Below are positions 1 to 64,000 of a stretch of 64,000 nt of DNA, piece by piece. The DNA comes from Alphaproteobacteria bacterium (GTDB lineage: Bacteria > Pseudomonadota > Alphaproteobacteria > Sphingomonadales > Emcibacteraceae): assembly GCA_002401455.1 (NCBI GenBank), contig NVTE01000005.1:1-64000 (forward strand), read 5' to 3'. The position numbers and the translations under genes are program-made. The notes beneath the pieces were generated by a model that had not been told where the DNA came from, ran no database searches, and saw only the letters and a program-made list of their open reading frames with translations. Numbering within the stretch: the first letter of the stretch is position 1; each line of letters opens with the position of its first letter.

Positions 1-3000
1 CTCTGTCCGGCGGCGGCACGGGCAGCGGCGCGGCCTCGGTTGCGGTTGGCGGCTCCGGCGGCGGCGGCGGCGATGCCAGTACAGTTAATAACACCGTGAA
101 GGCCACGGTAACCACCGCAGGCGAGAACGCCACGGGTGTGCTGGCCCAATCTGTCGGCGGCGGCGGCGGTAACGGCGGCATGGCCATTGCAGGCACGGTC
201 TCCCTGGCGAAATCCGGCAGTGGCGCGGTCTCTGTCGGGGTGGGCGGCTCCGGGGGCCTTGGCGGTCTGTCAGCGGCAGTGACCAACCGGGTCGAGGGCG
301 ATATCACGACCTCAGGTAAAAACGCGGCTGGCATCATTGCCCAGTCCATTGGCGGCGGCGGCGGCAGCGGCGGCACGGCCATAGCCGGGGCCTTGTCAGC
401 CTCAGGCTCTGTTGGCGGCGCGGTATCTGTTGGCATCGGCGGCAGCGGCGGCGGCGGCGGTAATGCCAGTACAGTTAATAATACAGTTATCGGCCAGACG
501 GTCACCAGTGGCGATGAAGCCACCGGTATCCTGGCCCAGTCGGTCGGCGGCGGCGGCGGCAGCGGCGGCATGGCAATCGCGGCATCTGTTTCCCTGGCCA
601 AAACCGGCAGTGGTGCCGTTGGCGTTGGCATCGGCGGCTCCGGCGGTCTGGGCGGTGACAGCGCGATTGTCACCAACTCTGTTACCGGCAGTGTCTTTAC
701 CTCAGGCCTGAATGCATCGGGCATCGTGGCCCAGTCCCTGGGCGGCGGCGGCGGCACGGGCGGCATGGCGATCGCTGGCACCTTATCGATCGCGAAAAGC
801 GGCAGCGGCGCGGTTTCTGTCGGCGTTGGCGGCTCCGGCGGTGACGGCGGCACATCTGCCAATGTGTCAAATACAATTGCCGGCTATGTCCAGACCCTGG
901 GCGACAATTCTACAGGCATTCTGACCCAGAGCGTCGGCGGCAGCGGCGGTAATGGCGGCTTGACCATAGCGGGAGCCATCAGTGCAGCCAAAACCGGCAG
1001 CGGTGCGCTGGCAGTGGCCATCGGCGGTGTCGGCGGCGGCGGCGGTGACGGCGCGGCAGCCACCAGCAGCGTGACCGGCGGCGTGGTAACCGTCGGCAAT
1101 GATTCGGTGGCCATCCTGACCCAGAGCATCGGCGGCAGCGGCGGTAACGGCGGCATTTCTGTGGCCGGCTCCTTAAGTCTCAGCAAAGAAAATGGCGGCT
1201 CTGTCGCCATAGGTGTCGGCGGCTTCGGCGGCGACGGCGGTGATGCCGGATCCGTATCCAGCACCGTAACCACAACAACGACCAATAATCAAATCGGCAC
1301 CAAAGGCGACAATTCGAGCGCTATTATCGCTCAGTCCCTGGGCGGCGGTGGCGGCAATGGCGGCACCAATGTCTCGGGCAGTATCAACCTGGCGGGTAAA
1401 AATGGTGCCGCAGTGGCAATCGGGGTTGGCGGCTTTGGCGGCGGCGGTGGTAATGCCAGCACCGTCACCCTGGCCGTAACCGGCGATGTGGTGACCGAAG
1501 GCAATGATTCCCATGGCCTGCTGGCCCAGTCTGTTGGCGGCGGCGGCGGTAACGGCGGCACCAATGTCTCAGGCACTCTGAATATCACCAAGAGCGGCAC
1601 CGGCGGTTCTGTCGCCATTGGCGTTGGCGGTTTCGGCGGCGGCGGCGGCAATGCCGGCGATGTGGCGGTGACCTATGAAGGCACCTTATCAGCCAAACCC
1701 CGGACTTTTGTCCCTGAAACCACGGACCCGGATACGGGAGAAATTATCGTGGCTCATTATGACGATAAAGAGGGCAACGGCTCCCACGGCATTCTGGCCC
1801 AGTCCATCGGCGGCGGCGGCGGTAACGGCGGCACCAATGTCAGTGGCGCCTTATCCTTTGCCTCAAGCAAGAATGGCGGCGACGGTCATGCACTTGTGGT
1901 CGGTGTTGGCGGCTTTGGCGGCGGCGGCGGTAATGCTGGCGCGGTTGATGTGACCGTTTCTGGCGGCAATTCCATCACGTCTTCCGGCGAACAGAGATCT
2001 GGCATTTTCGCCCAGTCTGTTGGCGGCGGCGGCGGTAACGGGGCCTTTAACTTCAGTGGCGGCATCGTTACGGACGCGCCAATTGTCTTTGGCATGGGCG
2101 GCTTCGGCGGCACCGGCGGCTCGGCCAATAAAGTTACCGTCAATGCCACGACCAATGTTGTTACCAAAGGTGACAGATCCCACGGGATCATTGCCCAGTC
2201 CATCGGCGGCGGCGGCGGTAATGGCGGCCTGAATATCAGCGGCAGTATCACCTATAATAAAGAAAAGAATATTCCATCGATCACCGTTGGCATGGGCGGC
2301 TTCGGCGGCGCAGGCAATATCAGCGGAGATGTGGCGGTCGACCATGACGGCAGCATCACCACCGATGGCAAGTCAGCCCACGGGATTTATGCCCAGTCAA
2401 TTGCCGGTGGCGGCGGTGACGGCGGCTATAACTTCTCCCTCGGCATTGCCCTGGCGGATTCAAGCAATTCCGGCGGCAATAAAGACATTGCCATCGTCGC
2501 TGGCATCGGCGGCCATGGCGGCACCGGCGCGGACGCCGGCAATGTCACTGTCGCCTCTTCCGGTCAGCTGACCACCAGCGGTGATCTGGCGCGCGGTATC
2601 TTCGCCCAGTCTGTTGGCGGCGGCGGCGGTAATGGCGGCATGAATGTGTCGGGTAATATTGCCCAGAACAGCTCCCTGGTCACCATGGGTATCGGCGGCT
2701 TTGGCTCTGGCGGCGGTCATGCGGGCACGGTAACGGTTGATCGCGGGACCGATACAATGGCGGCGGGCACCATCTCGACCACGGGCAACATGGCCCACGG
2801 TATTGAAGCCTCCAGCATCGGCGGCGGCGGCGGTGATGCCGGCCTCAATCTCGTCGTGGGCATCAGCAAGGCCGGAAGTGACGGCTCCAGTGGTGGGTCT
2901 TCAAGCCCCCGCGAGCATCCCCAGCACACCGGCGTCGATGCCAGTGTCTTCACTAATTATGATAAAGTTCTGGATGAGCTGGAAGGCCGGGACAGCCCGG

Positions 3001-6000
3001 ATTCTGAAAGTGCTGGCGATGGCGGCGAGTCGGCCTTCGCGGTTCAGATCGCCATTGGTGGAGCCGGTGGCGGTTCCGGGGACGGCAATCTGGTAACGGT
3101 CAATAATATCGGCGATATTGTCACCAATGAAAAACAGAGCTACGGCATCCTGGCCCAGTCTATCGGCGGCGGCGGCGGCAATGCCTACATTAATGTTGCC
3201 GTGACCTATATTGGTAATGGCAACCGTAATAAAGGCTTTAACCTGGCCGTTGGCGGGGCAACCGGCAACGGTGGCGAGGGCGGCGTAGTTGTCGTTGATC
3301 ACCTGGGGGCCATCGAAACCTTTGAGTCTGATTCTTTCGGCATCCTGGCCCAGTCCATTGGCGGCGGTGGCGGCAACGCCGGGCTTGATTTTGCCTATAC
3401 CAAAGCCGAAGGCGGTAAAATCGGCATTTCCCTGGGACGTCAGGGCGGCTCCGGCGGCGCTGGGGCCAATGTCACCCTGAATGCGGCGGGCAGTGTCGTC
3501 ACCCACGGCGAAGGCGCTCATGCCCTATTGGCTCAGTCCATCGGCAATGGCGGCGGCAACAGTAGCTCCCGCTCCTTTTCTGGCGAAATCCCAACCGAAG
3601 GCGAGGCACCAAATCGCGGCGGCAGTGTCGCTATCGGTATTGCAGGCGGCATCGGCGGCGCGGCCGGTGATGTGACCCTAACGGCAAAAGACTGGGTCAG
3701 CACTGACGGGGCCAATGCCCATGCCATCTTCGCGCAGAGCGTTGGCGGCGGCGGCGGCAATGGCGGCAGCACCACCAGCTTTGGCATCAGCACCTCCTCG
3801 GCCAACCTGAATATGGGCGGCACCGGCGGTATCGGCGGCACTGGCGGCACTATCCTGATCACCAACGAGGCCCAGGTCCAGACCAAAGGCGCTGGCTCCA
3901 TCGGCATCATCGGTCAGAGCATCGGCGGCGGCGGCGGTAACGGCGGCATGGCACGGGGCATCTTGCTGAGCGGCAAGGGCACGGGGGCGACGGTCAGCAT
4001 CGGCGGCACCGGCGGGGTCGGCTCCACGGCGGGCACGGTCACCATCAACAATAACGGCGTGGTCGTCACCGAGGGCGAAGACGCTTACGGCATCCTGGCC
4101 CAAAGCCTTGGCGGCGGCGGCGGCAATGCTGGCATGACCATCAATGCCATGAGAAACAAAACCACAGACAAAGGCACCCAAATTGGCGTGGCCATCGGCG
4201 GCGATGGCGGTGAAGGCGCCATTGGCGGCAATGTTCAGGTCACCAACCGGGGCAGCATCGGCACCAGCGGCCGCGGCGCCATCGGCATCTTTGCCCAGTC
4301 CATCGGCGGCGGCGGCGGTAACGCCAAACAAGTGATCACCTCGTCCCTGTCCAGTGCGGGGGCCGGTAATAAAATCAGTGTCGGCATCGGCGGCACCGGT
4401 GGTGTCGGCGGCGCGGGCGGCACCGTTGACGTTCAGAACCTGAAAGCCCTGGATGGCACAGAAGGCGTGATCATTACCGCCCAGACCAATGCCCACGGCA
4501 TCTTCGCCACCAGTATCGGCGGCGGCGGCGGTACCGGCAGCACGGTCATTACCTCTAATACCTCCTTCAGTGCCGGCGATAAAGCCCCCACCAATTCCCT
4601 GGCCTTCAGCCTGGGTGGCAGCGGCGGTACCGGCGGCAGTGGTGGCACGGTCACAGTCCAAAACGATATCCGCATTGCCACCTATGGCACCCAATCCCAC
4701 GGCATCATTGCCCAGTCCATTGGCGGCGGCGGCGGTAATGGCGGCATGAGCCTATCCGGTAATATCGTTATAGGCGGCACAGCCAGCAGCAAGTCCGTAG
4801 CGGTCTCAATTGGCGGCACAGGCGGTGACGGCAATGTGGGCGGCGATGTGACGGTCACCAACAAAGGCGACATTGAAGTCTTTGGTGAGGGCTCTTACGG
4901 CGTCTTCGCCCAATCAATTGGCGGCGGCGGCGGCAACGGGGCCTTTGCTCTGGCCATGTCTAAAAACCAGGGCACCAATCTAACTAACCTTCAAAAGCTG
5001 AAGCTGATGGACTTTGCTCTTGGCGGCGCCGGCGGTGATGGTGCCAACAGTGGCAATGTGGTGGTCAACCACACCGGATCGATCATCGCCCACGGCGATG
5101 ATGCTTATGGTATTTATGCCCAGTCCGTTTCTGGCGGCGGCGGTACCGTCGGCTTCGCCATGTCGGGCCCGGTCTGGTCGGCAGTCAACAATTATATTGT
5201 TCCCCTTCTGCTCGGCAGTCGTGAGGGCGGGACCGGTATTGCTGGTAATGTGACCCTCACCACCACAGGTGCCATCACCATGACCGGCGATAACAGTCAG
5301 GCTTACGCGGCCCAGTCGGTCACCGGCGGTGGCGGCACGGTCAATATGTTCCTTGATGTCAGCGAAAAAGCTCAGGCCCTGGGCGAAGACAGTGTCGATA
5401 TTGACGATGGCGATACCCAAAATGGCGGCGGCTCAGAAGTCATTGCCGCGCTGAAAATTGAAACCATTCTCGGGTCGATAAAATCTGCCGCCTCAACGGC
5501 CAGTAATTTTGTCACGACCCATGTAGGTAATCTGGTGACATTGGGTAGAAATGCCACCGGCTCCTCGACTCAGACTGTCGGCGGCGGCGGCGGCAAGGCC
5601 AATCTGGATATTGTCATCAATGACGAGGCCCAGGCCGAACTTGATCTGCTGCTCGGCAGTAACGAGACCTCCAACAGCAGCGGCGGTGATATCATCTCTC
5701 AGCGCACCGGCGATGTGTCAACGGCGGGGGATACCTCGAAAGGCACCTCTGTCCAGTCCATCGGCGGCGGCGGCGGTGACCTGACGGTGACTATACGCAC
5801 AGTGCCTGTCACTTCTGAACCAGAAGCCCAGTCTGCACAGGTCGTGGGTAAATCCGCCCAATATACCACCCGAACAGCAGCAGGGGCAAAAGGAACCCGC
5901 AGCTTCACGGAGACCGTGATCCCGGCCCCCTCGACCATCAATGACAGCAATGCCGAAACCCTGCTGGCCCTGGGGTCATCGGCCAGCTTTGACAACCACG

Positions 6001-8363
6001 GCGGCCAGGTGATCCTGGACTTTAACGGCAATACCCAGACCCTGGGCGAACGGTCCCCAGGCATGATCATCCAGAGCATCGGCGGTGGCGGCGGTGACGT
6101 CCGCCTGACCGGCACCGGCAGCCTGAGCGCCACCTTTGGCGGTACGGGCGGCACCACCGGCAATGGCGGTGATATCATTCTGAGCAATGCGGGATCAGTC
6201 CTGACCACGGGTCGCCTGTCCCACGGCGTCATCCTGCAGAGCATCGGCGGCGGCGGCGGGACGGTCTTTACCGACCTTAGCCCGGAAAACATCGGGGTCA
6301 CCACCCGGAGTGACAACAGCGGCAATGGCGGTAACATCGGGGTCACCACCCGGAGTGACAACAGCGGCAATGGCGGTAACATCACCTTCAACCAGACCGG
6401 TGACATCACCGCGTCCGGCGACGGATCGATCGCCCTGCTGGCCCAGAGCCTTGGCGGCGGCGGGGGTCTGCTCGACCGTCTGTTCATGGACAGTGCCGGT
6501 GGCGCTGGTACATCGGGTAATATCAGCCTCAACCTTGACGGAAATATGGTCGCCGACGGCGCTGAGGGCGTGGCGGTCTTTGCCCAGTCTGTTGGTGCCG
6601 ATGGCCAGGGTGATATCACCCTGAACCTGACCCAGGACAAATGGCTGCTCGGCGGTCTTGGCGGCGCAGGACTATGGCTGTCCGGCGGCAAAGACAATGT
6701 CTTTAGCAGTTATGGCTCTGTCATGACCCTGGATATGTTGGATGGTATGGCCATGTATGGCACCACCGGTAATGACCGAATTGACAATTATAACCTGGTC
6801 TATGGTCAGTTTGACCTGGGCACCGGCACGAACCTTTTTGTCAACCACGAGGGGGCAACTTTTGTTCCCGGACAAGTTCTGTCCCTGGGGGCCGCGGAAA
6901 ATATGCTGGTCAATGATGGGACCCTGCTGATCGGCGATATGGAACTGGCCCAGCGCACCGACCTGGCCGGCAGTTTCACCCAATCGACGACCGGCCTGAC
7001 CTATGCCGAGCTGGACTTTGGCACGGACATGATTGATCAGATCCGGGCAACGGGCACCGTGGATGTAGCCGGCGTGATTAACCTGTCGCTGCTCAATCCC
7101 CATAACATCCTGTCTGGTGATTTCAGCAAGGTTCTCTACTCGGGTGATCTCGGGGCGACGGACAATGGTCTGATCCTGTCAACCTTCACTTCCCAAGTCT
7201 TCACACCGGAGCTAATCACCCCCAACGCCACCGATGTCAGCCTCCATTATGTGGTTGATTTCTCCCCGGCAGGTGTCGACAGCAACCTGTCTGAGGTTGG
7301 TGATTATTTCAACCGCCTGCAGAATGCCGGCAGTTCAGCTGACCTGGCCGAGGTGGTGACGACGTTGATCTATATTCCCGATGATGCCACTTACCGTCAG
7401 GCCCTGTCCCAGATGAGCCCGGACTTCTACGGCGAACAGCAATCCCAACTGATGACCAGCAGCGCCCAGTTTGGCCAGTCCATGATGAGTTGTCGTCAGG
7501 CGGGCGGAGAATATCGCTTTACCCGCGAAGGCAGCTGTTTCTGGATGCAGGCGGAAACCGAGAATACCACCCATAAGGCTTATGGTGACTTCAAGGCCTC
7601 CACCAGCTCCCTGACCCGCTTTGCCATGGGCCTGCAGAAAACCTTTACCCAAGACCTGTCCATTGGGTTTGCCGCCTCCCGGGCGGATAATGAAGCCCAG
7701 GGCTATGACAGCAATTGGGACAGCAGAGGCACGACCACCCAGCTTGGCCTGTCCCTGAAATATCGCAGCGGAGGCACAAAGATTGCCGCCGCCATGACCT
7801 ATGGCTGGAATAGTTCCCTGACCCATCGCCGGGGGGCCCTGGTGGAAAACTTCTATACCTCCGTCGACCGGGACCTGAACGTGCTCGGCGGCCTACTGCG
7901 TCTGTCCCATGATATTGAAGCGGCCACTGGCTATTTCCGGCCTTACGTTGACTTTGGGCTGACCCATATCATGGCCAAGTCAGCAACAGAAACCGGCGCC
8001 GGCCCCATCAGCCTGATACTGCCCGGACATAGCGAAACCCACAGCTTTGTCCGGCCCGGTATGGAAATTGGCACAGAACACCGCTTGAGCCAGAAACTGA
8101 ACCTGCGCTTCTTTGTCAATTTCTCTCTTCAGCATAACCTGTCAGGGTCACAGACCGTGGCCCAGGCCGGTCTGCTGGCCGCACCGGCGGGGGTTGATCC
8201 CATGCGGGTTGCCATTGATGTTGGCCAGAATAAGGTGGAGGCCCAGACCGGGGTAGACTTCATCCTGTCCGACAGCATGTCCCTGCGCTTCCAGTATAGT
8301 ACTTCCTTCCATGACCGGATTGAGGTAAAAAGTGGTAAGGTAAAACTCAGTCTGCCATTTTAG
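1..8363 (+). CDS. Giant Gly-rich repeat autotransporter adhesin (5' end outside window)
   Basis: The frame is open from the first bases of the window, so the gene begins upstream; the GTG at 96 lies inside a repeat and is not a start. At least 2780 residues are visible. The passenger consists of about 32 repeats, each carrying a block like AQSIGGGGGNGG followed by GGxGGxGG and a short N/T/V-rich strand, as in beta-helical adhesins of alphaproteobacteria. Repeats degenerate after about 6600. A linker (about 7300-7530) with a Cys pair (MMSC...GSCFW) leads into a barrel of about 275 residues (about 7540-8360) with alternating hydrophobic strands and a terminal Phe (KLSLPF), the BAM-recognition type of end. 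Expected role: type Va secretion of a surface adhesin; the ligand is unknown. The long opposite-strand open frames here result from GC-rich codon bias. Family assignment is firm; function is inferred. Confidence 0.93.
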   Translation, partial: LSGGGTGSGAASVAVGGSGGGGGDASTVNNTVKATVTTAGENATGVLAQSVGGGGGNGGMAIAGTVSLAKSGSGAVSVGVGGSGGLGGLSAAVTNRVEGDITTSGKNAAGIIAQSIGGGGGSGGTAIAGALSASGSVGGAVSVGIGGSGGGGGNASTVNNTVIGQTVTSGDEATGILAQSVGGGGGSGGMAIAASVSLAKTGSGAVGVGIGGSGGLGGDSAIVTNSVTGSVFTSGLNASGIVAQSLGGGGGTGGMAIAGTLSIAKSGSGAVSVGVGGSGGDGGTSANVSNTIAGYVQTLGDNSTGILTQSVGGSGGNGGLTIAGAISAAKTGSGALAVAIGGVGGGGGDGAAATSSVTGGVVTVGNDSVAILTQSIGGSGGNGGISVAGSLSLSKENGGSVAIGVGGFGGDGGDAGSVSSTVTTTTTNNQIGTKGDNSSAIIAQSLGGGGGNGGTNVSGSINLAGKNGAAVAIGVGGFGGGGGNASTVTLAVTGDVVTEGNDSHGLLAQSVGGGGGNGGTNVSGTLNITKSGTGGSVAIGVGGFGGGGGNAGDVAVTYEGTLSAKPRTFVPETTDPDTGEIIVAHYDDKEGNGSHGILAQSIGGGGGNGGTNVSGALSFASSKNGGDGHALVVGVGGFGGGGGNAGAVDVTVSGGNSITSSGEQRSGIFAQSVGGGGGNGAFNFSGGIVTDAPIVFGMGGFGGTGGSANKVTVNATTNVVTKGDRSHGIIAQSIGGGGGNGGLNISGSITYNKEKNIPSITVGMGGFGGAGNISGDVAVDHDGSITTDGKSAHGIYAQSIAGGGGDGGYNFSLGIALADSSNSGGNKDIAIVAGIGGHGGTGADAGNVTVASSGQLTTSGDLARGIFAQSVGGGGGNGGMNVSGNIAQNSSLVTMGIGGFGSGGGHAGTVTVDRGTDTMAAGTISTTGNMAHGIEASSIGGGGGDAGLNLVVGISKAGSDGSSGGSSSPREHPQHTGVDASVFTNYDKVLDELEGRDSPDSESAGDGGESAFAVQIAIGGAGGGSGDGNLVTVNNIGDIVTNEKQSYGILAQSIGGGGGNAYINVAVTYIGNGNRNKGFNLAVGGATGNGGEGGVVVVDHLGAIETFESDSFGILAQSIGGGGGNAGLDFAYTKAEGGKIGISLGRQGGSGGAGANVTLNAAGSVVTHGEGAHALLAQSIGNGGGNSSSRSFSGEIPTEGEAPNRGGSVAIGIAGGIGGAAGDVTLTAKDWVSTDGANAHAIFAQSVGGGGGNGGSTTSFGISTSSANLNMGGTGGIGGTGGTILITNEAQVQTKGAGSIGIIGQSIGGGGGNGGMARGILLSGKGTGATVSIGGTGGVGSTAGTVTINNNGVVVTEGEDAYGILAQSLGGGGGNAGMTINAMRNKTTDKGTQIGVAIGGDGGEGAIGGNVQVTNRGSIGTSGRGAIGIFAQSIGGGGGNAKQVITSSLSSAGAGNKISVGIGGTGGVGGAGGTVDVQNLKALDGTEGVIITAQTNAHGIFATSIGGGGGTGSTVITSNTSFSAGDKAPTNSLAFSLGGSGGTGGSGGTVTVQNDIRIATYGTQSHGIIAQSIGGGGGNGGMSLSGNIVIGGTASSKSVAVSIGGTGGDGNVGGDVTVTNKGDIEVFGEGSYGVFAQSIGGGGGNGAFALAMSKNQGTNLTNLQKLKLMDFALGGAGGDGANSGNVVVNHTGSIIAHGDDAYGIYAQSVSGGGGTVGFAMSGPVWSAVNNYIVPLLLGSREGGTGIAGNVTLTTTGAITMTGDNSQAYAAQSVTGGGGTVNMFLDVSEKAQALGEDSVDIDDGDTQNGGGSEVIAALKIETILGSIKSAASTASNFVTTHVGNLVTLGRNATGSSTQTVGGGGGKANLDIVINDEAQAELDLLLGSNETSNSSGGDIISQRTGDVSTAGDTSKGTSVQSIGGGGGDLTVTIRTVPVTSEPEAQSAQVVGKSAQYTTRTAAGAKGTRSFTETVIPAPSTINDSNAETLLALGSSASFDNHGGQVILDFNGNTQTLGERSPGMIIQSIGGGGGDVRLTGTGSLSATFGGTGGTTGNGGDIILSNAGSVLTTGRLSHGVILQSIGGGGGTVFTDLSPENIGVTTRSDNSGNGGNIGVTTRSDNSGNGGNITFNQTGDITASGDGSIALLAQSLGGGGGLLDRLFMDSAGGAGTSGNISLNLDGNMVADGAEGVAVFAQSVGADGQGDITLNLTQDKWLLGGLGGAGLWLSGGKDNVFSSYGSVMTLDMLDGMAMYGTTGNDRIDNYNLVYGQFDLGTGTNLFVNHEGATFVPGQVLSLGAAENMLVNDGTLLIGDMELAQRTDLAGSFTQSTTGLTYAELDFGTDMIDQIRATGTVDVAGVINLSLLNPHNILSGDFSKVLYSGDLGATDNGLILSTFTSQVFTPELITPNATDVSLHYVVDFSPAGVDSNLSEVGDYFNRLQNAGSSADLAEVVTTLIYIPDDATYRQALSQMSPDFYGEQQSQLMTSSAQFGQSMMSCRQAGGEYRFTREGSCFWMQAETENTTHKAYGDFKASTSSLTRFAMGLQKTFTQDLSIGFAASRADNEAQGYDSNWDSRGTTTQLGLSLKYRSGGTKIAAAMTYGWNSSLTHRRGALVENFYTSVDRDLNVLGGLLRLSHDIEAATGYFRPYVDFGLTHIMAKSATETGAGPISLILPGHSETHSFVRPGMEIGTEHRLSQKLNLRFFVNFSLQHNLSGSQTVAQAGLLAAPAGVDPMRVAIDVGQNKVEAQTGVDFILSDSMSLRFQYSTSFHDRIEVKSGKVKLSLPF
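3..6620 (+). repeat. Array of about 32 degenerate Gly-rich passenger repeats
   Basis: I counted the AQS[IVL]GGGGG core in the translation and found about 32 occurrences, usually 70-100 codons apart. Early copies (roughly the first 25) keep the full GGGGGNGG block; later ones drift (SGGGG, TGGGG, GADGQ). The underlying DNA is very rich in ggcggcggcggc, so the array is a likely site of recombination, polymerase slippage and assembly error. Confidence 0.9.
6288..6377 (+). repeat. Perfect 45-bp tandem duplication inside the autotransporter
   Basis: Two identical 45-bp units lie head to tail (6288-6332 and 6333-6377), each encoding NIGVTTRSDNSGNGG. They keep the frame. The neighbouring repeats are diverged, so exact identity of the two units implies a recent slippage duplication. 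Confidence 0.95.
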
Positions 8364-8411
8364 GTGGCAGGCAAGCGGGACCAAAAGATAAAAGAACGGA
8401 GTATGAGGAAA

Positions 8412-10127
8412 ATGAAATATCGCTTAATAATGATCGTCTCTTTGATCGGCGCCCTGGTTTCAGGCTGTGATTCCGCCAAGAATTCTGCCTCGGCTGATAC
8501 AATTTATGTGGACGGTGACATCCTGACCATGGAAGGCGATACGCCCACCTATGCCGAGGCTGTCGCGGTCAAGGACGGGGAAATCTTATTTGTCGGTGAT
8601 CGGCAGACCGCCTTCACCTACCGTACAGAGGCCACGGACGTGATCAACCTTGAGGGCAAGACATTTATGCCCGGCTTCATTGATTCCCACGGCCATATCT
8701 ATGGGGTTGGCCTGCAGACCATCTCCGCGCGTCTCCTGTCGCCGCCCGACGGTACGGTGACCACGGTTGCCGATATCCTCACAATCATGCAGGCCTATAT
8801 TGATGATCCGGTCAATCAGGAACTGATCACAAAAACCGGCTGGATTATCGGCTTTGGCTATGACGATTCCCTGCTCGACTTTTATCCCACCGCCAAGGAC
8901 CTGGACAAGCTCGATACCGACTATCCAGTTATGATCATCCATACCTCCCTCCATTTAAGTGTTCTGAACAGCAAAGGACTTGAGGTCGCCGGCTTCACGG
9001 CCGAAACTGAAAACCCCCAGGGCGGCATCATCCGGCGCAAGGCCGGCACCAATGAGCCCAATGGCGTGCTCGAGGAAATGCCCTTTATTGTGACCATTTT
9101 TGGCATCATGAACAGCTTCGATGAGAATATTCAGGCGGCCATGATCAAGGGCGGTCAGGACCTCTACGCCTCCTATGGTTTTACCACCGCTCAGGAAGCC
9201 CGGGCCTCGACTGCGGGGCTGCAGGCCCTGGAGCGCGCCTCCAAAGATGGTAAACTAGTGATGGATGTTGTTGCCTATGCCGATTTCCAGCGGGCCAAAG
9301 ACTCTCTCTCCACGTCCTACTACGGCCAGACCTACACAAACAGATACCGCATCGGCGGCGTGAAACTCGGCTTTGATGGCTCACCCCAAGGTAAAACCGC
9401 CTGGCTGACCCATGCCTATCATGTGGCCCCCGACGGCCAGCCCGCCGACTATGCCGGTTATGGCTCCTACCCCGATGCCAAAGCCTTCGCCCTGATTGAT
9501 GAAGCCTTCGAGAAAGACTGGCAGGTGCTGGTCCATGCCAATGGCGACGCGGCCATTGACCAGATGATCACCGGCATCGCGCTGGCGACTGAAAAATATG
9601 GCCCGAAAGACCGGAGGCCGGTTCTGATCCATGGCCAGACCCTGCGCCAGGACCAGATCGGAAAACTTGCTGAGCTGGATATTTTCCCCTCGCTGTTTCC
9701 CATCCATACCTTCTATTGGGGCGACTGGCATGAACAATCCGTACTCGGTCAGCCCCGCGCGGACTTCATTTCCCCGGCCAAAGCCGTGCTTGAGGCCGGT
9801 CTGAAATTTACCTCGCACCATGATGCGCCGGTGGTGCTGCCCAATGCCATGCGGATTCTGTCGGCGACGGTCACCCGGCGAACCCGGTCAGGCAAAGTCC
9901 TTGGCCCCGACCAGAGCGTCTCCACCTATATCGCCCTGAAGTCAATCACCGACTGGGCAGCCTACCAGCTGTTTGAGGAAGCGGATAAAGGCACCCTTGC
10001 CGTCGGTAAAAAGGCTGACTTTGTCATTCTGGATCAAAACCCGCTCAAGGTCGACCCGGACAGCCTCATGGAGATCAAAGTCCTGCAAACCATCAGCGCC
10101 GGTAAGGTCATCTATGAGAAGCCCTAA
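8412..10127 (+). CDS. YtcJ-type amidohydrolase, predicted lipoprotein (paralogue 1)
   Basis: A 571-residue protein of the amidohydrolase superfamily (Amidohydro_3). The N-terminus MKYRLIMIVSLIGALVSGC is a lipoprotein signal ending in a VSGC lipobox, so the enzyme should sit in the periplasm on a lipid anchor. Metal-site signatures are visible: GFIDSHGH (HxH), LVHANGDAAID, LIHGQTLRQ and FTSHHDAPV. The C-terminal VGKKADFVILDQNP is the usual return to the small beta-sandwich. I prefer ATG 8412 because GGAG at 8398 is 10 bases upstream; ATG 8403 is the alternative. It begins 48 bases after the autotransporter stop and ends at a strong terminator. Its paralogue lies at 14276. The substrate cannot be read from the sequence. 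Confidence 0.88.
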   Translation: MKYRLIMIVSLIGALVSGCDSAKNSASADTIYVDGDILTMEGDTPTYAEAVAVKDGEILFVGDRQTAFTYRTEATDVINLEGKTFMPGFIDSHGHIYGVGLQTISARLLSPPDGTVTTVADILTIMQAYIDDPVNQELITKTGWIIGFGYDDSLLDFYPTAKDLDKLDTDYPVMIIHTSLHLSVLNSKGLEVAGFTAETENPQGGIIRRKAGTNEPNGVLEEMPFIVTIFGIMNSFDENIQAAMIKGGQDLYASYGFTTAQEARASTAGLQALERASKDGKLVMDVVAYADFQRAKDSLSTSYYGQTYTNRYRIGGVKLGFDGSPQGKTAWLTHAYHVAPDGQPADYAGYGSYPDAKAFALIDEAFEKDWQVLVHANGDAAIDQMITGIALATEKYGPKDRRPVLIHGQTLRQDQIGKLAELDIFPSLFPIHTFYWGDWHEQSVLGQPRADFISPAKAVLEAGLKFTSHHDAPVVLPNAMRILSATVTRRTRSGKVLGPDQSVSTYIALKSITDWAAYQLFEEADKGTLAVGKKADFVILDQNPLKVDPDSLMEIKVLQTISAGKVIYEKP

Positions 10128-10199
10128 TAGCTTAGCTGGGCCTACGTGGGTTTGGTCTAGCCTGCAGACGTAAAACCAAATTTTCTTATAAATAGAATC

Positions 10200-10230
10200 A
10201 AAAAGGCGGCTCAGGGGAGCCGCCTTTTTT
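10200..10230. terminator. Bidirectional Rho-independent terminator
   Basis: GGCGGCTC (10205-10212) pairs with GAGCCGCC (10217-10224) around a 4-base loop. It is flanked by an A-run on the left and six T on the right, so it can serve both the amidohydrolase (+) and the convergent aldehyde dehydrogenase (-). Confidence 0.92.
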
Positions 10231-10253
10231 AGTGATGCCGTCCAGGAATTGTC

Positions 10254-11741
10254 CTAGAGCTGGATCCAGGTGGTCTTGAGGTCGGTATATTTCTCCAGCG
10301 CGTGCAGAGATTTGTCCCGGCCAAACCCGGACTGCTTGAAGCCGCCAAAGGGCACCGTCATGTCACCCGTGGGGTCCCAGCAATTGACCCAGACCGTCCC
10401 GGCCCGCAAAGCCCGTGCCATACGGTGGGCTTGTGAAATATCCCGGCACCAGACCGCCGCCGCCAGACCGTAAATAGTGTCATTGGCGATCCTGATTGCC
10501 TCTTCCTCGCCGTCAAAGGTCAGCACCGACAGCACCGGGCCAAAGATTTCCTCCCGGGCGATGGTCATGTCCGGCGTCACATCATCAAAGATAGTCGGAT
10601 CAACGAAATAACCCGCCCGGCCCTCAGTCCGGGTGCCGCCGAGTGTCAGGGTCGCGCCTTCTGCCTTAGCGGTATCAATATAGCCCAGCACCCGCTTCAT
10701 ATGACCTTCCTCGACCAGTGCGCCCATGGTGGTATCAGGATGCAGGGGGTCGCCGACCACATGACTGGCACTGGCGCGACTGAGTTTTTCCATGAACTCA
10801 TCTTTGATCGCCCGGTCGACCAACAGCCGCGAACCGGCGGTACAGACCTCGCCCTGGTTAAAGAAAATGGCGCTGGCCGCCGCCGCCGCCGCCTTATCTA
10901 GGTCGGGGCAATCCTGGGTGATGATGTGCGGCGACTTGCCTCCACATTCCAGCGACACCCGCTTCAGGTTGGACTGACCGCTATATTGCATAAAGAGTTT
11001 GCCGACCTGGGTCGAGCCGGTGAAGGCGATCATATCCACATCCATATGCAGGCCCAGTGCCTGACCTGCGGTCTCACCAAATCCCGGCAGCACATTGAGC
11101 ACGCCGTCCGGAATTCCGGCCTCTGATGCCAGTTCCGCCAGCCGCAATATGGACAACGGGGATTGTTCCGCCGGCTTAAGCACGATGCTGTTGCCCGCCG
11201 CCAGGGCCGGACCTATTTTCCAGCAGGCCATCATCAGCGGGAAATTCCACGGCACCACAATGCCGATCACGCCCAAAGCCTCCCGGGTGACCATGGCCAG
11301 GGCCGAGGGATCGGTCGGGGCAATCTCATCCATCAGCTTGTCCGCCGCCTCGCCGTACCAGTGAATGGCACGGGCACAGCCCGGAATATCAATGGCCATG
11401 GCATCGGACACCGGCTTGCCCATGTCGAGGCTTTCCAGCAGAGCCAGTTCCTCTCTATGCTCCATAATCAGGTCCCCCAGACGCATCAGCCGCTTACCGC
11501 GCTGGGCGGGGTGCATATTGGACCAGCGGCCATCTTCAAAGGCGTCCCGGGCGACTTTTACCGCCAGATCCACATCCGCGCCGTCACATTCGGCCACCTG
11601 AACCAACGACTCGGCGGTGGCCGGGTTGATGGAGCTGAAGGTCTTGCCCGACAGGGCATCCACATACTGGCCACCGATGAAGGCTTGGTTGCGAATGGAC
11701 AGTCCGGCGGCCTTGTCGGCCCAGAATTCATACGTTCTCAT
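10254..11741 (-). CDS. puuC: Aldehyde dehydrogenase, PuuC-like (gamma-glutamyl-gamma-aminobutyraldehyde dehydrogenase)
   Basis: A 495-residue NAD(P)-dependent aldehyde dehydrogenase. Visible signatures are VPWNFPL and KPAEQSPLS (cofactor site), FTGSTQVGK (Rossmann turn), LECGGKSP (general-base Glu, about residue 265) and FNQGEVCTAGSR (nucleophilic Cys, about residue 300). Length and C-terminus (PFGGFKQSGFGRDKS) match the PuuC/betaine-aldehyde branch. It is last in the minus-strand run puuA-like, ureohydrolase, this gene (gap 47 bases), so oxidation of gamma-glutamyl-gamma-aminobutyraldehyde to gamma-glutamyl-GABA is the likely job. The start ATG has AAAGG about 8 bases upstream. The family is certain; the substrate rests on context. 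Confidence 0.88.
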   Translation of the reverse strand: MRTYEFWADKAAGLSIRNQAFIGGQYVDALSGKTFSSINPATAESLVQVAECDGADVDLAVKVARDAFEDGRWSNMHPAQRGKRLMRLGDLIMEHREELALLESLDMGKPVSDAMAIDIPGCARAIHWYGEAADKLMDEIAPTDPSALAMVTREALGVIGIVVPWNFPLMMACWKIGPALAAGNSIVLKPAEQSPLSILRLAELASEAGIPDGVLNVLPGFGETAGQALGLHMDVDMIAFTGSTQVGKLFMQYSGQSNLKRVSLECGGKSPHIITQDCPDLDKAAAAAASAIFFNQGEVCTAGSRLLVDRAIKDEFMEKLSRASASHVVGDPLHPDTTMGALVEEGHMKRVLGYIDTAKAEGATLTLGGTRTEGRAGYFVDPTIFDDVTPDMTIAREEIFGPVLSVLTFDGEEEAIRIANDTIYGLAAAVWCRDISQAHRMARALRAGTVWVNCWDPTGDMTVPFGGFKQSGFGRDKSLHALEKYTDLKTTWIQL

Positions 11742-11788
11742 GGAATAAACCTTTAAATATATTGATCGAGTTTGGGGTCAGCTGAGCC

Positions 11789-12718
11789 TCAATCCCGGGT
11801 CAGGGTTTCTGAAATTAAATATAAAATATCACAGGCCAGAGTCGCCGCGGCCAGGGCGGTGACCGAGCCGATGGGATCATAGGCCGGAGCCACTTCCACC
11901 AGGTCGCCACCGACAATGGTGAGCCCCCTCAGGCCGCGGAGAATTTCCCGGCCCTGCATGATGGTTGCGCCCCCCGATACCGGCGTGCCCGTACCCGGGG
12001 CATAGGCCGGATCGAGAAAATCAATGTCAAAACTGAGATAGGCCTTCCGGTCCCCGACCCGGTCATGGATCGCCCCGGCGATATCACTATTGCTCATATT
12101 ATTCATCATGATCGCATCAATGATCTGCAAGCCAAAGGTGTCCGGGTTGGGCGTCCGGATGCCAACCTGAATCGAATGGTCAACATCAATCAGGCCTTCC
12201 TGAATAGCATGATAAAACATGGTGCCATGGTTATAACTGTCATCAACCCAGGTATCGGTATGGGCATCAAAATGGACCAGCGCCAGGGGACCATGTTTTT
12301 TCACATGAGCCCGGAGCAGGGGCAGAGAAATAAAATGATCCCCGCCCAGTGACAGCAGCGCGGTATCCCGGGAAATAATCTCCCCAGCCATGCGTTCCAG
12401 CTCCGCGGTCATGCGCTCCGGATAGGCGGTAAAGTCGCAGATGTCGCCGTAATCCACCAGGTGATGGCGGTCGGACAAATGATAATCCCAGGGCCAGACG
12501 CCCCATTCATACTCCCCGACCAGCGACGATTGCTCCCGGATCGCCCGGGGGCCGGAGCGGGCCCCGGACCGGTTGGTGGTGCCTAAGTCGTAGGGCACAC
12601 CAAGCACGGCGATATCGGCCTTGTCCAGATCCCGGGAATAGGGAAAACGCAGGAAGCTCAGGATTCCGGCATAGGCGGTTTCCCGGCTGTCTTCCGGTTT
12701 AATTTCAGTATTGCTCAT
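11789..12718 (-). CDS. speB: Ureohydrolase, agmatinase / guanidinobutyrase type
   Basis: A 309-residue arginase-fold enzyme. The binuclear manganese ligands are all present: GGDH, DAHTD and SFDIDFLDPA. GTGTPVSGG and the SIQVGIRTPN strand fit agmatinases and also guanidinobutyrases. Expected reaction: removal of urea from agmatine (giving putrescine) or from 4-guanidinobutyrate (giving GABA). It lies 38 bases after the puuA-like gene and 47 before the dehydrogenase, in one operon, so it would feed the gamma-glutamyl putrescine route or deliver GABA directly. The choice between the two substrates is not resolved. Confidence 0.88.
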   Translation of the reverse strand: MSNTEIKPEDSRETAYAGILSFLRFPYSRDLDKADIAVLGVPYDLGTTNRSGARSGPRAIREQSSLVGEYEWGVWPWDYHLSDRHHLVDYGDICDFTAYPERMTAELERMAGEIISRDTALLSLGGDHFISLPLLRAHVKKHGPLALVHFDAHTDTWVDDSYNHGTMFYHAIQEGLIDVDHSIQVGIRTPNPDTFGLQIIDAIMMNNMSNSDIAGAIHDRVGDRKAYLSFDIDFLDPAYAPGTGTPVSGGATIMQGREILRGLRGLTIVGGDLVEVAPAYDPIGSVTALAAATLACDILYLISETLTRD

Positions 12719-12756
12719 GTCTTAACTCTCACTCTCTATCAGCTAATTTAACCCTG

Positions 12757-14118
12757 CTAAACATTCATCAGCAGGTAGCGGATTTCCCAAGAGGAAAGCA
12801 CGCTGAAATTATCCTTATATTCCTTTTTCTTCACATCCACATAAGTGGCCATAAATTCATCATCGAGAATTTCCCGGATCCCGTCCGCCGCCTCAAATTT
12901 CTGTAGACTGGCCAGGAAATGGGTCGGCAGCCGCTGACTGTCCAGCTCATAAGCGGACTCAGCCAGGGCGGCTGAGGGGGTCAGTTTTTCAATCATGCCC
13001 AGATAGCCCGCCAATAAGGACGCCGCGATGGCCAGATACGGATTGACATCGGCCCCGGCAATGCGGTTCTCCACCCGGCGAGATGCCCGGCCACCCGCCG
13101 GCACCCGCAGGCCAACCGAGCGGTTTTCAACACCCCAATGAAGGTTCGCCGGCGAGCTCATACCACTGCCGATTCTCAGGTAACTGTTGACATAGGGCGC
13201 CAGCAACGGCATCAGGGCCGGAATATATTTCTGCAGCCCGGCAATATGTCCGTGGAACAACGCGGTATCCGCGTCCGCCTCATCGGCAAAGACATTGCTG
13301 CCGTCCGCCGTCGAGACAACGCTCTGATGGATATGCATGGCACTACCAAACTCACCGGGATAGGGTTGGGCCATGAAGCTGGCAAACATGCCATGGCGAA
13401 TGGCGGCCTGTTTCATCAGCCGTTTAAAATAAAACGACTGGTCAGCCACCGTCAGCGGGTCGCCGTGATTGACATTAACCTCGAACTGGGCCGGGCCCGC
13501 TTCGTGGGTCAGGGTATCCATGTCAATGCCCATGACGGCGCAATATTTATAAACATCGTCGAACAGGTCGCTGAAATCATCCAGCGCCTCCAGAGACAGC
13601 ACGCCCTTATCGACCGCCTGTTTGCCGGACCGGCCCGCTGGCGCCACAGGTTTACTTTCCACATTGTCCTGACGGGCGAGCAGGAAAAACTCAAATTCCG
13701 GAGCCACTATCGGCTGCCAGCCTTTGGCTTCATACAGGGATAACACCTTCTTCAACACCTGGCGGGGCGAGGCCGGGGCCACGTCGCCATTTTCCTTGTA
13801 GGCATCACAGATGACACAGGCCGTGGGGGTCGACCGCCAGGGCACCCGGCACAGGGTGGTCAGGTCCGGGGCAAGATATAAATCTTCTTCAAGGTCAGTG
13901 ATATAATCATTACCGATAAAATCACAATTGATGGTCAGGGCAAATAAGGACTCCGGAATCCTAAGCCCCCCGCTTTTCAACGCCTGGACAAATTTCTTTC
14001 GGGGCGTGATCTTGCCCCGGCTGATGCCAGCAAAGTCACTGACCATAATCTCCACATCAACAATTTCATTGTCGCTCAACCATTTTTCGATCTCTGCGAC
14101 CTGCTCGTCATTCACCAT
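12757..14118 (-). CDS. puuA: Glutamine synthetase family protein, gamma-glutamylpolyamine synthetase (PuuA-like)
   Basis: A 453-residue member of the glutamine synthetase superfamily. The N-terminal beta-grasp begins with EIMVSDFAGISRGK. Catalytic-domain landmarks include EFEFFLL, HEAGPAQFEVN, FMAQPYPGEFGSAMHIHQS and the late VENRIAGADVNPYLAIAA. These fit PuuA/GlnA4-type enzymes that ligate glutamate to an amine using ATP. An in-frame ATG at 14169 is possible, but ATG 14118 has AGGTG 5 bases upstream and matches the usual N-terminus, so I chose it. It is first of three genes and is preceded by the TGTGATCACA operator at 14218. Putrescine is the most likely amine, by context. Confidence 0.86.
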   Translation of the reverse strand: MVNDEQVAEIEKWLSDNEIVDVEIMVSDFAGISRGKITPRKKFVQALKSGGLRIPESLFALTINCDFIGNDYITDLEEDLYLAPDLTTLCRVPWRSTPTACVICDAYKENGDVAPASPRQVLKKVLSLYEAKGWQPIVAPEFEFFLLARQDNVESKPVAPAGRSGKQAVDKGVLSLEALDDFSDLFDDVYKYCAVMGIDMDTLTHEAGPAQFEVNVNHGDPLTVADQSFYFKRLMKQAAIRHGMFASFMAQPYPGEFGSAMHIHQSVVSTADGSNVFADEADADTALFHGHIAGLQKYIPALMPLLAPYVNSYLRIGSGMSSPANLHWGVENRSVGLRVPAGGRASRRVENRIAGADVNPYLAIAASLLAGYLGMIEKLTPSAALAESAYELDSQRLPTHFLASLQKFEAADGIREILDDEFMATYVDVKKKEYKDNFSVLSSWEIRYLLMNV

Positions 14119-14217
14119 AAAACACCTAATATCTGCCCCCAAATTCCGGGGTAATTTTCCTCTATCCATGTCGTCATGTCACAGTATGCTTGATTTAAAA
14201 ATAAAAGGCCATTTTTC

Positions 14218-14227
14218 TGTGATCACA
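14218..14227. promoter_or_regulatory. Palindromic operator TGTGATCACA, puuA-like promoter
   Basis: A perfect 10-bp palindrome about 100 bases upstream of the puuA-like ATG, in the 157-base gap after the amidohydrolase stop. On the minus strand, a weak promoter with the TTGTGA of the operator as -35 can be drawn. The same sequence recurs at 16946 and 17173, which is why it is called an operator. Confidence 0.7.
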
Positions 14228-14235
14228 AACCCGCT

Positions 14236-14260
14236 CGGTCCCTTGGCTAACAGGGGACCG
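14236..14260 (-). other. Hairpin after the amidohydrolase gene
   Basis: CGGTCCC (14236-14242) and GGGACCG (14254-14260) form a perfect 7-bp stem with an 11-base loop, about 15 bases past the amidohydrolase stop. No U-run follows on either strand, so it is more likely a 3'-end stabiliser or weak terminator than a strong one. It separates the amidotransferase/amidohydrolase unit from the puuA-like unit. Confidence 0.55.
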
Positions 14261-14275
14261 AACGCTCTTAAAAAT

Positions 14276-16009
14276 CTATTTGCCGTAAACCACACGGCCC
14301 CCCTTCATGGTCATCTCCACCTGTATTTTATGAATCTCATAGGTTTTTGCGTCAAAGGGATTTTGATCCAGGATAATCAGGTCGGCCTTCTTGCCCACCT
14401 TGATGGTTCCGATCTCATTTTCCATATGCAGCTGGTAGGCCGCATCAGAGGTATAGCCCCGTATGAGGCTTGCCACATCCAGTCGTTCGTCAACGGAGGG
14501 CTGAACCGCAGCTTCCGGCTCTCCTGCTTGCTGACGGGTGACACCGACCTCCATATTAAACAGCGGGGACATGCCCAGCGTCCCGGCACCGGAAGCCGGG
14601 AAATCACTGCCGAAGGTCAGACGCACGCCGGCCTGTTTCAGGCTGTTATAGCGGAAATAACGGCTGAATTGATCCTCACTGACAAATTGCTCGCCCTCCC
14701 TATCATAGCTGGCCCATAACGGGGTACTTTGGGCAATGACATCCAGCTCGGCAAAGCGCCGGACCGCGGCATCGGTCATCACCTGAATATGACAGATGGT
14801 ATAACGGCTGCTGCTGTCACCATGAACGATGCGGGCGGCTTCAATGGCATTCAGAGCCTCGTGAATAGCCCGCTCGCCCAGGGCATGGATATGGACATCA
14901 ATTTGACGGGCCGCCGCCTCGACCACCATGGTGCTCAGTTCCGCCTGGGTGAAGACCGTCGTTCCCTTATTGCCCGGGTCCCCCTGATAATCCACGAACA
15001 TGCCCGCGGTGCGGCCTTCAACGGTGCCATCATCCATGATTTTCAGCATGCGGATATGGTAATCCTCTGTCTTGGTTGTTTTCGCCAAATTCTCAACCAC
15101 ATCCAGGGCACCGGCCATCTGGTCCGGTGAAGCCACCATATAGGAACCCACGAGACGCACGGAAAATTCGTCCGCCGCCGCCAGCCGTTCCAGAACCCCC
15201 AGCGCCAGATCCGCCACATCAAGCGCCCCGGCATCAAACACGGAGGTGATCCCATAGCTGTTCATGATATCGAAGATCAGCTTGGTCCCCTCAGTGATGG
15301 AGCTCACGGTAAACACATTCAGCTGATCCATGGCCATGCTTGCGGTACCTTCCAGAAACCAGCCTGTGGGCTGCCCCGCCTGATCTCTTTTATAATAATT
15401 AAAGCCCGGTGTGGGATCAGCGGTGTCCTTAGTGATGCCTAGGGCCTCAAGGGCTTTTGAATTACCCCAGCCGCTGTGAAAACCTTCATCCATGATAAAG
15501 ACCGGGCGGTCCGGCACAGCCTTATCCAGCATTTCTTTTGTCGGTCCCGTCTCGCCAAAAGCCGTGGCCAGAAAGCCATAGCCAAAAATCAGCGGCAGGT
15601 CCTTATTTTCCTCTGCATAGATACCAACGGCGGTGAGCCAGTCCTCAGGGCTGGCGAAGGTATCAAGCGACAGGGCCTTGGCATAGGCTCCGCCCATGAT
15701 GGGATGCGCGTGGGTATCAATAAAGCCCGGCAGCATGAAGCCCTTGTTTAAATCCCGGGTCTGGGTGTCTGGACCCGCATAGGCCCGGGCCTCGGCTGTG
15801 GTGCCGACAAAAATAATCTCATCACCTTTGACCGCGACCGCCTCTGCCCACGGCATATCTTCTTCCAGGGTATAGACCGCCCCATTGACGAAGATATGAT
15901 CGGCGACCTCCTGCCGCGTATCATTTTCCACCGCCCCGCAGGACGCCAGAACCATGAGGGACAGAAAGGCCACCCCCCAACTAATTTGCTTCACAATCAC
16001 CTTAAACAT
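14276..16009 (-). CDS. YtcJ-type amidohydrolase, predicted lipoprotein (paralogue 2)
   Basis: A 577-residue Amidohydro_3 enzyme. The N-terminus MFKVIVKQISWG...LASCG has a lipobox LASC, so it is predicted to be lipid-anchored and periplasmic. Metal-site motifs are LPGFIDTHAHP (HxH), VDVHIHALGERA, TICHIQVM and LTFGSDFPA. The C-terminus VGKKADLIILDQNPFD matches the paralogue at 8412. ATG 16009 is chosen because GGAGGA precedes it by 9 bases; the longer frame to 16048 lacks a better site. It follows the amidotransferase by 61 bases and shares its operator-controlled promoter. A periplasmic hydrolase of an N-acyl or amide polyamine derivative is plausible, but this is inferred from context only. 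Confidence 0.87.
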   Translation of the reverse strand: MFKVIVKQISWGVAFLSLMVLASCGAVENDTRQEVADHIFVNGAVYTLEEDMPWAEAVAVKGDEIIFVGTTAEARAYAGPDTQTRDLNKGFMLPGFIDTHAHPIMGGAYAKALSLDTFASPEDWLTAVGIYAEENKDLPLIFGYGFLATAFGETGPTKEMLDKAVPDRPVFIMDEGFHSGWGNSKALEALGITKDTADPTPGFNYYKRDQAGQPTGWFLEGTASMAMDQLNVFTVSSITEGTKLIFDIMNSYGITSVFDAGALDVADLALGVLERLAAADEFSVRLVGSYMVASPDQMAGALDVVENLAKTTKTEDYHIRMLKIMDDGTVEGRTAGMFVDYQGDPGNKGTTVFTQAELSTMVVEAAARQIDVHIHALGERAIHEALNAIEAARIVHGDSSSRYTICHIQVMTDAAVRRFAELDVIAQSTPLWASYDREGEQFVSEDQFSRYFRYNSLKQAGVRLTFGSDFPASGAGTLGMSPLFNMEVGVTRQQAGEPEAAVQPSVDERLDVASLIRGYTSDAAYQLHMENEIGTIKVGKKADLIILDQNPFDAKTYEIHKIQVEMTMKGGRVVYGK

Positions 16010-16070
16010 TACCAAAATTCCTCCCTCAATTTTTATCATAGGCGCCATTATTTCCGGCTCAATTTACGAC

Positions 16071-16913
16071 TCAGGCCGCGGCCTGCTCAACGAAATCCAG
16101 CCAGTTACTGATCTCCTGCAAGCGACAGCAGGGGTCGAGAACGTCCTCTGCCAGATTATGATGGGCTATGATGTCCGCCCGGCCTGCTTCATTCTGCGCC
16201 GCCCGAAAGTCGGAAGCCAGTTGGCTTACTGCCGCCTCATCAGGGCAAAAGCCCTCCTCAATCATCATGGTCTTATATTTATCAAACAGCATGGCAATAT
16301 AATCCAGATCAAATTCAGGATGATATTGCACGCCCCAGAAAATCGCAGACCCCTGCCTGATTTCCAGAGCCTGAACCCGACTCATGTCATTGCCGGACAG
16401 GATGGTTGTTCCCTCGGGCAGGCTCACCACATGATCCAGATGGATGGCGACCGCATCAAAGGACACGGACTTATTTTTATAGAGCGGATGCTGGCGGCCT
16501 GAGGCCGTCAGCTGAATATCACGGGCGATACCAATCTCCCGGCCCTTGGCATTCTGGGCCACTTGCCCGCCAGCCGCCACAACGGCAACCTGAAGCCCCC
16601 AACAACTGCCAAATATTTTGACCTTTCGGGCGAAACAGCTTTTCATGAAATCAATCTGGCGCGTGATCGCCGGCTCAGTATTATAAATATTCAACGCTGA
16701 CCCAGTCCAGATAATCCCGTCATACCCCTCAAGCTCTAACCCCGTCGGCAAAACTGCCCCCTCATCGGCTGGATATACGGTATCACAGATGATATCCGCT
16801 TTTAAGGCCAGCAGGGTTTTGTGATAAAGCTCCCCCTGGGTTACGCCACCAGAGGTCGCGGTCAGCGCCCGGGCGTCCTGTGTGTTTCCTTCTACAATCA
16901 ATATATTCGTCAT
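16071..16913 (-). CDS. Class I glutamine amidotransferase, possible gamma-glutamyl-GABA hydrolase
   Basis: A 280-residue class I (triad) amidotransferase of the GuaA-like COG0518 type. The nucleophile elbow is FGSCWGLQ and the His-Glu pair is QYHPEFD; an oxyanion-type WTGSALN precedes it. No synthase domain is attached. In E. coli the last Puu step is done by PuuD, a triad hydrolase of a different subgroup (C26). No PuuD is present here, and this gene sits in the same regulon, so it may cleave gamma-glutamyl-GABA. ATG 16913 follows AAGGTAA by 5 bases; the TTG at 16940 is rejected. A C-terminal extension of about 60 residues after the triad is not explained. Confidence 0.8.
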   Translation of the reverse strand: MTNILIVEGNTQDARALTATSGGVTQGELYHKTLLALKADIICDTVYPADEGAVLPTGLELEGYDGIIWTGSALNIYNTEPAITRQIDFMKSCFARKVKIFGSCWGLQVAVVAAGGQVAQNAKGREIGIARDIQLTASGRQHPLYKNKSVSFDAVAIHLDHVVSLPEGTTILSGNDMSRVQALEIRQGSAIFWGVQYHPEFDLDYIAMLFDKYKTMMIEEGFCPDEAAVSQLASDFRAAQNEAGRADIIAHHNLAEDVLDPCCRLQEISNWLDFVEQAAA

Positions 16914-16945
16914 GTGGTTACCTTGAGTATTCCCGTACAAAATAA

Positions 16946-16959
16946 TTTGTGATCACAAA
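16946..16959. promoter_or_regulatory. Palindromic operator TTTGTGATCACAAA, amidotransferase promoter
   Basis: A perfect 14-bp palindrome, 33 bases upstream of the amidotransferase ATG. A TATAGT -10 on the minus strand (16967-16972) would place the transcription start on or beside the palindrome, a typical repression geometry. Confidence 0.75.
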
Positions 16960-17155
16960 CTGTGTCACTATAGGCGCCACTTTTCAAGATAATTTATCAA
17001 TTATTTCCCAGTCATCGGTAAATTAAGCCGAATTCAAGCTGAAATCGGGACGGGTACAAGATATTAAATGATATGAAAATCAACCGACTCGCCACCCCCC
17101 AACAGGTCATAACCCCTTCCCAACATGGTCTTCACCCCTCAGACGAAAATAAATC

Positions 17156-17184
17156 TTGACAATCGGCGTAAATGTGATCACAAA
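17156..17184 (+). promoter_or_regulatory. puuB-like promoter with TGTGATCACA operator
   Basis: A consensus -35 TTGACA at 17156-17161 stands 17 bases from a poor -10. TGTGATCACA (17173-17182) covers the spacer and the -10. The gene start is at 17213. Overlap of operator and core promoter suggests a repressor released by a pathway metabolite. The intergenic stretch 16914-17212 contains two of the three operators and otherwise nothing I recognise. Confidence 0.68.
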
Positions 17185-17212
17185 AAGGAAAGTTTTGTTG
17201 ATGAGGTGATGA

Positions 17213-18520
17213 ATGACCAACGATCCCGCCCGGAAGAATGATGTTTTTGAATCCCATCCGGATTCCTATTATCATGCCACAGCCAAGGGCCTGACCAGCT
17301 TTCCCCGGCTGGAGGATGACGTGCGCTGTGATATTTGTGTCATTGGCGGCGGCTTCACCGGCCTGTCGGCGGCCCTGCATCTGAGGGAGCTGGGCTATGA
17401 CGTCATCCTGCTGGAAGCCCACCGCATCGGCTGGGGCGCGTCGGGCCGAAATGGCGGCCAGTTGGGCTCCGGTCAGCGGGTTGGCCAGGATACTCTGGAA
17501 AAAATGGTTGGCAAACAGGGGGCCCGGGTGCTCTGGGACCTGGGCGAAAGTTCAAAAAATCTGGTCAAGGACCTGATTACCAAACATAACATCGACTGCG
17601 ACCTGAAACCGGGTGTGCTCCATACCGCCCATAAGAAAAGTTATGTGGATGACTATCGCCATGAGGTCGAGAAGTTCCACACGGACTATGATTATGACCA
17701 GATACGATTCGTCGATGGCGATGAAATGGCTGATATGTTGGGCATGCGCACCTATCACGGCGGCACACTGGATATGGGGGCCGCCCATCTGCACCCGCTA
17801 AACCTGGCCCTGGGACTTGGTCGCGCCTGCAAGTCTGCCGGGGTCCGCATCTATGAAAACAGCCCGGTTCAGTCCTATGTTGAGGCGGGAAAGGTCACCA
17901 TCAACACCCCCAGTGCCACTGTCACCGCTGACAAACTTATTCTGGGCTGTAACGGCTATCTGGGCAATCTGGAGCCACGACTGGCGGGCAAGATCATGCC
18001 GATCAACAATTTTGTTGTGGCGACGGAGCCACTAGGCGAAGAACGGGCTCGGATGATTAACCGGGATGATGTAGCGGTGGCTGATTCAAAATTTGTCATC
18101 AACTATTTCCGTATGTCCGCCGATCACCGGCTACTGTTTGGCGGTGGCGAGAATTACACCCCCTCCTTCCCCAAGGATATCTCTGGCTTTGTCCGTAAAT
18201 ATATGCTGCAGATTTATCCCAGCCTGAAAGATGTTAAAATTGATTACGCCTGGGGCGGCGCGCTGGCCATCACCCTGAACCGCATGCCCCATGTGGGTAA
18301 GCTGGGCAACAATATCTATTATGGCCAGGGATTTTCCGGCCATGGTGTCGGTATGGCCACCCTTGTCGGCAAGGTCATGGCCGAAGCCATCCACGGCCAG
18401 CAGACAAATTTTGATGTCTTTGAGAAAGTCCCGACCTACCCCTTCCCCGGCGGCCGCACCCTGCGCTGGCCAATGATGGTCCTGGGCATGATCTATTACG
18501 CGCTCCGGGACCGGCTTTAG
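17213..18520 (+). CDS. puuB: FAD-dependent oxidase, gamma-glutamylputrescine oxidase (PuuB-like)
   Basis: A 435-residue DAO-family flavoprotein. The dinucleotide fold is at about residues 39-60 (CVIGGGFTGLSAALHL), followed by GWGASGRNGGQ, a hallmark of PuuB/OrdL proteins. The C-terminal FAD contact is GQGFSGHGVG. It should oxidise gamma-glutamylputrescine to the aldehyde with release of ammonia and peroxide. It is transcribed away from the amidotransferase unit, and the two promoters carry matching operators. The start ATG has GAGGTG 4 bases upstream. Length agrees with the family. The flavin oxidase call is firm; the substrate is from context. Confidence 0.88.
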   Translation: MTNDPARKNDVFESHPDSYYHATAKGLTSFPRLEDDVRCDICVIGGGFTGLSAALHLRELGYDVILLEAHRIGWGASGRNGGQLGSGQRVGQDTLEKMVGKQGARVLWDLGESSKNLVKDLITKHNIDCDLKPGVLHTAHKKSYVDDYRHEVEKFHTDYDYDQIRFVDGDEMADMLGMRTYHGGTLDMGAAHLHPLNLALGLGRACKSAGVRIYENSPVQSYVEAGKVTINTPSATVTADKLILGCNGYLGNLEPRLAGKIMPINNFVVATEPLGEERARMINRDDVAVADSKFVINYFRMSADHRLLFGGGENYTPSFPKDISGFVRKYMLQIYPSLKDVKIDYAWGGALAITLNRMPHVGKLGNNIYYGQGFSGHGVGMATLVGKVMAEAIHGQQTNFDVFEKVPTYPFPGGRTLRWPMMVLGMIYYALRDRL

Positions 18521-18538
18521 GCGATTGGCCATCCCACT

Positions 18539-19072
18539 CTAGTCGCTGAGCCTGTCGACCAGGTCGGCATAACTCACACCCCAGTTTCTGAAGGGATTCA
18601 CGGACAGGGTGGCGTTATAAAATTTCTGAAAATCAGTGACCTCGGGCCCGATCCAGTCGGGAAGAATCACTTCTTCTTGCGCGGACTTTAATTCCACCTC
18701 GGCGATGATCAGGCCTTGATTGGCCCCGGTAAAGATATCCACTTCCCAGATATGGTCGCCGAGAGGATAGATCTCGCGGGTCTTTTCGATCGGGGCCTGG
18801 GCGCAGGCGGCAAACAGCACCTCGGCCGCTGCCGCTTCGATATCTGTTTCAATCTCGTAACGACCCGCCCCCTTGGTTGGGGTTTTCACCGACAGAATAT
18901 AGCGGTCATCCCATTGGCGGATACGGACCACATTGCCGCCCTCCCGGGCAATATAGCCCTGACGGATCTTGTGGCGACGGACCGGTTTTACCAGGGGCCG
19001 GGACACCAGAAGAAACTTGCGTTCAATTTCCACCGGTACCTTTGGTGTCCGGCCAAACAACCGGCCAATCAT
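18539..19072 (-). CDS. CYTH domain protein (inorganic triphosphatase-like)
   Basis: A 177-residue protein filling one CYTH domain. The signature ExExK is seen as VEIERKFL near residue 15, followed by the basic strands IRQGYI and VVRIRQWDDRY and the acidic strand IAEVELKS, which build the triphosphate tunnel. Such proteins hydrolyse inorganic triphosphate or thiamine triphosphate; a few are adenylate cyclases. Its ATG overlaps the stop of the aminotransferase by 4 bases (ATGA), implying translational coupling. The reason for that pairing is not evident. Confidence 0.85.
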   Translation of the reverse strand: MIGRLFGRTPKVPVEIERKFLLVSRPLVKPVRRHKIRQGYIAREGGNVVRIRQWDDRYILSVKTPTKGAGRYEIETDIEAAAAEVLFAACAQAPIEKTREIYPLGDHIWEVDIFTGANQGLIIAEVELKSAQEEVILPDWIGPEVTDFQKFYNATLSVNPFRNWGVSYADLVDRLSD

Positions 19073-20217
19073 AAAATACCCTCAAGAGCGGAAAACAGTT
19101 TATCCACATCCTGGAGGTCATTATAGACATGGCAGGAGACCCGGATGCTGTCGCCGCGGACACTAACATATATCTGCCGTTCCGCCAGCGCCGCCGTCAG
19201 ACCCTCCGGTGCCCCCCCGGCAAAATTAAGGCCGATCAGGTGTGGGGCCCGGTGGCACTTGTCCGCAACCTTCAAGCCCATGCCCCTTGCCCGTTCTGCG
19301 ATGATGTCTGTCAATCCCGACAGATAACCCGCAATAGCCTTTACCCCCCAATTGTTGAGACTTTCCAGGCCGTGAATAGCAATTGGGGTCATCATGAAAT
19401 TACTGCGTTCGCCCATGTTAAAGCGACCGGCCCCGGGCAGATATTCCGGCTGATAATCCACCAGCCGGGCGAAATCCTCTGAGCCCTTGCGGGCGATCCA
19501 GCCCTCCTCCAGCGGCACCCCCTTCTGATGACGCGGGGCCACATAGACAAAGCCATAACTATAGGGACCCAGCAACCATTTATAGGTGGCGACAATCATG
19601 AAATCCGGATCGACCTCCTGAACCGAGAACGGCATCACGCCCAGCGACTGGGTCAGGTCCAGCACCAGGGCCGCGCCCCGCTCCCGGCAGACCTCACCGA
19701 CCCGAACCAGATCAACCCGGCTGCCATCGGTCCAATGGACCTGGGGACAGGCGACGATCGCCGTATCCCGATCGATAGCCGCACAGAGCCCGGTGGTCCA
19801 GTCCCCATCTTGCGGCCGGGGGATGGTCACGACCTCTGCCTGATGGGATTTGGCCATTTCCTGCCACGGATAGACATTGGACGGAAACTGATCCGCTAGA
19901 ACAATAATCTTCTGCCCCGGGGCCAGCGACAGGTTCCGCACCGCAATGGCGATGCCATAAGATACTGATGGGATCACGGCCACATCCTCAGCCCCCGCCC
20001 CGATCATCTGGCCCATCAGGGTGCAGGCCCGGGCCGGTTGGTCAAAGAAATCCGGCACCGTGATCTGCCAGGGACGCATCTTGCCTGCCACCGCCTGCTG
20101 GCCTGCCACAGCCCCCGCCTTCAGGATCGGGGACATATAAGCTGAATTGAGATAGGTCACGTCTTCCGGAATATCAAACAGATGTTTCTGGCAACTGAAG
20201 TCAGGTCGTGAAGCCAT
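19069..20217 (-). CDS. Class V aminotransferase (PLP enzyme, epimerase/kynureninase-like)
   Basis: A 382-residue fold-type I PLP protein. The Schiff-base lysine is in VATYKWLLGPYS (about residue 213). The cofactor-stacking region is SVSYGIAIAVRN, and ALVLDLTQSLG supplies the Asp that contacts the pyridine nitrogen. The sequence resembles the isopenicillin-N-epimerase/cysteine-desulfurase-like group but has no desulfurase Cys loop, so sulfur transfer is unlikely. It is first of a two-gene operon with the CYTH protein. Substrate unknown. Confidence 0.83.
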   Translation of the reverse strand: MASRPDFSCQKHLFDIPEDVTYLNSAYMSPILKAGAVAGQQAVAGKMRPWQITVPDFFDQPARACTLMGQMIGAGAEDVAVIPSVSYGIAIAVRNLSLAPGQKIIVLADQFPSNVYPWQEMAKSHQAEVVTIPRPQDGDWTTGLCAAIDRDTAIVACPQVHWTDGSRVDLVRVGEVCRERGAALVLDLTQSLGVMPFSVQEVDPDFMIVATYKWLLGPYSYGFVYVAPRHQKGVPLEEGWIARKGSEDFARLVDYQPEYLPGAGRFNMGERSNFMMTPIAIHGLESLNNWGVKAIAGYLSGLTDIIAERARGMGLKVADKCHRAPHLIGLNFAGGAPEGLTAALAERQIYVSVRGDSIRVSCHVYNDLQDVDKLFSALEGIL

Positions 20218-20358
20218 GGCAGGTCCCTTGTTAAATCAAAATCCCTGTCAGATTAGCCACCCCCGGCCGGAAAGCCAAACTAATTTACTTTTAGGGGATT
20301 AATTTGCTATGGTCGGCCCCATCGTAAAAAGGACAATAAAAAAATAAGGAGTTATACC

Positions 20359-20763
20359 TTGAGTATTATCTTTCCCATGGGCCTGTTGGCCATTTTCACC
20401 CTGCTCTATTCTGCTGTGATGATTACTGGCCGCAAGAAAGCCGTCACATCAGGGGATCTGAAAGCCAGCTATTTCAAGGAATATAACACCGACACCCCGC
20501 CCAGCTATATGCAGAAGGCGACCCGTCAATGGACCAACCTCTATGAGGTCCCGGTACTTTTTTATGCGGTCTGTGCCGCGATCCTGGCCCTGCGCCTGGA
20601 TGATATGATCTTTGTCTATATGGGCTATGTTTTCGTCTCACTGCGCATGGTCCAGGCCTTCATCCACACCACCTACAACAATGTCTACCACCGGCTGCTG
20701 ATCTTCTCCTGCGGCATGATCATTGTTCTGGCCATGTGGGTGCGCCTACTCCTGATGGTCTGA
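20359..20763 (+). CDS. MAPEG family membrane protein
   Basis: A 134-residue protein with four predicted membrane helices (about residues 2-22, 60-80, 82-102 and 112-132). TRQWTNLYEVPVLFYA and the Arg/Glu-flanked loop are typical of bacterial MAPEG proteins, relatives of microsomal glutathione transferases. It starts at TTG 20359, 7 bases after TAAGGAG. The 141-base gap to the divergent aminotransferase holds its promoter. It is monocistronic and convergent with the S9 peptidase, 18 bases apart. Catalytic activity is not assured. Confidence 0.84.
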   Translation: MSIIFPMGLLAIFTLLYSAVMITGRKKAVTSGDLKASYFKEYNTDTPPSYMQKATRQWTNLYEVPVLFYAVCAAILALRLDDMIFVYMGYVFVSLRMVQAFIHTTYNNVYHRLLIFSCGMIIVLAMWVRLLLMV

Positions 20764-20781
20764 TCAATCTAGGGTCAGGAC

Positions 20782-22725
20782 CTAGAGATATTTCCCGAGG
20801 AATTTTTCCACTTCCCGCAGGAACTTGATCCGGTTTACCTCCCGGCTCAGGTGATGATCACCGTCTTTCAGGGTGATGAATTTAAGATTTTTCTTGCGCT
20901 TTTTCATCTGCTTGGCAAAGGACTTTGAATGGGCATATTCCACCCGCCGGTCATCTGTTCCATGAACCAGAAGAATAGGAATATTCAACTCATCCATATG
21001 ATGATAGGGAGAGATTTCCTCCAGGCTGGTATCATCATCCTTGACGTATTTTTTATAGCGATTGAAGCCAAAGGTATATTTACCATCGCGGTAGAATCGC
21101 TTCATATCAATAACAGCTGCCCCGGAGACCGAGCATTTGTAAAGGTTCTTTTCCCGGATCGGGGCCTGAAGGGCGGCATAGCCGCCATAGCTCCAGCCAA
21201 AAATACAAATGCGATCCGGGTTAGCGATGCCCTGGTCAATCATCCAGTGGGTGCCGTCATTAATATCGTCCAGCATGGCATGGCCCCATTCCGCTTTGCC
21301 CCGTCCCTGAAAAGCATCACCATAACCGGTTGATCCCCGGTAATTCATCTGTAACACCGCATAGCCGCTGGTGGTCAGGGCCTGGACCCAGTGATCATAA
21401 CCCCAGTGATCCCGGGCAAAAGGCCCGCCGTGGGGCAGAATAATTGTTGGCAGATTTTTGGCCGCTTCCCGTGACACCCCCTGGGGCAGGGACAAATAAG
21501 CCGGAATCATCAACCCGTCCCGTGCTTCATAAGATATGATGTGCATGTCGGACAGTTTGTCAAAATCCACTTTCGGATAGGGGTCCATCAGAAAACCCAG
21601 CTTCCGGGCCTTCAGGTCAAAGAAAAAATAGGTCCCGGGATTTGTCGGTGAAGAGGTCCTGATGATAAATTTTGTTTTATCTTTGGTGCCACTGGTGATG
21701 GAACTATATTCCCCGGGGAAATTTTTAGTCAGCATGGTCTGGATACTTTGTTCGAACGCCTCATAATAGACCACATGCTGTTTTTCATCGGTATAGGCAT
21801 GACCAATGACCCGGCCATCCCGGTCCACCAACAGCGTGGTGATATCTACCGTATCACTGACCGCGACCGGGTCAATCACCGCCTTGGTTTTGGTATCATA
21901 AGTATAAATCCCGGTCCGACCTTCATCATCCTTCATCTGAATATAGATAATATGGTTTTCTTCGTGGAAATTTTCAAAGGTGAAGGGCACATCATTGGCC
22001 ATGAAATCGCCTCTGATGATGGTTTCAAAACTATCCTTTTCCGAGGGGCGGAAAATAAAATAATCCTTACCATCATCGTTCTGGGCCATACCAAGACGGA
22101 TCACGCCATGCCGGTCGGCAAACCACTGTAAAATATTTCTGCGGGCGCCATGGACCCTGACCCGTTTAGCGGTATTGACATTGACCTTGAACACATCCGG
22201 ATACATATACATGCTATTGGTCAGGCCCAGCAGAATATGATCCGGGTCTTCGGGCAGATAGCTGACCACATTATCCTGAATCACGGACACCTTGGTGGTC
22301 GTTGATTTACCGCCCATGGTTCTGGTGACCTGGCGTCCGACCAGGTTCAGGGGTTTCTTCAGTTGCCAGTCGACGGCAAATATCCGCGTTTCAACAGTTT
22401 TCTGGCCATGTCTTTTGCCCACGGCCCGCAACCGGTAGATCAACCGGTCATTGGACACCCAGTGAAAGCCACTGAATTCCCCCTTGTCAAAGGGCAGGGC
22501 ATAAAATTCGGGCTTGGCACCGGCGACAATGGACTGGGTTATCAGGGTTTTCCGGCCGTTAATGGTCCGATACGCCGCAATACGATCGCCCTCTGGTGAC
22601 AACTGAATATTGCTGATCGCGGGCAGAGCCCCCAGCGCTTCCGGTGATACAGACCGCGCCGATGCGGCATGGGCCGGGCCATTCGCCAGCACGAGAACCG
22701 CCAATAACAAAAGATACTTCACCAT
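20782..22725 (-). CDS. Secreted S9 family prolyl oligopeptidase-type peptidase
   Basis: A 647-residue peptidase with a Sec signal (MVKYLLLLAVLVLANGPAHA). About residues 35-390 form a WD/propeller-like domain and the rest is an alpha/beta-hydrolase. The triad is visible: Ser in GWSYGGYAAL, Asp in HGTDDRRV and His in DGDHHLS. HGGPFARDHWG is the oxyanion region. ATG 22725 has AGGGG 10 bases upstream; the TTG at 22752 is a weaker option. The protein should cleave oligopeptides in the periplasm. Just upstream lies the relic of a second copy (22781-22882). Confidence 0.9.
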   Translation of the reverse strand: MVKYLLLLAVLVLANGPAHAASARSVSPEALGALPAISNIQLSPEGDRIAAYRTINGRKTLITQSIVAGAKPEFYALPFDKGEFSGFHWVSNDRLIYRLRAVGKRHGQKTVETRIFAVDWQLKKPLNLVGRQVTRTMGGKSTTTKVSVIQDNVVSYLPEDPDHILLGLTNSMYMYPDVFKVNVNTAKRVRVHGARRNILQWFADRHGVIRLGMAQNDDGKDYFIFRPSEKDSFETIIRGDFMANDVPFTFENFHEENHIIYIQMKDDEGRTGIYTYDTKTKAVIDPVAVSDTVDITTLLVDRDGRVIGHAYTDEKQHVVYYEAFEQSIQTMLTKNFPGEYSSITSGTKDKTKFIIRTSSPTNPGTYFFFDLKARKLGFLMDPYPKVDFDKLSDMHIISYEARDGLMIPAYLSLPQGVSREAAKNLPTIILPHGGPFARDHWGYDHWVQALTTSGYAVLQMNYRGSTGYGDAFQGRGKAEWGHAMLDDINDGTHWMIDQGIANPDRICIFGWSYGGYAALQAPIREKNLYKCSVSGAAVIDMKRFYRDGKYTFGFNRYKKYVKDDDTSLEEISPYHHMDELNIPILLVHGTDDRRVEYAHSKSFAKQMKKRKKNLKFITLKDGDHHLSREVNRIKFLREVEKFLGKYL

Positions 22726-22780
22726 CCACTTAAACCCCTTTTTTATAAACAAGTTATTTCATCCCACATTTTTTAATTAT

Positions 22781-22882
22781 TTACAAATATTTTGTCCGAA
22801 ACTTTTCCATTTCCGTCAGAAATCTTATCCGATGCATTTGTCCACTCAGGTGATGATTCTATCCAGACAGCTCATAAAAAAA
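22781..22882 (-). pseudogene. Relic of a tandem S9 peptidase paralogue (C-terminus only)
   Basis: The minus strand reads NHHLSG followed by HRIRFLTEMEKF and KYL then a stop, aligning without gaps to the last 25 residues of the adjacent S9 peptidase (DHHLSR...NRIKFLREVEKF...KYL, stop). One codon before N there is a TAG where the intact gene has Gly, and homology fades into the terminator at about 22875. The tail lies 55 bases upstream of the intact gene, so it is the remnant of a tandem duplicate whose body was deleted. Confidence 0.82.
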
Positions 22883-22904
22883 CCAGCCTAACCAGGCTGG
22901 TTTT
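22875..22904 (-). terminator. Rho-independent terminator of arsR
   Basis: AACCAGCCT (22881-22889) pairs with AGGCTGGTT (22894-22902), loop of 4. On the minus strand a run of T follows. It lies about 95 bases past the arsR stop. Confidence 0.85.
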
Positions 22905-22998
22905 AATATAATTAGCGATAAGATCACCCCCACAGAAAACCAGTCACAGGCCCATAATTCCCGGGCCTGCCCCCCTGTAAGGATACATCATTGTCAGG

Positions 22999-23334
22999 TT
23001 ACATGGCCTGGGCCAGTTCCTCCTGACAAAATAACTCATAGGTCAGAAGCAGCATGGCTTCCACACGAGGGTCTTTGATGCGGTAAAAAATCTGCTGACT
23101 TTCCCGACGCGTTGACACCAGACCTTCTGAGCGCATACGGCTAAGGTGTTGTGACAAAGCGGATTGAGAAATATTGAGATTTTTTTCCAGATCACCAACA
23201 CAGGTCTCTTTACCGAGAAGTCGGCTCAAGATCACCAGTCGATTTGAATTTGCCAGAGTTTTAAGAAAATCTGCGGCTTCGAAAGAATTTAGCTGCAACT
23301 TTTCCAAGTCGATTGAATTTGCTAAGTTAGTCAT
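22999..23334 (-). CDS. ArsR family winged-helix regulator
   Basis: A 111-residue one-domain repressor. The recognition helix is SQSALSQHLSRMRSEGLV (about residues 56-73), followed by the wing TRRESQQIFYRI. The sequence resembles the HlyU/BigR/SqrR branch, which senses persulfide or oxidants through two cysteines. Here Cys45 (KETCVGD) and Cys103 (ELFCQEE) are present; Cys103 fits the second family position, but the usual first cysteine (in the RLxILC motif) is Ser37. The 137-base upstream gap is AT-rich with TATAT dyads that may be its own operator. No target gene is adjacent on a shared promoter. Confidence 0.85.
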   Translation of the reverse strand: MTNLANSIDLEKLQLNSFEAADFLKTLANSNRLVILSRLLGKETCVGDLEKNLNISQSALSQHLSRMRSEGLVSTRRESQQIFYRIKDPRVEAMLLLTYELFCQEELAQAM

Positions 23335-23471
23335 CCCATTCTACCATATTGTTGAAACTGCCAAGTAATTATTATTTATGTCTCTTAATTGAAACTTTTT
23401 ATCTATATTTTTTATATAGTCGCATTCTTATATACTACTTTTACTATAGCGGAAAGAAAAAAAACTACCTT

Positions 23472-24962
23472 CTAACGATCAGAATAATAACATGTTGATC
23501 TTACAGCATTATTCCAGTTATTTTTTTGTAAAACAGTATCTTCTGCAACCACTTTAACGCTTGCGACCGAATGATAACGGTAAAATATTGACATTTTATT
23601 AACCCTGTCATACAGCCCGGCCCCGAGCCCGGCGATCAGAGCCACGCCATAGGCCGTGGTCTCAGAAACTCGGGGACGTATTACCTCAAGTTGTAATATG
23701 TCGGCCAGAAACTGCAACAGCCATTGATTGACAACCATGCCCCCATCGACCTTCAGTATGTCAAAGGATATATTGGCATCCTGCGCCATGGCGGCCAGTA
23801 AGTCTGCCGTTTGGAAAGCAACTGATTCCAGGGCCGCCCGCACGATCTCGGCTTTGCCGGTGGCCCGAGTCAGGCCAAACAAGGTTCCCCTGGCCTCCGG
23901 GGTCCAGTGGGGGGCGCCCAGACCGGTGAAGGCGGGCACCATATAAACCCCGCCGGTACTGTCAATGGACCGGGCCAGCGCCTCGCAGTCGGCGGCACTG
24001 TCAATAATGCCCAGACCATCCCGCAACCATTGAATGGCCGACCCGGCACTGAAAAAACTGCCCTCCAGGGCGTAGGCAACCTGTCCGCCCATCTGATAGG
24101 CGACCGTGGTCAGCAAGCGATTCTGGGAGCTGATGATCTGGTCACCGGTATTCATCATGATGAAACCACCGGTGCCGTAAGTAGCCTTGATCTGTCCGGG
24201 CTCCAGGCAGTCCTGGCCGATCAGGGCCGCCTGCTGATCGCCGGCAATGCCGGTGATGGCCATCTTCTGACCGAACAGCTCGGCCGGCACATCACCAAAA
24301 TGATGATCACAGGCATGAACCTCGGGCAACAAGGCCTCTGGGATATCAAACAGCCGAATCAGCTCCGGGTCCCAGGCCATGTCCCGGATATTAAACAGCA
24401 GGGTCCGGGAGGCATTGGTCACATCGGTAGCATGAACCCGACCCCCGGTCAGGTGCCACAGGATAAAACTGTCGAGCGTGCCAAAGGCCAGTTCGCCCTG
24501 CTCCGCCCGCCGACGGACCCCCTCTACATGATCCAGGATCCATTTGATCTTGCTGGCCGAAAAATAGGGGTCGAGCAGCAATCCGGTCTTGTCCCTGATG
24601 CTCTCCTCATGGCCGTCCTGTTTCAGCTGGCGACAGAGATCAGCGGTCCGGCGGTCCTGCCAGACGATGGCCCGGTGGATCGGTTCGCCGGTCTTCCGGT
24701 CCCAGATCAAGGTTGTTTCCCGCTGATTGGTAATGCCGACCGCCGCGATCGTCTCGCCATCTGGCAGCTTTTTCAGGGCCGCCGCCACCGTATCGATCAC
24801 GGTCCGGATAATCTCCATGCCGTCATGCTCGACCCAGCCATCCTCCGGAAAATACTGGGTAATTTCCTGTTGGCAAGTGGCGACAACGGCACCCTGATCA
24901 TCGAAAATCATCGCCCGACTGCTGGTGGTGCCCTGATCGATGGCTAAAATATAACGGGTCAT
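23472..24962 (-). CDS. glpK: Glycerol kinase
   Basis: A 496-residue FGGY kinase making glycerol 3-phosphate. Signatures are DQGTTSSRAMIFD (residues 8-20), TNQRETTLIWDR and IVWQDRR; GTGGFIMMNTG and EGSFFSAGSAIQWLRD in the second domain. The frame continues upstream to 25178 but would cross the divergent glpD start, so ATG 24962 is used. The last 40 or so codons are oddly AT-rich and only loosely match the family (SVASVKVVAEDTVLQ...), although total length is normal. Divergent from glpD by 73 bases, a classic shared control region; no glpF is adjacent. Confidence 0.93.
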   Translation of the reverse strand: MTRYILAIDQGTTSSRAMIFDDQGAVVATCQQEITQYFPEDGWVEHDGMEIIRTVIDTVAAALKKLPDGETIAAVGITNQRETTLIWDRKTGEPIHRAIVWQDRRTADLCRQLKQDGHEESIRDKTGLLLDPYFSASKIKWILDHVEGVRRRAEQGELAFGTLDSFILWHLTGGRVHATDVTNASRTLLFNIRDMAWDPELIRLFDIPEALLPEVHACDHHFGDVPAELFGQKMAITGIAGDQQAALIGQDCLEPGQIKATYGTGGFIMMNTGDQIISSQNRLLTTVAYQMGGQVAYALEGSFFSAGSAIQWLRDGLGIIDSAADCEALARSIDSTGGVYMVPAFTGLGAPHWTPEARGTLFGLTRATGKAEIVRAALESVAFQTADLLAAMAQDANISFDILKVDGGMVVNQWLLQFLADILQLEVIRPRVSETTAYGVALIAGLGAGLYDRVNKMSIFYRYHSVASVKVVAEDTVLQKNNWNNAVRSTCYYSDR

Positions 24963-25035
24963 AGGATGCTCACGGTTGTCAAATGGCTCATAAGCCTTAC
25001 TATACAGACTGAACGCTAACTGTTGGGAAATAATA

Positions 25036-26517
25036 ATGACAGCTGAGTATGACCTGTTGATCATTGGCGGCGGCATTAACGGCACCGGCATCGCCCGGGA
25101 CGCCGCCGGCCGCGGCCTGAAGGTCCTTCTGGTCGAGCGCGATGACCTGGCGTCGGCGACCTCGTCCCGCAGCACCAAACTGATTCACGGCGGCTTGCGC
25201 TATCTGGAATATTATGAATTCCTGCTGGTCCGCAAGGCGCTCACTGAGCGGGAGATCCTGCTGAAGGCCGCGCCCCATATCATCCATCCCATGAAGTTCA
25301 TCCTGCCCCATGAGAAGCATCTGCGGCCCAAATGGCTGATCCGGCTCGGGCTGTTCCTCTATGATCATCTGGGCATGCGCAAAACCCTAGGCCGGTCCCG
25401 GCAGATCGCCATTAATGCCACTGAATCCGGCAACCCGCTGAAAGACCACTTTACCGATGGCTTCACCTATTATGACTGTACGGTCGACGATGCCCGGCTG
25501 GTGGTACTGACCGCCCTTGATGCCCGGGACCAGGGCGCGGAAATCCTGACCCGCACCACATTCCTCACGGCACAGAATAAAGGCGATCACTGGCAGGCCC
25601 AGCTCTCCGGCGGCCGTCAGGTCACCGCCCGGGTGATGATCAATGCCGCCGGCCCCTGGGTGTCCGATATCATTGATGACGGCCTGTCCCTGCCCGCCCA
25701 TAACCGCCTGCGCCTGATCAAGGGCAGCCATATCATCGTGCCGAAACTGTTTGACGGTGAGGCCGCCTATATCCTGCAGAACGGCGATGGCCGGATTATC
25801 TTTGCCATCCCTTATGAAGATGATTTTACCCTGATCGGCACCACCGATGTCGCCTTTGACGGTGACCCGGCACAGGTCACCATATCCACGGCAGAAATCG
25901 ACTATCTGTGTCAGCATATCAATCAGTATTTCAAACCGACGCTCCCCCATGGTCAGCCCCTATCGGCATCCGATGTGGTCAGCCATTATGCCGGGGTCCG
26001 GCCGTTGTATGATGACGCGACCCAGGAAGCCAGTGCCGTCACCCGGGATTATGTCCTGGCCCTGCGCGAAGATGCCGGAGCCCCCCTGCTGTCAGTTTTT
26101 GGCGGCAAGATCACCACCTACCGCCATCTGGCGGAAAAAGCCCTAGAGCGGCTGGCGGAATTTTTCCCGACCATGGCCGATCCCTGGACCGGCCAGGCTC
26201 GCCTGCCCGGCGGGGACATTGATGACTGGGATCAATTCCTCCTAGAGCAGAAGGCCAGCTATCCGGAACTTGAGCCGGCATTATGCGCCCGCTATGCCCG
26301 GCTTTATGGTCGGCGTATGGAGCAGATGCTCACCACCCGGCGGGACGATACCAAACTGATCGGCCCCGGACTGTATGATTATGAAGTGGAATTTCTGATC
26401 CGGACCGAATGGGCGCGGACGGCCGAAGATATTTTATGGCGCAGAACCAAATTGGGCCTCACCTGGTCTGACACAGATGTGGCCCAATTAGAAAAGTGGT
26501 TGACAGAGCACAGGTAA
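25036..26517 (+). CDS. glpD: Aerobic glycerol-3-phosphate dehydrogenase
   Basis: A 493-residue FAD enzyme that oxidises glycerol 3-phosphate to dihydroxyacetone phosphate and passes electrons to quinone at the inner membrane. The FAD fold is DLLIIGGGINGTGIARDAAGRG (split at residues 5-26). SRSTKLIHGGLRYLE is the family signature, with FGGKITTYR near residue 355 and a C-terminal helical domain. Monocistronic and divergent from glpK, so glycerol use is complete apart from uptake. It converges on lpd with only 20 bases between stops and no visible terminator. Confidence 0.95.
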   Translation: MTAEYDLLIIGGGINGTGIARDAAGRGLKVLLVERDDLASATSSRSTKLIHGGLRYLEYYEFLLVRKALTEREILLKAAPHIIHPMKFILPHEKHLRPKWLIRLGLFLYDHLGMRKTLGRSRQIAINATESGNPLKDHFTDGFTYYDCTVDDARLVVLTALDARDQGAEILTRTTFLTAQNKGDHWQAQLSGGRQVTARVMINAAGPWVSDIIDDGLSLPAHNRLRLIKGSHIIVPKLFDGEAAYILQNGDGRIIFAIPYEDDFTLIGTTDVAFDGDPAQVTISTAEIDYLCQHINQYFKPTLPHGQPLSASDVVSHYAGVRPLYDDATQEASAVTRDYVLALREDAGAPLLSVFGGKITTYRHLAEKALERLAEFFPTMADPWTGQARLPGGDIDDWDQFLLEQKASYPELEPALCARYARLYGRRMEQMLTTRRDDTKLIGPGLYDYEVEFLIRTEWARTAEDILWRRTKLGLTWSDTDVAQLEKWLTEHR

Positions 26518-26537
26518 CCGGCTCTGACTAAGTGTTC

Positions 26538-27944
26538 TTACATATGGATAGCGCGACCATCTGTGGCCATGGCGGCTTCGCGCACGGCTTCGGTTTCGGT
26601 CGGATGGGCATGACAGGTATAGGCCAGGTCCTCGGCCGTGATGCCTTTTTCAACAGCGAGCGTCAGTTCGGCAATCATGTTTCCGGCATCGGCACCAATG
26701 ATATGGGCCCCCAGAATCTTGTCTGACAGCGCGCAGGTGAGGATTTTAACAAACCCGTCAGTCTGGCGGTTGGCTTTGGCCCGGCTGTTGGCGGTGAAGG
26801 GGAATTTGCCGACTACATAGGCGGTGCCCGCTTCTTTCAGGGCTTCTTCGGTCTTGCCGACACTGGCCACCTCAGGCATGGTATAGATCACCCCCGGGAT
26901 GGCGTCATAATTGACGTGACCGGCAAAACCGGCAATGATTTCCGCCACGGCCGTGCCTTCATCTTCGGCTTTATGGGCCAGCATCGCGCCGCGCACCACA
27001 TCACCGATGGCATAAATGCCCGCGACATTGGTCTGGAAGTGACCATCAATGTCCACCTGACCCCGGTCATTGACCGTAACCCCGGCCTCCTGCAGACCGA
27101 GACCTTCGGTATAGGGCCGACGGCCCACGGCGACCAGAACCACATCACATTTGATCTGTTCCGCGTCACCACCGGCGGCGGGTTCAACCGCGACGGTCAG
27201 GCCGCTTTTGGTTTTCTTAACCCCGGTAACTTTCGATTTGAGCTTGAACTTGAAGCCTTGTTTTTTCAGGATGCGGGCAAAGGTCTTGCTGACCTCGCCG
27301 TCCATTTCGGGGGTAATCCGGTCCATATATTCGACAACGGTTACGTCTGAGCCCAGACGCTGCCAGACCGAGCCCATCTCAAGGCCGATCACACCGGCGC
27401 CAATGACGACCATATGTTTTGGCACTGTCGGCAGGCTGAGCGCCCCGGTGGAGGAGACAATCTGCTGCTCGTCAATGTCGATGCCGGGCAGGTTGGCCAC
27501 ATCAGAACCAGTGGCGATGACAATATTCTTCGCCGCCAGAAGACGTTCGCCGCCGGCCGTCAGGTCAACCTTGACCGACCCTTTAGCCAGAATAGTGCCG
27601 CGGCCTTCGATATACGCGACCTTGTTCTTTTTCAGCAGGTAAGCCACGCCATCGGTCAGGCCCTTGACGGTCTCATCTTTCGAGGCCATCAGTTCCGCAA
27701 TGTCGATGGTTACCTTGCCGGTTTTAATGCCGAATTTAGCCATGCCGTGGCTGGCTTCCGCGAACAGTTCAGAGGCATGGAGCAGAGCCTTTGACGGCAT
27801 ACAGCCCACATTGAGACAGGTCCCGCCCAACGCGCCGCGCATTTCAACGCAAGCCACTTTCAGGCCCAGCTGTGCTGCCCGGATGGCACAGACATAACCG
27901 CCCGGACCGCCACCAATGATAACCACATCAAAATTATCAGACAT
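26538..27944 (-). CDS. lpd: Dihydrolipoyl dehydrogenase (E3)
   Basis: A 468-residue flavoprotein disulfide reductase. Redox cysteines are in [13 protein letters not shown] (about residues 40-52). The FAD fold is [20 protein letters not shown] and the NAD fold [20 protein letters not shown]. The C-terminal catalytic pair is in [10 protein letters not shown]. It reoxidises the lipoyl arm of the 2-oxoglutarate dehydrogenase complex and is the last gene of mdh-sucCDAB-lpd, 30 bases after sucB. Confidence 0.97.
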
Positions 27945-27974
27945 TTTTATTCCACTCTCTATTTTTATAGAAAT

Positions 27975-29177
27975 TTAAAGATCAAGCACCAGACGCTGGG
28001 GATCTTCGAGACATTCTTTGACCCGCACCAGGAAGGTCACAGCGCCCTTGCCGTCAACCACACGGTGATCATAGCTGAGCGCCAGATACATCATCGGCTT
28101 GATGACGACCTGACCATTTTCAACCATGGCCCGTTCCTTGATGGCATGCATACCGAGGATACCGGACTGGGGCGCATTGAGGATCGGCGAGGACAGCAGC
28201 GAGCCAAAGATCCCGCCGTTGGAGATGGTAAAGGTCCCGCCCTGCATTTCATCCATGCTCAGCTTGCCATCACGGGCGCGGCCACCCAGGCGGACGATCT
28301 CTTTTTCAATGTCAGAGAAGCTGCGGTCCTGGCAATCCCGAACCACCGGCACCACAAGACCCGCCGGGGTGCTGGCAGCAATCCCCACATGGTAATAATT
28401 CTTGTAGACAATGGAGTCATCACGGACTTCGGCGTTGACCTCTGGAATTTCTTTCAGGGCCTGGACGCAAGCTTTGACGAAGAACGACATGAAGCCGAGC
28501 TTGGAACCATGTTTCTTTTCAAACATTTCTTTATACTGGTTGCGCAGGGCAATCACCGCTGACATATCGACCTCGTTATAGGTGGTCAGCATGGCGGCGG
28601 TATTCTGGGCATCCTTCAGGCGCTTGGCAATGGTCCGGCGCAGGCGGGTCATGGGAACAACTTCTTCCAGGGGCTTGGCATCCTGGACGACCGCGCTCAC
28701 GGTTGTGGTTGCGGCCGGGGCAGCGGTGCCATGCTCAAGGAAATTCAGCACGTCAGCCTTGGTCACGACACCGTCAGGTCCCGTGCCAACAATCTGGCTC
28801 AGGTCGACAGCTTTTTCAGCGGCAACCTTGGCCGCAGACGCCCGGACACCACGGGAAGGCGCTGAGGCTTCAGCGGCCGGAGCGGCGGCTGGCGCATCGG
28901 CCTTGGGTGCCGCTGCCGGCGCAGACGCTTTACCATGGGCAGTTTCATCAATCCGGGCCAGCAGAGCGCCCACATCAACGGTTTCGCCTTCTTCGGCGAT
29001 AATTTCGGACAGGGCGCCACTGGCGGTGGCATTCACTTCCAACGCCACCTTGTCGGTTTCCAGCTCACAAATGGGTTCGTCGACGGCAACCGCGTCCCCC
29101 ACAGATTTAAACCATTTGCCGACTGTCGCTTCCGTTACGGATTCACCGAGAACGGGAACGTGGATTTCGATGGCCAT
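27975..29177 (-). CDS. sucB: Dihydrolipoyllysine-residue succinyltransferase, E2 of 2-oxoglutarate dehydrogenase
   Basis: A 400-residue E2 protein. The single lipoyl domain (1-75) has the lipoyl lysine in [12 protein letters not shown]. An Ala/Pro linker (about 80-110) leads to the E1/E3-binding domain ([14 protein letters not shown]...), and the catalytic core ends with [14 protein letters not shown], containing the active His and Asp. The start ATG follows the sucA stop by 41 bases. Confidence 0.97.
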
Positions 29178-29218
29178 AAGCCCTACTCCTTTAATGCTCT
29201 TTAACTACCCTAAAGAAT

Positions 29219-32161
29219 TTATTTTAATGTCAAAGCCTGGTCGATCAGGTCTTGCTGTTGTTTCACATGACGGCTCATCTGGCCCGTTGCCGGGGAAGCC
29301 GCCGCATTCCGTCCGGCATATTTCGCCCGGCTCGGTGCCATATCACAGTCACTGAGGCTTTCCTCAATCATCGGCTCGATGAAAGACCAGGCGCCCATGT
29401 TCTTAGGTTCTTCCTGACACCAGACCAAAGTCTCGGCATTGGGGAAGCGGGACAGTTCACTGACCATCGCTTCACCCGGATAGGGATACAGCTGTTCGAC
29501 CCGCAGAATATAGGTATCGGCCAGCTCCCGTTTGTCGCGCTCTGCCAGAATCTCAAAATAGACCTTGCCGGAACAGAGGATCACCCGTTTGATGTCCTTG
29601 TCCGCCTTCAGCTTGATGCTGAGGTCCGGATCGCTCTGGGCCGTATCCCACAACAGACGGTGGAATTCGGTGCCTTCGGCCATATCCGACAGCTTGGACA
29701 CTGACATCTTGTGGCGCAGCAGAGATTTTGGCGTCATCATGATCAGCGGCTTGCGGAACTTGCGTTTCATCTGACGGCGCAGGATATGATAATAGTTGGC
29801 CGGCGTCGTACAGTTGGATACCTGCATGTTATCTTCGGCACAGAGCTGAAGAAAGCGTTCCAGCCGGGCTGATGAATGTTCCGGCCCCTGGCCTTCATAG
29901 CCATGGGGCAGCAGGATCACCAAGCCACTCATGCGCAGCCATTTGGCTTCACCAGAGCAAATGAACTGGTCAAAGATCATCTGGGCGCCGTTGGCGAAAT
30001 CGCCGAACTGGGCTTCCCACAGGACCAGGGCATTGGGCTCGGCCATGGTATAACCATATTCAAACCCCAGAACCCCAACCTCTGACAGGGAACTGTCGAT
30101 GACCTCAAAGGTGGCATGAGGGTCAGAGCCGTCGGTGACATGTTTCAAGGGCGTGTGACGCTCTTCGGTTTCCTGATCAATGAAGACCGAATGCCGATGG
30201 GAGAAGGTCCCGCGCTGACTGTCCTGGCCGGACAGACGCACCCGGTGACCCTCGCGGATCAGGGAGCCAAAGGCCAGAGCCTCGGCTGAGGCCCAGTCAA
30301 GACCAGTGCCCTTGTCGAACGTGTTTGCCTTGGCATCCAGAATACGTTTTAGAGTTCTATGGACGTTGAAATTGTCCGGAACCGTGCTCAGAACCCGGCC
30401 AATATCCCGCAGCTCGTCAATATGAACCCCGGTACCCGCAGAGCGGCGCACATCATCGGAATCCCGCTCATAGCCGGACCAGCGACCGGCGAACCAGTCC
30501 GCCTTGTCGACTTTATAAGTTTCAGCGGCTTTCATCTCCACATCAAGATAACTGGCCACATCCCGGACCATCTGGTCAGATTGCTCCTGGGTGATCAGGC
30601 CTTCGCGGATCAGTCGCTCGGCATAAATCTTGCGGGTGGACTGATGGTTCTTGATGCGTTTGTACATCAGCGGCTGGGTGAAGGACGGCTCGTCGCCCTC
30701 ATTATGGCCAAAGCGCCGGTAACAGAACATATCAACCACCACGTCAGACTTGAATCTCTGGCGGAACTCTGTGGCCATTTTCATGACATAGACCACCGCT
30801 TCCGGATCGTCACCATTAACATGGAAAACCGGAGCCTGGACCGCTTTCGCCATATCGGACGGATAGGGGGAGGAGCGGGAATAATGCGGTGAGGTGGTGA
30901 AGCCAATCTGATTATTGACGATCACATGAATGGTGCCGCCGGTCTGATAACCCTTCAGGCCGCTGAAGGCAAAACATTCCGCCACCAGTCCCTGACCGGA
31001 AAAGGCCGCGTCGCCATGCATCAGTAGGGTCAGGACACTATTTCCCGTGGTATCATGACGGTGGGTCAGCTTGGCCCGGGTCTTGCCCAGAGCCACCGGA
31101 TTAACCGCTTCCAGATGGGACGGATTCGGGGTCAGCGACAGATGGACATCATTACCATCGAAGGAGCGGTCAGACGACGCGCCCAGATGATATTTCACAT
31201 CGCCAGAGCCTTCCACATCATCGGGCTTATAGGACCCGCCATGGAATTCATGGAAGATCGCCCGGATCGGTTTGCTCATCACATTGGCCAGCACATTGAG
31301 GCGGCCCCGGTGCGGCATACCGATAATAATTTCTTCAACACCATTCTGACCGCCGGTCTTGATAATAGCTTCCAGGGCCGGAATCAGGGATTCGCCACCA
31401 TCAAGGCCAAAGCGTTTGGTGCCAATATATTTTTTTGCCAGATAATGCTCAAAGCCTTCGGCTTCGGCCAGTTTCTGCAGGATCGCCATCTTGCCTTCAT
31501 TGGTAAAATTGATTTCCTTGTCCCGGCCTTCAATGCGCGACTGAATCCAGGCTTTTTCCTCCGGCTCGTTGATATGCATGAATTCAACGCCGACGTTGGA
31601 ACAATAGGTCCGTTTCAGGATCGTCAGAACTTCACGGACGGTGGCCACTTCAAGGCCGAGGACAAAATCCAGAAAGATCGGTCGATCCATATCAGCGTCA
31701 TTGAAGCCATAGGTCGCCGGGTCCAGTTCCGTTTGCAGGGGACGGTCTTCCAGCGCCAGGGGATCGAGGGAGGCATGCAGATGTCCGCGCACCCGGTAGG
31801 TCCGGATCATCATCAGGCAGCGGATGGTATCGGTGGTCGCGGCCCGGATTTCATCTTCGGAGGCGCCGGCTTTCTTTTTCCGGCTGGGCGTCGGGTCAAC
31901 ATAGCCCGGATCGAGGGCGGCGAGATAATCATCTTCCGTCGACTTGACCTTATGGTCCCAGTCTGACCGTTCCCATGAGGCACCAGGTTTTTCAACACCG
32001 GCGTTCAACAGGGCCTTGGCGTCTTCTGCCAGACTCTGAAAATAAGTCGCCCAAGAACTATCCACTGAAGTGGGGTCCTTGGTGTATCGGGCAAAGAGTT
32101 CTTCAACGAAGGGCCCACTGGAACCATTGATCACAGATTCCGTCTCCAGATTATTTTGCAT
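29219..32161 (-). CDS. sucA: 2-oxoglutarate dehydrogenase E1 component
   Basis: A 980-residue thiamine-diphosphate enzyme that decarboxylates 2-oxoglutarate and succinylates the E2 lipoyl group. The N-terminal E2-docking segment is GPFVEELFARY. Cofactor and active-site motifs are GMPHRGRLNVLANV (about 285), HVNGDDPEAV and FCYRRFGHNEGDEP, and the C-terminal GYEGQGPEHSSARLERF. Length is normal for the family. It is 68 bases after sucD. Confidence 0.97.
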   Translation of the reverse strand: MQNNLETESVINGSSGPFVEELFARYTKDPTSVDSSWATYFQSLAEDAKALLNAGVEKPGASWERSDWDHKVKSTEDDYLAALDPGYVDPTPSRKKKAGASEDEIRAATTDTIRCLMMIRTYRVRGHLHASLDPLALEDRPLQTELDPATYGFNDADMDRPIFLDFVLGLEVATVREVLTILKRTYCSNVGVEFMHINEPEEKAWIQSRIEGRDKEINFTNEGKMAILQKLAEAEGFEHYLAKKYIGTKRFGLDGGESLIPALEAIIKTGGQNGVEEIIIGMPHRGRLNVLANVMSKPIRAIFHEFHGGSYKPDDVEGSGDVKYHLGASSDRSFDGNDVHLSLTPNPSHLEAVNPVALGKTRAKLTHRHDTTGNSVLTLLMHGDAAFSGQGLVAECFAFSGLKGYQTGGTIHVIVNNQIGFTTSPHYSRSSPYPSDMAKAVQAPVFHVNGDDPEAVVYVMKMATEFRQRFKSDVVVDMFCYRRFGHNEGDEPSFTQPLMYKRIKNHQSTRKIYAERLIREGLITQEQSDQMVRDVASYLDVEMKAAETYKVDKADWFAGRWSGYERDSDDVRRSAGTGVHIDELRDIGRVLSTVPDNFNVHRTLKRILDAKANTFDKGTGLDWASAEALAFGSLIREGHRVRLSGQDSQRGTFSHRHSVFIDQETEERHTPLKHVTDGSDPHATFEVIDSSLSEVGVLGFEYGYTMAEPNALVLWEAQFGDFANGAQMIFDQFICSGEAKWLRMSGLVILLPHGYEGQGPEHSSARLERFLQLCAEDNMQVSNCTTPANYYHILRRQMKRKFRKPLIMMTPKSLLRHKMSVSKLSDMAEGTEFHRLLWDTAQSDPDLSIKLKADKDIKRVILCSGKVYFEILAERDKRELADTYILRVEQLYPYPGEAMVSELSRFPNAETLVWCQEEPKNMGAWSFIEPMIEESLSDCDMAPSRAKYAGRNAAASPATGQMSRHVKQQQDLIDQALTLK

Positions 32162-32229
32162 GTACCAGACTCTTTTTTATGTAAGTTGATCAGGGTGCAA
32201 TCCTCAAATCGCACCCTGACCATAATTAA

Positions 32230-33105
32230 CTAACCTTTCAAAATTCCTAACAGAGTTGTGCCAAGCTCCGCTGGCGACTCTGTAACGGTAATTCCGGCAC
32301 TGCGCATGGCTTCGATTTTATCTTCAGCACCACCCTTGCCGCCGGAGACAATCGCGCCGGCATGACCCATGGTCCGTCCGGGAGGCGCTGTCCGACCTGC
32401 AATGAAACCAACAACCGGTTTCTTGATCTTGTGGGTCTTGAGGAATTCTGCAGCTTCTTCTTCCGCAGAACCACCAATTTCACCGATCATGATGATGCTG
32501 TCGGTGCCGTCATCCCGCAGAAAGGCGTCGAGCACGTCAATGAAGTTGGTGCCGTTAACCGGGTCACCACCAATGCCGACGCAGGTGCTCTGACCCAAGC
32601 CAACCGCTGTGGTCTGACCAACAGCTTCATAGGTCAAGGTACCGGAGCGGGACACGATGCCCACACGGCCAGGGTTGTGAATGTGACCGGGCATGATGCC
32701 GATCTTGCATTCACCCGGCGTGATCACACCCGGACAGTTTGGTCCAACCAGACGGGTCTTGGAGCCTTCGAGGGCCCGCTTTACTTTGACCATGTCAAGT
32801 ACCGGAATACCTTCGGTAATACAGACGGCAAGCTCGATTCCCGCATCAATGGCTTCCAGGATCGCATCGGCCGCGAAGGGCGGTGGCACATAAATTACAG
32901 AAGCCGTGGCACCGGCAACGGATACCGCTTCGTCAACTGTGTTGAAAACCGGCAGGTCAAGGTGGACCGTGCCGCCTTTACCTGGAGTCACGCCACCAAC
33001 CATTTTGGTGCCGTAAGCAATCGCCTGTTCGGAATGGAAAGTACCCTGCGCGCCGGTGAAGCCCTGACAGATTACTTTGGTTTCGGCATTAATAAAAATC
33101 GACAT
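32230..33105 (-). CDS. sucD: Succinate-CoA ligase, alpha subunit
   Basis: A 291-residue alpha subunit. The CoA-binding start is [17 protein letters not shown], and the phosphorylated His lies in [17 protein letters not shown] (about 245). [14 protein letters not shown] is also diagnostic. The ATG overlaps the sucC stop by one base (TGATG), so the two subunits are translationally coupled. Confidence 0.97.
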
Positions 33106-34274
33106 CAGGAAGCCTCCTTCACAGCATTTACAACTTTTTGAGCCGCATCACCCATATCGTCCGCAGATATGATCGGCAGGCCACTGTCAGCCAAAATTTG
33201 TTTACCCAGTTCAACATTGGTGCCAGCAAGGCGCACCACCAGAGGCACAGAAAGAGAGACTTCTTTCGCCGCTGCAACAACACCTTCGGCAATCACATCA
33301 CAGCGCATGATGCCACCGAAGATATTGACCAGAATACCTTCGACATTGCTGTCGCTGAGGATAATTTTGAAAGCTTCAGTAACGCGCTCTTTAGTCGCCC
33401 CGCCGCCAACGTCAAGGAAGTTGGCCGGTGAGCCGCCTTTGAGTTTGATGATGTCCATGGTCGCCATGGCCAGGCCCGCGCCGTTGACCATGCAGCCGAT
33501 GCTGCCGTCGAGCTTGATGTAGTTCAGCTCATGCTTGGCGGCTTCCAGCTCCATAGGATCTTCTTCGTCCGGATCGCGCAGTTCAACAACGTCAGGATGA
33601 CGGAACAGGCTGTTGGCATCAAAACCCATTTTGGCGTCGAGCACAACGATATCATCGTCGGCGGTCACCACCAGCGGGTTGATTTCCAGCATGGCAGCAT
33701 CTTTGGCCATGAAGGCTTCATAGAGGCTGGCGATAACCTTGGCAGCCTTACCGGCAACCTTGCCTTCCAGACCCAGGCCAAACGCCACTTTCCGGCAATG
33801 GAAGCCAGAAAGGCCAGAGGCCGGATCAATGGAAATGGTGACAATTTTTTCAGGTGTTTCAGCCGCGACTTCTTCGATGTCCATGCCACCTTCAGAGGAG
33901 GCCATGATCGCAACCCGGCTTGACACACGGTCGACCAGAATGCTGACATAAAGTTCATTGGCAATGTTACAGCCGTCTTCGATATAAACCCGTTTGACTT
34001 CTTTGCCTTCAGGGCCGGTCTGATGTGTGACCAAGGTCATGCCGATCATCTCACCGGCAATCTTTTTCACTTCTTCCACGGATTTGACGACTTTAACGCC
34101 GCCACCCTTGCCACGTCCACCGGCATGGATCTGGGCTTTAACCACCCAGATCGGTCCGCCAATATCCTTGGCAATCTGCTCGGCTTCCTGTGCCGTATAG
34201 GCGACACCACCCTGCAATACAGGGGCTCCGAACGTTTTCAACAGGCCTTTGGCCTGATATTCATGAATGTTCAT
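33105..34274 (-). CDS. sucC: Succinate-CoA ligase, beta subunit
   Basis: A 389-residue ATP-grasp subunit. It starts [32 protein letters not shown] is the nucleotide site, and [20 protein letters not shown] followed by [12 protein letters not shown] forms the CoA/alpha interface. It makes one NTP per turn of the TCA cycle and is 36 bases after mdh. Confidence 0.97.
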
Positions 34275-34310
34275 CTGATTCTAACCTTTTGATTATTATT
34301 CAACTACACA

Positions 34311-35330
<1,020 letters not shown>

Positions 35331-35348
35331 TCAGCATTTTGCTTAGGG

Positions 35349-35364
35349 TGTACAGATCAGTACA
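35349..35364. promoter_or_regulatory. Inverted repeat TGTAC-N6-GTACA in the mdh leader
   Basis: Perfect 5-bp arms separated by 6 bases, about 80 bases upstream of the mdh ATG. It lies in the transcribed leader of the predicted promoter at 35477, so it could be a downstream operator. A TTATCCAC (DnaA-box-like, incomplete) follows at about 35390. The remaining sequence of 35274-35676 is AT-rich with no gene I can support. Confidence 0.4.
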
Positions 35365-35476
35365 TAAACTACAGATTTTTACCCTTTGATTATCCACTTC
35401 AATTGGATGTAGCGTGATTCAACAGGTCACGCAACAGTTTCTGTTACTTTTTGTCCAATAAACGCAATATTTTTAT

Positions 35477-35537
35477 TTTATATATAAAATAATAACGATT
35501 CACAATAATCCCTTGTAGTCAGATAACGTTTCACAAT
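35477..35537 (-). promoter_or_regulatory. Candidate promoter of the mdh-suc-lpd operon with direct repeats
   Basis: On the minus strand TTGTGA (35500-35505) lies 17 bases before TATAAA (35477-35482), a reasonable -35/-10 pair giving a leader of about 200 bases. The -35 sits inside TAACGATTCACAAT (35493-35506, plus strand), which is repeated with one mismatch as TAACGTTTCACAAT (35524-35537). The two copies are exactly 31 bases apart, three helical turns, the pattern of an activator or repressor binding two sites on one face. Confidence 0.45.
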
Positions 35538-35676
35538 CAGTTTCCCTCATGATCGGCGCATACTATCGGGCAATTGCTAATATTGTTTGAACAAATCAAA
35601 AGATAGCAAAAGATTATGGGGCGATCCGCACTCCTTGCCAAAAATCTTCAATCCCCTATACCGCAAGGCCCTTTCT

Positions 35677-36849
35677 TTATACAGCGTGACCGCGGGCGAG
35701 ATAGTCCCGGCTCTGCATTTCAATCAACCGGGAGACGGTACGCTGAAATTCAAATTTCCCATGGCCTTCCTGATACAGATCTTCTGGTGCTACTTCAGCA
35801 CAACAAAGAAATTTGACATTATTTTCATAGAGCACATCGATGAAGGTGACAAAGCGTTTGGCCTCATTACGGTTTTCCGGGCCCAGGCGCGGAATACCGA
35901 CCATGATCACCGTATGATAATGCCAGGCGATCTGTAGGTAATCCGCCGCCCCCAACGCCGCGGCGCAGAGTTTTTTAAAGGAAAAGACCGCCACCCCCTT
36001 ATCCGCTATCGGCACCCGGATGGTCCGACCCTGAACCAGAAGCTCTTCCGGCCCGACCTTTGAGCGATCCGCCACCTCATGGTCGGTCATCTGGTAAAAG
36101 GCTTTCGATAGGATCCGGGTCGCTTCCTCCCCCAGGGGATGATGATAGACCGCTATGCCCTTCATTCGCTCCAGCCGATAATCTGTCGGGCCATTGAGGC
36201 TGACCACATGGAGTTTTTCCTGGATCATGGCGATGGTTGGCAGGAAGAGTTCCCGGTTCAGACCGCCAAGATACAAATCGTCCGGCGGCCGGTTCGAGGT
36301 CAGCACCATCACCACCCCATTGTCCATGAGGTGACTGAACAGCCGGCCCAGGATCATGGCATCGGTGACATCACTGACCTGAAATTCATCAAAGCACAGC
36401 AGCAGGCTATCCTTGGCAATCATGGCCGCCAGTGGCGGAATCGGGTCAGCACCATCCGTGCCATGAAGAGCCTTACGGTCAGCAGCATCCATATAGCGCC
36501 AGTCATGCATCGCCTTGTGAATTTCCAGCATGAAAGCATGAAAATGGACCCGGCGTTTGGTAGCCAGGGGCGCGGTTTCATAAAACAGGTCCATGATCAT
36601 CGACTTGCCGCGCCCGACCTCACCGTGGATATAGAGGCCTTTTGGTCGGGGTAATTTTTGTTTTTTGCTGAAGAACCGGTTCAGGAATCCACCTCGTGAT
36701 GCCTGACTGTGCTCATAGCCGGACAGGCTTTGATGCAGCGCGTGCAATCTGCCCACGATGGCTTTTTGATGGGCATCCGGCCGCAACTCACCGGCGGCCA
36801 GCATGTCATTATATTTGCTTAAGGGATCGGTTATCATGGCCCAAGTCAT
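35677..36849 (-). CDS. zapE: AFG1/ZapE family ATPase (cell division)
   Basis: A 390-residue AAA-like ATPase. Walker A is HGEVGRGKSMIMDLF (about residue 76), Walker B LLLCFDEFQV, and sensor 1 VLTSNRPPDDLY. The C-terminal NVKFLCCAEVAPEDLY is typical. In E. coli ZapE destabilises FtsZ rings; mitochondrial AFG1 aids turnover of respiratory-chain subunits, which fits a place between mdh and sdh operons. ATG 36849 is used, with 36837 as an alternative; neither has a good ribosome site. Confidence 0.92.
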   Translation of the reverse strand: MTWAMITDPLSKYNDMLAAGELRPDAHQKAIVGRLHALHQSLSGYEHSQASRGGFLNRFFSKKQKLPRPKGLYIHGEVGRGKSMIMDLFYETAPLATKRRVHFHAFMLEIHKAMHDWRYMDAADRKALHGTDGADPIPPLAAMIAKDSLLLCFDEFQVSDVTDAMILGRLFSHLMDNGVVMVLTSNRPPDDLYLGGLNRELFLPTIAMIQEKLHVVSLNGPTDYRLERMKGIAVYHHPLGEEATRILSKAFYQMTDHEVADRSKVGPEELLVQGRTIRVPIADKGVAVFSFKKLCAAALGAADYLQIAWHYHTVIMVGIPRLGPENRNEAKRFVTFIDVLYENNVKFLCCAEVAPEDLYQEGHGKFEFQRTVSRLIEMQSRDYLARGHAV

Positions 36850-36982
36850 AAAAACAAAATCCGGTAAAATCTATAACAAAATCTATTTAGGTCTGTTTTT
36901 ATACAAGTCAGGCCAATAATTAACCTTTGCTTAACCCGCCCGGTTTTTAATATGGGGTTCCACATATTTAAGAGTCTCTGTT

Positions 36983-37201
36983 ATGAAAACCTATGAAATC
37001 ACCCTCTATAATCAGGATGTCAGAAAGGCCCTTGAATCCGGTCATTCCCATACCCAGTATGATGACGCCTGGGCGGATCAGCACTTTCTGCAGGTAGAGG
37101 CCCGGGATATGGCCGAAGCACGGAGAAGAATACAAACCCGTCACCCCGAAAGACAAGGTTTCATCATCGTCGACATCATCGAAATCCCCGATTTTCAATA
37201 A
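36983..37201 (+). CDS. Small uncharacterised protein, 72 residues
   Basis: A single short gene with its own promoter gap (133 bases from zapE, divergent) and a terminator immediately after its stop, so I take it as real. The sequence (MKTYEITLYNQDVRKALESG...FIIVDIIEIPDFQ) is acidic to neutral and soluble, with a beta strand at each end and a central helix (DMAEARRRIQTRHP), a ferredoxin-like small fold by pattern. I do not recognise the family and propose no function. Confidence 0.72.
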   Translation: MKTYEITLYNQDVRKALESGHSHTQYDDAWADQHFLQVEARDMAEARRRIQTRHPERQGFIIVDIIEIPDFQ

Positions 37202-37232
37202 AAAAAGCCGGACCATCTGATCCAGCTTTTTT
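37202..37232. terminator. Bidirectional terminator
   Basis: AAAAAGCCGGA (37202-37212) and TCCAGCTTTTTT (37221-37232) form a stem with one mismatch. It starts at the stop codon of the 72-residue gene and lies 37 bases beyond the sdhB stop, serving both. Confidence 0.85.
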
Positions 37233-37268
37233 AATTCTTAATCTGGTACAACAAGTTACCCCAGACTA

Positions 37269-38051
37269 TCACCCTTGGCGTTCGACCATCATCTTTTTAA
37301 TCTCGGCGATGGCTTTGGCCGGGTTCAGGCCTTTGGGGCAGGTGTTGGTACAGTTCATGATCGTGTGACAGCGGTACAGGCGGAACGGATCTTCCAGATC
37401 GTCCAGCCGTTCACCGGTCGCCTCATCACGACTGTCCACCAGCCAGCGATAAGCCTGCAAGAGCACCGCAGGGCCGAGGTATTTGTCACTGTTCCACCAA
37501 TAGCTCGGGCAGCTGGTCGAGCAGCAGGCACAGAGCACACATTCATAGAGCCCGTCCAGCTTGGCACGGTCTTCCGGGCTTTGCAGCCGTTCGGCCCCAC
37601 TGGGTGTCGGGCTGACCGTCTGCATCCACGGTTTGATCGAGGAATACTGAGCATAGAAATGGGTCAGGTCGGTGACCAGATCCTTGACCACTTCCATATG
37701 AGGCAGCGGATAGACATTGATATCGCCCTTGACCTCATCATTGGCCTTGGTACAGGCCAGGGTATTGGTGCCGCCGATATTCATCGAGCAGGAACCGCAG
37801 ACCCCTTCCCGGCAGGACCGGCGGAAGGTCAGGGTCGGATCAATCTCATTCTTGATCTTGATCAGACCGTCCAGCACCATCGGGCCGCATTTGTCCATAT
37901 CGACTTCATAGGAATCGATGTGCGGGTTTTGCCCATCTTCCTCATTCCAGCGATAGACATTGAAGGTGCGGACGTTGGTCGCGCTCGCATCCGCTTTATA
38001 GGTTTTTCCCTTTTTCACAGTGGAATTTGCGGGAAGTCTGAATTCAGCCAT
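37269..38051 (-). CDS. sdhB: Succinate dehydrogenase iron-sulfur subunit
   Basis: A 260-residue subunit with all cluster ligands: 2Fe-2S in [16 protein letters not shown] (about 80-95), 4Fe-4S in [12 protein letters not shown] (about 172) and 3Fe-4S in [14 protein letters not shown] (about 230). It carries electrons from SdhA to quinone at the inner membrane. It is last of sdhCDAB, 16 bases after sdhA. Confidence 0.97.
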
Positions 38052-38067
38052 TTGTTAAGTCCTTCCC

Positions 38068-39855
38068 TTAATACACACGTGCTTTAGGTTTAATATAGTC
38101 GATTTCATCGGTCAGAGTATACTCATGGACCGGACGGTAGGTGATATTCACCTTGCCACCTTCCAGCCGCGCGACCGTATGCTTCATCCAGGTCTCATCA
38201 TTGCGGTCGGGATAATCTTCCCGGGCATGAGCGCCACGGCTTTCCTGACGGTTGGCGGCACAATGCATTGTCGTCACCGCATGCATCAGGAGATTTTCCA
38301 GCTCCAGCGTCTCAATCAGGTCACTGTTCCAGACCAAAGACCGGTCAGACGTTTTAACGTCTTCAAGAAGCTTATAGATCTCATCAATGGCTTTCGTGCC
38401 GGCCTCCAGGGTATCCTGCTGACGGAACACCGCGCAGTTGGCCTGCATCACCCGCTGCATTTTGTCGCGGATGTCGGCGGTTGAGGTTTTGCCGTCCGCA
38501 GTACGGTATTTTTCCAACCGGGTTAGGGCCAGGTCCGCATGATCGTCCGGCAGGGCTTTATGCGCGGTCATCGGTTTGACCACTTCGGCCACCCGGTGCG
38601 CCGCTGCCCGACCAAAGACCACAAGGTCGATCAGGCTGTTGGAGCCCAGACGGTTCGCGCCGTGGACAGAAACACAAGCCGCTTCGCCGACCGCCATCAA
38701 GCCCGGAACGATCCGGTCCGGATCATCGTCGGTGGGGTTCAGCACTTCACCATGATAGTTACAGCCAATACCGCCCATGTTGTAATGGGCTGTCGGCACC
38801 ACAGGGATCGGCTCCTTGGTCACATCAACACCGGCAAAGATACGGGCTGATTCGGAAATGCCCGGCAGACGTTCAGCCAGCATTTCAGGGGCCAGATGAT
38901 CCAGATGCAGGAAGATATGATCTTTATGCTCACCCACACCACGGCCTTCAGAAATCTCAACCGACATCGCCCGGCTGACCACGTCACGGGACGCCAGGTC
39001 TTTGGCCGATGGGGCATAACGTTCCATGAAGCGTTCGCCTTCGGAATTAACCAGATAGCCGCCTTCGCCGCGGGCACCTTCGGTAATCAGCACGCCCGCA
39101 CCGTAAATACCGGTCGGGTGGAACTGAACAAATTCAAGGTCCTGCAGGGGCAGGCCGGCGCGTTGAACCATGCCGCCACCGTCACCGGTACAGGTATGGG
39201 CAGAGGTCGCCGAGAAATAGGTCCGGTTATAACCGCCGGTCGCCAGCACTGTCGTATGAGAGCGGAAGCGATGCAGCTTACCGGTATTCATATCCAGGCA
39301 GATCACGCCGCGACATTCGCCGTCAACCATGATCAGGTCGATGGCAAAATACTCCACATAGAAGTCAGTGTCATATTTCAGGGACTGCTGGTACATGCTG
39401 TGCAGCATGGCGTGGCCGGTCCGGTCGGCGGCGGCACAAGTCCGCTGGGCCGGAGCCCCTTCACCGAATTCCGTGGTCATGCCACCAAAAGGCCGCTGAT
39501 AGATTTTACCGTCTTCGGTCCGGGAGAAAGGCACCCCCATATGTTCCAACTCATAGACCGCATCGGGCGCCTGACGCACCATATATTCGATGGCATCCTG
39601 GTCACCGAGCCAGTCAGCCCCCTTGACCGTGTCATACATATGCCACTGCCATTTATCGGGACCCATATTGCCGAGCGAGGCGGCGATACCGCCCTGGGCT
39701 GCGACGGTGTGGGACCGGGTGGGGAACACTTTTGAGATACAGGCGGTTTTCAGGCCGCTCTCGGCGATGCCCATGGCAGCCCGCAGGCCAGCACCACCAG
39801 CGCCAATTACAATGGCGTCATAGACGTGATCAATTAATTCGTATGTCTTGCTCAT
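38068..39855 (-). CDS. sdhA: Succinate dehydrogenase flavoprotein subunit
   Basis: A 595-residue flavoprotein oxidising succinate to fumarate. The FAD fold is [16 protein letters not shown], and the His that binds FAD covalently lies in [13 protein letters not shown] (about residue 50). HPTGIYGAG and [14 protein letters not shown] line the dicarboxylate site. Length agrees with proteobacterial SdhA. It is 9 bases after sdhD. Confidence 0.97.
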
Positions 39856-39864
39856 TTCCGGACC

Positions 39865-40239
39865 TTACAATGCAATTTTCAAAACGGAAAAAATAGAACC
39901 CACCGCAATCACGGTGCATCCAAACAATATGGAGAACTGAAGAAAAACCTTCATGCCCGCAGTATGGATGTAATCCTCAACAACTTCCTGCAGCCCAAGC
40001 CGCAGATGATATAGTCCAATGACAATATACAGCAGCATCAGGATCGCAGAGATTGGCGACGCCAGCCAGGCCCGGACGGTGAAATAATCCGCGCTGGTCA
40101 TTTGCACGATCGAGGCGACAAACCAGATGGTCAGGGGAATCAGGGCCACGGCGGCAATTTTCTGCATCCACCAGTGATGGGTGCCACTTCTCGCGGAACC
40201 CAGGCCACGCACTTTACTGATCGGGGTATTCATACTCAT
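39865..40239 (-). CDS. sdhD: Succinate dehydrogenase membrane anchor subunit
   Basis: A 124-residue protein with three membrane helices (about 27-47, 60-82 and 97-119). SGTHHWWMQKIAAVALIP at the N-terminus and GLYHLRLGLQEVVEDYIH, with the haem/quinone-site His and Asp-Tyr, are the SdhD pattern. GGGAGA precedes the ATG by 7 bases. Gap to sdhA 9 bases, to sdhC 11. Confidence 0.94.
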   Translation of the reverse strand: MSMNTPISKVRGLGSARSGTHHWWMQKIAAVALIPLTIWFVASIVQMTSADYFTVRAWLASPISAILMLLYIVIGLYHLRLGLQEVVEDYIHTAGMKVFLQFSILFGCTVIAVGSIFSVLKIAL

Positions 40240-40250
40240 GTGATTTCTCC

Positions 40251-40637
40251 CTATATCAAACCGTAACCGATGGCCCAGGACAGGGCGGTCAAAACCGCCG
40301 TACCCAGAAAGACCAACCAGTTAGCCCGGGCCGTGGTTTCAACATCAAACCCCATGCCCATATCCCAGAATAAATGCCGAATGCCGTTGCAGAGATGCAG
40401 CATCAGGGCCAAAGTGAACCCCATCAGGGCCGCTTTACCGACCAGGCTGCTCATGCAAATCTGAAACTGTTCGTAAGCATCAGGTCCGCTCGCCAGCGCG
40501 ATCAGCCACCAGGCCAACAACAAGGTCCCGCCGCCCAGGGCAACGCCCGACGCCCGGTGCAATATGGACAATGCCATATGCGGGCCCCATTTATATATCT
40601 GAAGATGCGGCGACAGGGGCCGCTTTGTGGTTGCCAT
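40251..40637 (-). CDS. sdhC: Succinate dehydrogenase cytochrome b556 subunit
   Basis: A 128-residue haem b subunit. RPLSPHLQIYKW and SILHRASGVALG are the SdhC signatures; the second helix has the haem-ligand His in LMLHLCNGIRHLFWD. Three membrane helices. It is first of sdhCDAB but lies 124 bases behind mch on the same strand, so read-through from mcl2-mch is possible. Confidence 0.95.
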   Translation of the reverse strand: MATTKRPLSPHLQIYKWGPHMALSILHRASGVALGGGTLLLAWWLIALASGPDAYEQFQICMSSLVGKAALMGFTLALMLHLCNGIRHLFWDMGMGFDVETTARANWLVFLGTAVLTALSWAIGYGLI

Positions 40638-40761
40638 ATACTATTCCCTCTTCATAATACTGCGCGTCATCAATTTCGCGCACACCCATATACCCAACAT
40701 TCCCCTGTTCTTAAAACGATTAGGAGCGCAGGGCAAGAACTAGATTGAAATAATTTAACCC

Positions 40762-41817
40762 CTAGCCCCGTTTAGGGATCAGAAGCCAGATATCCAGATC
40801 CAGCAAAACTGCGGGATCATATTTTCCATCTTCTGTCTTATAGGGAAAGCTTTCCGGTGTCTTGTCTTTGCACGCCACCAGCCGGCATCTGAGCGCCGCC
40901 ACGTCACTTCGGCCCGGAATTTCCGCCTTATCCAGCACTTCCGACCAGGCATAGACCGTATCACCGGCGATGCAGGGGTTAACATGACGACCGCCATTGA
41001 TGGCGATGACATTCTGGGCATTGGCCAGACCATTGAAGCTCAAGCCCCGGGCCAGGGAGATCACATGACCACCATAAACAATACGCTCGCCGAGCCGGCC
41101 ATCTTTCATGGCATGGAGGTTAAAATGCACCTTGGCGGTATTCTGATACAGGCGGGTCGCCAGCATATGATCGGCGGCCTCGATGGTCATGCCGTCCACA
41201 TGATTGATCTTCTCCCCGACCTCATAATCTTCCCACAGATATTCAGACCCCGACAGGGTCCGGTCATAAGTCTCATAGGTCAGCCCCTCAGGCACGGTCA
41301 GCTGTTCAGGGTCGACCACCGCCGGCAGGTTGGGGATTACGGTCTCCGGGGCCGGGCTGGCGGCATCGCGCTTATTGATCATCACCCAGCGCACATACTC
41401 CAGCACCGGCTCGCCGCGCTGATTGGTGCCGCGGGTGCGCACATAGACATTGCCGGTCCGGCCATTGGAATTTTGCTTAAGCCCGATCACTTCACTGGTC
41501 GCAGACAAGGTATCCCCCGGGTAAACTGTGCCCAGGAACCGGCAGTCGGCATAACCAAGATTGGCCACCGCATTGATCGAAATATCCGGCACCGTCTTGC
41601 CAAACACAATATGGAAGCTCAACAAGTCATCAACCGGGGCCCGCTTAAGGCCGGACGCCTCGGCGAAGGCATCGGACGACTGCAGGGCAAAACGCATGCC
41701 GTAAAGCGCCGAATAAAGACTGACATCGCCAGTGGTGATGGTGCGGGGAGTGGCATGGGTCAGGACCTGGCCCAGAGAAAAATCCTCGAAATAATTACCG
41801 TCAGAAACCTTACTCAT
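40762..41817 (-). CDS. mch: MaoC-like double hotdog hydratase, mesaconyl-CoA hydratase (beta-methylmalyl-CoA dehydratase)
   Basis: A 351-residue protein made of two hotdog halves (about 8-165 and 190-345). The length and the sequence FEDFSLGQVLTHATPRTITTGD with YGGHVISLARGLSFNGL match mesaconyl-CoA hydratases of the ethylmalonyl-CoA pathway, which interconvert mesaconyl-C1-CoA and beta-methylmalyl-CoA. Its ATG directly abuts the mcl2 stop with no gap, supporting joint function. The rest of the pathway (ccr, ecm, mcd) is not in this window. A generic MaoC dehydratase is the fallback reading. Confidence 0.87.
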   Translation of the reverse strand: MSKVSDGNYFEDFSLGQVLTHATPRTITTGDVSLYSALYGMRFALQSSDAFAEASGLKRAPVDDLLSFHIVFGKTVPDISINAVANLGYADCRFLGTVYPGDTLSATSEVIGLKQNSNGRTGNVYVRTRGTNQRGEPVLEYVRWVMINKRDAASPAPETVIPNLPAVVDPEQLTVPEGLTYETYDRTLSGSEYLWEDYEVGEKINHVDGMTIEAADHMLATRLYQNTAKVHFNLHAMKDGRLGERIVYGGHVISLARGLSFNGLANAQNVIAINGGRHVNPCIAGDTVYAWSEVLDKAEIPGRSDVAALRCRLVACKDKTPESFPYKTEDGKYDPAVLLDLDIWLLIPKRG

Positions 41818-42693
41818 TTAAGCCTCCAATGTTGTGATGGCGGCGGATAGGGCGACCAGGCGGTGGGCATTTTCCACATGCAGATTTTCAATCAGCTTGC
41901 CATCAACCAGAACCACGCCCTGGCCTTTCGCTTCGGCCTCGGCAAAGGCTTTGATGATCCGGTGGGAAAATTCCAGTTCTGCGGCTGAGGGGCCAAAGAC
42001 CTCATTGGCCCCGGCCAGCTGTTTGGGATGGATCAGGGTCTTGCCGTCAAACCCAAACTCCAGTCCCTGCAGACAACTGGCCCGGAAGCCGTCATCATCG
42101 CCCAGGTCCAGGTAAACCCCGTCCAGAATATCAATGTTTTCCGCCCGCGCCGCCAGCAGGCACAGGCCAAGGCTAGTGACCACCGGCAGTCTCATAGTCG
42201 TGTGATGGGCGTGAAGGTCCTTGACCAGATCACTGGTGCCCATGACAAAACAGGTCATCCGCTCTGAACTGGCCGCGATTTCCGCCGCCCTGAGCATGGC
42301 GCGGGGGGTTTCCATCATGCACCAGATTTTGGTCTTTTCCGGCGCACCGAATTTTTCCATCATCGCCTCGGCCTGCTGGACCATGGCGGCCGTTTCCACT
42401 TTCGGCAACAGGATCGCGTCGGGACCGGCGGCACAAGCCGCTTTCATGTCGTCCTCGCCCCAGATGCTGTCCAGACTGTTGATGCGGATAATCAGTTCCC
42501 GCTCGCCGTAACCGCCGGCCTTGACCGCCTCGGCAACCAATGTCCGGGCCTCGGCCTTGGCCGCCACCGCCACCGCGTCCTCCAGGTCCAAAATCAGGCC
42601 ATCCGCCGCTAGACCCTTGGCTTTCTCAAGCGCCCGGGGGTTGGAACCGGGCATATATAACACACTTCTGCGGGGTCGGATCTGATCTGTCAT
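41818..42693 (-). CDS. mcl2: HpcH/HpaI-CitE family, (3S)-malyl-CoA thioesterase type
   Basis: A 291-residue TIM-barrel CitE-like protein. RRSVLYMPGSNPRALEKAKGL, DGLILDLEDAVA (metal-binding Glu/Asp) and MGTSDLVKDLHAHHTTMR fit the Mcl2 thioesterase group, which releases malate from (3S)-malyl-CoA after the Mcl1 lyase. Mcl1 proteins are usually longer (about 318 residues). Operonic with mch, gap zero. A lyase role cannot be excluded. Confidence 0.85.
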   Translation of the reverse strand: MTDQIRPRRSVLYMPGSNPRALEKAKGLAADGLILDLEDAVAVAAKAEARTLVAEAVKAGGYGERELIIRINSLDSIWGEDDMKAACAAGPDAILLPKVETAAMVQQAEAMMEKFGAPEKTKIWCMMETPRAMLRAAEIAASSERMTCFVMGTSDLVKDLHAHHTTMRLPVVTSLGLCLLAARAENIDILDGVYLDLGDDDGFRASCLQGLEFGFDGKTLIHPKQLAGANEVFGPSAAELEFSHRIIKAFAEAEAKGQGVVLVDGKLIENLHVENAHRLVALSAAITTLEA

Positions 42694-42730
42694 GGGGCGG
42701 TAGTCCTTACTTTTTTGATATATTATTTCA

Positions 42731-42826
42731 CAATAGGCATCATTTTTATAACATGTTTATATATTTTATTGCACCGCATGACAAGATGCTGCATTGCAAT
42801 ATTTTTTTAGCAGGCAATGCCTATTG
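42731..42826. promoter_or_regulatory. Spaced inverted repeat in the mcl2 / M28 divergent promoter region
   Basis: CAATAGGCAT (42731-42740) recurs inverted as ATGCCTATTG (42817-42826). The second copy overlaps the small palindrome AGGCA-A-TGCCT (42812-42822). The intervening bases are AT-rich, with TTGCA and TGCAA words. The 196-base gap 42694-42889 must hold both promoters, so these may be paired sites of a regulator. Confidence 0.35.
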
Positions 42827-42889
42827 CTTTAACGGGAACAGGTGATAACAATAGCGCCCAATAACAATCACCTTGAGGGATATCATTTT

Positions 42890-44305
42890 ATGACTTTATT
42901 GAGTAGAGCCACCCGGGCCGGCCTCTTATCGGCGAGCCTGATTTTCACCAGCATGAGCTTCAGCGCAGAGGCCGGGTCATTATCCGAGGCTGACCAGGCC
43001 CGCATTCTGGAGCTGAAAAAAACCGCACTGGCGTCCAATCTGGCTTACGAGATTGATGAATCCCTGACCACCGAAGTCGGCCCCCGCATGGTCGGATCCC
43101 CTGGCGACAAGCTAGCTGTTGAGTGGGCCGTGGCCAAGATGACGCAGCTGGGCTTTGACAAGGTCTGGACCGAAGACGTGACCCATAAGAGCTGGGTCAG
43201 GGGCACGGCAGAGGCTCATATCATCAGCCCCTACCCCCAGAAGATGGTCGCCATCGCGCTCGGCGGTAGTGTCGGGACGCCGGAAGGCGGCATCACGGCC
43301 GAGGTTGTTGAATTCAAGAATTTCAAGGCCCTGGCCGCCGCGGCTCCGGGCAGCCTGGAGGGCAAGATTGCCTATGTCTCCTTCCGTATGGAGCGCAAGA
43401 TTGATGGCTCCGGCTATGGCCCGGCGGTGACCACCCGCGCCGCTGGCCCGAGCTATGCCGCCGCCAAGGGCGCTGTCGCCCTGATCATGCGCTCGGTCGG
43501 CACCGATAATAACCGCATCGGCCATACCGGCGGCCTGCAATATAATGAAGACACGCCAAAAATTCCCGGTGCCGCCCTATCCAATCCGGATGCTGATTTG
43601 CTGTCGCGCCAGATCGCCCGGGGCAAACCGGTGACGGTGTCCCTGAAACTGACTTCCCAGCGTCAGGACGATGTTGTGGTCACCACCGCCAATGTCATTG
43701 GTGAGATTACCGGCTCTGAATTCCCGGACGAATATGTCGTCATGGCGGCGCATCTGGACAGCTGGGACGTGGGTACCGGGGCGGTTGATGATGGCATCGG
43801 CGTTGGCATCACCTTGGCCGCCGGTCATTATATGGCCAACCTACCGACCCGACCGAAACGCACCATCCGGGTGATCCTGTTTGCTGCCGAGGAAGTCGGT
43901 CTTGTCGGGGCCAAGCAATATGTCACAACCCACGCGGACGATATGAAAAACCATGTCATCGGCGCGGAATGGGATTTTGGCACCGGCCGCATCTATAAGA
44001 TGACCCCGGGCGTTGGCCCCTCGGCCCTCAATGACATCCGCGAGCTGGCCGAGCTGCTGGCCCCGCTCGGCGTCGCCTTAAGCCCGGAAAACAATGCCAA
44101 GGGCCAGTCCGACCTGAGCGCACTGGGCAAGGTCGGCATGCCGGCGGTTAATTTCAGCCCGGACGGTATGAAGTATTTCGATTATCACCATACGGAAAAT
44201 GACACGTTGGACAAGGTGGACGCCGAAGCCATGAAGCAAAATACGGCAGTCTTCACCATCTTCAGCTATTTCGCCGCCCAGTCCGGGATAGATTTCCGCA
44301 AGTAA
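42890..44305 (+). CDS. Secreted M28 family metallopeptidase
   Basis: A 471-residue zinc peptidase with a Sec signal (about residues 1-28, ending near SFSAEA). A PA-type insert (about 120-220) precedes the M28 catalytic domain. Zinc and catalytic residues lie in AAHLDSWDVGTGAVDDGIGV, FAAEEVGLVGAKQY and YHHTENDTLDKV. The closest type is plasma glutamate carboxypeptidase-like aminopeptidase/carboxypeptidase. ATG 42890 follows GAGGGA by 9 bases; the GTG-led longer frame from 42842 is not needed. Monocistronic, with its own terminator. Confidence 0.9.
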   Translation: MTLLSRATRAGLLSASLIFTSMSFSAEAGSLSEADQARILELKKTALASNLAYEIDESLTTEVGPRMVGSPGDKLAVEWAVAKMTQLGFDKVWTEDVTHKSWVRGTAEAHIISPYPQKMVAIALGGSVGTPEGGITAEVVEFKNFKALAAAAPGSLEGKIAYVSFRMERKIDGSGYGPAVTTRAAGPSYAAAKGAVALIMRSVGTDNNRIGHTGGLQYNEDTPKIPGAALSNPDADLLSRQIARGKPVTVSLKLTSQRQDDVVVTTANVIGEITGSEFPDEYVVMAAHLDSWDVGTGAVDDGIGVGITLAAGHYMANLPTRPKRTIRVILFAAEEVGLVGAKQYVTTHADDMKNHVIGAEWDFGTGRIYKMTPGVGPSALNDIRELAELLAPLGVALSPENNAKGQSDLSALGKVGMPAVNFSPDGMKYFDYHHTENDTLDKVDAEAMKQNTAVFTIFSYFAAQSGIDFRK

Positions 44306-44322
44306 TCGTTACCCCATCGCAC

Positions 44323-44358
44323 TAAAAAAGGCAGGCTCCTTACGGGCCTGCCTTTTTA
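44323..44358 (+). terminator. Rho-independent terminator of the M28 peptidase gene
   Basis: GGCAGGC (44330-44336) pairs with GCCTGCC (44346-44352), extended by A-run/T-run pairing; five T follow. It starts 18 bases after the stop. Confidence 0.9.
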
Positions 44359-44386
44359 GTGTCTCGTGACCAGACCTTTCCGGGAC

Positions 44387-44680
44387 TTACCAGCCGCAGG
44401 TCCGGCCGCGGGTGAAGGCTTCCATAGCATCGGGCCAGGGCTTGCTTGCCCCCATCTCTAACATGGCGTTGGTATCTTCGGTAATGAAATTGGCATTGAC
44501 CCATTCGACCTGGGCTTCAAAAACGCCCTTTTCCGCCAGGTCCTTCGACCCCGGCGACAAAGGCTTTGGCCCCGTCGGCGGTGACGGCCTGTTCACTGTC
44601 GGTATCAGTTTCGACACTACAGCCCGCCAACATCATAGCGATCACCAGCAAACTTGTTTTTCTGATCCTGGTTATTCCTT
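44387..44680 (-). pseudogene. Deletion relic of an M2 family (ACE-like) peptidyl-dipeptidase lipoprotein
   Basis: Reading the minus strand from about 44670 gives a lipoprotein signal (SLLVIAMMLAGCS) and the start of an M2 peptidase (TADGAKAFVAGVE), then a frameshift consistent with loss of two bases near 44530. In the new frame come KDLAEKGVFEAQVEWVNANF and ITEDTN, a typical M2 N-terminus, joined at once to MGASKPWPDAMEAF, which belongs about 500 residues later, and to RGRTCGW at the stop. No clear start codon remains. The gene has lost most of its interior and the zinc site. M2 identity is from recalled family motifs. Confidence 0.75.
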
Positions 44681-44762
44681 ATCCCCTTATGTGGTTTTAT
44701 TTAGTGGACGAACAGGCTAGCACGAACCTCCGCCATGTGACATTGAAAAACCCACCTGTTTA

Positions 44763-44800
44763 TAAAAAAGAAAGGCAGACCAAAATGATCTGCCTTCCTC
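44763..44800 (-). terminator. Rho-independent terminator of the TonB receptor gene
   Basis: AAGGCAGA (44772-44779) pairs with TCTGCCTT (44789-44796), loop of 9. On the minus strand a T-rich tail follows. It lies about 45 bases past the receptor stop. Confidence 0.87.
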
Positions 44801-44841
44801 ATATTATTCAATGTTTCATCTTAAATCAGGACAAGCCAAAA

Positions 44842-47097
44842 TTAGAAAGTCCGCCGCACTTTGACACCAATAGTCTGGGGACGAACGGTGAAAATTGATT
44901 GGGCTGTGAAAGCATCATTGCCCCGGTTGCTCTGCGCCCGTTTGTTAAACAGGTTTCTCACATACAGGGAGGCACTCCACTGATCATTGGAGATCCCGAC
45001 ACTGGCATTCATCATGGAATAGTCCTGGATCTTCAGGAAAAAGTTATCGGTTGCGCTTAGCGTGGAATTGCGTTCACCCATGAAATTATAATCCACCCGG
45101 GCATAACCTTCCAGATCGGCATCAATCGTCCAGCCATATTCAACCGCCAGATTGGCCATGAATTTTGAGACCCGTGGAATTTTATCACCCTTGACACCCG
45201 GTGCCTGAAAATCACCCGTTTCATCAATCTGATCTTCGGTAAGACGGGCATTCTGATAGGTGAAGCCACCAGAAACAATCAATCCCTCGGAAACCAGGGC
45301 ATCAAATTCCACTTCGATACCATCAACGGCGGCTTTACCGGCATTGCCGATAAAGGCAAAGGCCCCGTCCGGCGTAGTCCCGCCAACCTGCATGTTATCC
45401 CAAATCATCTTGAACACGGCCACATTCAGTTTAAGGCGGTTATCGGCCCAATTTGTTTTGGCCCCAATTTCATAATTGGTCACAAAATCCGGACCAAACT
45501 GCGCCGGTACTTCAACAAACACTGACTGGTTGGCCCCGCCAAGACGGAAACCTTCCACAACCTGTGCATACAGCATCACATCTTCATTGACATGATAGGA
45601 GATATTACCTTTGAAGATTGTACCCTTCTGGGACGCATCACCATCCGGTGCCGGGCCTGCCGGAGCATTGACAAGCGCAAAACCCACATTGGTCTTGCCG
45701 GTATTCGTCTTGTCATAATCATACCAGCGCATGCCACCGGTGATGCTCAAATCTTCTGTCACGTCATAGGTTACTTCACCAAAGATCGACAACTGGTCCA
45801 CTTTTTCCTTGGCTTCACGGAAGAAGATAAAATCAAACGGCTCGCGGGCGAGACCCTCTGGTGTCGCCGCCAGAACCTGACTCTTCAAATCCGATTCACG
45901 GTTTTCTGTGAACAGACCCACGGTCCAGTGCAAAGGTCCTTCACCAGTAGAGCTCAGACGCACTTCATTGGTCCAGTTATTAACATTCTGAGGCTGCTTA
46001 ACCGTTGCGGGCAGAAATCCGTTAATGAACGCAGTATGGGTTGTTGCTTCTCCTGGTGTACAGGTATAGGTCCCCGGATTCTGGCCATTTTGAATGGCAC
46101 AGATGGCATTATTATCAAATCCGGCAATGAACGGGGTGGTGTCAAAGTTGAATTGAACAAACCGGTTATAATAGGAGGTTGAGGCCACCAGGTGGAAATC
46201 CTCAAATTCCCAATCCACAGTCAGGTTATAAATCTCCGCATCATCAATCAGAAACTCTTGCGTCACCCGGTCCGTTTTCAGGTCACCAACAGAAGGAAAG
46301 AATTCAGGACGTCCACCGCTGTCTGTGCGTTGCAGCATAACCTTGGCATCAATGGTCAGATTTTCTGCCGCCTGCAGACGCAGAGCAACCCTGCCGCCCC
46401 AGGTTTCTTCATCATTGATATTATCAATGGCCAGCGGAACATTGTCGATAAAACCATCCTCATTGCGGTAATAGCCCACAACCCGCATGGCAAGTTTACC
46501 GTCAACCAGTGGCATATTGGCCATGGCGCTCAGGTTCCAGCCCTGGCCGCCATCCTTGGTGGTGGACACATCGCCATCTACAAATCCCTCATATTCATCC
46601 AGAACCGGCTTGTTGGTGATTACGCGCACTGTCCCGCCCACGGATCCGGATCCATAGAGGGTTCCCTGCGGACCTTTCAGGACCTCGATGCGTTCAATAT
46701 CAATCAGTTTAAAATCCGGCTGACGGGCGCCACTGTCGGCTTCGGCACCGGGCGCCCCGGTAACAATGGTTTCGTCATAATAAAGGCCAACCTGGGCTTC
46801 ACCAACGCCATTGATGCCCCGGATCACAAGACGACGTTCGCCCGGCCCCTGGTCAACAATGCTCAGACCCGGTACTGTCGCGAAATAATCAATGATGTCA
46901 TCTGCGCCAATTTTCTCCAGCCGATCGCCACTGATGGCACTGATGCTGATCGGGGTATCTTGAATATTGGTGGCCCGTTTCAAGGCGGTAACCACAATTT
47001 CTTCCAGACCAACCCGTTCTTCATTCTGTTGGGCAACTGCCGGACTGGCTCCCATAAATATGACAGGAAGGGTGTATAATAGATGATTTATTTTCAT
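44842..47097 (-). CDS. TonB-dependent outer-membrane receptor
   Basis: A 751-residue receptor. A signal peptide (about 1-22, ending SPAVAQ) is followed by a TonB box (LEEIVVTAL) and plug domain (about 35-160; LVIRGINGVGEAQVGLYYDE and IEVLKGPQGTLYGSGSVGG), then a 22-strand barrel ending KVRRTF. The style is that of sphingomonad/Kordiimonas receptors for plant-type or aromatic compounds or siderophores; the ligand is not deducible. It lies alone, near the M28 peptidase and the M2 relic, a setting suggestive of peptide or oligomer scavenging. Confidence 0.93.
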   Translation of the reverse strand: MKINHLLYTLPVIFMGASPAVAQQNEERVGLEEIVVTALKRATNIQDTPISISAISGDRLEKIGADDIIDYFATVPGLSIVDQGPGERRLVIRGINGVGEAQVGLYYDETIVTGAPGAEADSGARQPDFKLIDIERIEVLKGPQGTLYGSGSVGGTVRVITNKPVLDEYEGFVDGDVSTTKDGGQGWNLSAMANMPLVDGKLAMRVVGYYRNEDGFIDNVPLAIDNINDEETWGGRVALRLQAAENLTIDAKVMLQRTDSGGRPEFFPSVGDLKTDRVTQEFLIDDAEIYNLTVDWEFEDFHLVASTSYYNRFVQFNFDTTPFIAGFDNNAICAIQNGQNPGTYTCTPGEATTHTAFINGFLPATVKQPQNVNNWTNEVRLSSTGEGPLHWTVGLFTENRESDLKSQVLAATPEGLAREPFDFIFFREAKEKVDQLSIFGEVTYDVTEDLSITGGMRWYDYDKTNTGKTNVGFALVNAPAGPAPDGDASQKGTIFKGNISYHVNEDVMLYAQVVEGFRLGGANQSVFVEVPAQFGPDFVTNYEIGAKTNWADNRLKLNVAVFKMIWDNMQVGGTTPDGAFAFIGNAGKAAVDGIEVEFDALVSEGLIVSGGFTYQNARLTEDQIDETGDFQAPGVKGDKIPRVSKFMANLAVEYGWTIDADLEGYARVDYNFMGERNSTLSATDNFFLKIQDYSMMNASVGISNDQWSASLYVRNLFNKRAQSNRGNDAFTAQSIFTVRPQTIGVKVRRTF

Positions 47098-47260
47098 GAT
47101 GTTTCCTCTATTGATATTTTATCAATTTTTTATTGGTAGAATTTTTACAGGTCTTGCTCCTTAGGCGAAAAAGGCCCCAACCTGACGGATATCTACACTT
47201 AATCCGGTTATTACTGTAAACGAATATAGAGTTTCTGGCTATAAAATATGATGAAATGAC

Positions 47261-47300
47261 AAAAAAATGAGGTGAATGATCAACATCCACCTCATTTTAA
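47261..47300 (-). terminator. Rho-independent terminator of asd
   Basis: AAAATGAGGTG (47264-47274) and CACCTCATTTT (47288-47298) form an 11-bp perfect stem; on the minus strand a run of T follows. It is about 57 bases beyond the asd stop. The rest of 47098-47354 is AT-rich and holds the receptor promoter; no gene is supported. Confidence 0.9.
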
Positions 47301-47354
47301 GATTATCTTCTGATCGCCGTCTAAAATTCAGAATAATCGATCAAAAATCTATAA

Positions 47355-48374
47355 TCAGTCTTTTTTCAGGTAATCCGAACAAAGCTTTTCAGCGATCTGA
47401 ATCGCGTTCAGGGCCGCACCTTTCAGCAGGTTATCGGACACACACCACAGGTTGATACCGTTTTTCACGGTCACGTCCCGGCGGATGCGGCTGATGTAAG
47501 TGGCGAATTCACCAACACAATCAATCGGCGTGATATAGCCGCCGTCTTCGCGCTTGTCGATCACCAGCAGGCCAGGGGCTTCCCGCAGAACGTCAAAGAC
47601 CTCGGCTTCATCGATCGGATTTTCAAATTCAATATTGATCGATTCGGAATGGCCCAGGAACACCGGCACCCGCACGCAGGTCGCGGTCAGCATGATATCC
47701 GGATCGAGGATCTTGGCAGTCTCGGCAACCATTTTCCATTCTTCCTTGGTATCACCGCTGTCCATGAAGACATCAATATGCGGGATCACATTGAAGGCAA
47801 TCTGCTTGGGATATATTTGAGGCTCAACCGGGTCATTAACAATGATCGCCCGGGTCTGGTGCCATAATTCATCCATCGCCGCCCGTCCGCTGCCCGACAC
47901 GGACTGATAAGTGGACACAACCACCCGCTTGATCTTGGCATAATCATGCAACGGCTTCAGCGCGACCATCATCTGGGCGGTGGAACAGTTGGGGTTGGCA
48001 ATGATGTTTTTCTTGGTATAGCCAGAGATGGCGTCGCCGTTGACTTCCGGTACGATCAAGGGCACATCCGGATGCATGCGGAAATGAGAGCTGTTATCGA
48101 TGACGACACAGCCCTGAGCGCCGATTTTCTCCGACCATTTTTTGGACACGGACCCGCCCGCAGACATCAGAACGATATCGGTACCGGTAAAGTCAAAATC
48201 ATCAAGACATTTTGTCTTCAGGGTCTTGTCGCCAAAAGTAACCTCCTGCCCCAGGGACCGGCGGGAGGCCAGGGCCACCACTTCGGACGCAGGAAACTGG
48301 CGTTCGGACAGAATATTCAACATTTCCCGGCCAACATTTCCGGTTGCGCCAACGATGGCTACTTTATACGACAT
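47355..48374 (-). CDS. asd: Aspartate-semialdehyde dehydrogenase
   Basis: A 339-residue enzyme reducing aspartyl phosphate to the semialdehyde for Lys/Thr/Met/diaminopimelate. Motifs are VAIVGATGNVGREML (NADP), NPNCSTAQMMVAL (catalytic Cys, about residue 130) and a C-terminal His region. ATG 48374 has GGAG 6 bases upstream; the TTG at 48386 is discarded. It follows leuB by 28 bases in the run leuC-leuD-leuB-asd. Confidence 0.96.
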   Translation of the reverse strand: MSYKVAIVGATGNVGREMLNILSERQFPASEVVALASRRSLGQEVTFGDKTLKTKCLDDFDFTGTDIVLMSAGGSVSKKWSEKIGAQGCVVIDNSSHFRMHPDVPLIVPEVNGDAISGYTKKNIIANPNCSTAQMMVALKPLHDYAKIKRVVVSTYQSVSGSGRAAMDELWHQTRAIIVNDPVEPQIYPKQIAFNVIPHIDVFMDSGDTKEEWKMVAETAKILDPDIMLTATCVRVPVFLGHSESINIEFENPIDEAEVFDVLREAPGLLVIDKREDGGYITPIDCVGEFATYISRIRRDVTVKNGINLWCVSDNLLKGAALNAIQIAEKLCSDYLKKD

Positions 48375-48402
48375 AATAAACTCCAAAAATTAGTGTATGT
48401 GA

Positions 48403-49503
48403 TTATTTTTCATTCAGACGATCCAGGGCCCGTAAAATACTGTCCCCCATGACAGAAGTTGATACCTTGGCCTTGCCCGGCTGCATGATATCCGCCGTGC
48501 GCAGACCACCGGCCAGGACATTCTGTACCGCGTCTTCGATCATCTGGGCTTCTGCTTCACAGTCAAAGGTATAGCGCAGGGCCATGGCCAGGCTGAGGAT
48601 GGTGGCGATGGGGTTGGCCACACCTTTGCCGGCAATATCCGGCGCACTGCCGTGAACCGGTTCATACATGGCACCGCCGCCTTTAACACCCAGTGCCGCA
48701 GACGGCAACATGCCCAGAGACCCGGTCAGCATGGCCGCCACATCGCTCAATAAATCGCCAAACAGGTTATCGGTGACGATCACATCAAACTGTTTCGGGG
48801 CCCGAACCAATTGCATGGCACAGCTGTCGGCCAGCATATGGTCCAGCTTTATTTCAGGATAATCAGCAGCAATGACCGTCACTTCTTCGCGCCACAACAG
48901 GCCGCTTTCCATGACGTTGGCTTTTTCACTGGAGGTCACCCGACCGCCGCGCTTGGCCGCCAATTCAAAGGCAACCCGGGCAATGCGGTGAATTTCTGAC
49001 GTGGTATAGACCTGGGTATTGACCCCTCGGCGTTCGCCGTTTTCCAGAGTCTCAATGCCGCGCGGTTCACCAAAATAAACGCCGCCAGTGAGTTCCCGGA
49101 CAATCATAATGTCAAGGCCACTGACCAGCTCAGGCTTCAGGCTCGAGGCCTCCACCAGAGGTTCAAAACAGATGGCCGGACGCAGATTGGCGAACAGCCC
49201 CAGTTCTTTGCGCAGGGTGAGAAGGCCGGCTTCCGGCCGCTTGTCATAATCAACCCCGTCCCATTTCGGACCGCCGACAGCGCCGAGCATCACCGCGTCG
49301 ACTTGGCGGGCCAGAGCCAGGGTATCATCATCCAGTGCAACGCCGAAAACATCATAGGCCGCACCCCCAACCAGTCCCTCATGAACCGTGAAGTTCAGGC
49401 CGCGGTTTTCCATCAGCCAGTCAACCACACGACGGGCTTCCACCATGATTTCCGGTCCGATCCCATCACCGGCTAACATCAATAGGGATAATTCTTTAGT
49501 CAT
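48403..49503 (-). CDS. leuB: 3-isopropylmalate dehydrogenase
   Basis: A 366-residue beta-decarboxylating dehydrogenase. [11 protein letters not shown] opens the fold; [14 protein letters not shown] and the metal Asp residues of [16 protein letters not shown] are present, and [18 protein letters not shown] binds NAD. It makes 2-oxoisocaproate in leucine synthesis. Gap to leuD only 5 bases. Confidence 0.97.
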
Positions 49504-49508
49504 ATGTT

Positions 49509-50123
49509 CTAGTCCTTAAATAGCCATGGTTGGCTAAGTCTTTTTGTATTTTCAAAATCCCCAATTATTTTCTTCTTTTCCAAGGTCAAACCAATGTCAT
49601 CCAGCCCTTCCAGCAGACAATGCCGTCGGTAGGGATCGATCTCAAAAGACACGGTTCCGCCATCAGGCCCGGAAATTTCCTGAGCCTCCAGGTCGACGGT
49701 GATGATGGCATTGGCCCCTCGGCCCGCATCATCCAGCAACTGATCAATGATCGCCTGCGGCAGGATGATCGGCAGCAGGCCATTCTTGAAGCAATTACCA
49801 TGAAAAATATCGGCAAAGCTCGGTGCAATAATACATTTAATGCCAAAATCCTTCAGGGCCCAGGGCGCATGCTCCCGGCTGGATCCACAGCCAAAATTCT
49901 CGCCGGTGATCAGGATTTCCGCTTTGCGGTAGGCGGGCTGGTTCAGGATAAAGTCCTCCCGCTCCGAGCCATCATCATGATAGCGGATATTGGAAAAGGC
50001 ATAAATGCCCAGCCCGGTCCGCTTGATAGTTTTCAGGTGATTCTGCGGGATGATCATATCCGTATCAATATTTGCCATGGGCAAAGGCGCCGCCACGGCG
50101 CTCAGACGGGTAAATTTATCCAT
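49509..50123 (-). CDS. leuD: 3-isopropylmalate dehydratase small subunit
   Basis: A 204-residue swivel subunit. [14 protein letters not shown] and [17 protein letters not shown] are its signatures. ATG 50123, two bases after the leuC stop, gives the usual start MDKFT; a GTG at 50129 overlapping the stop as GTGA is possible. It pairs with LeuC. Confidence 0.95.
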
Positions 50124-50125
50124 GC

Positions 50126-51535
50126 TCACAGCTCTCTTATATCAGTTAGATGGCCGGTTAACGCCGCCGCCGCCGCCATGGCCGGGCTCATCAGGTGGGT
50201 CCGGCCTTTGGGTCCCTGACGGCCTTCAAAATTCCGGTTGGAGGTCGAGGCACAACGTTCCTGTGGTCCCAACTTGTCCGCATTCATGGCCAGACAGAGT
50301 GAACAGCCCGGTTCGCGCCAGTCAAAGCCGGCGTCAATCAATATCTGGTCCAGCCCTTCTTCTTCGGCCTGCAGTTTAACCAGCCCTGACCCCGGCACGA
50401 CCCAGGCATCAACGGCACTATGAACCTTACGGCCCTTGACCACCTCGGCCACGGCCCGGATGTCTTCGATCCGGCCATTGGTGCAGGACCCGATGAAGAC
50501 CCGCTCGATAGTCACATCCTGTAATTTTGTTCCCGGTTCCAGACCCATATAATCCAGCGCCCGCATCATGGCTCTTTTTCTGTCGCCGTCCGGCAGGTCA
50601 GCAGGATTGGGCACAACGCCGGTGATCGGCAGGACATTTTCCGGGCTGGTGCCCCAAGTCACCTGCGGGGCGATATCTTCGGCCTTCAGGAAAATTTCCT
50701 TGTCATAAGCAGCACCCTCGTCGGTGGGCAGAGTCTTCCAATAAGACACCGCCTGTTCAAAAGCCCCGCCTTTTGGGGCCTTGGGCCGACCCATGACATA
50801 ATCATAGGTCACCTGATCCGGAGCCACCAGACCGGAGCGCGCCCCGGCCTCAATTGACATATTGCACAGGGTCATGCGACCTTCCATGGACAGGTCCCGG
50901 ATGGCTGACCCGGTAAATTCAATAACATAGCCGGTGCCGCCGGCGGTACCAATCTTGCCAATGATCGCGAGCGCAATATCTTTCGCCGTGACGCCCGCGC
51001 CCAGGGTGCCGTCCACATCGATGCGCATATTTTTCTGACGGGTCAGGATCAGGGTCTGGGTCGCCATGACATGCTCAACCTCGGAGGTGCCGATACCGAA
51101 GGCCAGAGCCCCGAAGGCCCCATGGGTCGACGTATGGCTGTCACCGCAGACGATGGTCATACCGGGCAGGGTAAAGCCCTGTTCCGGCCCGACAATATGG
51201 ACAATACCCTGACGGACATCCATCATAGGAATATATTCAACCCCGAAGTCCGTACAGTTTTTTTCCAGCGCATCGAGCTGAATTTGACTGTCTTCCGCAT
51301 TGATCGCCGTCGCCCGGTCGGCACTGGTCGGTACATTATGATCCGGAACCGCCAGCATGGCCTCGGGATGAGCAAGCCCCCGCCCCGCCGTCCGCAACCC
51401 TTCAAAGGCCTGGGGGCTGGTGACCTCATGAATGATCTGCCGATCAATATAAATCAGGCAATTGGCACCATCCTGTTTTTCAACAATGTGGCTTTGCCAT
51501 AATTTGTCATAGAGGGTTCTGGGCTGTTCGCTCAT
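50126..51535 (-). CDS. leuC: 3-isopropylmalate dehydratase large subunit
   Basis: A 469-residue aconitase-type subunit. The 4Fe-4S ligands are in [14 protein letters not shown] (about residue 348) and GCSLCLAMN (about 408-416, two Cys). [19 protein letters not shown] is the family fingerprint. It starts the leucine operon; the 104 bases before it carry the hairpins described at 51552. Confidence 0.97.
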
Positions 51536-51551
51536 AAAATATATCCATATG

Positions 51552-51614
51552 AAAAAAGGGACCCGTCCTAAGTCGAGCCCCTTGAATTCTATGTGAGGCT
51601 CTTTAGGTGAGCCC
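51552..51614 (-). promoter_or_regulatory. Competing hairpins before leuC: terminator / possible attenuator
   Basis: On the minus strand four segments follow in order: GGGCTC (51614-51609), GAGCC (51601-51597), GGGGCTC (51581-51575) and GGGTCCC (51564-51558), then six T. Segments 1:2 and 3:4 can pair (3:4 with AAGGG/TCCCTT makes a terminator), or 2:3 can pair instead. The element lies between the rplS stop and the leuC start. It ends the ribosomal operon at least; regulated read-through into leuCDB is possible. No Leu-rich leader peptide was seen. Confidence 0.55.
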
Positions 51615-51639
51615 GGATTTTCTTAAAACGTTAAGTTGA

Positions 51640-52056
51640 TCAGGCTTCCTTTGAGGGGGTAATAGCCTCAGTCTTTTTAGGAGCTGCCTTTTTCATCCAG
51701 TCTTTACGTTCCGCAATACGGGCTTTCTTGCCACGCAGAGGACGCAGATAGTAAAGTTTCGCGCGCCGGACTTTACCGTGGCGAATCACTTCAATGCTGT
51801 CCACATTTGGGGAATACAGCGGGAAGATACGTTCAACGCCTTCACCATAGGAAATCTTACGCACGGTGAAGGAAGAGTTCAACGCCCGGTTAGACCGTGC
51901 GATACAGACACCTTCATAGGCCTGAATCCGTTCACGTGTACCTTCGATAACTTTTACGTTAATCCGCAGCGTATCACCAGCCGCAAACTCAGGAATGTCT
52001 TTTCCCTCAGTAAGCTTGGCAATCTGTGCTTTTTCAAATTTTTCAACAATATTCAT
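51640..52056 (-). CDS. rplS: Ribosomal protein bL19
   Basis: A 138-residue protein. [22 protein letters not shown] and [24 protein letters not shown] are the L19 signature; the C-terminus carries an alphaproteobacterial Lys/Ala tail. ATG 52056 gives the normal N-terminus [11 protein letters not shown], so the longer frame to 52113 is rejected. Last gene of rpsP-rimM-trmD-rplS. Confidence 0.97.
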
Positions 52057-52125
52057 AATAGTCTCTCTTTTCGCTGACCCGCTTATATAGCAAGGGCCTT
52101 TAAATTCCAACATCTTTATTTCGCG

Positions 52126-52854
52126 TCATTTACGGGCGCTGATATACTTTTCCCAAAGGTCTGGGCGTCGTTCTTTTGTGAGCGTTTCTGACTGTTCCAA
52201 ACGCCATGCTTTAATCTTTCCATGGTGCCCTGATTGCAGCACGTCCGGAATGTCACGCCCTTCCCAAACTTTGGGTCGGGTGTAGTGGGGATACTCAAGC
52301 AGCCCCGATTCAAAACTCTCTTCGGCCAGGGTTTCGGCGGCACCGATCACCCCGGGGATAGTCCGGACCACAGCATCCATCAACGCCATGGCCGCCACTT
52401 CCCCGCCAGACAGCACAAAATCACCCAGACTAATCTCTGTGACATTCCGTGCGTCCAGAACCCGCTCATCCACACCTTCAAATCGGCCACAGATCAGCGT
52501 TATCCCTTTTTTTGAGGCCAATTCCCGGACCAACTCCTGATCCAGGCTCTGGCCTCGGGGCGACAAATAGACCAATGGCCATTCCCCGTCCTCAACATCG
52601 TCCGGCTGCTGGGCCACCACATCGTCAATGGCCGCGCCCAGCACATCCGCCCGCATCACCATGCCCGGACCACCGCCCGAAGGCGTATCGTCCACATTGC
52701 GATGCTTGTCGGTCGCATAGTCCCGGATTTGCGCCACATCCATGGCCCAAAGCCCTTTATCCAGCGCCTTCCCCGCAAGGGAGACACCCAAAGGCCCCGG
52801 AAACATTTCCGGAAACAGGGTCAATATCTGTGCTGTCCAAACAGGTTCGGCCAT
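52126..52854 (-). CDS. trmD: tRNA (guanine-N1-)-methyltransferase
   Basis: A 242-residue SPOUT enzyme that methylates G37 of tRNAs. [40 protein letters not shown] and [16 protein letters not shown] (knot) are all present. ATG 52854 is one base past the rimM TGA; the frame extension to 52914 overlaps rimM and is rejected. Confidence 0.97.
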
Positions 52855-52855
52855 A

Positions 52856-53470
52856 TCATGCCTTATCCGTTGGGTGGGCAGATTCCTGATCCTCGCCATA
52901 AGCGGCGCGGTCAATCACCAGATAACCCTGTTCAATATTCACTTCCGGAACGAACTGATCCCGGAAAGGATACATCTTTGTACCGGAAGCGGGGCCGTTC
53001 TGGACATCGTCCAACTGAACTTCCACCAGATCCCCGGCACCAAAATTATAGATCGCATGAACCACCCCGAACGGCGTACCGTCGGTGTCCCGGGCGATCA
53101 GCCCTTCCATGTCCTCATAGTAATAACTGCCGTCTTCTTCAATCTTAGGCAGCTCGTCCCGGGGAACATAAAGCTTCACACCCCGCAGGCTCTCTGCCTG
53201 ATCCCGGTCATCAAGGCCGGAAATCTGACAGGCGTAGCCCACTTTGATCTTGTGCATCAGCGTCACATCGCGCTTTTCGCCTGTGCTGTGCTGGTCAGGG
53301 AAGATGGTGACAGCCCCCCTCAGCAGCACCGCTTCCAGATCATCGGTGAAGACTTTCAGCCGGACCGCGCCCTTGACCCCCACAGCCCCGACGATAACCC
53401 CGATTGAAATCCACTCGGGACCAATTTCGGGCTCTTCACGCCGGGAATGAACATATTGAGGTCGAGACAT
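52856..53470 (-). CDS. rimM: Ribosome maturation factor RimM
   Basis: A 204-residue 30S assembly factor. The N-terminal RimM domain starts [21 protein letters not shown] and a PRC-barrel follows ([30 protein letters not shown]). The C-terminal tail is acidic. It lies 17 bases after rpsP and is nearly fused to trmD. Confidence 0.95.
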
Positions 53471-53487
53471 TGCGGATCCTACAGGCG

Positions 53488-53904
53488 TCAGGCGTCAGAA
53501 GCTTCTTCAGCAGGTGCAGCAGGTGCAGCAGCTTGAGCGGCAGCTTCAGCAGCGGCTTCAGCAGCAGCTTCGGCTTTGGCTTTTTTCTCTTCGATCCGTT
53601 CCAGAGCTTTGGCACCAGCCTTGGCTTTGTTCGGGTTGTTACGGGCTTCGCGTTTCAGCAGGCCAGCAGCATCGAGAAAACGGGCTACACGATCAGTAGG
53701 TTGTGCACCCTGCTCGAGCCAGTACTTAATCCGGTCTTCAACCAGATGAACACGATCTTCGTGATCTTTTGGCAGCAGCGGGTTATGGGTACCGACTTTT
53801 TCAATATAACGGCCATCACGAGGCGCACGGGCATCGGCAACAACAATACGGTAATAAGGACGCTTCTTTGCGCCACCACGGGCCAGTCTAATTTTCACAG
53901 CCAT
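53488..53904 (-). CDS. rpsP: Ribosomal protein bS16
   Basis: A 138-residue protein. [20 protein letters not shown] and the following [20 protein letters not shown] are unmistakable. The C-terminal third is an Ala/Glu/Lys tail built from short AEAAAEAAA repeats, a usual extension in alphaproteobacteria, here long. First gene of the four-gene ribosomal operon. Confidence 0.97.
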
Positions 53905-53969
53905 TGCGGCTAATCCTTTCTTGGTTTTTAAATACAGTTTAGTTTTGTTAGTTTAATTTATTTTAATTT

Positions 53970-54060
53970 GCCTCAATCGCCGGCGCTTACGCTTAGGCTT
54001 TCCTCGTATTAACTCGGGCGGCCAGTTGGCCTTGCCTCAGCCTCACTGGCTTCGGGTATA
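53970..54060. other. GC-rich structured spacer between ffh and rpsP
   Basis: Inside the 186-base gap, an AT-rich stretch (53930-53968) gives way to GC-rich sequence with the palindrome GGCCA-GT-TGGCC, plus pairs such as GCCTCAG / CTGAGGC-like words. No frame, T-run or tRNA pattern was found. It may be a small repeated intergenic element or a leader structure of rpsP. Confidence 0.35.
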
Positions 54061-54090
54061 GAGTTGATATCGGATGAGATTATTCTTTCT

Positions 54091-55458
54091 TTACTTCGGC
54101 ATCAGGCCTTCCATTCCGGGGGGGAGTTGGCCTGGCAGAGGCATACCGCCCTTGCCGCCCATTTTACCCATCTTCTTCATCATGCCCGCCATCTGCTTCT
54201 GCATCTTGATCAGTTTGTTCACGTCCTGAACAGTGACCCCGGAGCCAGCAGCGATTCTTTTCTTGCGCGAGGCATTCAATAATTTAGGCCGCCCTCTTTC
54301 CAGAGGGGTCATGCTGTTGATGATCGCTTCCTGACGTTTCAGAAGATTGTCATCGATATTGGCACTGGCGATCTGTTTCTGCATTTTGCCAATGCCCGGC
54401 AACATGCCCAGGATGCTCGACATGCCACCCAGTTTTTTCATCTGACGAAGTTGGGTCCGAAGATCGTCGAAATCGAACTGGCCCTTCTTCATCTTCTTGA
54501 TCATTTTTTCGGCTTCGTCAGCCTCAATAGTCTCCGCCGCTTTTTCCACTAGAGAGACAACATCGCCCATGCCCAGGATACGGGACGCGACCCGCTCCGG
54601 ATGGAACTCTTCCAGGTCCTCAAGCTTTTCACCGGTCCCGACTAGTTTGATCGGCTGTCCGGTCACGGCCCGCATACTCAACGCCGCACCACCACGGCCA
54701 TCGCCGTCCATCCGGGTCAGCACCACGCCGGTGATGCCGATCTGGTCGCTGAACTGCTGGGCCACATTGACCGCATCCTGACCGGTCAAGCTGTCCACCA
54801 CCAGCAGAATTTCGTGGGGGCTGGTCGCATTGCGCACCCCGACAACCTCTGACATCAATGTCTGGTCAATATGCAGACGACCTGCGGTATCCAAAATCAC
54901 CACATCCATGCCCTGAAGCTTGGCGGCGGTCATGGCCCGCTTGGCAATATCAACAGGCAGCTGACCTTCGATGATCGGCAGGGTCGGCACATCAATCTGC
55001 TCGCCCAGAACCTTCAGCTGCTCCATGGCCGCCGGACGATAAATATCCAGCGAGGCCATCATAACTTTTTTGTTGTCTTTTTCTTTCAGCCGTTTGGCGA
55101 TTTTGGCGGCAGAGGTGGTTTTACCAGACCCCTGCAGACCGACCATCAGAATCGGCACCGGGGCCACCGCCGCCAGACTGATACCAACAGTATCACTGCC
55201 GAGCATTTCCACCAGGTGGTCGTTGACGATCTTGACAACCATCTGACCGGGGGAAACCGACTTCATAACTTCCTGTCCGACTGCCCGCTCCGTCACGGCG
55301 GCGATGAAGTCTTTGACCACGGACAAGGCCACATCGGCCTCGAGCAGTGCGATCCGCACTTCCCGCATAGCTTCCCGGACGTCGCCCTCTTTCAGAGCAC
55401 CGCGCCGTTTCAGCTTATCAAATATCCCGCCAAGCTTATCGCTTAAACTGTCAAACAT
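54091..55458 (-). CDS. ffh: Signal recognition particle protein Ffh
   Basis: A 455-residue SRP GTPase. N domain 1-90; G domain with [19 protein letters not shown] (G1), [10 protein letters not shown] (G3) and [10 protein letters not shown] (G4 region); Met-rich M domain (about 300-455) with [36 protein letters not shown] and a short Gly/Pro tail. It targets inner-membrane proteins co-translationally together with FtsY and 4.5S RNA. Normal length. Confidence 0.97.
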
Positions 55459-55530
55459 AATGAGTTACTTCTTTATCAATGATGAGTTCTATCCCTTTCA
55501 GGCAAACTCAAAAATAACATAACACAAACA

Positions 55531-55560
55531 CACCAGTGGGCGAACCTTCGCTGACTGGTG
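55531..55560. other. Long near-perfect hairpin upstream of ffh
   Basis: Two 14-base arms, CACCAGTGGGCGAA and TTCGCTGACTGGTG, pair with two mismatches around a 2-base CC loop, 72 bases upstream of the ffh ATG. No T-run follows on either strand, so it is not a standard terminator. It could be a leader structure of ffh or a protein-binding dyad. The remainder of 55459-55785 (327 bases) is AT-rich promoter sequence for the two divergent genes. Confidence 0.6.
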
Positions 55561-55785
55561 GACATCCTTGGACGCAATTATTCTGCATATCCGTGATAGT
55601 TGTGCGGAAAATATGGCTAAATTACCCGAGAGTCAAGTTCTTGTTTCCCGAAGGGCAAAAAAATGCCATAAGGTCACAAAAATGACATGAGATATCACGA
55701 CAACAAACTGACTAAATTACTGCATTTCAGTAACCATCAAGTCAACAACCCGGTAATAATACCCAAAAAGGGAAATCTTGTAAAA

Positions 55786-56553
55786 ATGTTTAATCACTTT
55801 AAAATCGCCCTGCTCGGAACATCTGTCCTGGCACTGACCAGCCTGACAACGCCACTGGCCCAAGCCGGTGTCGATGGCAACCCCTTCGAAGGCCTTTATC
55901 TGGGCCTGAATGCCAATTATGCCAAAGTCGGCTCAACCAACAGCTATACTGACCTGGACCCGGACTCTGCCGACAATAACTTTTTCACCGGCATCGGAGA
56001 CACGAAAAAAGGCACCGGTTATGGCGGAGCTCTCTATGGCGGCATTGGCAAAAATATTTGGGGCCCCCTCTATGTCAGCATTGAAGGATCTCTCGGTCTG
56101 GCCGGTGGCAAAGGCACAGCCCAGATCAATACCGTAATCCCCGAACATATCATTCCCGCCGTTGGGACCGAAGGCGAAGACGGCTACATCCCGGCTGAAA
56201 CCATCGCGACTGTGACCGGCACCGACACCATGAAAATCAAGGCTGGATTCGCGTTTGACATCAATACCCGCCTCGGCTTCCTGGTCTCTGACAAAGTGAT
56301 GGTCTATGGCCTTGCGGGTTATACCTCAACCAAATATAAATTTAGCGATGCCTCCGGGGATTTCTCCAAAGGGGCTGGCGGCTACCGTTACGGTGCCGGG
56401 TTTGAGATTGGCATCATGGAAGATATTGCCGTTCGCATTGAATATGTCAGAACAGAGCATTCCGCCATCACCTGGGAACGGGGCCTGGACAGCTTCCGTT
56501 TTGACCCCAATAGCCAGGTCTTCAGAATCGGCGTCATCCTTCATATGGATTAA
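55786..56553 (+). CDS. Small outer-membrane beta-barrel protein
   Basis: A 255-residue protein with a signal peptide (MFNHFKIALLGTSVLALTSL..., cleavage near AQA-GVDG). It starts FEGLYLGLNANYAKVG and has alternating strands rich in Gly, Tyr and Phe, ending RIGVILHMD, as in the Opa/OmpW-like OMP_b-brl group of about eight strands. The frame runs back to 55687 but ATG 55786 opens the signal peptide. Monocistronic. It converges on the acyltransferase with a 20-base gap. Function unknown: structural, attachment or solute entry. Confidence 0.86.
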   Translation: MFNHFKIALLGTSVLALTSLTTPLAQAGVDGNPFEGLYLGLNANYAKVGSTNSYTDLDPDSADNNFFTGIGDTKKGTGYGGALYGGIGKNIWGPLYVSIEGSLGLAGGKGTAQINTVIPEHIIPAVGTEGEDGYIPAETIATVTGTDTMKIKAGFAFDINTRLGFLVSDKVMVYGLAGYTSTKYKFSDASGDFSKGAGGYRYGAGFEIGIMEDIAVRIEYVRTEHSAITWERGLDSFRFDPNSQVFRIGVILHMD

Positions 56554-56573
56554 GCCCATAATTATACCCTGAA

Positions 56574-57392
56574 TTAGACAGGTCCGGGACTTCTGGACTC
56601 GGACCTGGCCTCGCCCTCATCGTCCCGGCCTTCAATACCCATCAGCTTCTCGCTGTGAATGACGACATTCTCTTTGACCCGGTCCATGAAATCTTCCTTG
56701 CCCAGTCCACCCTCTATAGCGGGGTGGTATTCCATCACAATAGTGCCAGGCCGGTTAAAAGGGCTGCCCTTCAGCCAGTGAACCCCGGTATTGGTCGAGG
56801 CACAGATCACCGGAATATCCACATCCTTTTGCAAATAAAATACCCCCGACTTCAACCGTTTGCGCTTACCAACGGGAATACGGGTCCCCTCAACAAAGAG
56901 CAGCAGGGGGATTTTCTGAGCCAACAGAAACTGGGCGATTTCAGGGGTTTTATCCTTGGCTTCGCCCTTGCCCCGGTTAATGGAGATCACCTCCATCTTC
57001 TCCAGAACCTGCTTGAAACCGAAAACCCGGAACAGTTCGGCCTTGGCCAGCGCCGTCAGGTTGGGCATCCGCCGATAAGCAATCAGGGCCTCCAGGTTAC
57101 TCATATGTTTGCAACACAGAATGAACCCTTTGTCTGTGGGCAAGTTTTCAATACCCCGCTCTTCGACTGTTATGCCACTGATGATATCCAACAGGAAAAA
57201 TACCGCATCAAACCACATCATGATCGCCCGCCTCATGGGGACCGGAGAGGGCATAAAAGACAGAGGAACCAATACCATAACCACCCATAACGGCCCCATA
57301 ATCCAGAAAATAATGTTAAAAATCAGAGAACGAATATGGCTCATATAATAATGCTCGGTTATCTCAAGGGTCGGGCGAAGAGTTTCTTGCAT
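56574..57392 (-). CDS. 1-acyl-sn-glycerol-3-phosphate acyltransferase family (PlsC-like), variant active site
   Basis: A 272-residue PlsC-type protein with membrane segments at about residues 25-45 and 60-80. The catalytic block is KHMSNLEAL: His is followed four residues later by Glu, not the usual Asp (HX4D becomes HX4E). Motif III is FVEGTRIPVGK and motif IV VICASTNTGVHW. Expected role: acyl transfer to lysophosphatidate. The start is uncertain: ATG 57392 is used; TTG 57419 and ATG 57344 are alternatives. The C-terminal tail is acidic and Ser-rich. Confidence 0.83.
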   Translation of the reverse strand: MQETLRPTLEITEHYYMSHIRSLIFNIIFWIMGPLWVVMVLVPLSFMPSPVPMRRAIMMWFDAVFFLLDIISGITVEERGIENLPTDKGFILCCKHMSNLEALIAYRRMPNLTALAKAELFRVFGFKQVLEKMEVISINRGKGEAKDKTPEIAQFLLAQKIPLLLFVEGTRIPVGKRKRLKSGVFYLQKDVDIPVICASTNTGVHWLKGSPFNRPGTIVMEYHPAIEGGLGKEDFMDRVKENVVIHSEKLMGIEGRDDEGEARSESRSPGPV

Positions 57393-57562
57393 TGTATTTA
57401 TTTCACTGGAGTTTGTCAAAAAAACCCTTTTTCCCTCAAATTCGATTAATGTTGACAGTGCATATATTGCTGATATGTTATCACCGTAAACATAGACTCT
57501 GATTCTGCCAAAATACTTTTCGCAAGATTTTAATAACTGACCACTCTGAGAAACCAGACACC

Positions 57563-58777
57563 ATGGCCCCTACACAAGATGTCAATACCACCGATACCGC
57601 TTCCTTTTATAGCCGCTACAAATTCCGTCTCGGCTTTGGTATGCTTATCCTTGTGGCTCTGGCCGGATCGGTATTTTTTACCAGATCCGCCGCCCTGGCC
57701 AATTTAAATGAAGATCAGATAGCCCGCCAACGGGCGCTGGTGGTCAATACAAGCACAATCACGGCCGTCAGTCAGTATCAGGTTAAGCAAAAATACGCCG
57801 GCAGTATTGTCGCCGGCCGGGAAAGTGATCACGGGTTTGACCAAGCCGGCCTTCTGGTCGAGGTCCTGGTTGACGCGGGCGATCAGGTGAAAAAGGGCGA
57901 CATCCTGGCCCGGCTCGACATGCGCCGCCTGAATGCCCGCGGGCAGGAACTTGAGGCCGCCCTGGCCCAGGCCCGGGCCCTGAATTTGGAAACCCAGGCC
58001 CTGGTTGACCGGGCCCAGGCCAGCTTTGACCGCTATGCGGTTCTGGTCGACAAACAACATATCTCCCAGCAAAAATTTGACCAGGTGAAATTTGACCTGA
58101 TCGCCCTGAAAGCCCGCAAAACCGCGGCCGCCGCCGCCGTGACCGGGGCAGAAGCCGCCCTGAGCAGCCTGGAAATTGACCGGCAACTTTCGGCCCTGAC
58201 CGCTCGTTTTGACGGCAGTGTCATTCGCCGCTATCTGGATGAGGGCAGTGCCCTCAGTGCTGGCACCCCGGTGATCCGCCTGATCGAGGATCGCACTCTG
58301 GAAATCCACGTGGGCCTGCCGGCCGCTGCCGCCCTGAGCCTGGTGCCGGGCGAACATCATATCTTTACTATTCACGGGGGTCAGATCACCACCCGCCTGC
58401 GGTCCGTCCTCAGGCGGGTGGATCAGTCGACCCGCACCGTGACCGCCATCTTTGATGTTACCGACAACCCCGGCAACAGCCGGGCCGGCGACCTGGCCCA
58501 ACTGGCTATCACGCGCACCATTCAACAGGCCGGTTTCTGGCTGCCGAGCTCCGCCCTGGCGGAAAGTCGCCGCGGGTTGTGGAGCGCCTATACCTTGAAA
58601 GCCGATCAGGGCTCCCCGGACTATGGCACCCTGTCTCGCCAGGAACTGCAGGTGCTCTACACCGATTCCGACCGAGTCTTTGTTCGTGGCACCCTGCAGG
58701 ACGGCGACCGGATCATTGCTAACGGCCTTCACCGCCTGGTACCCGGCCAGATGGTCCGCACCCTAGGGGCTAACTGA
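57563..58777 (+). CDS. RND efflux periplasmic adaptor
   Basis: A 404-residue membrane-fusion protein. One N-terminal membrane anchor (about 21-42). A barrel-sandwich with GLLVEVLVDAGDQVKKGDILARLD (split lipoyl half, about 95-118), a helical hairpin (about 125-215) and the returning half ARFDGSVIRRYLDEGSAL. It should link the permease at 58780 to a TolC-type channel, which is not present here. The gap to the permease gene is two bases. Substrate unknown. Confidence 0.92.
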   Translation: MAPTQDVNTTDTASFYSRYKFRLGFGMLILVALAGSVFFTRSAALANLNEDQIARQRALVVNTSTITAVSQYQVKQKYAGSIVAGRESDHGFDQAGLLVEVLVDAGDQVKKGDILARLDMRRLNARGQELEAALAQARALNLETQALVDRAQASFDRYAVLVDKQHISQQKFDQVKFDLIALKARKTAAAAAVTGAEAALSSLEIDRQLSALTARFDGSVIRRYLDEGSALSAGTPVIRLIEDRTLEIHVGLPAAAALSLVPGEHHIFTIHGGQITTRLRSVLRRVDQSTRTVTAIFDVTDNPGNSRAGDLAQLAITRTIQQAGFWLPSSALAESRRGLWSAYTLKADQGSPDYGTLSRQELQVLYTDSDRVFVRGTLQDGDRIIANGLHRLVPGQMVRTLGAN

Positions 58778-58779
58778 TC

Positions 58780-61700
58780 ATGCTGAGCAATCTTTTTTTC
58801 CGCAACCGTCGCCTGACGGTCCTGACCATTGGTCTGATCCTGGTCGCCGGATTTTCCGCCCTGTCCACCTTGCCCCGGCAGGAGGACCCCAGCTTCTCCC
58901 ACCGCAATGATGCCGTCAACACGCCCTTTCCCGGTGCCAGTGCAGAGCGAGTCGAAGCCCTGGTCACTGAAAAAATTGATGCGCTTTTAAGTGAAATTGA
59001 TGAAATAAAACGGCTGCGCAGTACCTCGCGGACTGGTATGTCCATCGTCTCCATCGAACTTGAGGATTCCATCAGTGGCTCAGAAGCCGAAAATATCTGG
59101 TCCCAGATCCGCGACAAAATGAAAGATGCCGAGCGCACCCTGCCCGAGGGGGCCGGAACCCCTTATCTGATCGACCAGGAAAGTGCCGTCTTTACCTATA
59201 TGGTCGGCCTGACATGGGACCTGCCCTCAGAACCCCAGCTGGATATTCTGGGCCGGTTCGCCAAGGAACTTGAGCGGATCATTTCGCCGATCCCCGGCAC
59301 CGAAGAAACCAAAGTTTTTGGCGAACTTGATGAGGAATTCATCGTCACCATCGACCCGGACGCCCTGGCGTCTGTGGGACTGACGGCCCGGGATGTCTCT
59401 AATGCCATCGCCCGCTCCGATTCGAAAAATTCCGCTGGCCAAATGCGTGGCTCCCGCCATGACCTGATTCTGGAAGTCGGCGGCGAGCTGACCTCCGAGG
59501 AGCGCATCCGCAATATTCCTCTGCGGCAAACTGACGCGGGGACCTTTCTACGGGTCAGAGACGTGGCAGAAGTTCGCAAAGGCTTCCGCGAGCCGGTCTA
59601 TAGCCTGGCCCTGCTTAATGGTGAGCCCGGGATAATAGTGGGCGCCAAGGTCAATAACGCCATCCGGGTTGATCACTGGACGGCACGGCTGCAGACCGAA
59701 GTTGACCAATTCCGCAAAACCCTGCCCGACGGCATCAAGGTCCAGGTTATCTTCAATCAGGATGTCTATTCCACCAAACGCCTGTCGAACCTGCTGGGCA
59801 ATATTCTCATTGGTGCCGTTATCATCGTTCTGGTGATGATCTTCATGATGGGCTGGCGCTCGGCCATTCTGGTGGCCACCGCCCTGCCGCTGACGGTCTT
59901 AATGGTGATGGCCACCTTTAAGGCCATGGATATCCCCCTCCATCAGATGTCGATCACCGGCCTGATCATCGCCCTGGGCCTGCTGATTGATAATGCCATC
60001 GTCGCCGTCGATGAATATCGCAAGGGCCGACGGCTCGGTCATGACGTGGGGATGGCAATCTCAAAAACTGTCAAGCATCTGGCCATACCCCTGCTGGCCT
60101 CAACGGTCACCACCTCCCTGACCTTCATGCCCATTGTGCTGGCCCCCGGCGGCATCGGCGAGTTTATTGGTACCATTGGCCTGGCGGTGATCATCTCGCT
60201 GTTTGCCTCGTTGTTTCTGTCCATGACCATCATTCCGGCCCTGGCGGGATATTTTGACCGGGGCGAATTGCTCCAGGACAATTGCAGCATCCTGCAAAGT
60301 GGCTACAGCAATGTGGCGCTGCGGGAAAAATACCGCGTCGCCCTGCGCTGGTGCATGGCCCATCCGCGCAAAGCGGTGCTGCTGTCGATCACCCTGCCCG
60401 TACTGGGCTTTATGCTCAGCACCACTTTGGTTCAGCAGTTTTTCCCGTCGGTTGACCGGGACCAGTTCCAGATTCAAATGACCCTGCCGCCCCAGGCGAG
60501 CCTGGCCGAGACCACCCGCCAGGTAGCCAAAGCCCGGGCCGTCATGGCAACATATCCGGAAATAATAAAGGATTACTGGGTGGTTGCCGAGACGCCACCG
60601 GCGGTATTTTACAATACCTTTCTCAATCAGGCGGGACTGAACAGTTTTGCCGGTGCCTTTATCAACACCATTTCAGAAGAGGCGACCGCCAGGATCCTGC
60701 CCCAGCTCCAGCGCGACCTGATGGCTGCCCTGCCCGATGCCCGTATTCTGGCGATCCCCTTTGAACAGGGCCCGCCCTTTGAAGCCCCGGTCGAGGTCTT
60801 TCTCTATGGCCAGGACCTGAGAATCCTGTCGGAAAAAGGCGAAGAAATCCGCCGCATCCTGGCCCAGACCATCAATGTCACCTACACCAGTGCCAAAATT
60901 TCCCTGAGCCAGCCCAAACTGGTGTTCATCCCCGATGAAGATGCCGCCGCGGCGGCGGGCCTGACCTTAAACCAGATCGCCGCCCAGCTGAACAGCAGCC
61001 TGGAGGGCCATGTGGGCGGCAGCGTGCTGGAAGGCAATGAAAATCTGCCCGTACGGGTTCAGGTCGGTGGCGAGAATCGGTCAGACCTGTCCAATCTGTA
61101 CAATAATTCCCTGGTGGCGGTGGGCGGCAGCCTGGCGGCTAATAACCAGAATCTGTCCGGCGTACCGCTGAGCACTCTGGGCACACTTGAGCTGGTCCCA
61201 GCCTATAATACCGTCACCCGACGCGATATGCAGCGGCTGAATATTCTTCAGGCCCACATCACGCCCTTCAGCCTGCCGACCACCACCCTGGCCGATTTCC
61301 AGCGGCGCCTGAAGGAGGCCAATTTTGAGCTGCCCGATGGTTACCGCATCGAATTTGGCGGCGAGACCGAAAAACGCTCTGAATCAGAAGGCAAGCTGTT
61401 CTCAACCGTCATGCCGCTCATAGTGGTGATGATGGGCATTTTGGTCCTGGCCTTTAACAGCTTTACCTCGGCCCTGATCATCGGCGGCGTTGCCTTCTTC
61501 AGTTCGGGCCTCGCCCTGCTGGCAATCTGGCTGTTTGGCTATCCTATGGGCTTTACCGGCATCATGGGCACCATGGGCCTGATCGGGCTGGCGATCAATG
61601 ACAGCATCGTCGTGCTCGCCGCCCTACGGGCCAATGAAAAAGCCCGGGCCGCCGATCCCGAGGCGATCGTTGAGATTGTCATCGGTGCCACCCGCCATAT

Positions 61701-61929
61701 CATCTCGACCACCTTGACCACCATTGGCGGATTTTTACCGCTGATCCTCTGGGGCGGGGCCATGTGGCCGCCATTGGCCATCGCCATTTCCGGCGGCATG
61801 GTCGGCGCAACCCTGTTGGCGCTGATCTTCGTGCCCAGCCTCTATTATCTCAGGGTCCGTCGCCGGGCCCGGAAGCTACAGGCCAGAAATGAAAAGCTGG
61901 CGACCCTTAAGGAGATCCAGGCGACCTGA
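58780..61929 (+). CDS. RND efflux permease, non-canonical proton-relay residues
   Basis: A 1049-residue resistance-nodulation-division permease with 12 membrane helices and two large periplasmic loops (PGASAERVEALVTEKIDALLS; VFGELDEEFIVTIDPDALAS). Helix 4 reads GLLIDNAIVAVDEYRKG and helix 10 GLIGLAINDSIVVLAALR, so the AcrB-type Asp-Asp pair is Asp-Asn and the helix-10 Lys is Asn followed by Asp. This is a known pattern for a distinct HAE-1-like branch. It uses proton flow to export a lipophilic or toxic compound. The end overlaps the convergent MATE gene by 23 bases. Confidence 0.94.
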   Translation: MLSNLFFRNRRLTVLTIGLILVAGFSALSTLPRQEDPSFSHRNDAVNTPFPGASAERVEALVTEKIDALLSEIDEIKRLRSTSRTGMSIVSIELEDSISGSEAENIWSQIRDKMKDAERTLPEGAGTPYLIDQESAVFTYMVGLTWDLPSEPQLDILGRFAKELERIISPIPGTEETKVFGELDEEFIVTIDPDALASVGLTARDVSNAIARSDSKNSAGQMRGSRHDLILEVGGELTSEERIRNIPLRQTDAGTFLRVRDVAEVRKGFREPVYSLALLNGEPGIIVGAKVNNAIRVDHWTARLQTEVDQFRKTLPDGIKVQVIFNQDVYSTKRLSNLLGNILIGAVIIVLVMIFMMGWRSAILVATALPLTVLMVMATFKAMDIPLHQMSITGLIIALGLLIDNAIVAVDEYRKGRRLGHDVGMAISKTVKHLAIPLLASTVTTSLTFMPIVLAPGGIGEFIGTIGLAVIISLFASLFLSMTIIPALAGYFDRGELLQDNCSILQSGYSNVALREKYRVALRWCMAHPRKAVLLSITLPVLGFMLSTTLVQQFFPSVDRDQFQIQMTLPPQASLAETTRQVAKARAVMATYPEIIKDYWVVAETPPAVFYNTFLNQAGLNSFAGAFINTISEEATARILPQLQRDLMAALPDARILAIPFEQGPPFEAPVEVFLYGQDLRILSEKGEEIRRILAQTINVTYTSAKISLSQPKLVFIPDEDAAAAAGLTLNQIAAQLNSSLEGHVGGSVLEGNENLPVRVQVGGENRSDLSNLYNNSLVAVGGSLAANNQNLSGVPLSTLGTLELVPAYNTVTRRDMQRLNILQAHITPFSLPTTTLADFQRRLKEANFELPDGYRIEFGGETEKRSESEGKLFSTVMPLIVVMMGILVLAFNSFTSALIIGGVAFFSSGLALLAIWLFGYPMGFTGIMGTMGLIGLAINDSIVVLAALRANEKARAADPEAIVEIVIGATRHIISTTLTTIGGFLPLILWGGAMWPPLAIAISGGMVGATLLALIFVPSLYYLRVRRRARKLQARNEKLATLKEIQAT

Positions 61930-63298
61930 AGTCCTGGTAGGACAAATAATAAAACCGCGCTGTCAGCAGGACGAATGATATAACGCTGGCGACCACCGTG
62001 CTTTCAAAAAGGCCAATCGCGCCCCTATCGTAGGTGAAGGCCAGAATATAGGACAGCGGAATCATAACAATGATATAGCTGAAAAAATACAGGGCGGTCG
62101 GGGCCCAGATATCCCGCCGTCCACGCAGGCCGTTGCCAATCACGGTCTGCAGACTGTCAAATAACAACATCCAGGCCGACAGCACAATCAGTGGCACTGT
62201 GATCACCACCAGATCTGGCTCCCGGGTGAACAGGCTAGCAATCTCAGCCGGATAGAGGATCAGCACCGCCAGCAACGGCACCATCAGGATAATATTGAAC
62301 AGGATACCGCAGGTGCCCGCCAGCAGTAGGTCCCGGTGATCCCGACGGCCCAGGGCAATGCCGACCCGGACCGATGTCGCCCCGGCAATGCCGTAAGCAA
62401 TCATATAGGGGATACCATAGACATTATAGGCGATGGCCACCGCCCCCAGGGTCAAGGCACCAATCCAGCCGGCGAAGATCTCCAGGGTGGCAAAGCCCAT
62501 ATGCTCGGCGCCATTGGTCAGGCCCGAGCCATAGCCGATATGACGCAGCCGCTTCCATTTATGCAGCCGGAAATCAACCTTTTGCCGAATACCAAATTTC
62601 TCATGGCCGGCCATGGTCCAGATATAGATGATCAGACCCAGGGCCAGGCAGGTCCGGACAAAGCTGGTCGCCCAGGCCGAGCCTTCCGCGCCCATAGGAT
62701 CAAACCCCAGATGGCCGTAAACAAACACCCAGTTGAGAAAAATATTGATCACATTGGCCCCCATAATGAAGACCATGCCCGGTAACGGCCGGTTAATGCC
62801 CTCCAGAAAGAAGGTGCAGGCCAGCATCACGCAGGTCATGGGAATGCCGATGGCCACCGCCTGCATCACCACCCCGCCACCGCGGGCGATATCCGCCTCC
62901 TGACCCAGCAACAGCAACAGCGGCTCGCCCATGAAACAGAGGATAAAACCAAACATGCCTAGGACAAATCCGTAGGGCAGCGACCGCTGCCAGATGCGGC
63001 CACAGGCCTTAAAATCCCCGGCGCCAAAGGCATTGGAGGTCAGGACCATGGTGCCCATCATCAGGCCGATGGCGGTGACGATCACCGCCACCACCGGCAC
63101 ATAGGCGATGCTCTGATAGGCCAGTTCCTGGGCCGAATAGCGGCCGACCATAATCGTATCCACGATGCCCATACCCATGATACCAAGGCGCTGAAGCACA
63201 ATAGGAAACGACAGGCGTACCAGTTCCGAGAACTGGCGCTTCAGGCGCTCCCTGATCCAGGGGCTATTATGGGGGTCTGTTGATTGAATATCCGTCAT
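61907..63298 (-). CDS. MATE family multidrug exporter (NorM-like)
   Basis: A 463-residue, 12-helix antiporter. The N-lobe opens SFPIVLQRLGIMGMGIVDTIMVGRYSAQEL (family signature in part), with the repeated C-lobe ending near residue 450. It likely exports cationic drugs by sodium or proton exchange. Starts are possible at 63298, 63310 and 63334; 63298 is chosen because AGAAAAGC-like purine sequence precedes it. The 3' ends of this gene and the RND permease overlap by 23 bases. Confidence 0.92.
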   Translation of the reverse strand: MTDIQSTDPHNSPWIRERLKRQFSELVRLSFPIVLQRLGIMGMGIVDTIMVGRYSAQELAYQSIAYVPVVAVIVTAIGLMMGTMVLTSNAFGAGDFKACGRIWQRSLPYGFVLGMFGFILCFMGEPLLLLLGQEADIARGGGVVMQAVAIGIPMTCVMLACTFFLEGINRPLPGMVFIMGANVINIFLNWVFVYGHLGFDPMGAEGSAWATSFVRTCLALGLIIYIWTMAGHEKFGIRQKVDFRLHKWKRLRHIGYGSGLTNGAEHMGFATLEIFAGWIGALTLGAVAIAYNVYGIPYMIAYGIAGATSVRVGIALGRRDHRDLLLAGTCGILFNIILMVPLLAVLILYPAEIASLFTREPDLVVITVPLIVLSAWMLLFDSLQTVIGNGLRGRRDIWAPTALYFFSYIIVMIPLSYILAFTYDRGAIGLFESTVVASVISFVLLTARFYYLSYQDFRSPGSP

Positions 63299-63420
63299 GC
63301 TTTTCTTCATAGGGCGAAGAAAGAGGAATGTCATTATTTATTTAAGGCTATGTCATAGGGACATGCCAGAAGGCGGGATGTTTTAATTTTCAGGCCAGAG
63401 ACATCGTCCCCCGGCCAACA

Positions 63421-63453
63421 AAAAACCCGCTGAGAGGGGTCAACGGGTTTTTC
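63421..63453. terminator. Terminator downstream of the small Arg-rich gene
   Basis: AAAAACCCG (63421-63429) pairs with CGGGTTTTT (63444-63452); on the minus strand a T-run follows. It begins just past the stop of the 41-residue gene at 63457, marking that gene as a transcribed unit. Confidence 0.82.
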
Positions 63454-63456
63454 GGG

Positions 63457-63582
63457 TCAGGCAAAGGCGGCCAGACGGCGGCTGCGGCGAATTCTGCGGC
63501 TATGACAGCTTGTCAGGGGTTGGGCTTTGACAATCGCATGGTCTGGGTCAGTCTTCTTGCTAAATACATTAAAAAAGGTCAT
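63457..63582 (-). CDS. Small Arg-rich protein, 41 residues (unannotated type)
   Basis: A short frame with all gene signals: ATG 63582 preceded by GGAG at a spacing of about 7 bases, 41 codons, TGA, and a terminator 4 bases after the stop. The protein begins MTFFNVFSKKTDPDH and ends SCHSRRIRRSRRLAAFA. The basic tail could bind nucleic acid or membrane, and the single Cys precedes it. I do not recognise the family. A sigma-54-like promoter is upstream (63632). Confidence 0.65.
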   Translation of the reverse strand: MTFFNVFSKKTDPDHAIVKAQPLTSCHSRRIRRSRRLAAFA

Positions 63583-63631
63583 TGGTTTTCTCCGTAAGTT
63601 ATCTGTTAAAGTGTTTTGATAACCTACACGT

Positions 63632-63647
63632 TGCACAAGCCATGCCA
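63632..63647 (-). promoter_or_regulatory. Sigma-54-like -24/-12 element
   Basis: On the minus strand TGGCATGGCTTGTGCA keeps the essential GG-N10-GC spacing of sigma-54 promoters (consensus TGGCACG-N4-TTGCA), with two mismatches. It would start transcription about 38 bases before the small gene at 63582. No enhancer-binding site was identified. The rest of 63583-63856 is AT-rich with no gene. Confidence 0.4.
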
Positions 63648-63788
63648 GTTTGAGAAAAAATCACATAAAGCACTGATAAATAAGATAAATTGACATAATA
63701 GCCCTGTTTACCACCCCGACCAACAAATCTTAATTAGCAATTTGCACCACAAAATATTTGTATTTTTCACTAATAGTTGGTAAAAAAC

Positions 63789-63814
63789 AAAAAAAATACC
63801 CGACATATGCCGGG
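63789..63814 (-). terminator. Rho-independent terminator of the M1 peptidase gene
   Basis: On the minus strand CCCGGC and GTCGGG (63799-63814) form a 6-bp stem with one G-U pair around AUAU, followed by a long T-run down to 63789. It lies 43 bases past the peptidase stop. Confidence 0.88.
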
Positions 63815-63856
63815 CCTTCTCCTTTAAATCAACCTGCCACAGAGAACATCTGCCTC

Positions 63857-64000
63857 CTATTCACCCAGAATTTTATCCAGAACCCTCTGGGTCATGGGAT
63901 GATAGCCGGGGCGGGCCGGACGATAGATCTCCAGCGCCAACTTCAGGCCTTCCGGCGTCGTCGCCATCTGTTTATACAGCGGGCGGATCAGTTTCAGGCG
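63857..64000 (-). CDS. M1 family aminopeptidase, leukotriene-A4-hydrolase type (C-terminus only)
   Basis: The last 47 residues of a gene running out of the window. The pattern IRPLYKQMATTPEGLKLAL then EIYRPARPGYHPMTQRVLDKIL is the end of the C-terminal helical domain of LTA4H-like M1 peptidases (compare the family motif YHPxxxxxID). The catalytic HExxH part lies outside. Expected role: zinc aminopeptidase trimming peptides in the periplasm or cytosol. Confidence 0.75.
   Translation of the reverse strand, partial: RLKLIRPLYKQMATTPEGLKLALEIYRPARPGYHPMTQRVLDKILGE

What the first reader, a model, noticed from the sequence alone, without database searches (positions are those of the whole stretch)
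14218..17182. A shared TGTGATCACA operator defines a polyamine regulon
The palindrome occurs in three intergenic positions only (14218, 16946 as a 14-mer, 17173), each in the promoter of a different transcription unit of the puu-like region. Its places differ (over -35, after -10, over -10) but all fit repression. I found no other intergenic copy in the window. E. coli PuuR uses another sequence, and CRP sites have a 6-base spacer, so the cognate regulator looks different (GntR-like is a guess) and is not encoded nearby.
Basis: partly seen in the sequence, partly recalled or inferred. Interest (0 to 1): 0.72.

Follow-up and report, generated by a model that had tools for sequence, protein, structure and literature searches.

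The report
GntR operator of a polyamine-breakdown regulon
Three identical short DNA palindromes in front of polyamine-breakdown genes look like the docking sites of a GntR-type gene switch that travels with such genes in many proteobacteria, a different switch from the one E. coli uses for the same kind of pathway.

Summary
The three TGTGATCACA palindromes are real, intergenic and above chance (3 found, 0.08 expected). The draft genome (69% complete) holds six exact copies; five lie at two polyamine loci, the window and a second locus on contig C5 with a GntR/FCD regulator, "GntR-B". In relatives a paralogue, "GntR-A", sits head-to-head with the GATase gene in 12 of 12 clusters read. In three of these it fills exactly the GATase-puuB gap that is empty in the window. 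Around 80 GntR-A homologues there are 143 copies, 0.97 expected; 73 lie within 400 bp of the gene. Within 400 bp upstream or 300 bp downstream the palindrome is at 45 of 80, no other 10-base palindrome at more than 4. Of 16 relatives with this PuuA, all 14 with GntR-A or GntR-B carry the site at the cluster; the two without carry none in the stretch read. I found no report of this operator in the papers searched.

The parts
14218..14227 (.). operator of the puuA-speB-puuC unit, 99 bp before the puuA start
   Evidence: TTTGTGATCACA invariant in 4 of 4 aligned puuA promoters
16946..16959 (.). operator (14-mer TTTGTGATCACAAA) of the GATase-amidohydrolase unit
   Evidence: 14-mer invariant in 6 of 6 aligned GATase promoters
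17173..17182 (.). operator of puuB, over the presumed -10
   Evidence: TGTGATCACAAAA invariant in 4 of 4 aligned puuB promoters
16960..17172 (.). 213-bp gap where G004, G010 and G017 carry the GntR-A gene; no remnant of the gene found here
12757..14118 (-). puuA-type glutamine synthetase family (gamma-glutamylpolyamine synthetase-like)
   Evidence: Gln-synt_C; NCBIfam GGputSyn matched but below its cut-off
11789..12718 (-). speB, agmatinase
   Evidence: NCBIfam agmatinase above cut-off
10254..11741 (-). puuC-type aldehyde dehydrogenase
   Evidence: Aldedh; best NCBIfam PuuC, below its cut-off
16071..16913 (-). class-I glutamine amidotransferase (PuuD-like role inferred)
   Evidence: GATase, Peptidase_C26
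14276..16048 (-). Amidohydro_3 protein with lipoprotein-like N-terminus, downstream of the GATase
   Evidence: lipoprotein reading is mine from the sequence
17213..18520 (+). puuB-type FAD (DAO) oxidase
   Evidence: DAO; 77-81% identical to G004, G010 and G028 proteins

Best explanation
TTTGTGATCACAAA-type palindromes are operators of a clade of GntR/FCD (FadR-subfamily) regulators tied to glutamylation-type polyamine catabolism. A dimer sits on the core promoter of each unit and keeps RNA polymerase off; a polyamine or pathway intermediate bound by the FCD domain would release it. In most relatives with the pathway the regulator (GntR-A) is encoded in the cluster, head-to-head with the GATase gene and beside its own operators. 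In the window's genome GntR-A is absent from that spot; its paralogue GntR-B, third gene of a contig-C5 operon (membrane protein, class-III aminotransferase, gntR-B) that is headed by the same operator, probably controls both loci in trans. Shown: the sites, their conservation, and regulator-site-pathway co-occurrence. Inferred: binding, repression, inducer, loss (rather than gain elsewhere) of GntR-A, and GntR-B as the acting protein.
For: 80 GntR-A homologues (best 80 of 109): 143 copies in 65 of 80 loci against 0.97 expected, 1.6-1.8 per kb within 200 bp of the gene against 0.02-0.09 beyond 400 bp. Within 400 bp up or 300 bp down at 45 of 80 loci, next-best palindrome at 4. 296 genomes: the 12-mer is in 22 of 28 genomes with a GntR-A-type hit (E 1e-25) and 23 of 268 others, Fisher 1e-15 without correction for relatedness. 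Pathway test in 60 relatives: 14 of 14 PuuA genomes with GntR-A or B have the site at the cluster, 0 of 2 without. GntR-A is head-to-head with the GATase gene in 12 of 12 clusters. G041, like the window's genome, has GntR-B but no GntR-A and two sites 120 bp apart at its cluster. Footprints.
Against: No binding, expression or ligand data. GntR-B is only 32% identical to GntR-A, and that both read the same site rests on neighbourhoods. The genome is 69% complete, so GntR-A could be elsewhere. Distant homologues often lack an exact close site (2 of 11 at 36-42% identity, 3 of 19 below 36%), and 29 of 80 loci show no pathway gene by BLAST, 17 of them with a site. Several GntR-like hits have no 12-mer in their genome (6 of 28). 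Genomes without GntR-A/B can hold as many scattered 10-mers (G012 and G020 have 7 each). FCD operators are reported with 2-3 nt between GT and AC, here 4.
Confidence: 0.82

Rival explanations
1. The sites belong to a PuuR/PauR-type XRE-cupin repressor encoded elsewhere in the genome.
For: The genome has a PuuR-like HTH_3 + Cupin_2 protein on C5 (37% to E. coli PuuR, E 6e-35) beside a class-III aminotransferase, and two weaker hits (24%). PauR controls this pathway in Pseudomonas from a palindromic motif (PMC7901475, passages). PuuR-like genes also lie within about 8 kb of GntR-A in G017 and G028.
Against: No TGTGATCACA in the 15 kb around the PuuR-like gene, although XRE-cupin regulators studied in that paper all bind next to their own gene. 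In G037 a PuuR-like gene is directly beside puuD-puuA and the 19.9 kb hold no site. None in the E. coli puu region. Only 2 of 80 GntR loci have a PuuR-like gene. The PauR logo itself was not seen.
Confidence: 0.07
2. The window's operators are unoccupied relics: GntR-A was lost, GntR-B does not bind here, and the cluster is constitutive or under another control.
For: GntR-A is missing from its usual place and GntR-B is only 32% identical.
Against: All three palindromes are intact in diverged intergenic DNA, and GntR-B loci carry the same palindrome in this genome and in G041 where GntR-A is not found.
Confidence: 0.08
3. CRP/FNR-type or other global-regulator sites, or chance clustering.
For: TGTGA...TCACA resembles CRP half-sites (recalled); the 10-mer occurs in 43 of 60 relatives, often unlinked.
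Against: CRP sites have a 6-base spacer (recalled), here none. Sites track one local regulator gene, including in genomes of 65-70% GC.
Confidence: 0.03

Closest known systems
PuuR (E. coli) / PauR (P. aeruginosa)
   Same: Control of glutamylation-type polyamine catabolism by repression from several promoters (PMC7901475, passages)
   Different: XRE-cupin proteins; E. coli puu region lacks this palindrome. Here GntR/FCD: an unrelated regulator for the same kind of pathway
FadR-subfamily (FCD) GntR regulators
   Same: GntR + FCD domains, palindromic A/T-flanked operator with GT/AC boxes, sites in divergons beside the regulator gene
   Different: GT and AC are 4 nt apart; the survey PMC4494728 gives 3 or 2 for this subfamily and 4 for HutC. 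No polyamine regulon in the passages seen ('polyamine' occurs 0 times in its main text)
E. coli McbR/YncC
   Same: Closest solved structure by profile (1e-45) and by fold (TM 0.78/0.91)
   Different: 27% identity; helix SITPVRE against S-[P/A]-M-P-V-R-E; no palindrome at 0-1 mismatch in 7.0 kb around mcbR or 5.0 kb around mcbA

Membership tests
GntR/FCD (FadR subfamily) regulator (GntR-A, GntR-B) | N-terminal GntR winged helix | tested here: met
   PF00392 above cut-off in both
GntR/FCD (FadR subfamily) regulator (GntR-A, GntR-B) | C-terminal FCD domain | tested here: met
   PF07729 above cut-off in both; fold matches FCD structures
GntR/FCD (FadR subfamily) regulator (GntR-A, GntR-B) | typical operator TKGT-N2/3-ACMA (a usual, not a defining, trait; exceptions are known) | tested here: not met
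   operator reads TTGT-GATC-ACAA, spacing 4
GntR/FCD (FadR subfamily) regulator (GntR-A, GntR-B) | binds the proposed operator | not testable with these tools
   association only
HutC-subfamily GntR | UTRA C-terminal domain (recalled) | tested here: not met
   Pfam finds FCD, no UTRA
PuuR/PauR XRE-cupin | HTH_3 plus Cupin_2 in the candidate regulator | tested here: not met
   GntR-A and GntR-B have neither
CRP operator | TGTGA-N6-TCACA (recalled) | tested here: not met
   no spacer
Puu (gamma-glutamylation) pathway | PuuA-, PuuB-, PuuC- and PuuD-type enzymes together | tested here: inconclusive
   all four enzyme classes present in the window, but NCBIfam GGputSyn and PuuC score below their cut-offs and substrate is untested

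The most novel reading that the evidence does not exclude
This GntR/FCD clade is a second, unrelated master regulator of glutamylation-type polyamine catabolism in Proteobacteria, and its regulon reaches the outer membrane: a TonB-dependent receptor and a TPR-sulfotransferase protein under the same operator would form an uptake and processing route for polyamines or their conjugates.
Probability: 0.4. Interest if true: 0.65.

Novelty: new variant of a known kind. Interest (0 to 1): 0.5.

Why it matters
It names a likely regulator and operator for polyamine breakdown in lineages (Emcibacter relatives, Hyphomicrobium, Roseibium, Rhodobium, Pinisolibacter and others) where PuuR/PauR does not account for the sites. 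The regulon becomes computable from sequence and pulls in uncharacterised partners (TonB receptor, a membrane protein without family, an amidohydrolase). The window looks like a cluster whose own regulator is gone while its operators remain, perhaps served by a paralogue. The 4-nt spacing bears on the DNA-recognition code of FCD regulators.

Tried and rejected
PuuR/PauR as the regulator: searched in the genome, neighbourhood of the best hit read, no sites; kept as a weak rival. The two weaker hits (C5:19926, C8:105112) were not read; no exact copy lies near them. CRP: rejected by spacing (recalled rule). A remnant of GntR-A in the gap: tblastn gave only noise (best E 0.47), and the clear DNA matches to G004 and G010 lie at the operators and their flanks and at the puuB end of the stretch. 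Second FCD-like protein (C13, below cut-off): not pursued. McbR as a model for the operator: no palindrome near mcbR or mcbA. Sigma-70 scan: 8 promoter-like hits against 3.2 expected, did not settle the promoters. Sites outside the clusters in G019, G024 and G026 lie near mixed genes (for example MFS, YcaO, PhyH, sulfatase, UvrC): chance or a wider regulon, not resolved. My script label APCtransp632 was wrong: Pfam shows a FAD/NAD-binding protein. Thresholds of 65% (GntR-A) and 54% (GntR-B) were set after seeing the hits: with them 15 of 15 genomes have the 12-mer against 30 of 281; the unselected set (22 of 28 against 23 of 268) is the one I rely on. GntR-B was searched in 60 genomes only.

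Literature: TGTGATCACA is in 12 papers, all listed, none about such an operator by title and abstract start; four related strings are in 169 papers, 40 listed, so 129 were not seen. The one bacterial candidate opened is a PCR primer (PMC12724174, passage). Searches for a GntR polyamine regulator gave none in the listings (and 55 lists complete, one search listed 20 of 57); 'glutamylputrescine' with 'gntr' gave 0 papers. A McbR listing was not followed. PMC3754595, the main PauR paper, is not held. PMC7901475, PMC4494728 and PMC5343134 were seen as passages, PMC4494728 also as outline and one section. RegPrecise could not be searched.

Rows and limits: one search kept the best 80 of 109 relatives. 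One search's helix tally left 4 of 80 rows unparsed and mis-read at least one (L121); one search recounts on alignment A6. One search placed 79 of 80 ORFs (L101 missing); A6 is 65 sequences of my choice. Neighbourhoods were chosen by me from hits. The listings are cut by the tool; the per-genome counts are whole.
Full report
Observation. TGTGATCACA occurs exactly three times in the window, all between genes, against 0.08 expected from shuffles. The sites head puuA-speB-puuC (minus), GATase-amidohydrolase (minus) and puuB (plus). That at 16946-16959 is the full 14-mer TTTGTGATCACAAA.

Whole genome. The window is the start of contig C8 of a 2.08-Mb draft genome, 69.4% complete. It holds six exact copies, about 2.6 expected by scaling the window's shuffles. 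Three are the window's. Two lie 109 bp apart on contig C5 in a divergent region: on one side an overlapping membrane protein - class-III aminotransferase - GntR/FCD regulator gene set, on the other a second puuB-like oxidase, a TPR-sulfotransferase and a TonB-dependent receptor. The sixth is inside an unrelated coding sequence on C12. With up to one mismatch there are 62 places, what chance gives (about 64), so the exact palindrome and its places carry the signal. The C5 regulator, 'GntR-B', is the only FCD protein above the Pfam cut-off; a second hit is below it.

Relatives. The 10-mer is found in 43 of 60 relatives. I read 20 neighbourhoods chosen from the hits. In G004, G010, G017, G019 and G033 sites cluster with polyamine-type genes and a GntR/FCD gene. 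In the other genomes read there (G002, G007, G012, G013, G016, G018), and at single places of G012, copies lie in or near other genes, so the 10-mer alone is not diagnostic. G012 also has another GntR/FCD gene with a copy just downstream. A second site of G017 lies upstream of a glutamine-synthetase-like gene. 'GntR-A' of G004 is 67-83% identical to those of G010, G017 and G019, 43% to that of G033 and 32% to GntR-B.

The gap. A uniform tblastn over the clusters of 15 relatives shows GntR-A head-to-head with the GATase gene in 12 of 12 genomes that have GntR-A. In G004, G010 and G017 the order is GATase - GntR-A - puuB, and the window has the same flanking genes with only 213 bp between the operators. 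In G004 and G010 the operators lie on both sides of GntR-A; in G017 an exact site is found only on the puuB side. No trace of the gene is left in the window's gap. Loss in the window's lineage is the simplest reading.

Regulator-operator link. A scan of named species genomes with GntR-A gave 109 relatives; the best 80 were kept, from Emcibacter/Kordiimonas relatives, Hyphomicrobium, Roseibium, Rhodobium, Pinisolibacter, Shinella, Bradyrhizobium, Variovorax, Plasticicumulans, Aidingimonas and others. In 1.40 Mb there are 143 copies in 65 of 80 loci; a first-order Markov model expects 0.97. Density is 1.6-1.8 per kb within 200 bp of the gene and 0.02-0.09 beyond 400 bp. Within 400 bp up or 300 bp down it is at 45 of 80; no other 10-base palindrome is at more than 4. 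By identity to GntR-A the counts are 9 of 13 (60% or more), 31 of 37 (43-59%), 2 of 11 (36-42%) and 3 of 19 (below 36%); several of the distant ones have TGAGATCACA or another one-mismatch form instead. By BLAST 37 of 80 loci hold at least three pathway classes, all 37 with a site; 29 hold none, 17 of these with a site, so distant members may serve other pathways. Fifteen other FCD loci of relatives (3.6 kb or less each) hold one copy among them; two of the fifteen, G000 and G041, are GntR-B genes whose sites lie further off.

Co-occurrence. Among 296 genomes of the order the 12-mer TTGTGATCACAA is in 45 and a GntR-A-type hit at E 1e-25 in 28. The 12-mer is in 22 of the 28 and 23 of the other 268 (Fisher 1e-15; relatedness not corrected). 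Among 60 relatives 16 have PuuA at E 1e-90. Fourteen of them have GntR-A or GntR-B, and all 14 carry the site at the cluster. The two others, G056 and G037, carry none in the 17.2 and 19.9 kb read; G037 has a PuuR-like gene beside puuD-puuA instead. G041 has GntR-B but no GntR-A, and two sites 120 bp apart, like C5 here.

Promoters. Aligned orthologous promoters keep the operator while much else differs: puuB in four genomes, with CTTGACA invariant before it; puuA in four, 99-100 bp before the start in the window, G004 and G010 (starts); GATase in six. Promoter elements are inferred; all three positions suit repression. Thirty-six copies of the core loci have mostly T before and A after.

The protein. 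GntR-B has GntR and FCD domains. Its AlphaFold model (mean pLDDT 89.3, 65-sequence alignment) matches E. coli McbR best (27% identity, TM 0.78/0.91), as does the profile search. In the 65 proteins the recognition helix has S in 64, M in 63 at the place of McbR's T, and P and R in 65 (McbR). That this sets the specificity is inference. In the tree GntR-A and GntR-B fall in different subclades, some forks weakly supported; a close site is not confined to one of them. FadR-subfamily operators are described with GT and AC 3 or 2 nt apart (PMC4494728); here it is 4.

Verdict. The regulon and the guess of a GntR-like regulator are supported. New are the regulator clade, the missing gene in the gap, likely trans control by GntR-B, and the breadth of the operator. 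Binding, sign and inducer are untested. I found no report of this operator, or of a GntR/FCD regulator of this pathway, in the held papers by the searches named (mostly listings); subscription papers and RegPrecise were not searched.

Noticed in passing
L007:9016-14335 (own contig C5); L264, L265, L266, L269: A TonB-dependent receptor and a TPR-sulfotransferase protein follow puuB2 on C5; in G045, G050, G055 and G059 a TGTGATCACA lies between the like pair. Possible outer-membrane arm of the regulon.
   Followed up: partly
L007:7925-8782 (-): A 285-aa membrane-type protein without Pfam or NCBIfam match heads the gntR-B operon; homologues lie in most of the polyamine clusters read.
   Followed up: no
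window 8364-10127 (+) and 14276-16048 (-): Two Amidohydro_3 proteins flank the cluster; the second lies under the GATase operator and its homologues sit in the clusters of G010, G017, G026 and G028.
   Followed up: no
G028:C322:1676-2344: A second GntR-A copy (71%) with one in-frame TAA beside an intact copy on C319.
   Followed up: no
L047:8302-9057 (G012): A GntR/FCD gene (37% to GntR-B by BLAST) with ACTGTGATCACAGT just downstream, beside genes not matching the polyamine set.
   Followed up: no
L221:7441-7989 (own contig C5, from 379441): PuuR-like XRE-cupin gene beside a class-III aminotransferase, with no palindrome in 15 kb.
   Followed up: partly
window 96-8363 (+): Open frame of 2755 aa made of repeated glycine-rich QSxGGGGGNGG-type units, autotransporter-like by eye.
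   Followed up: no
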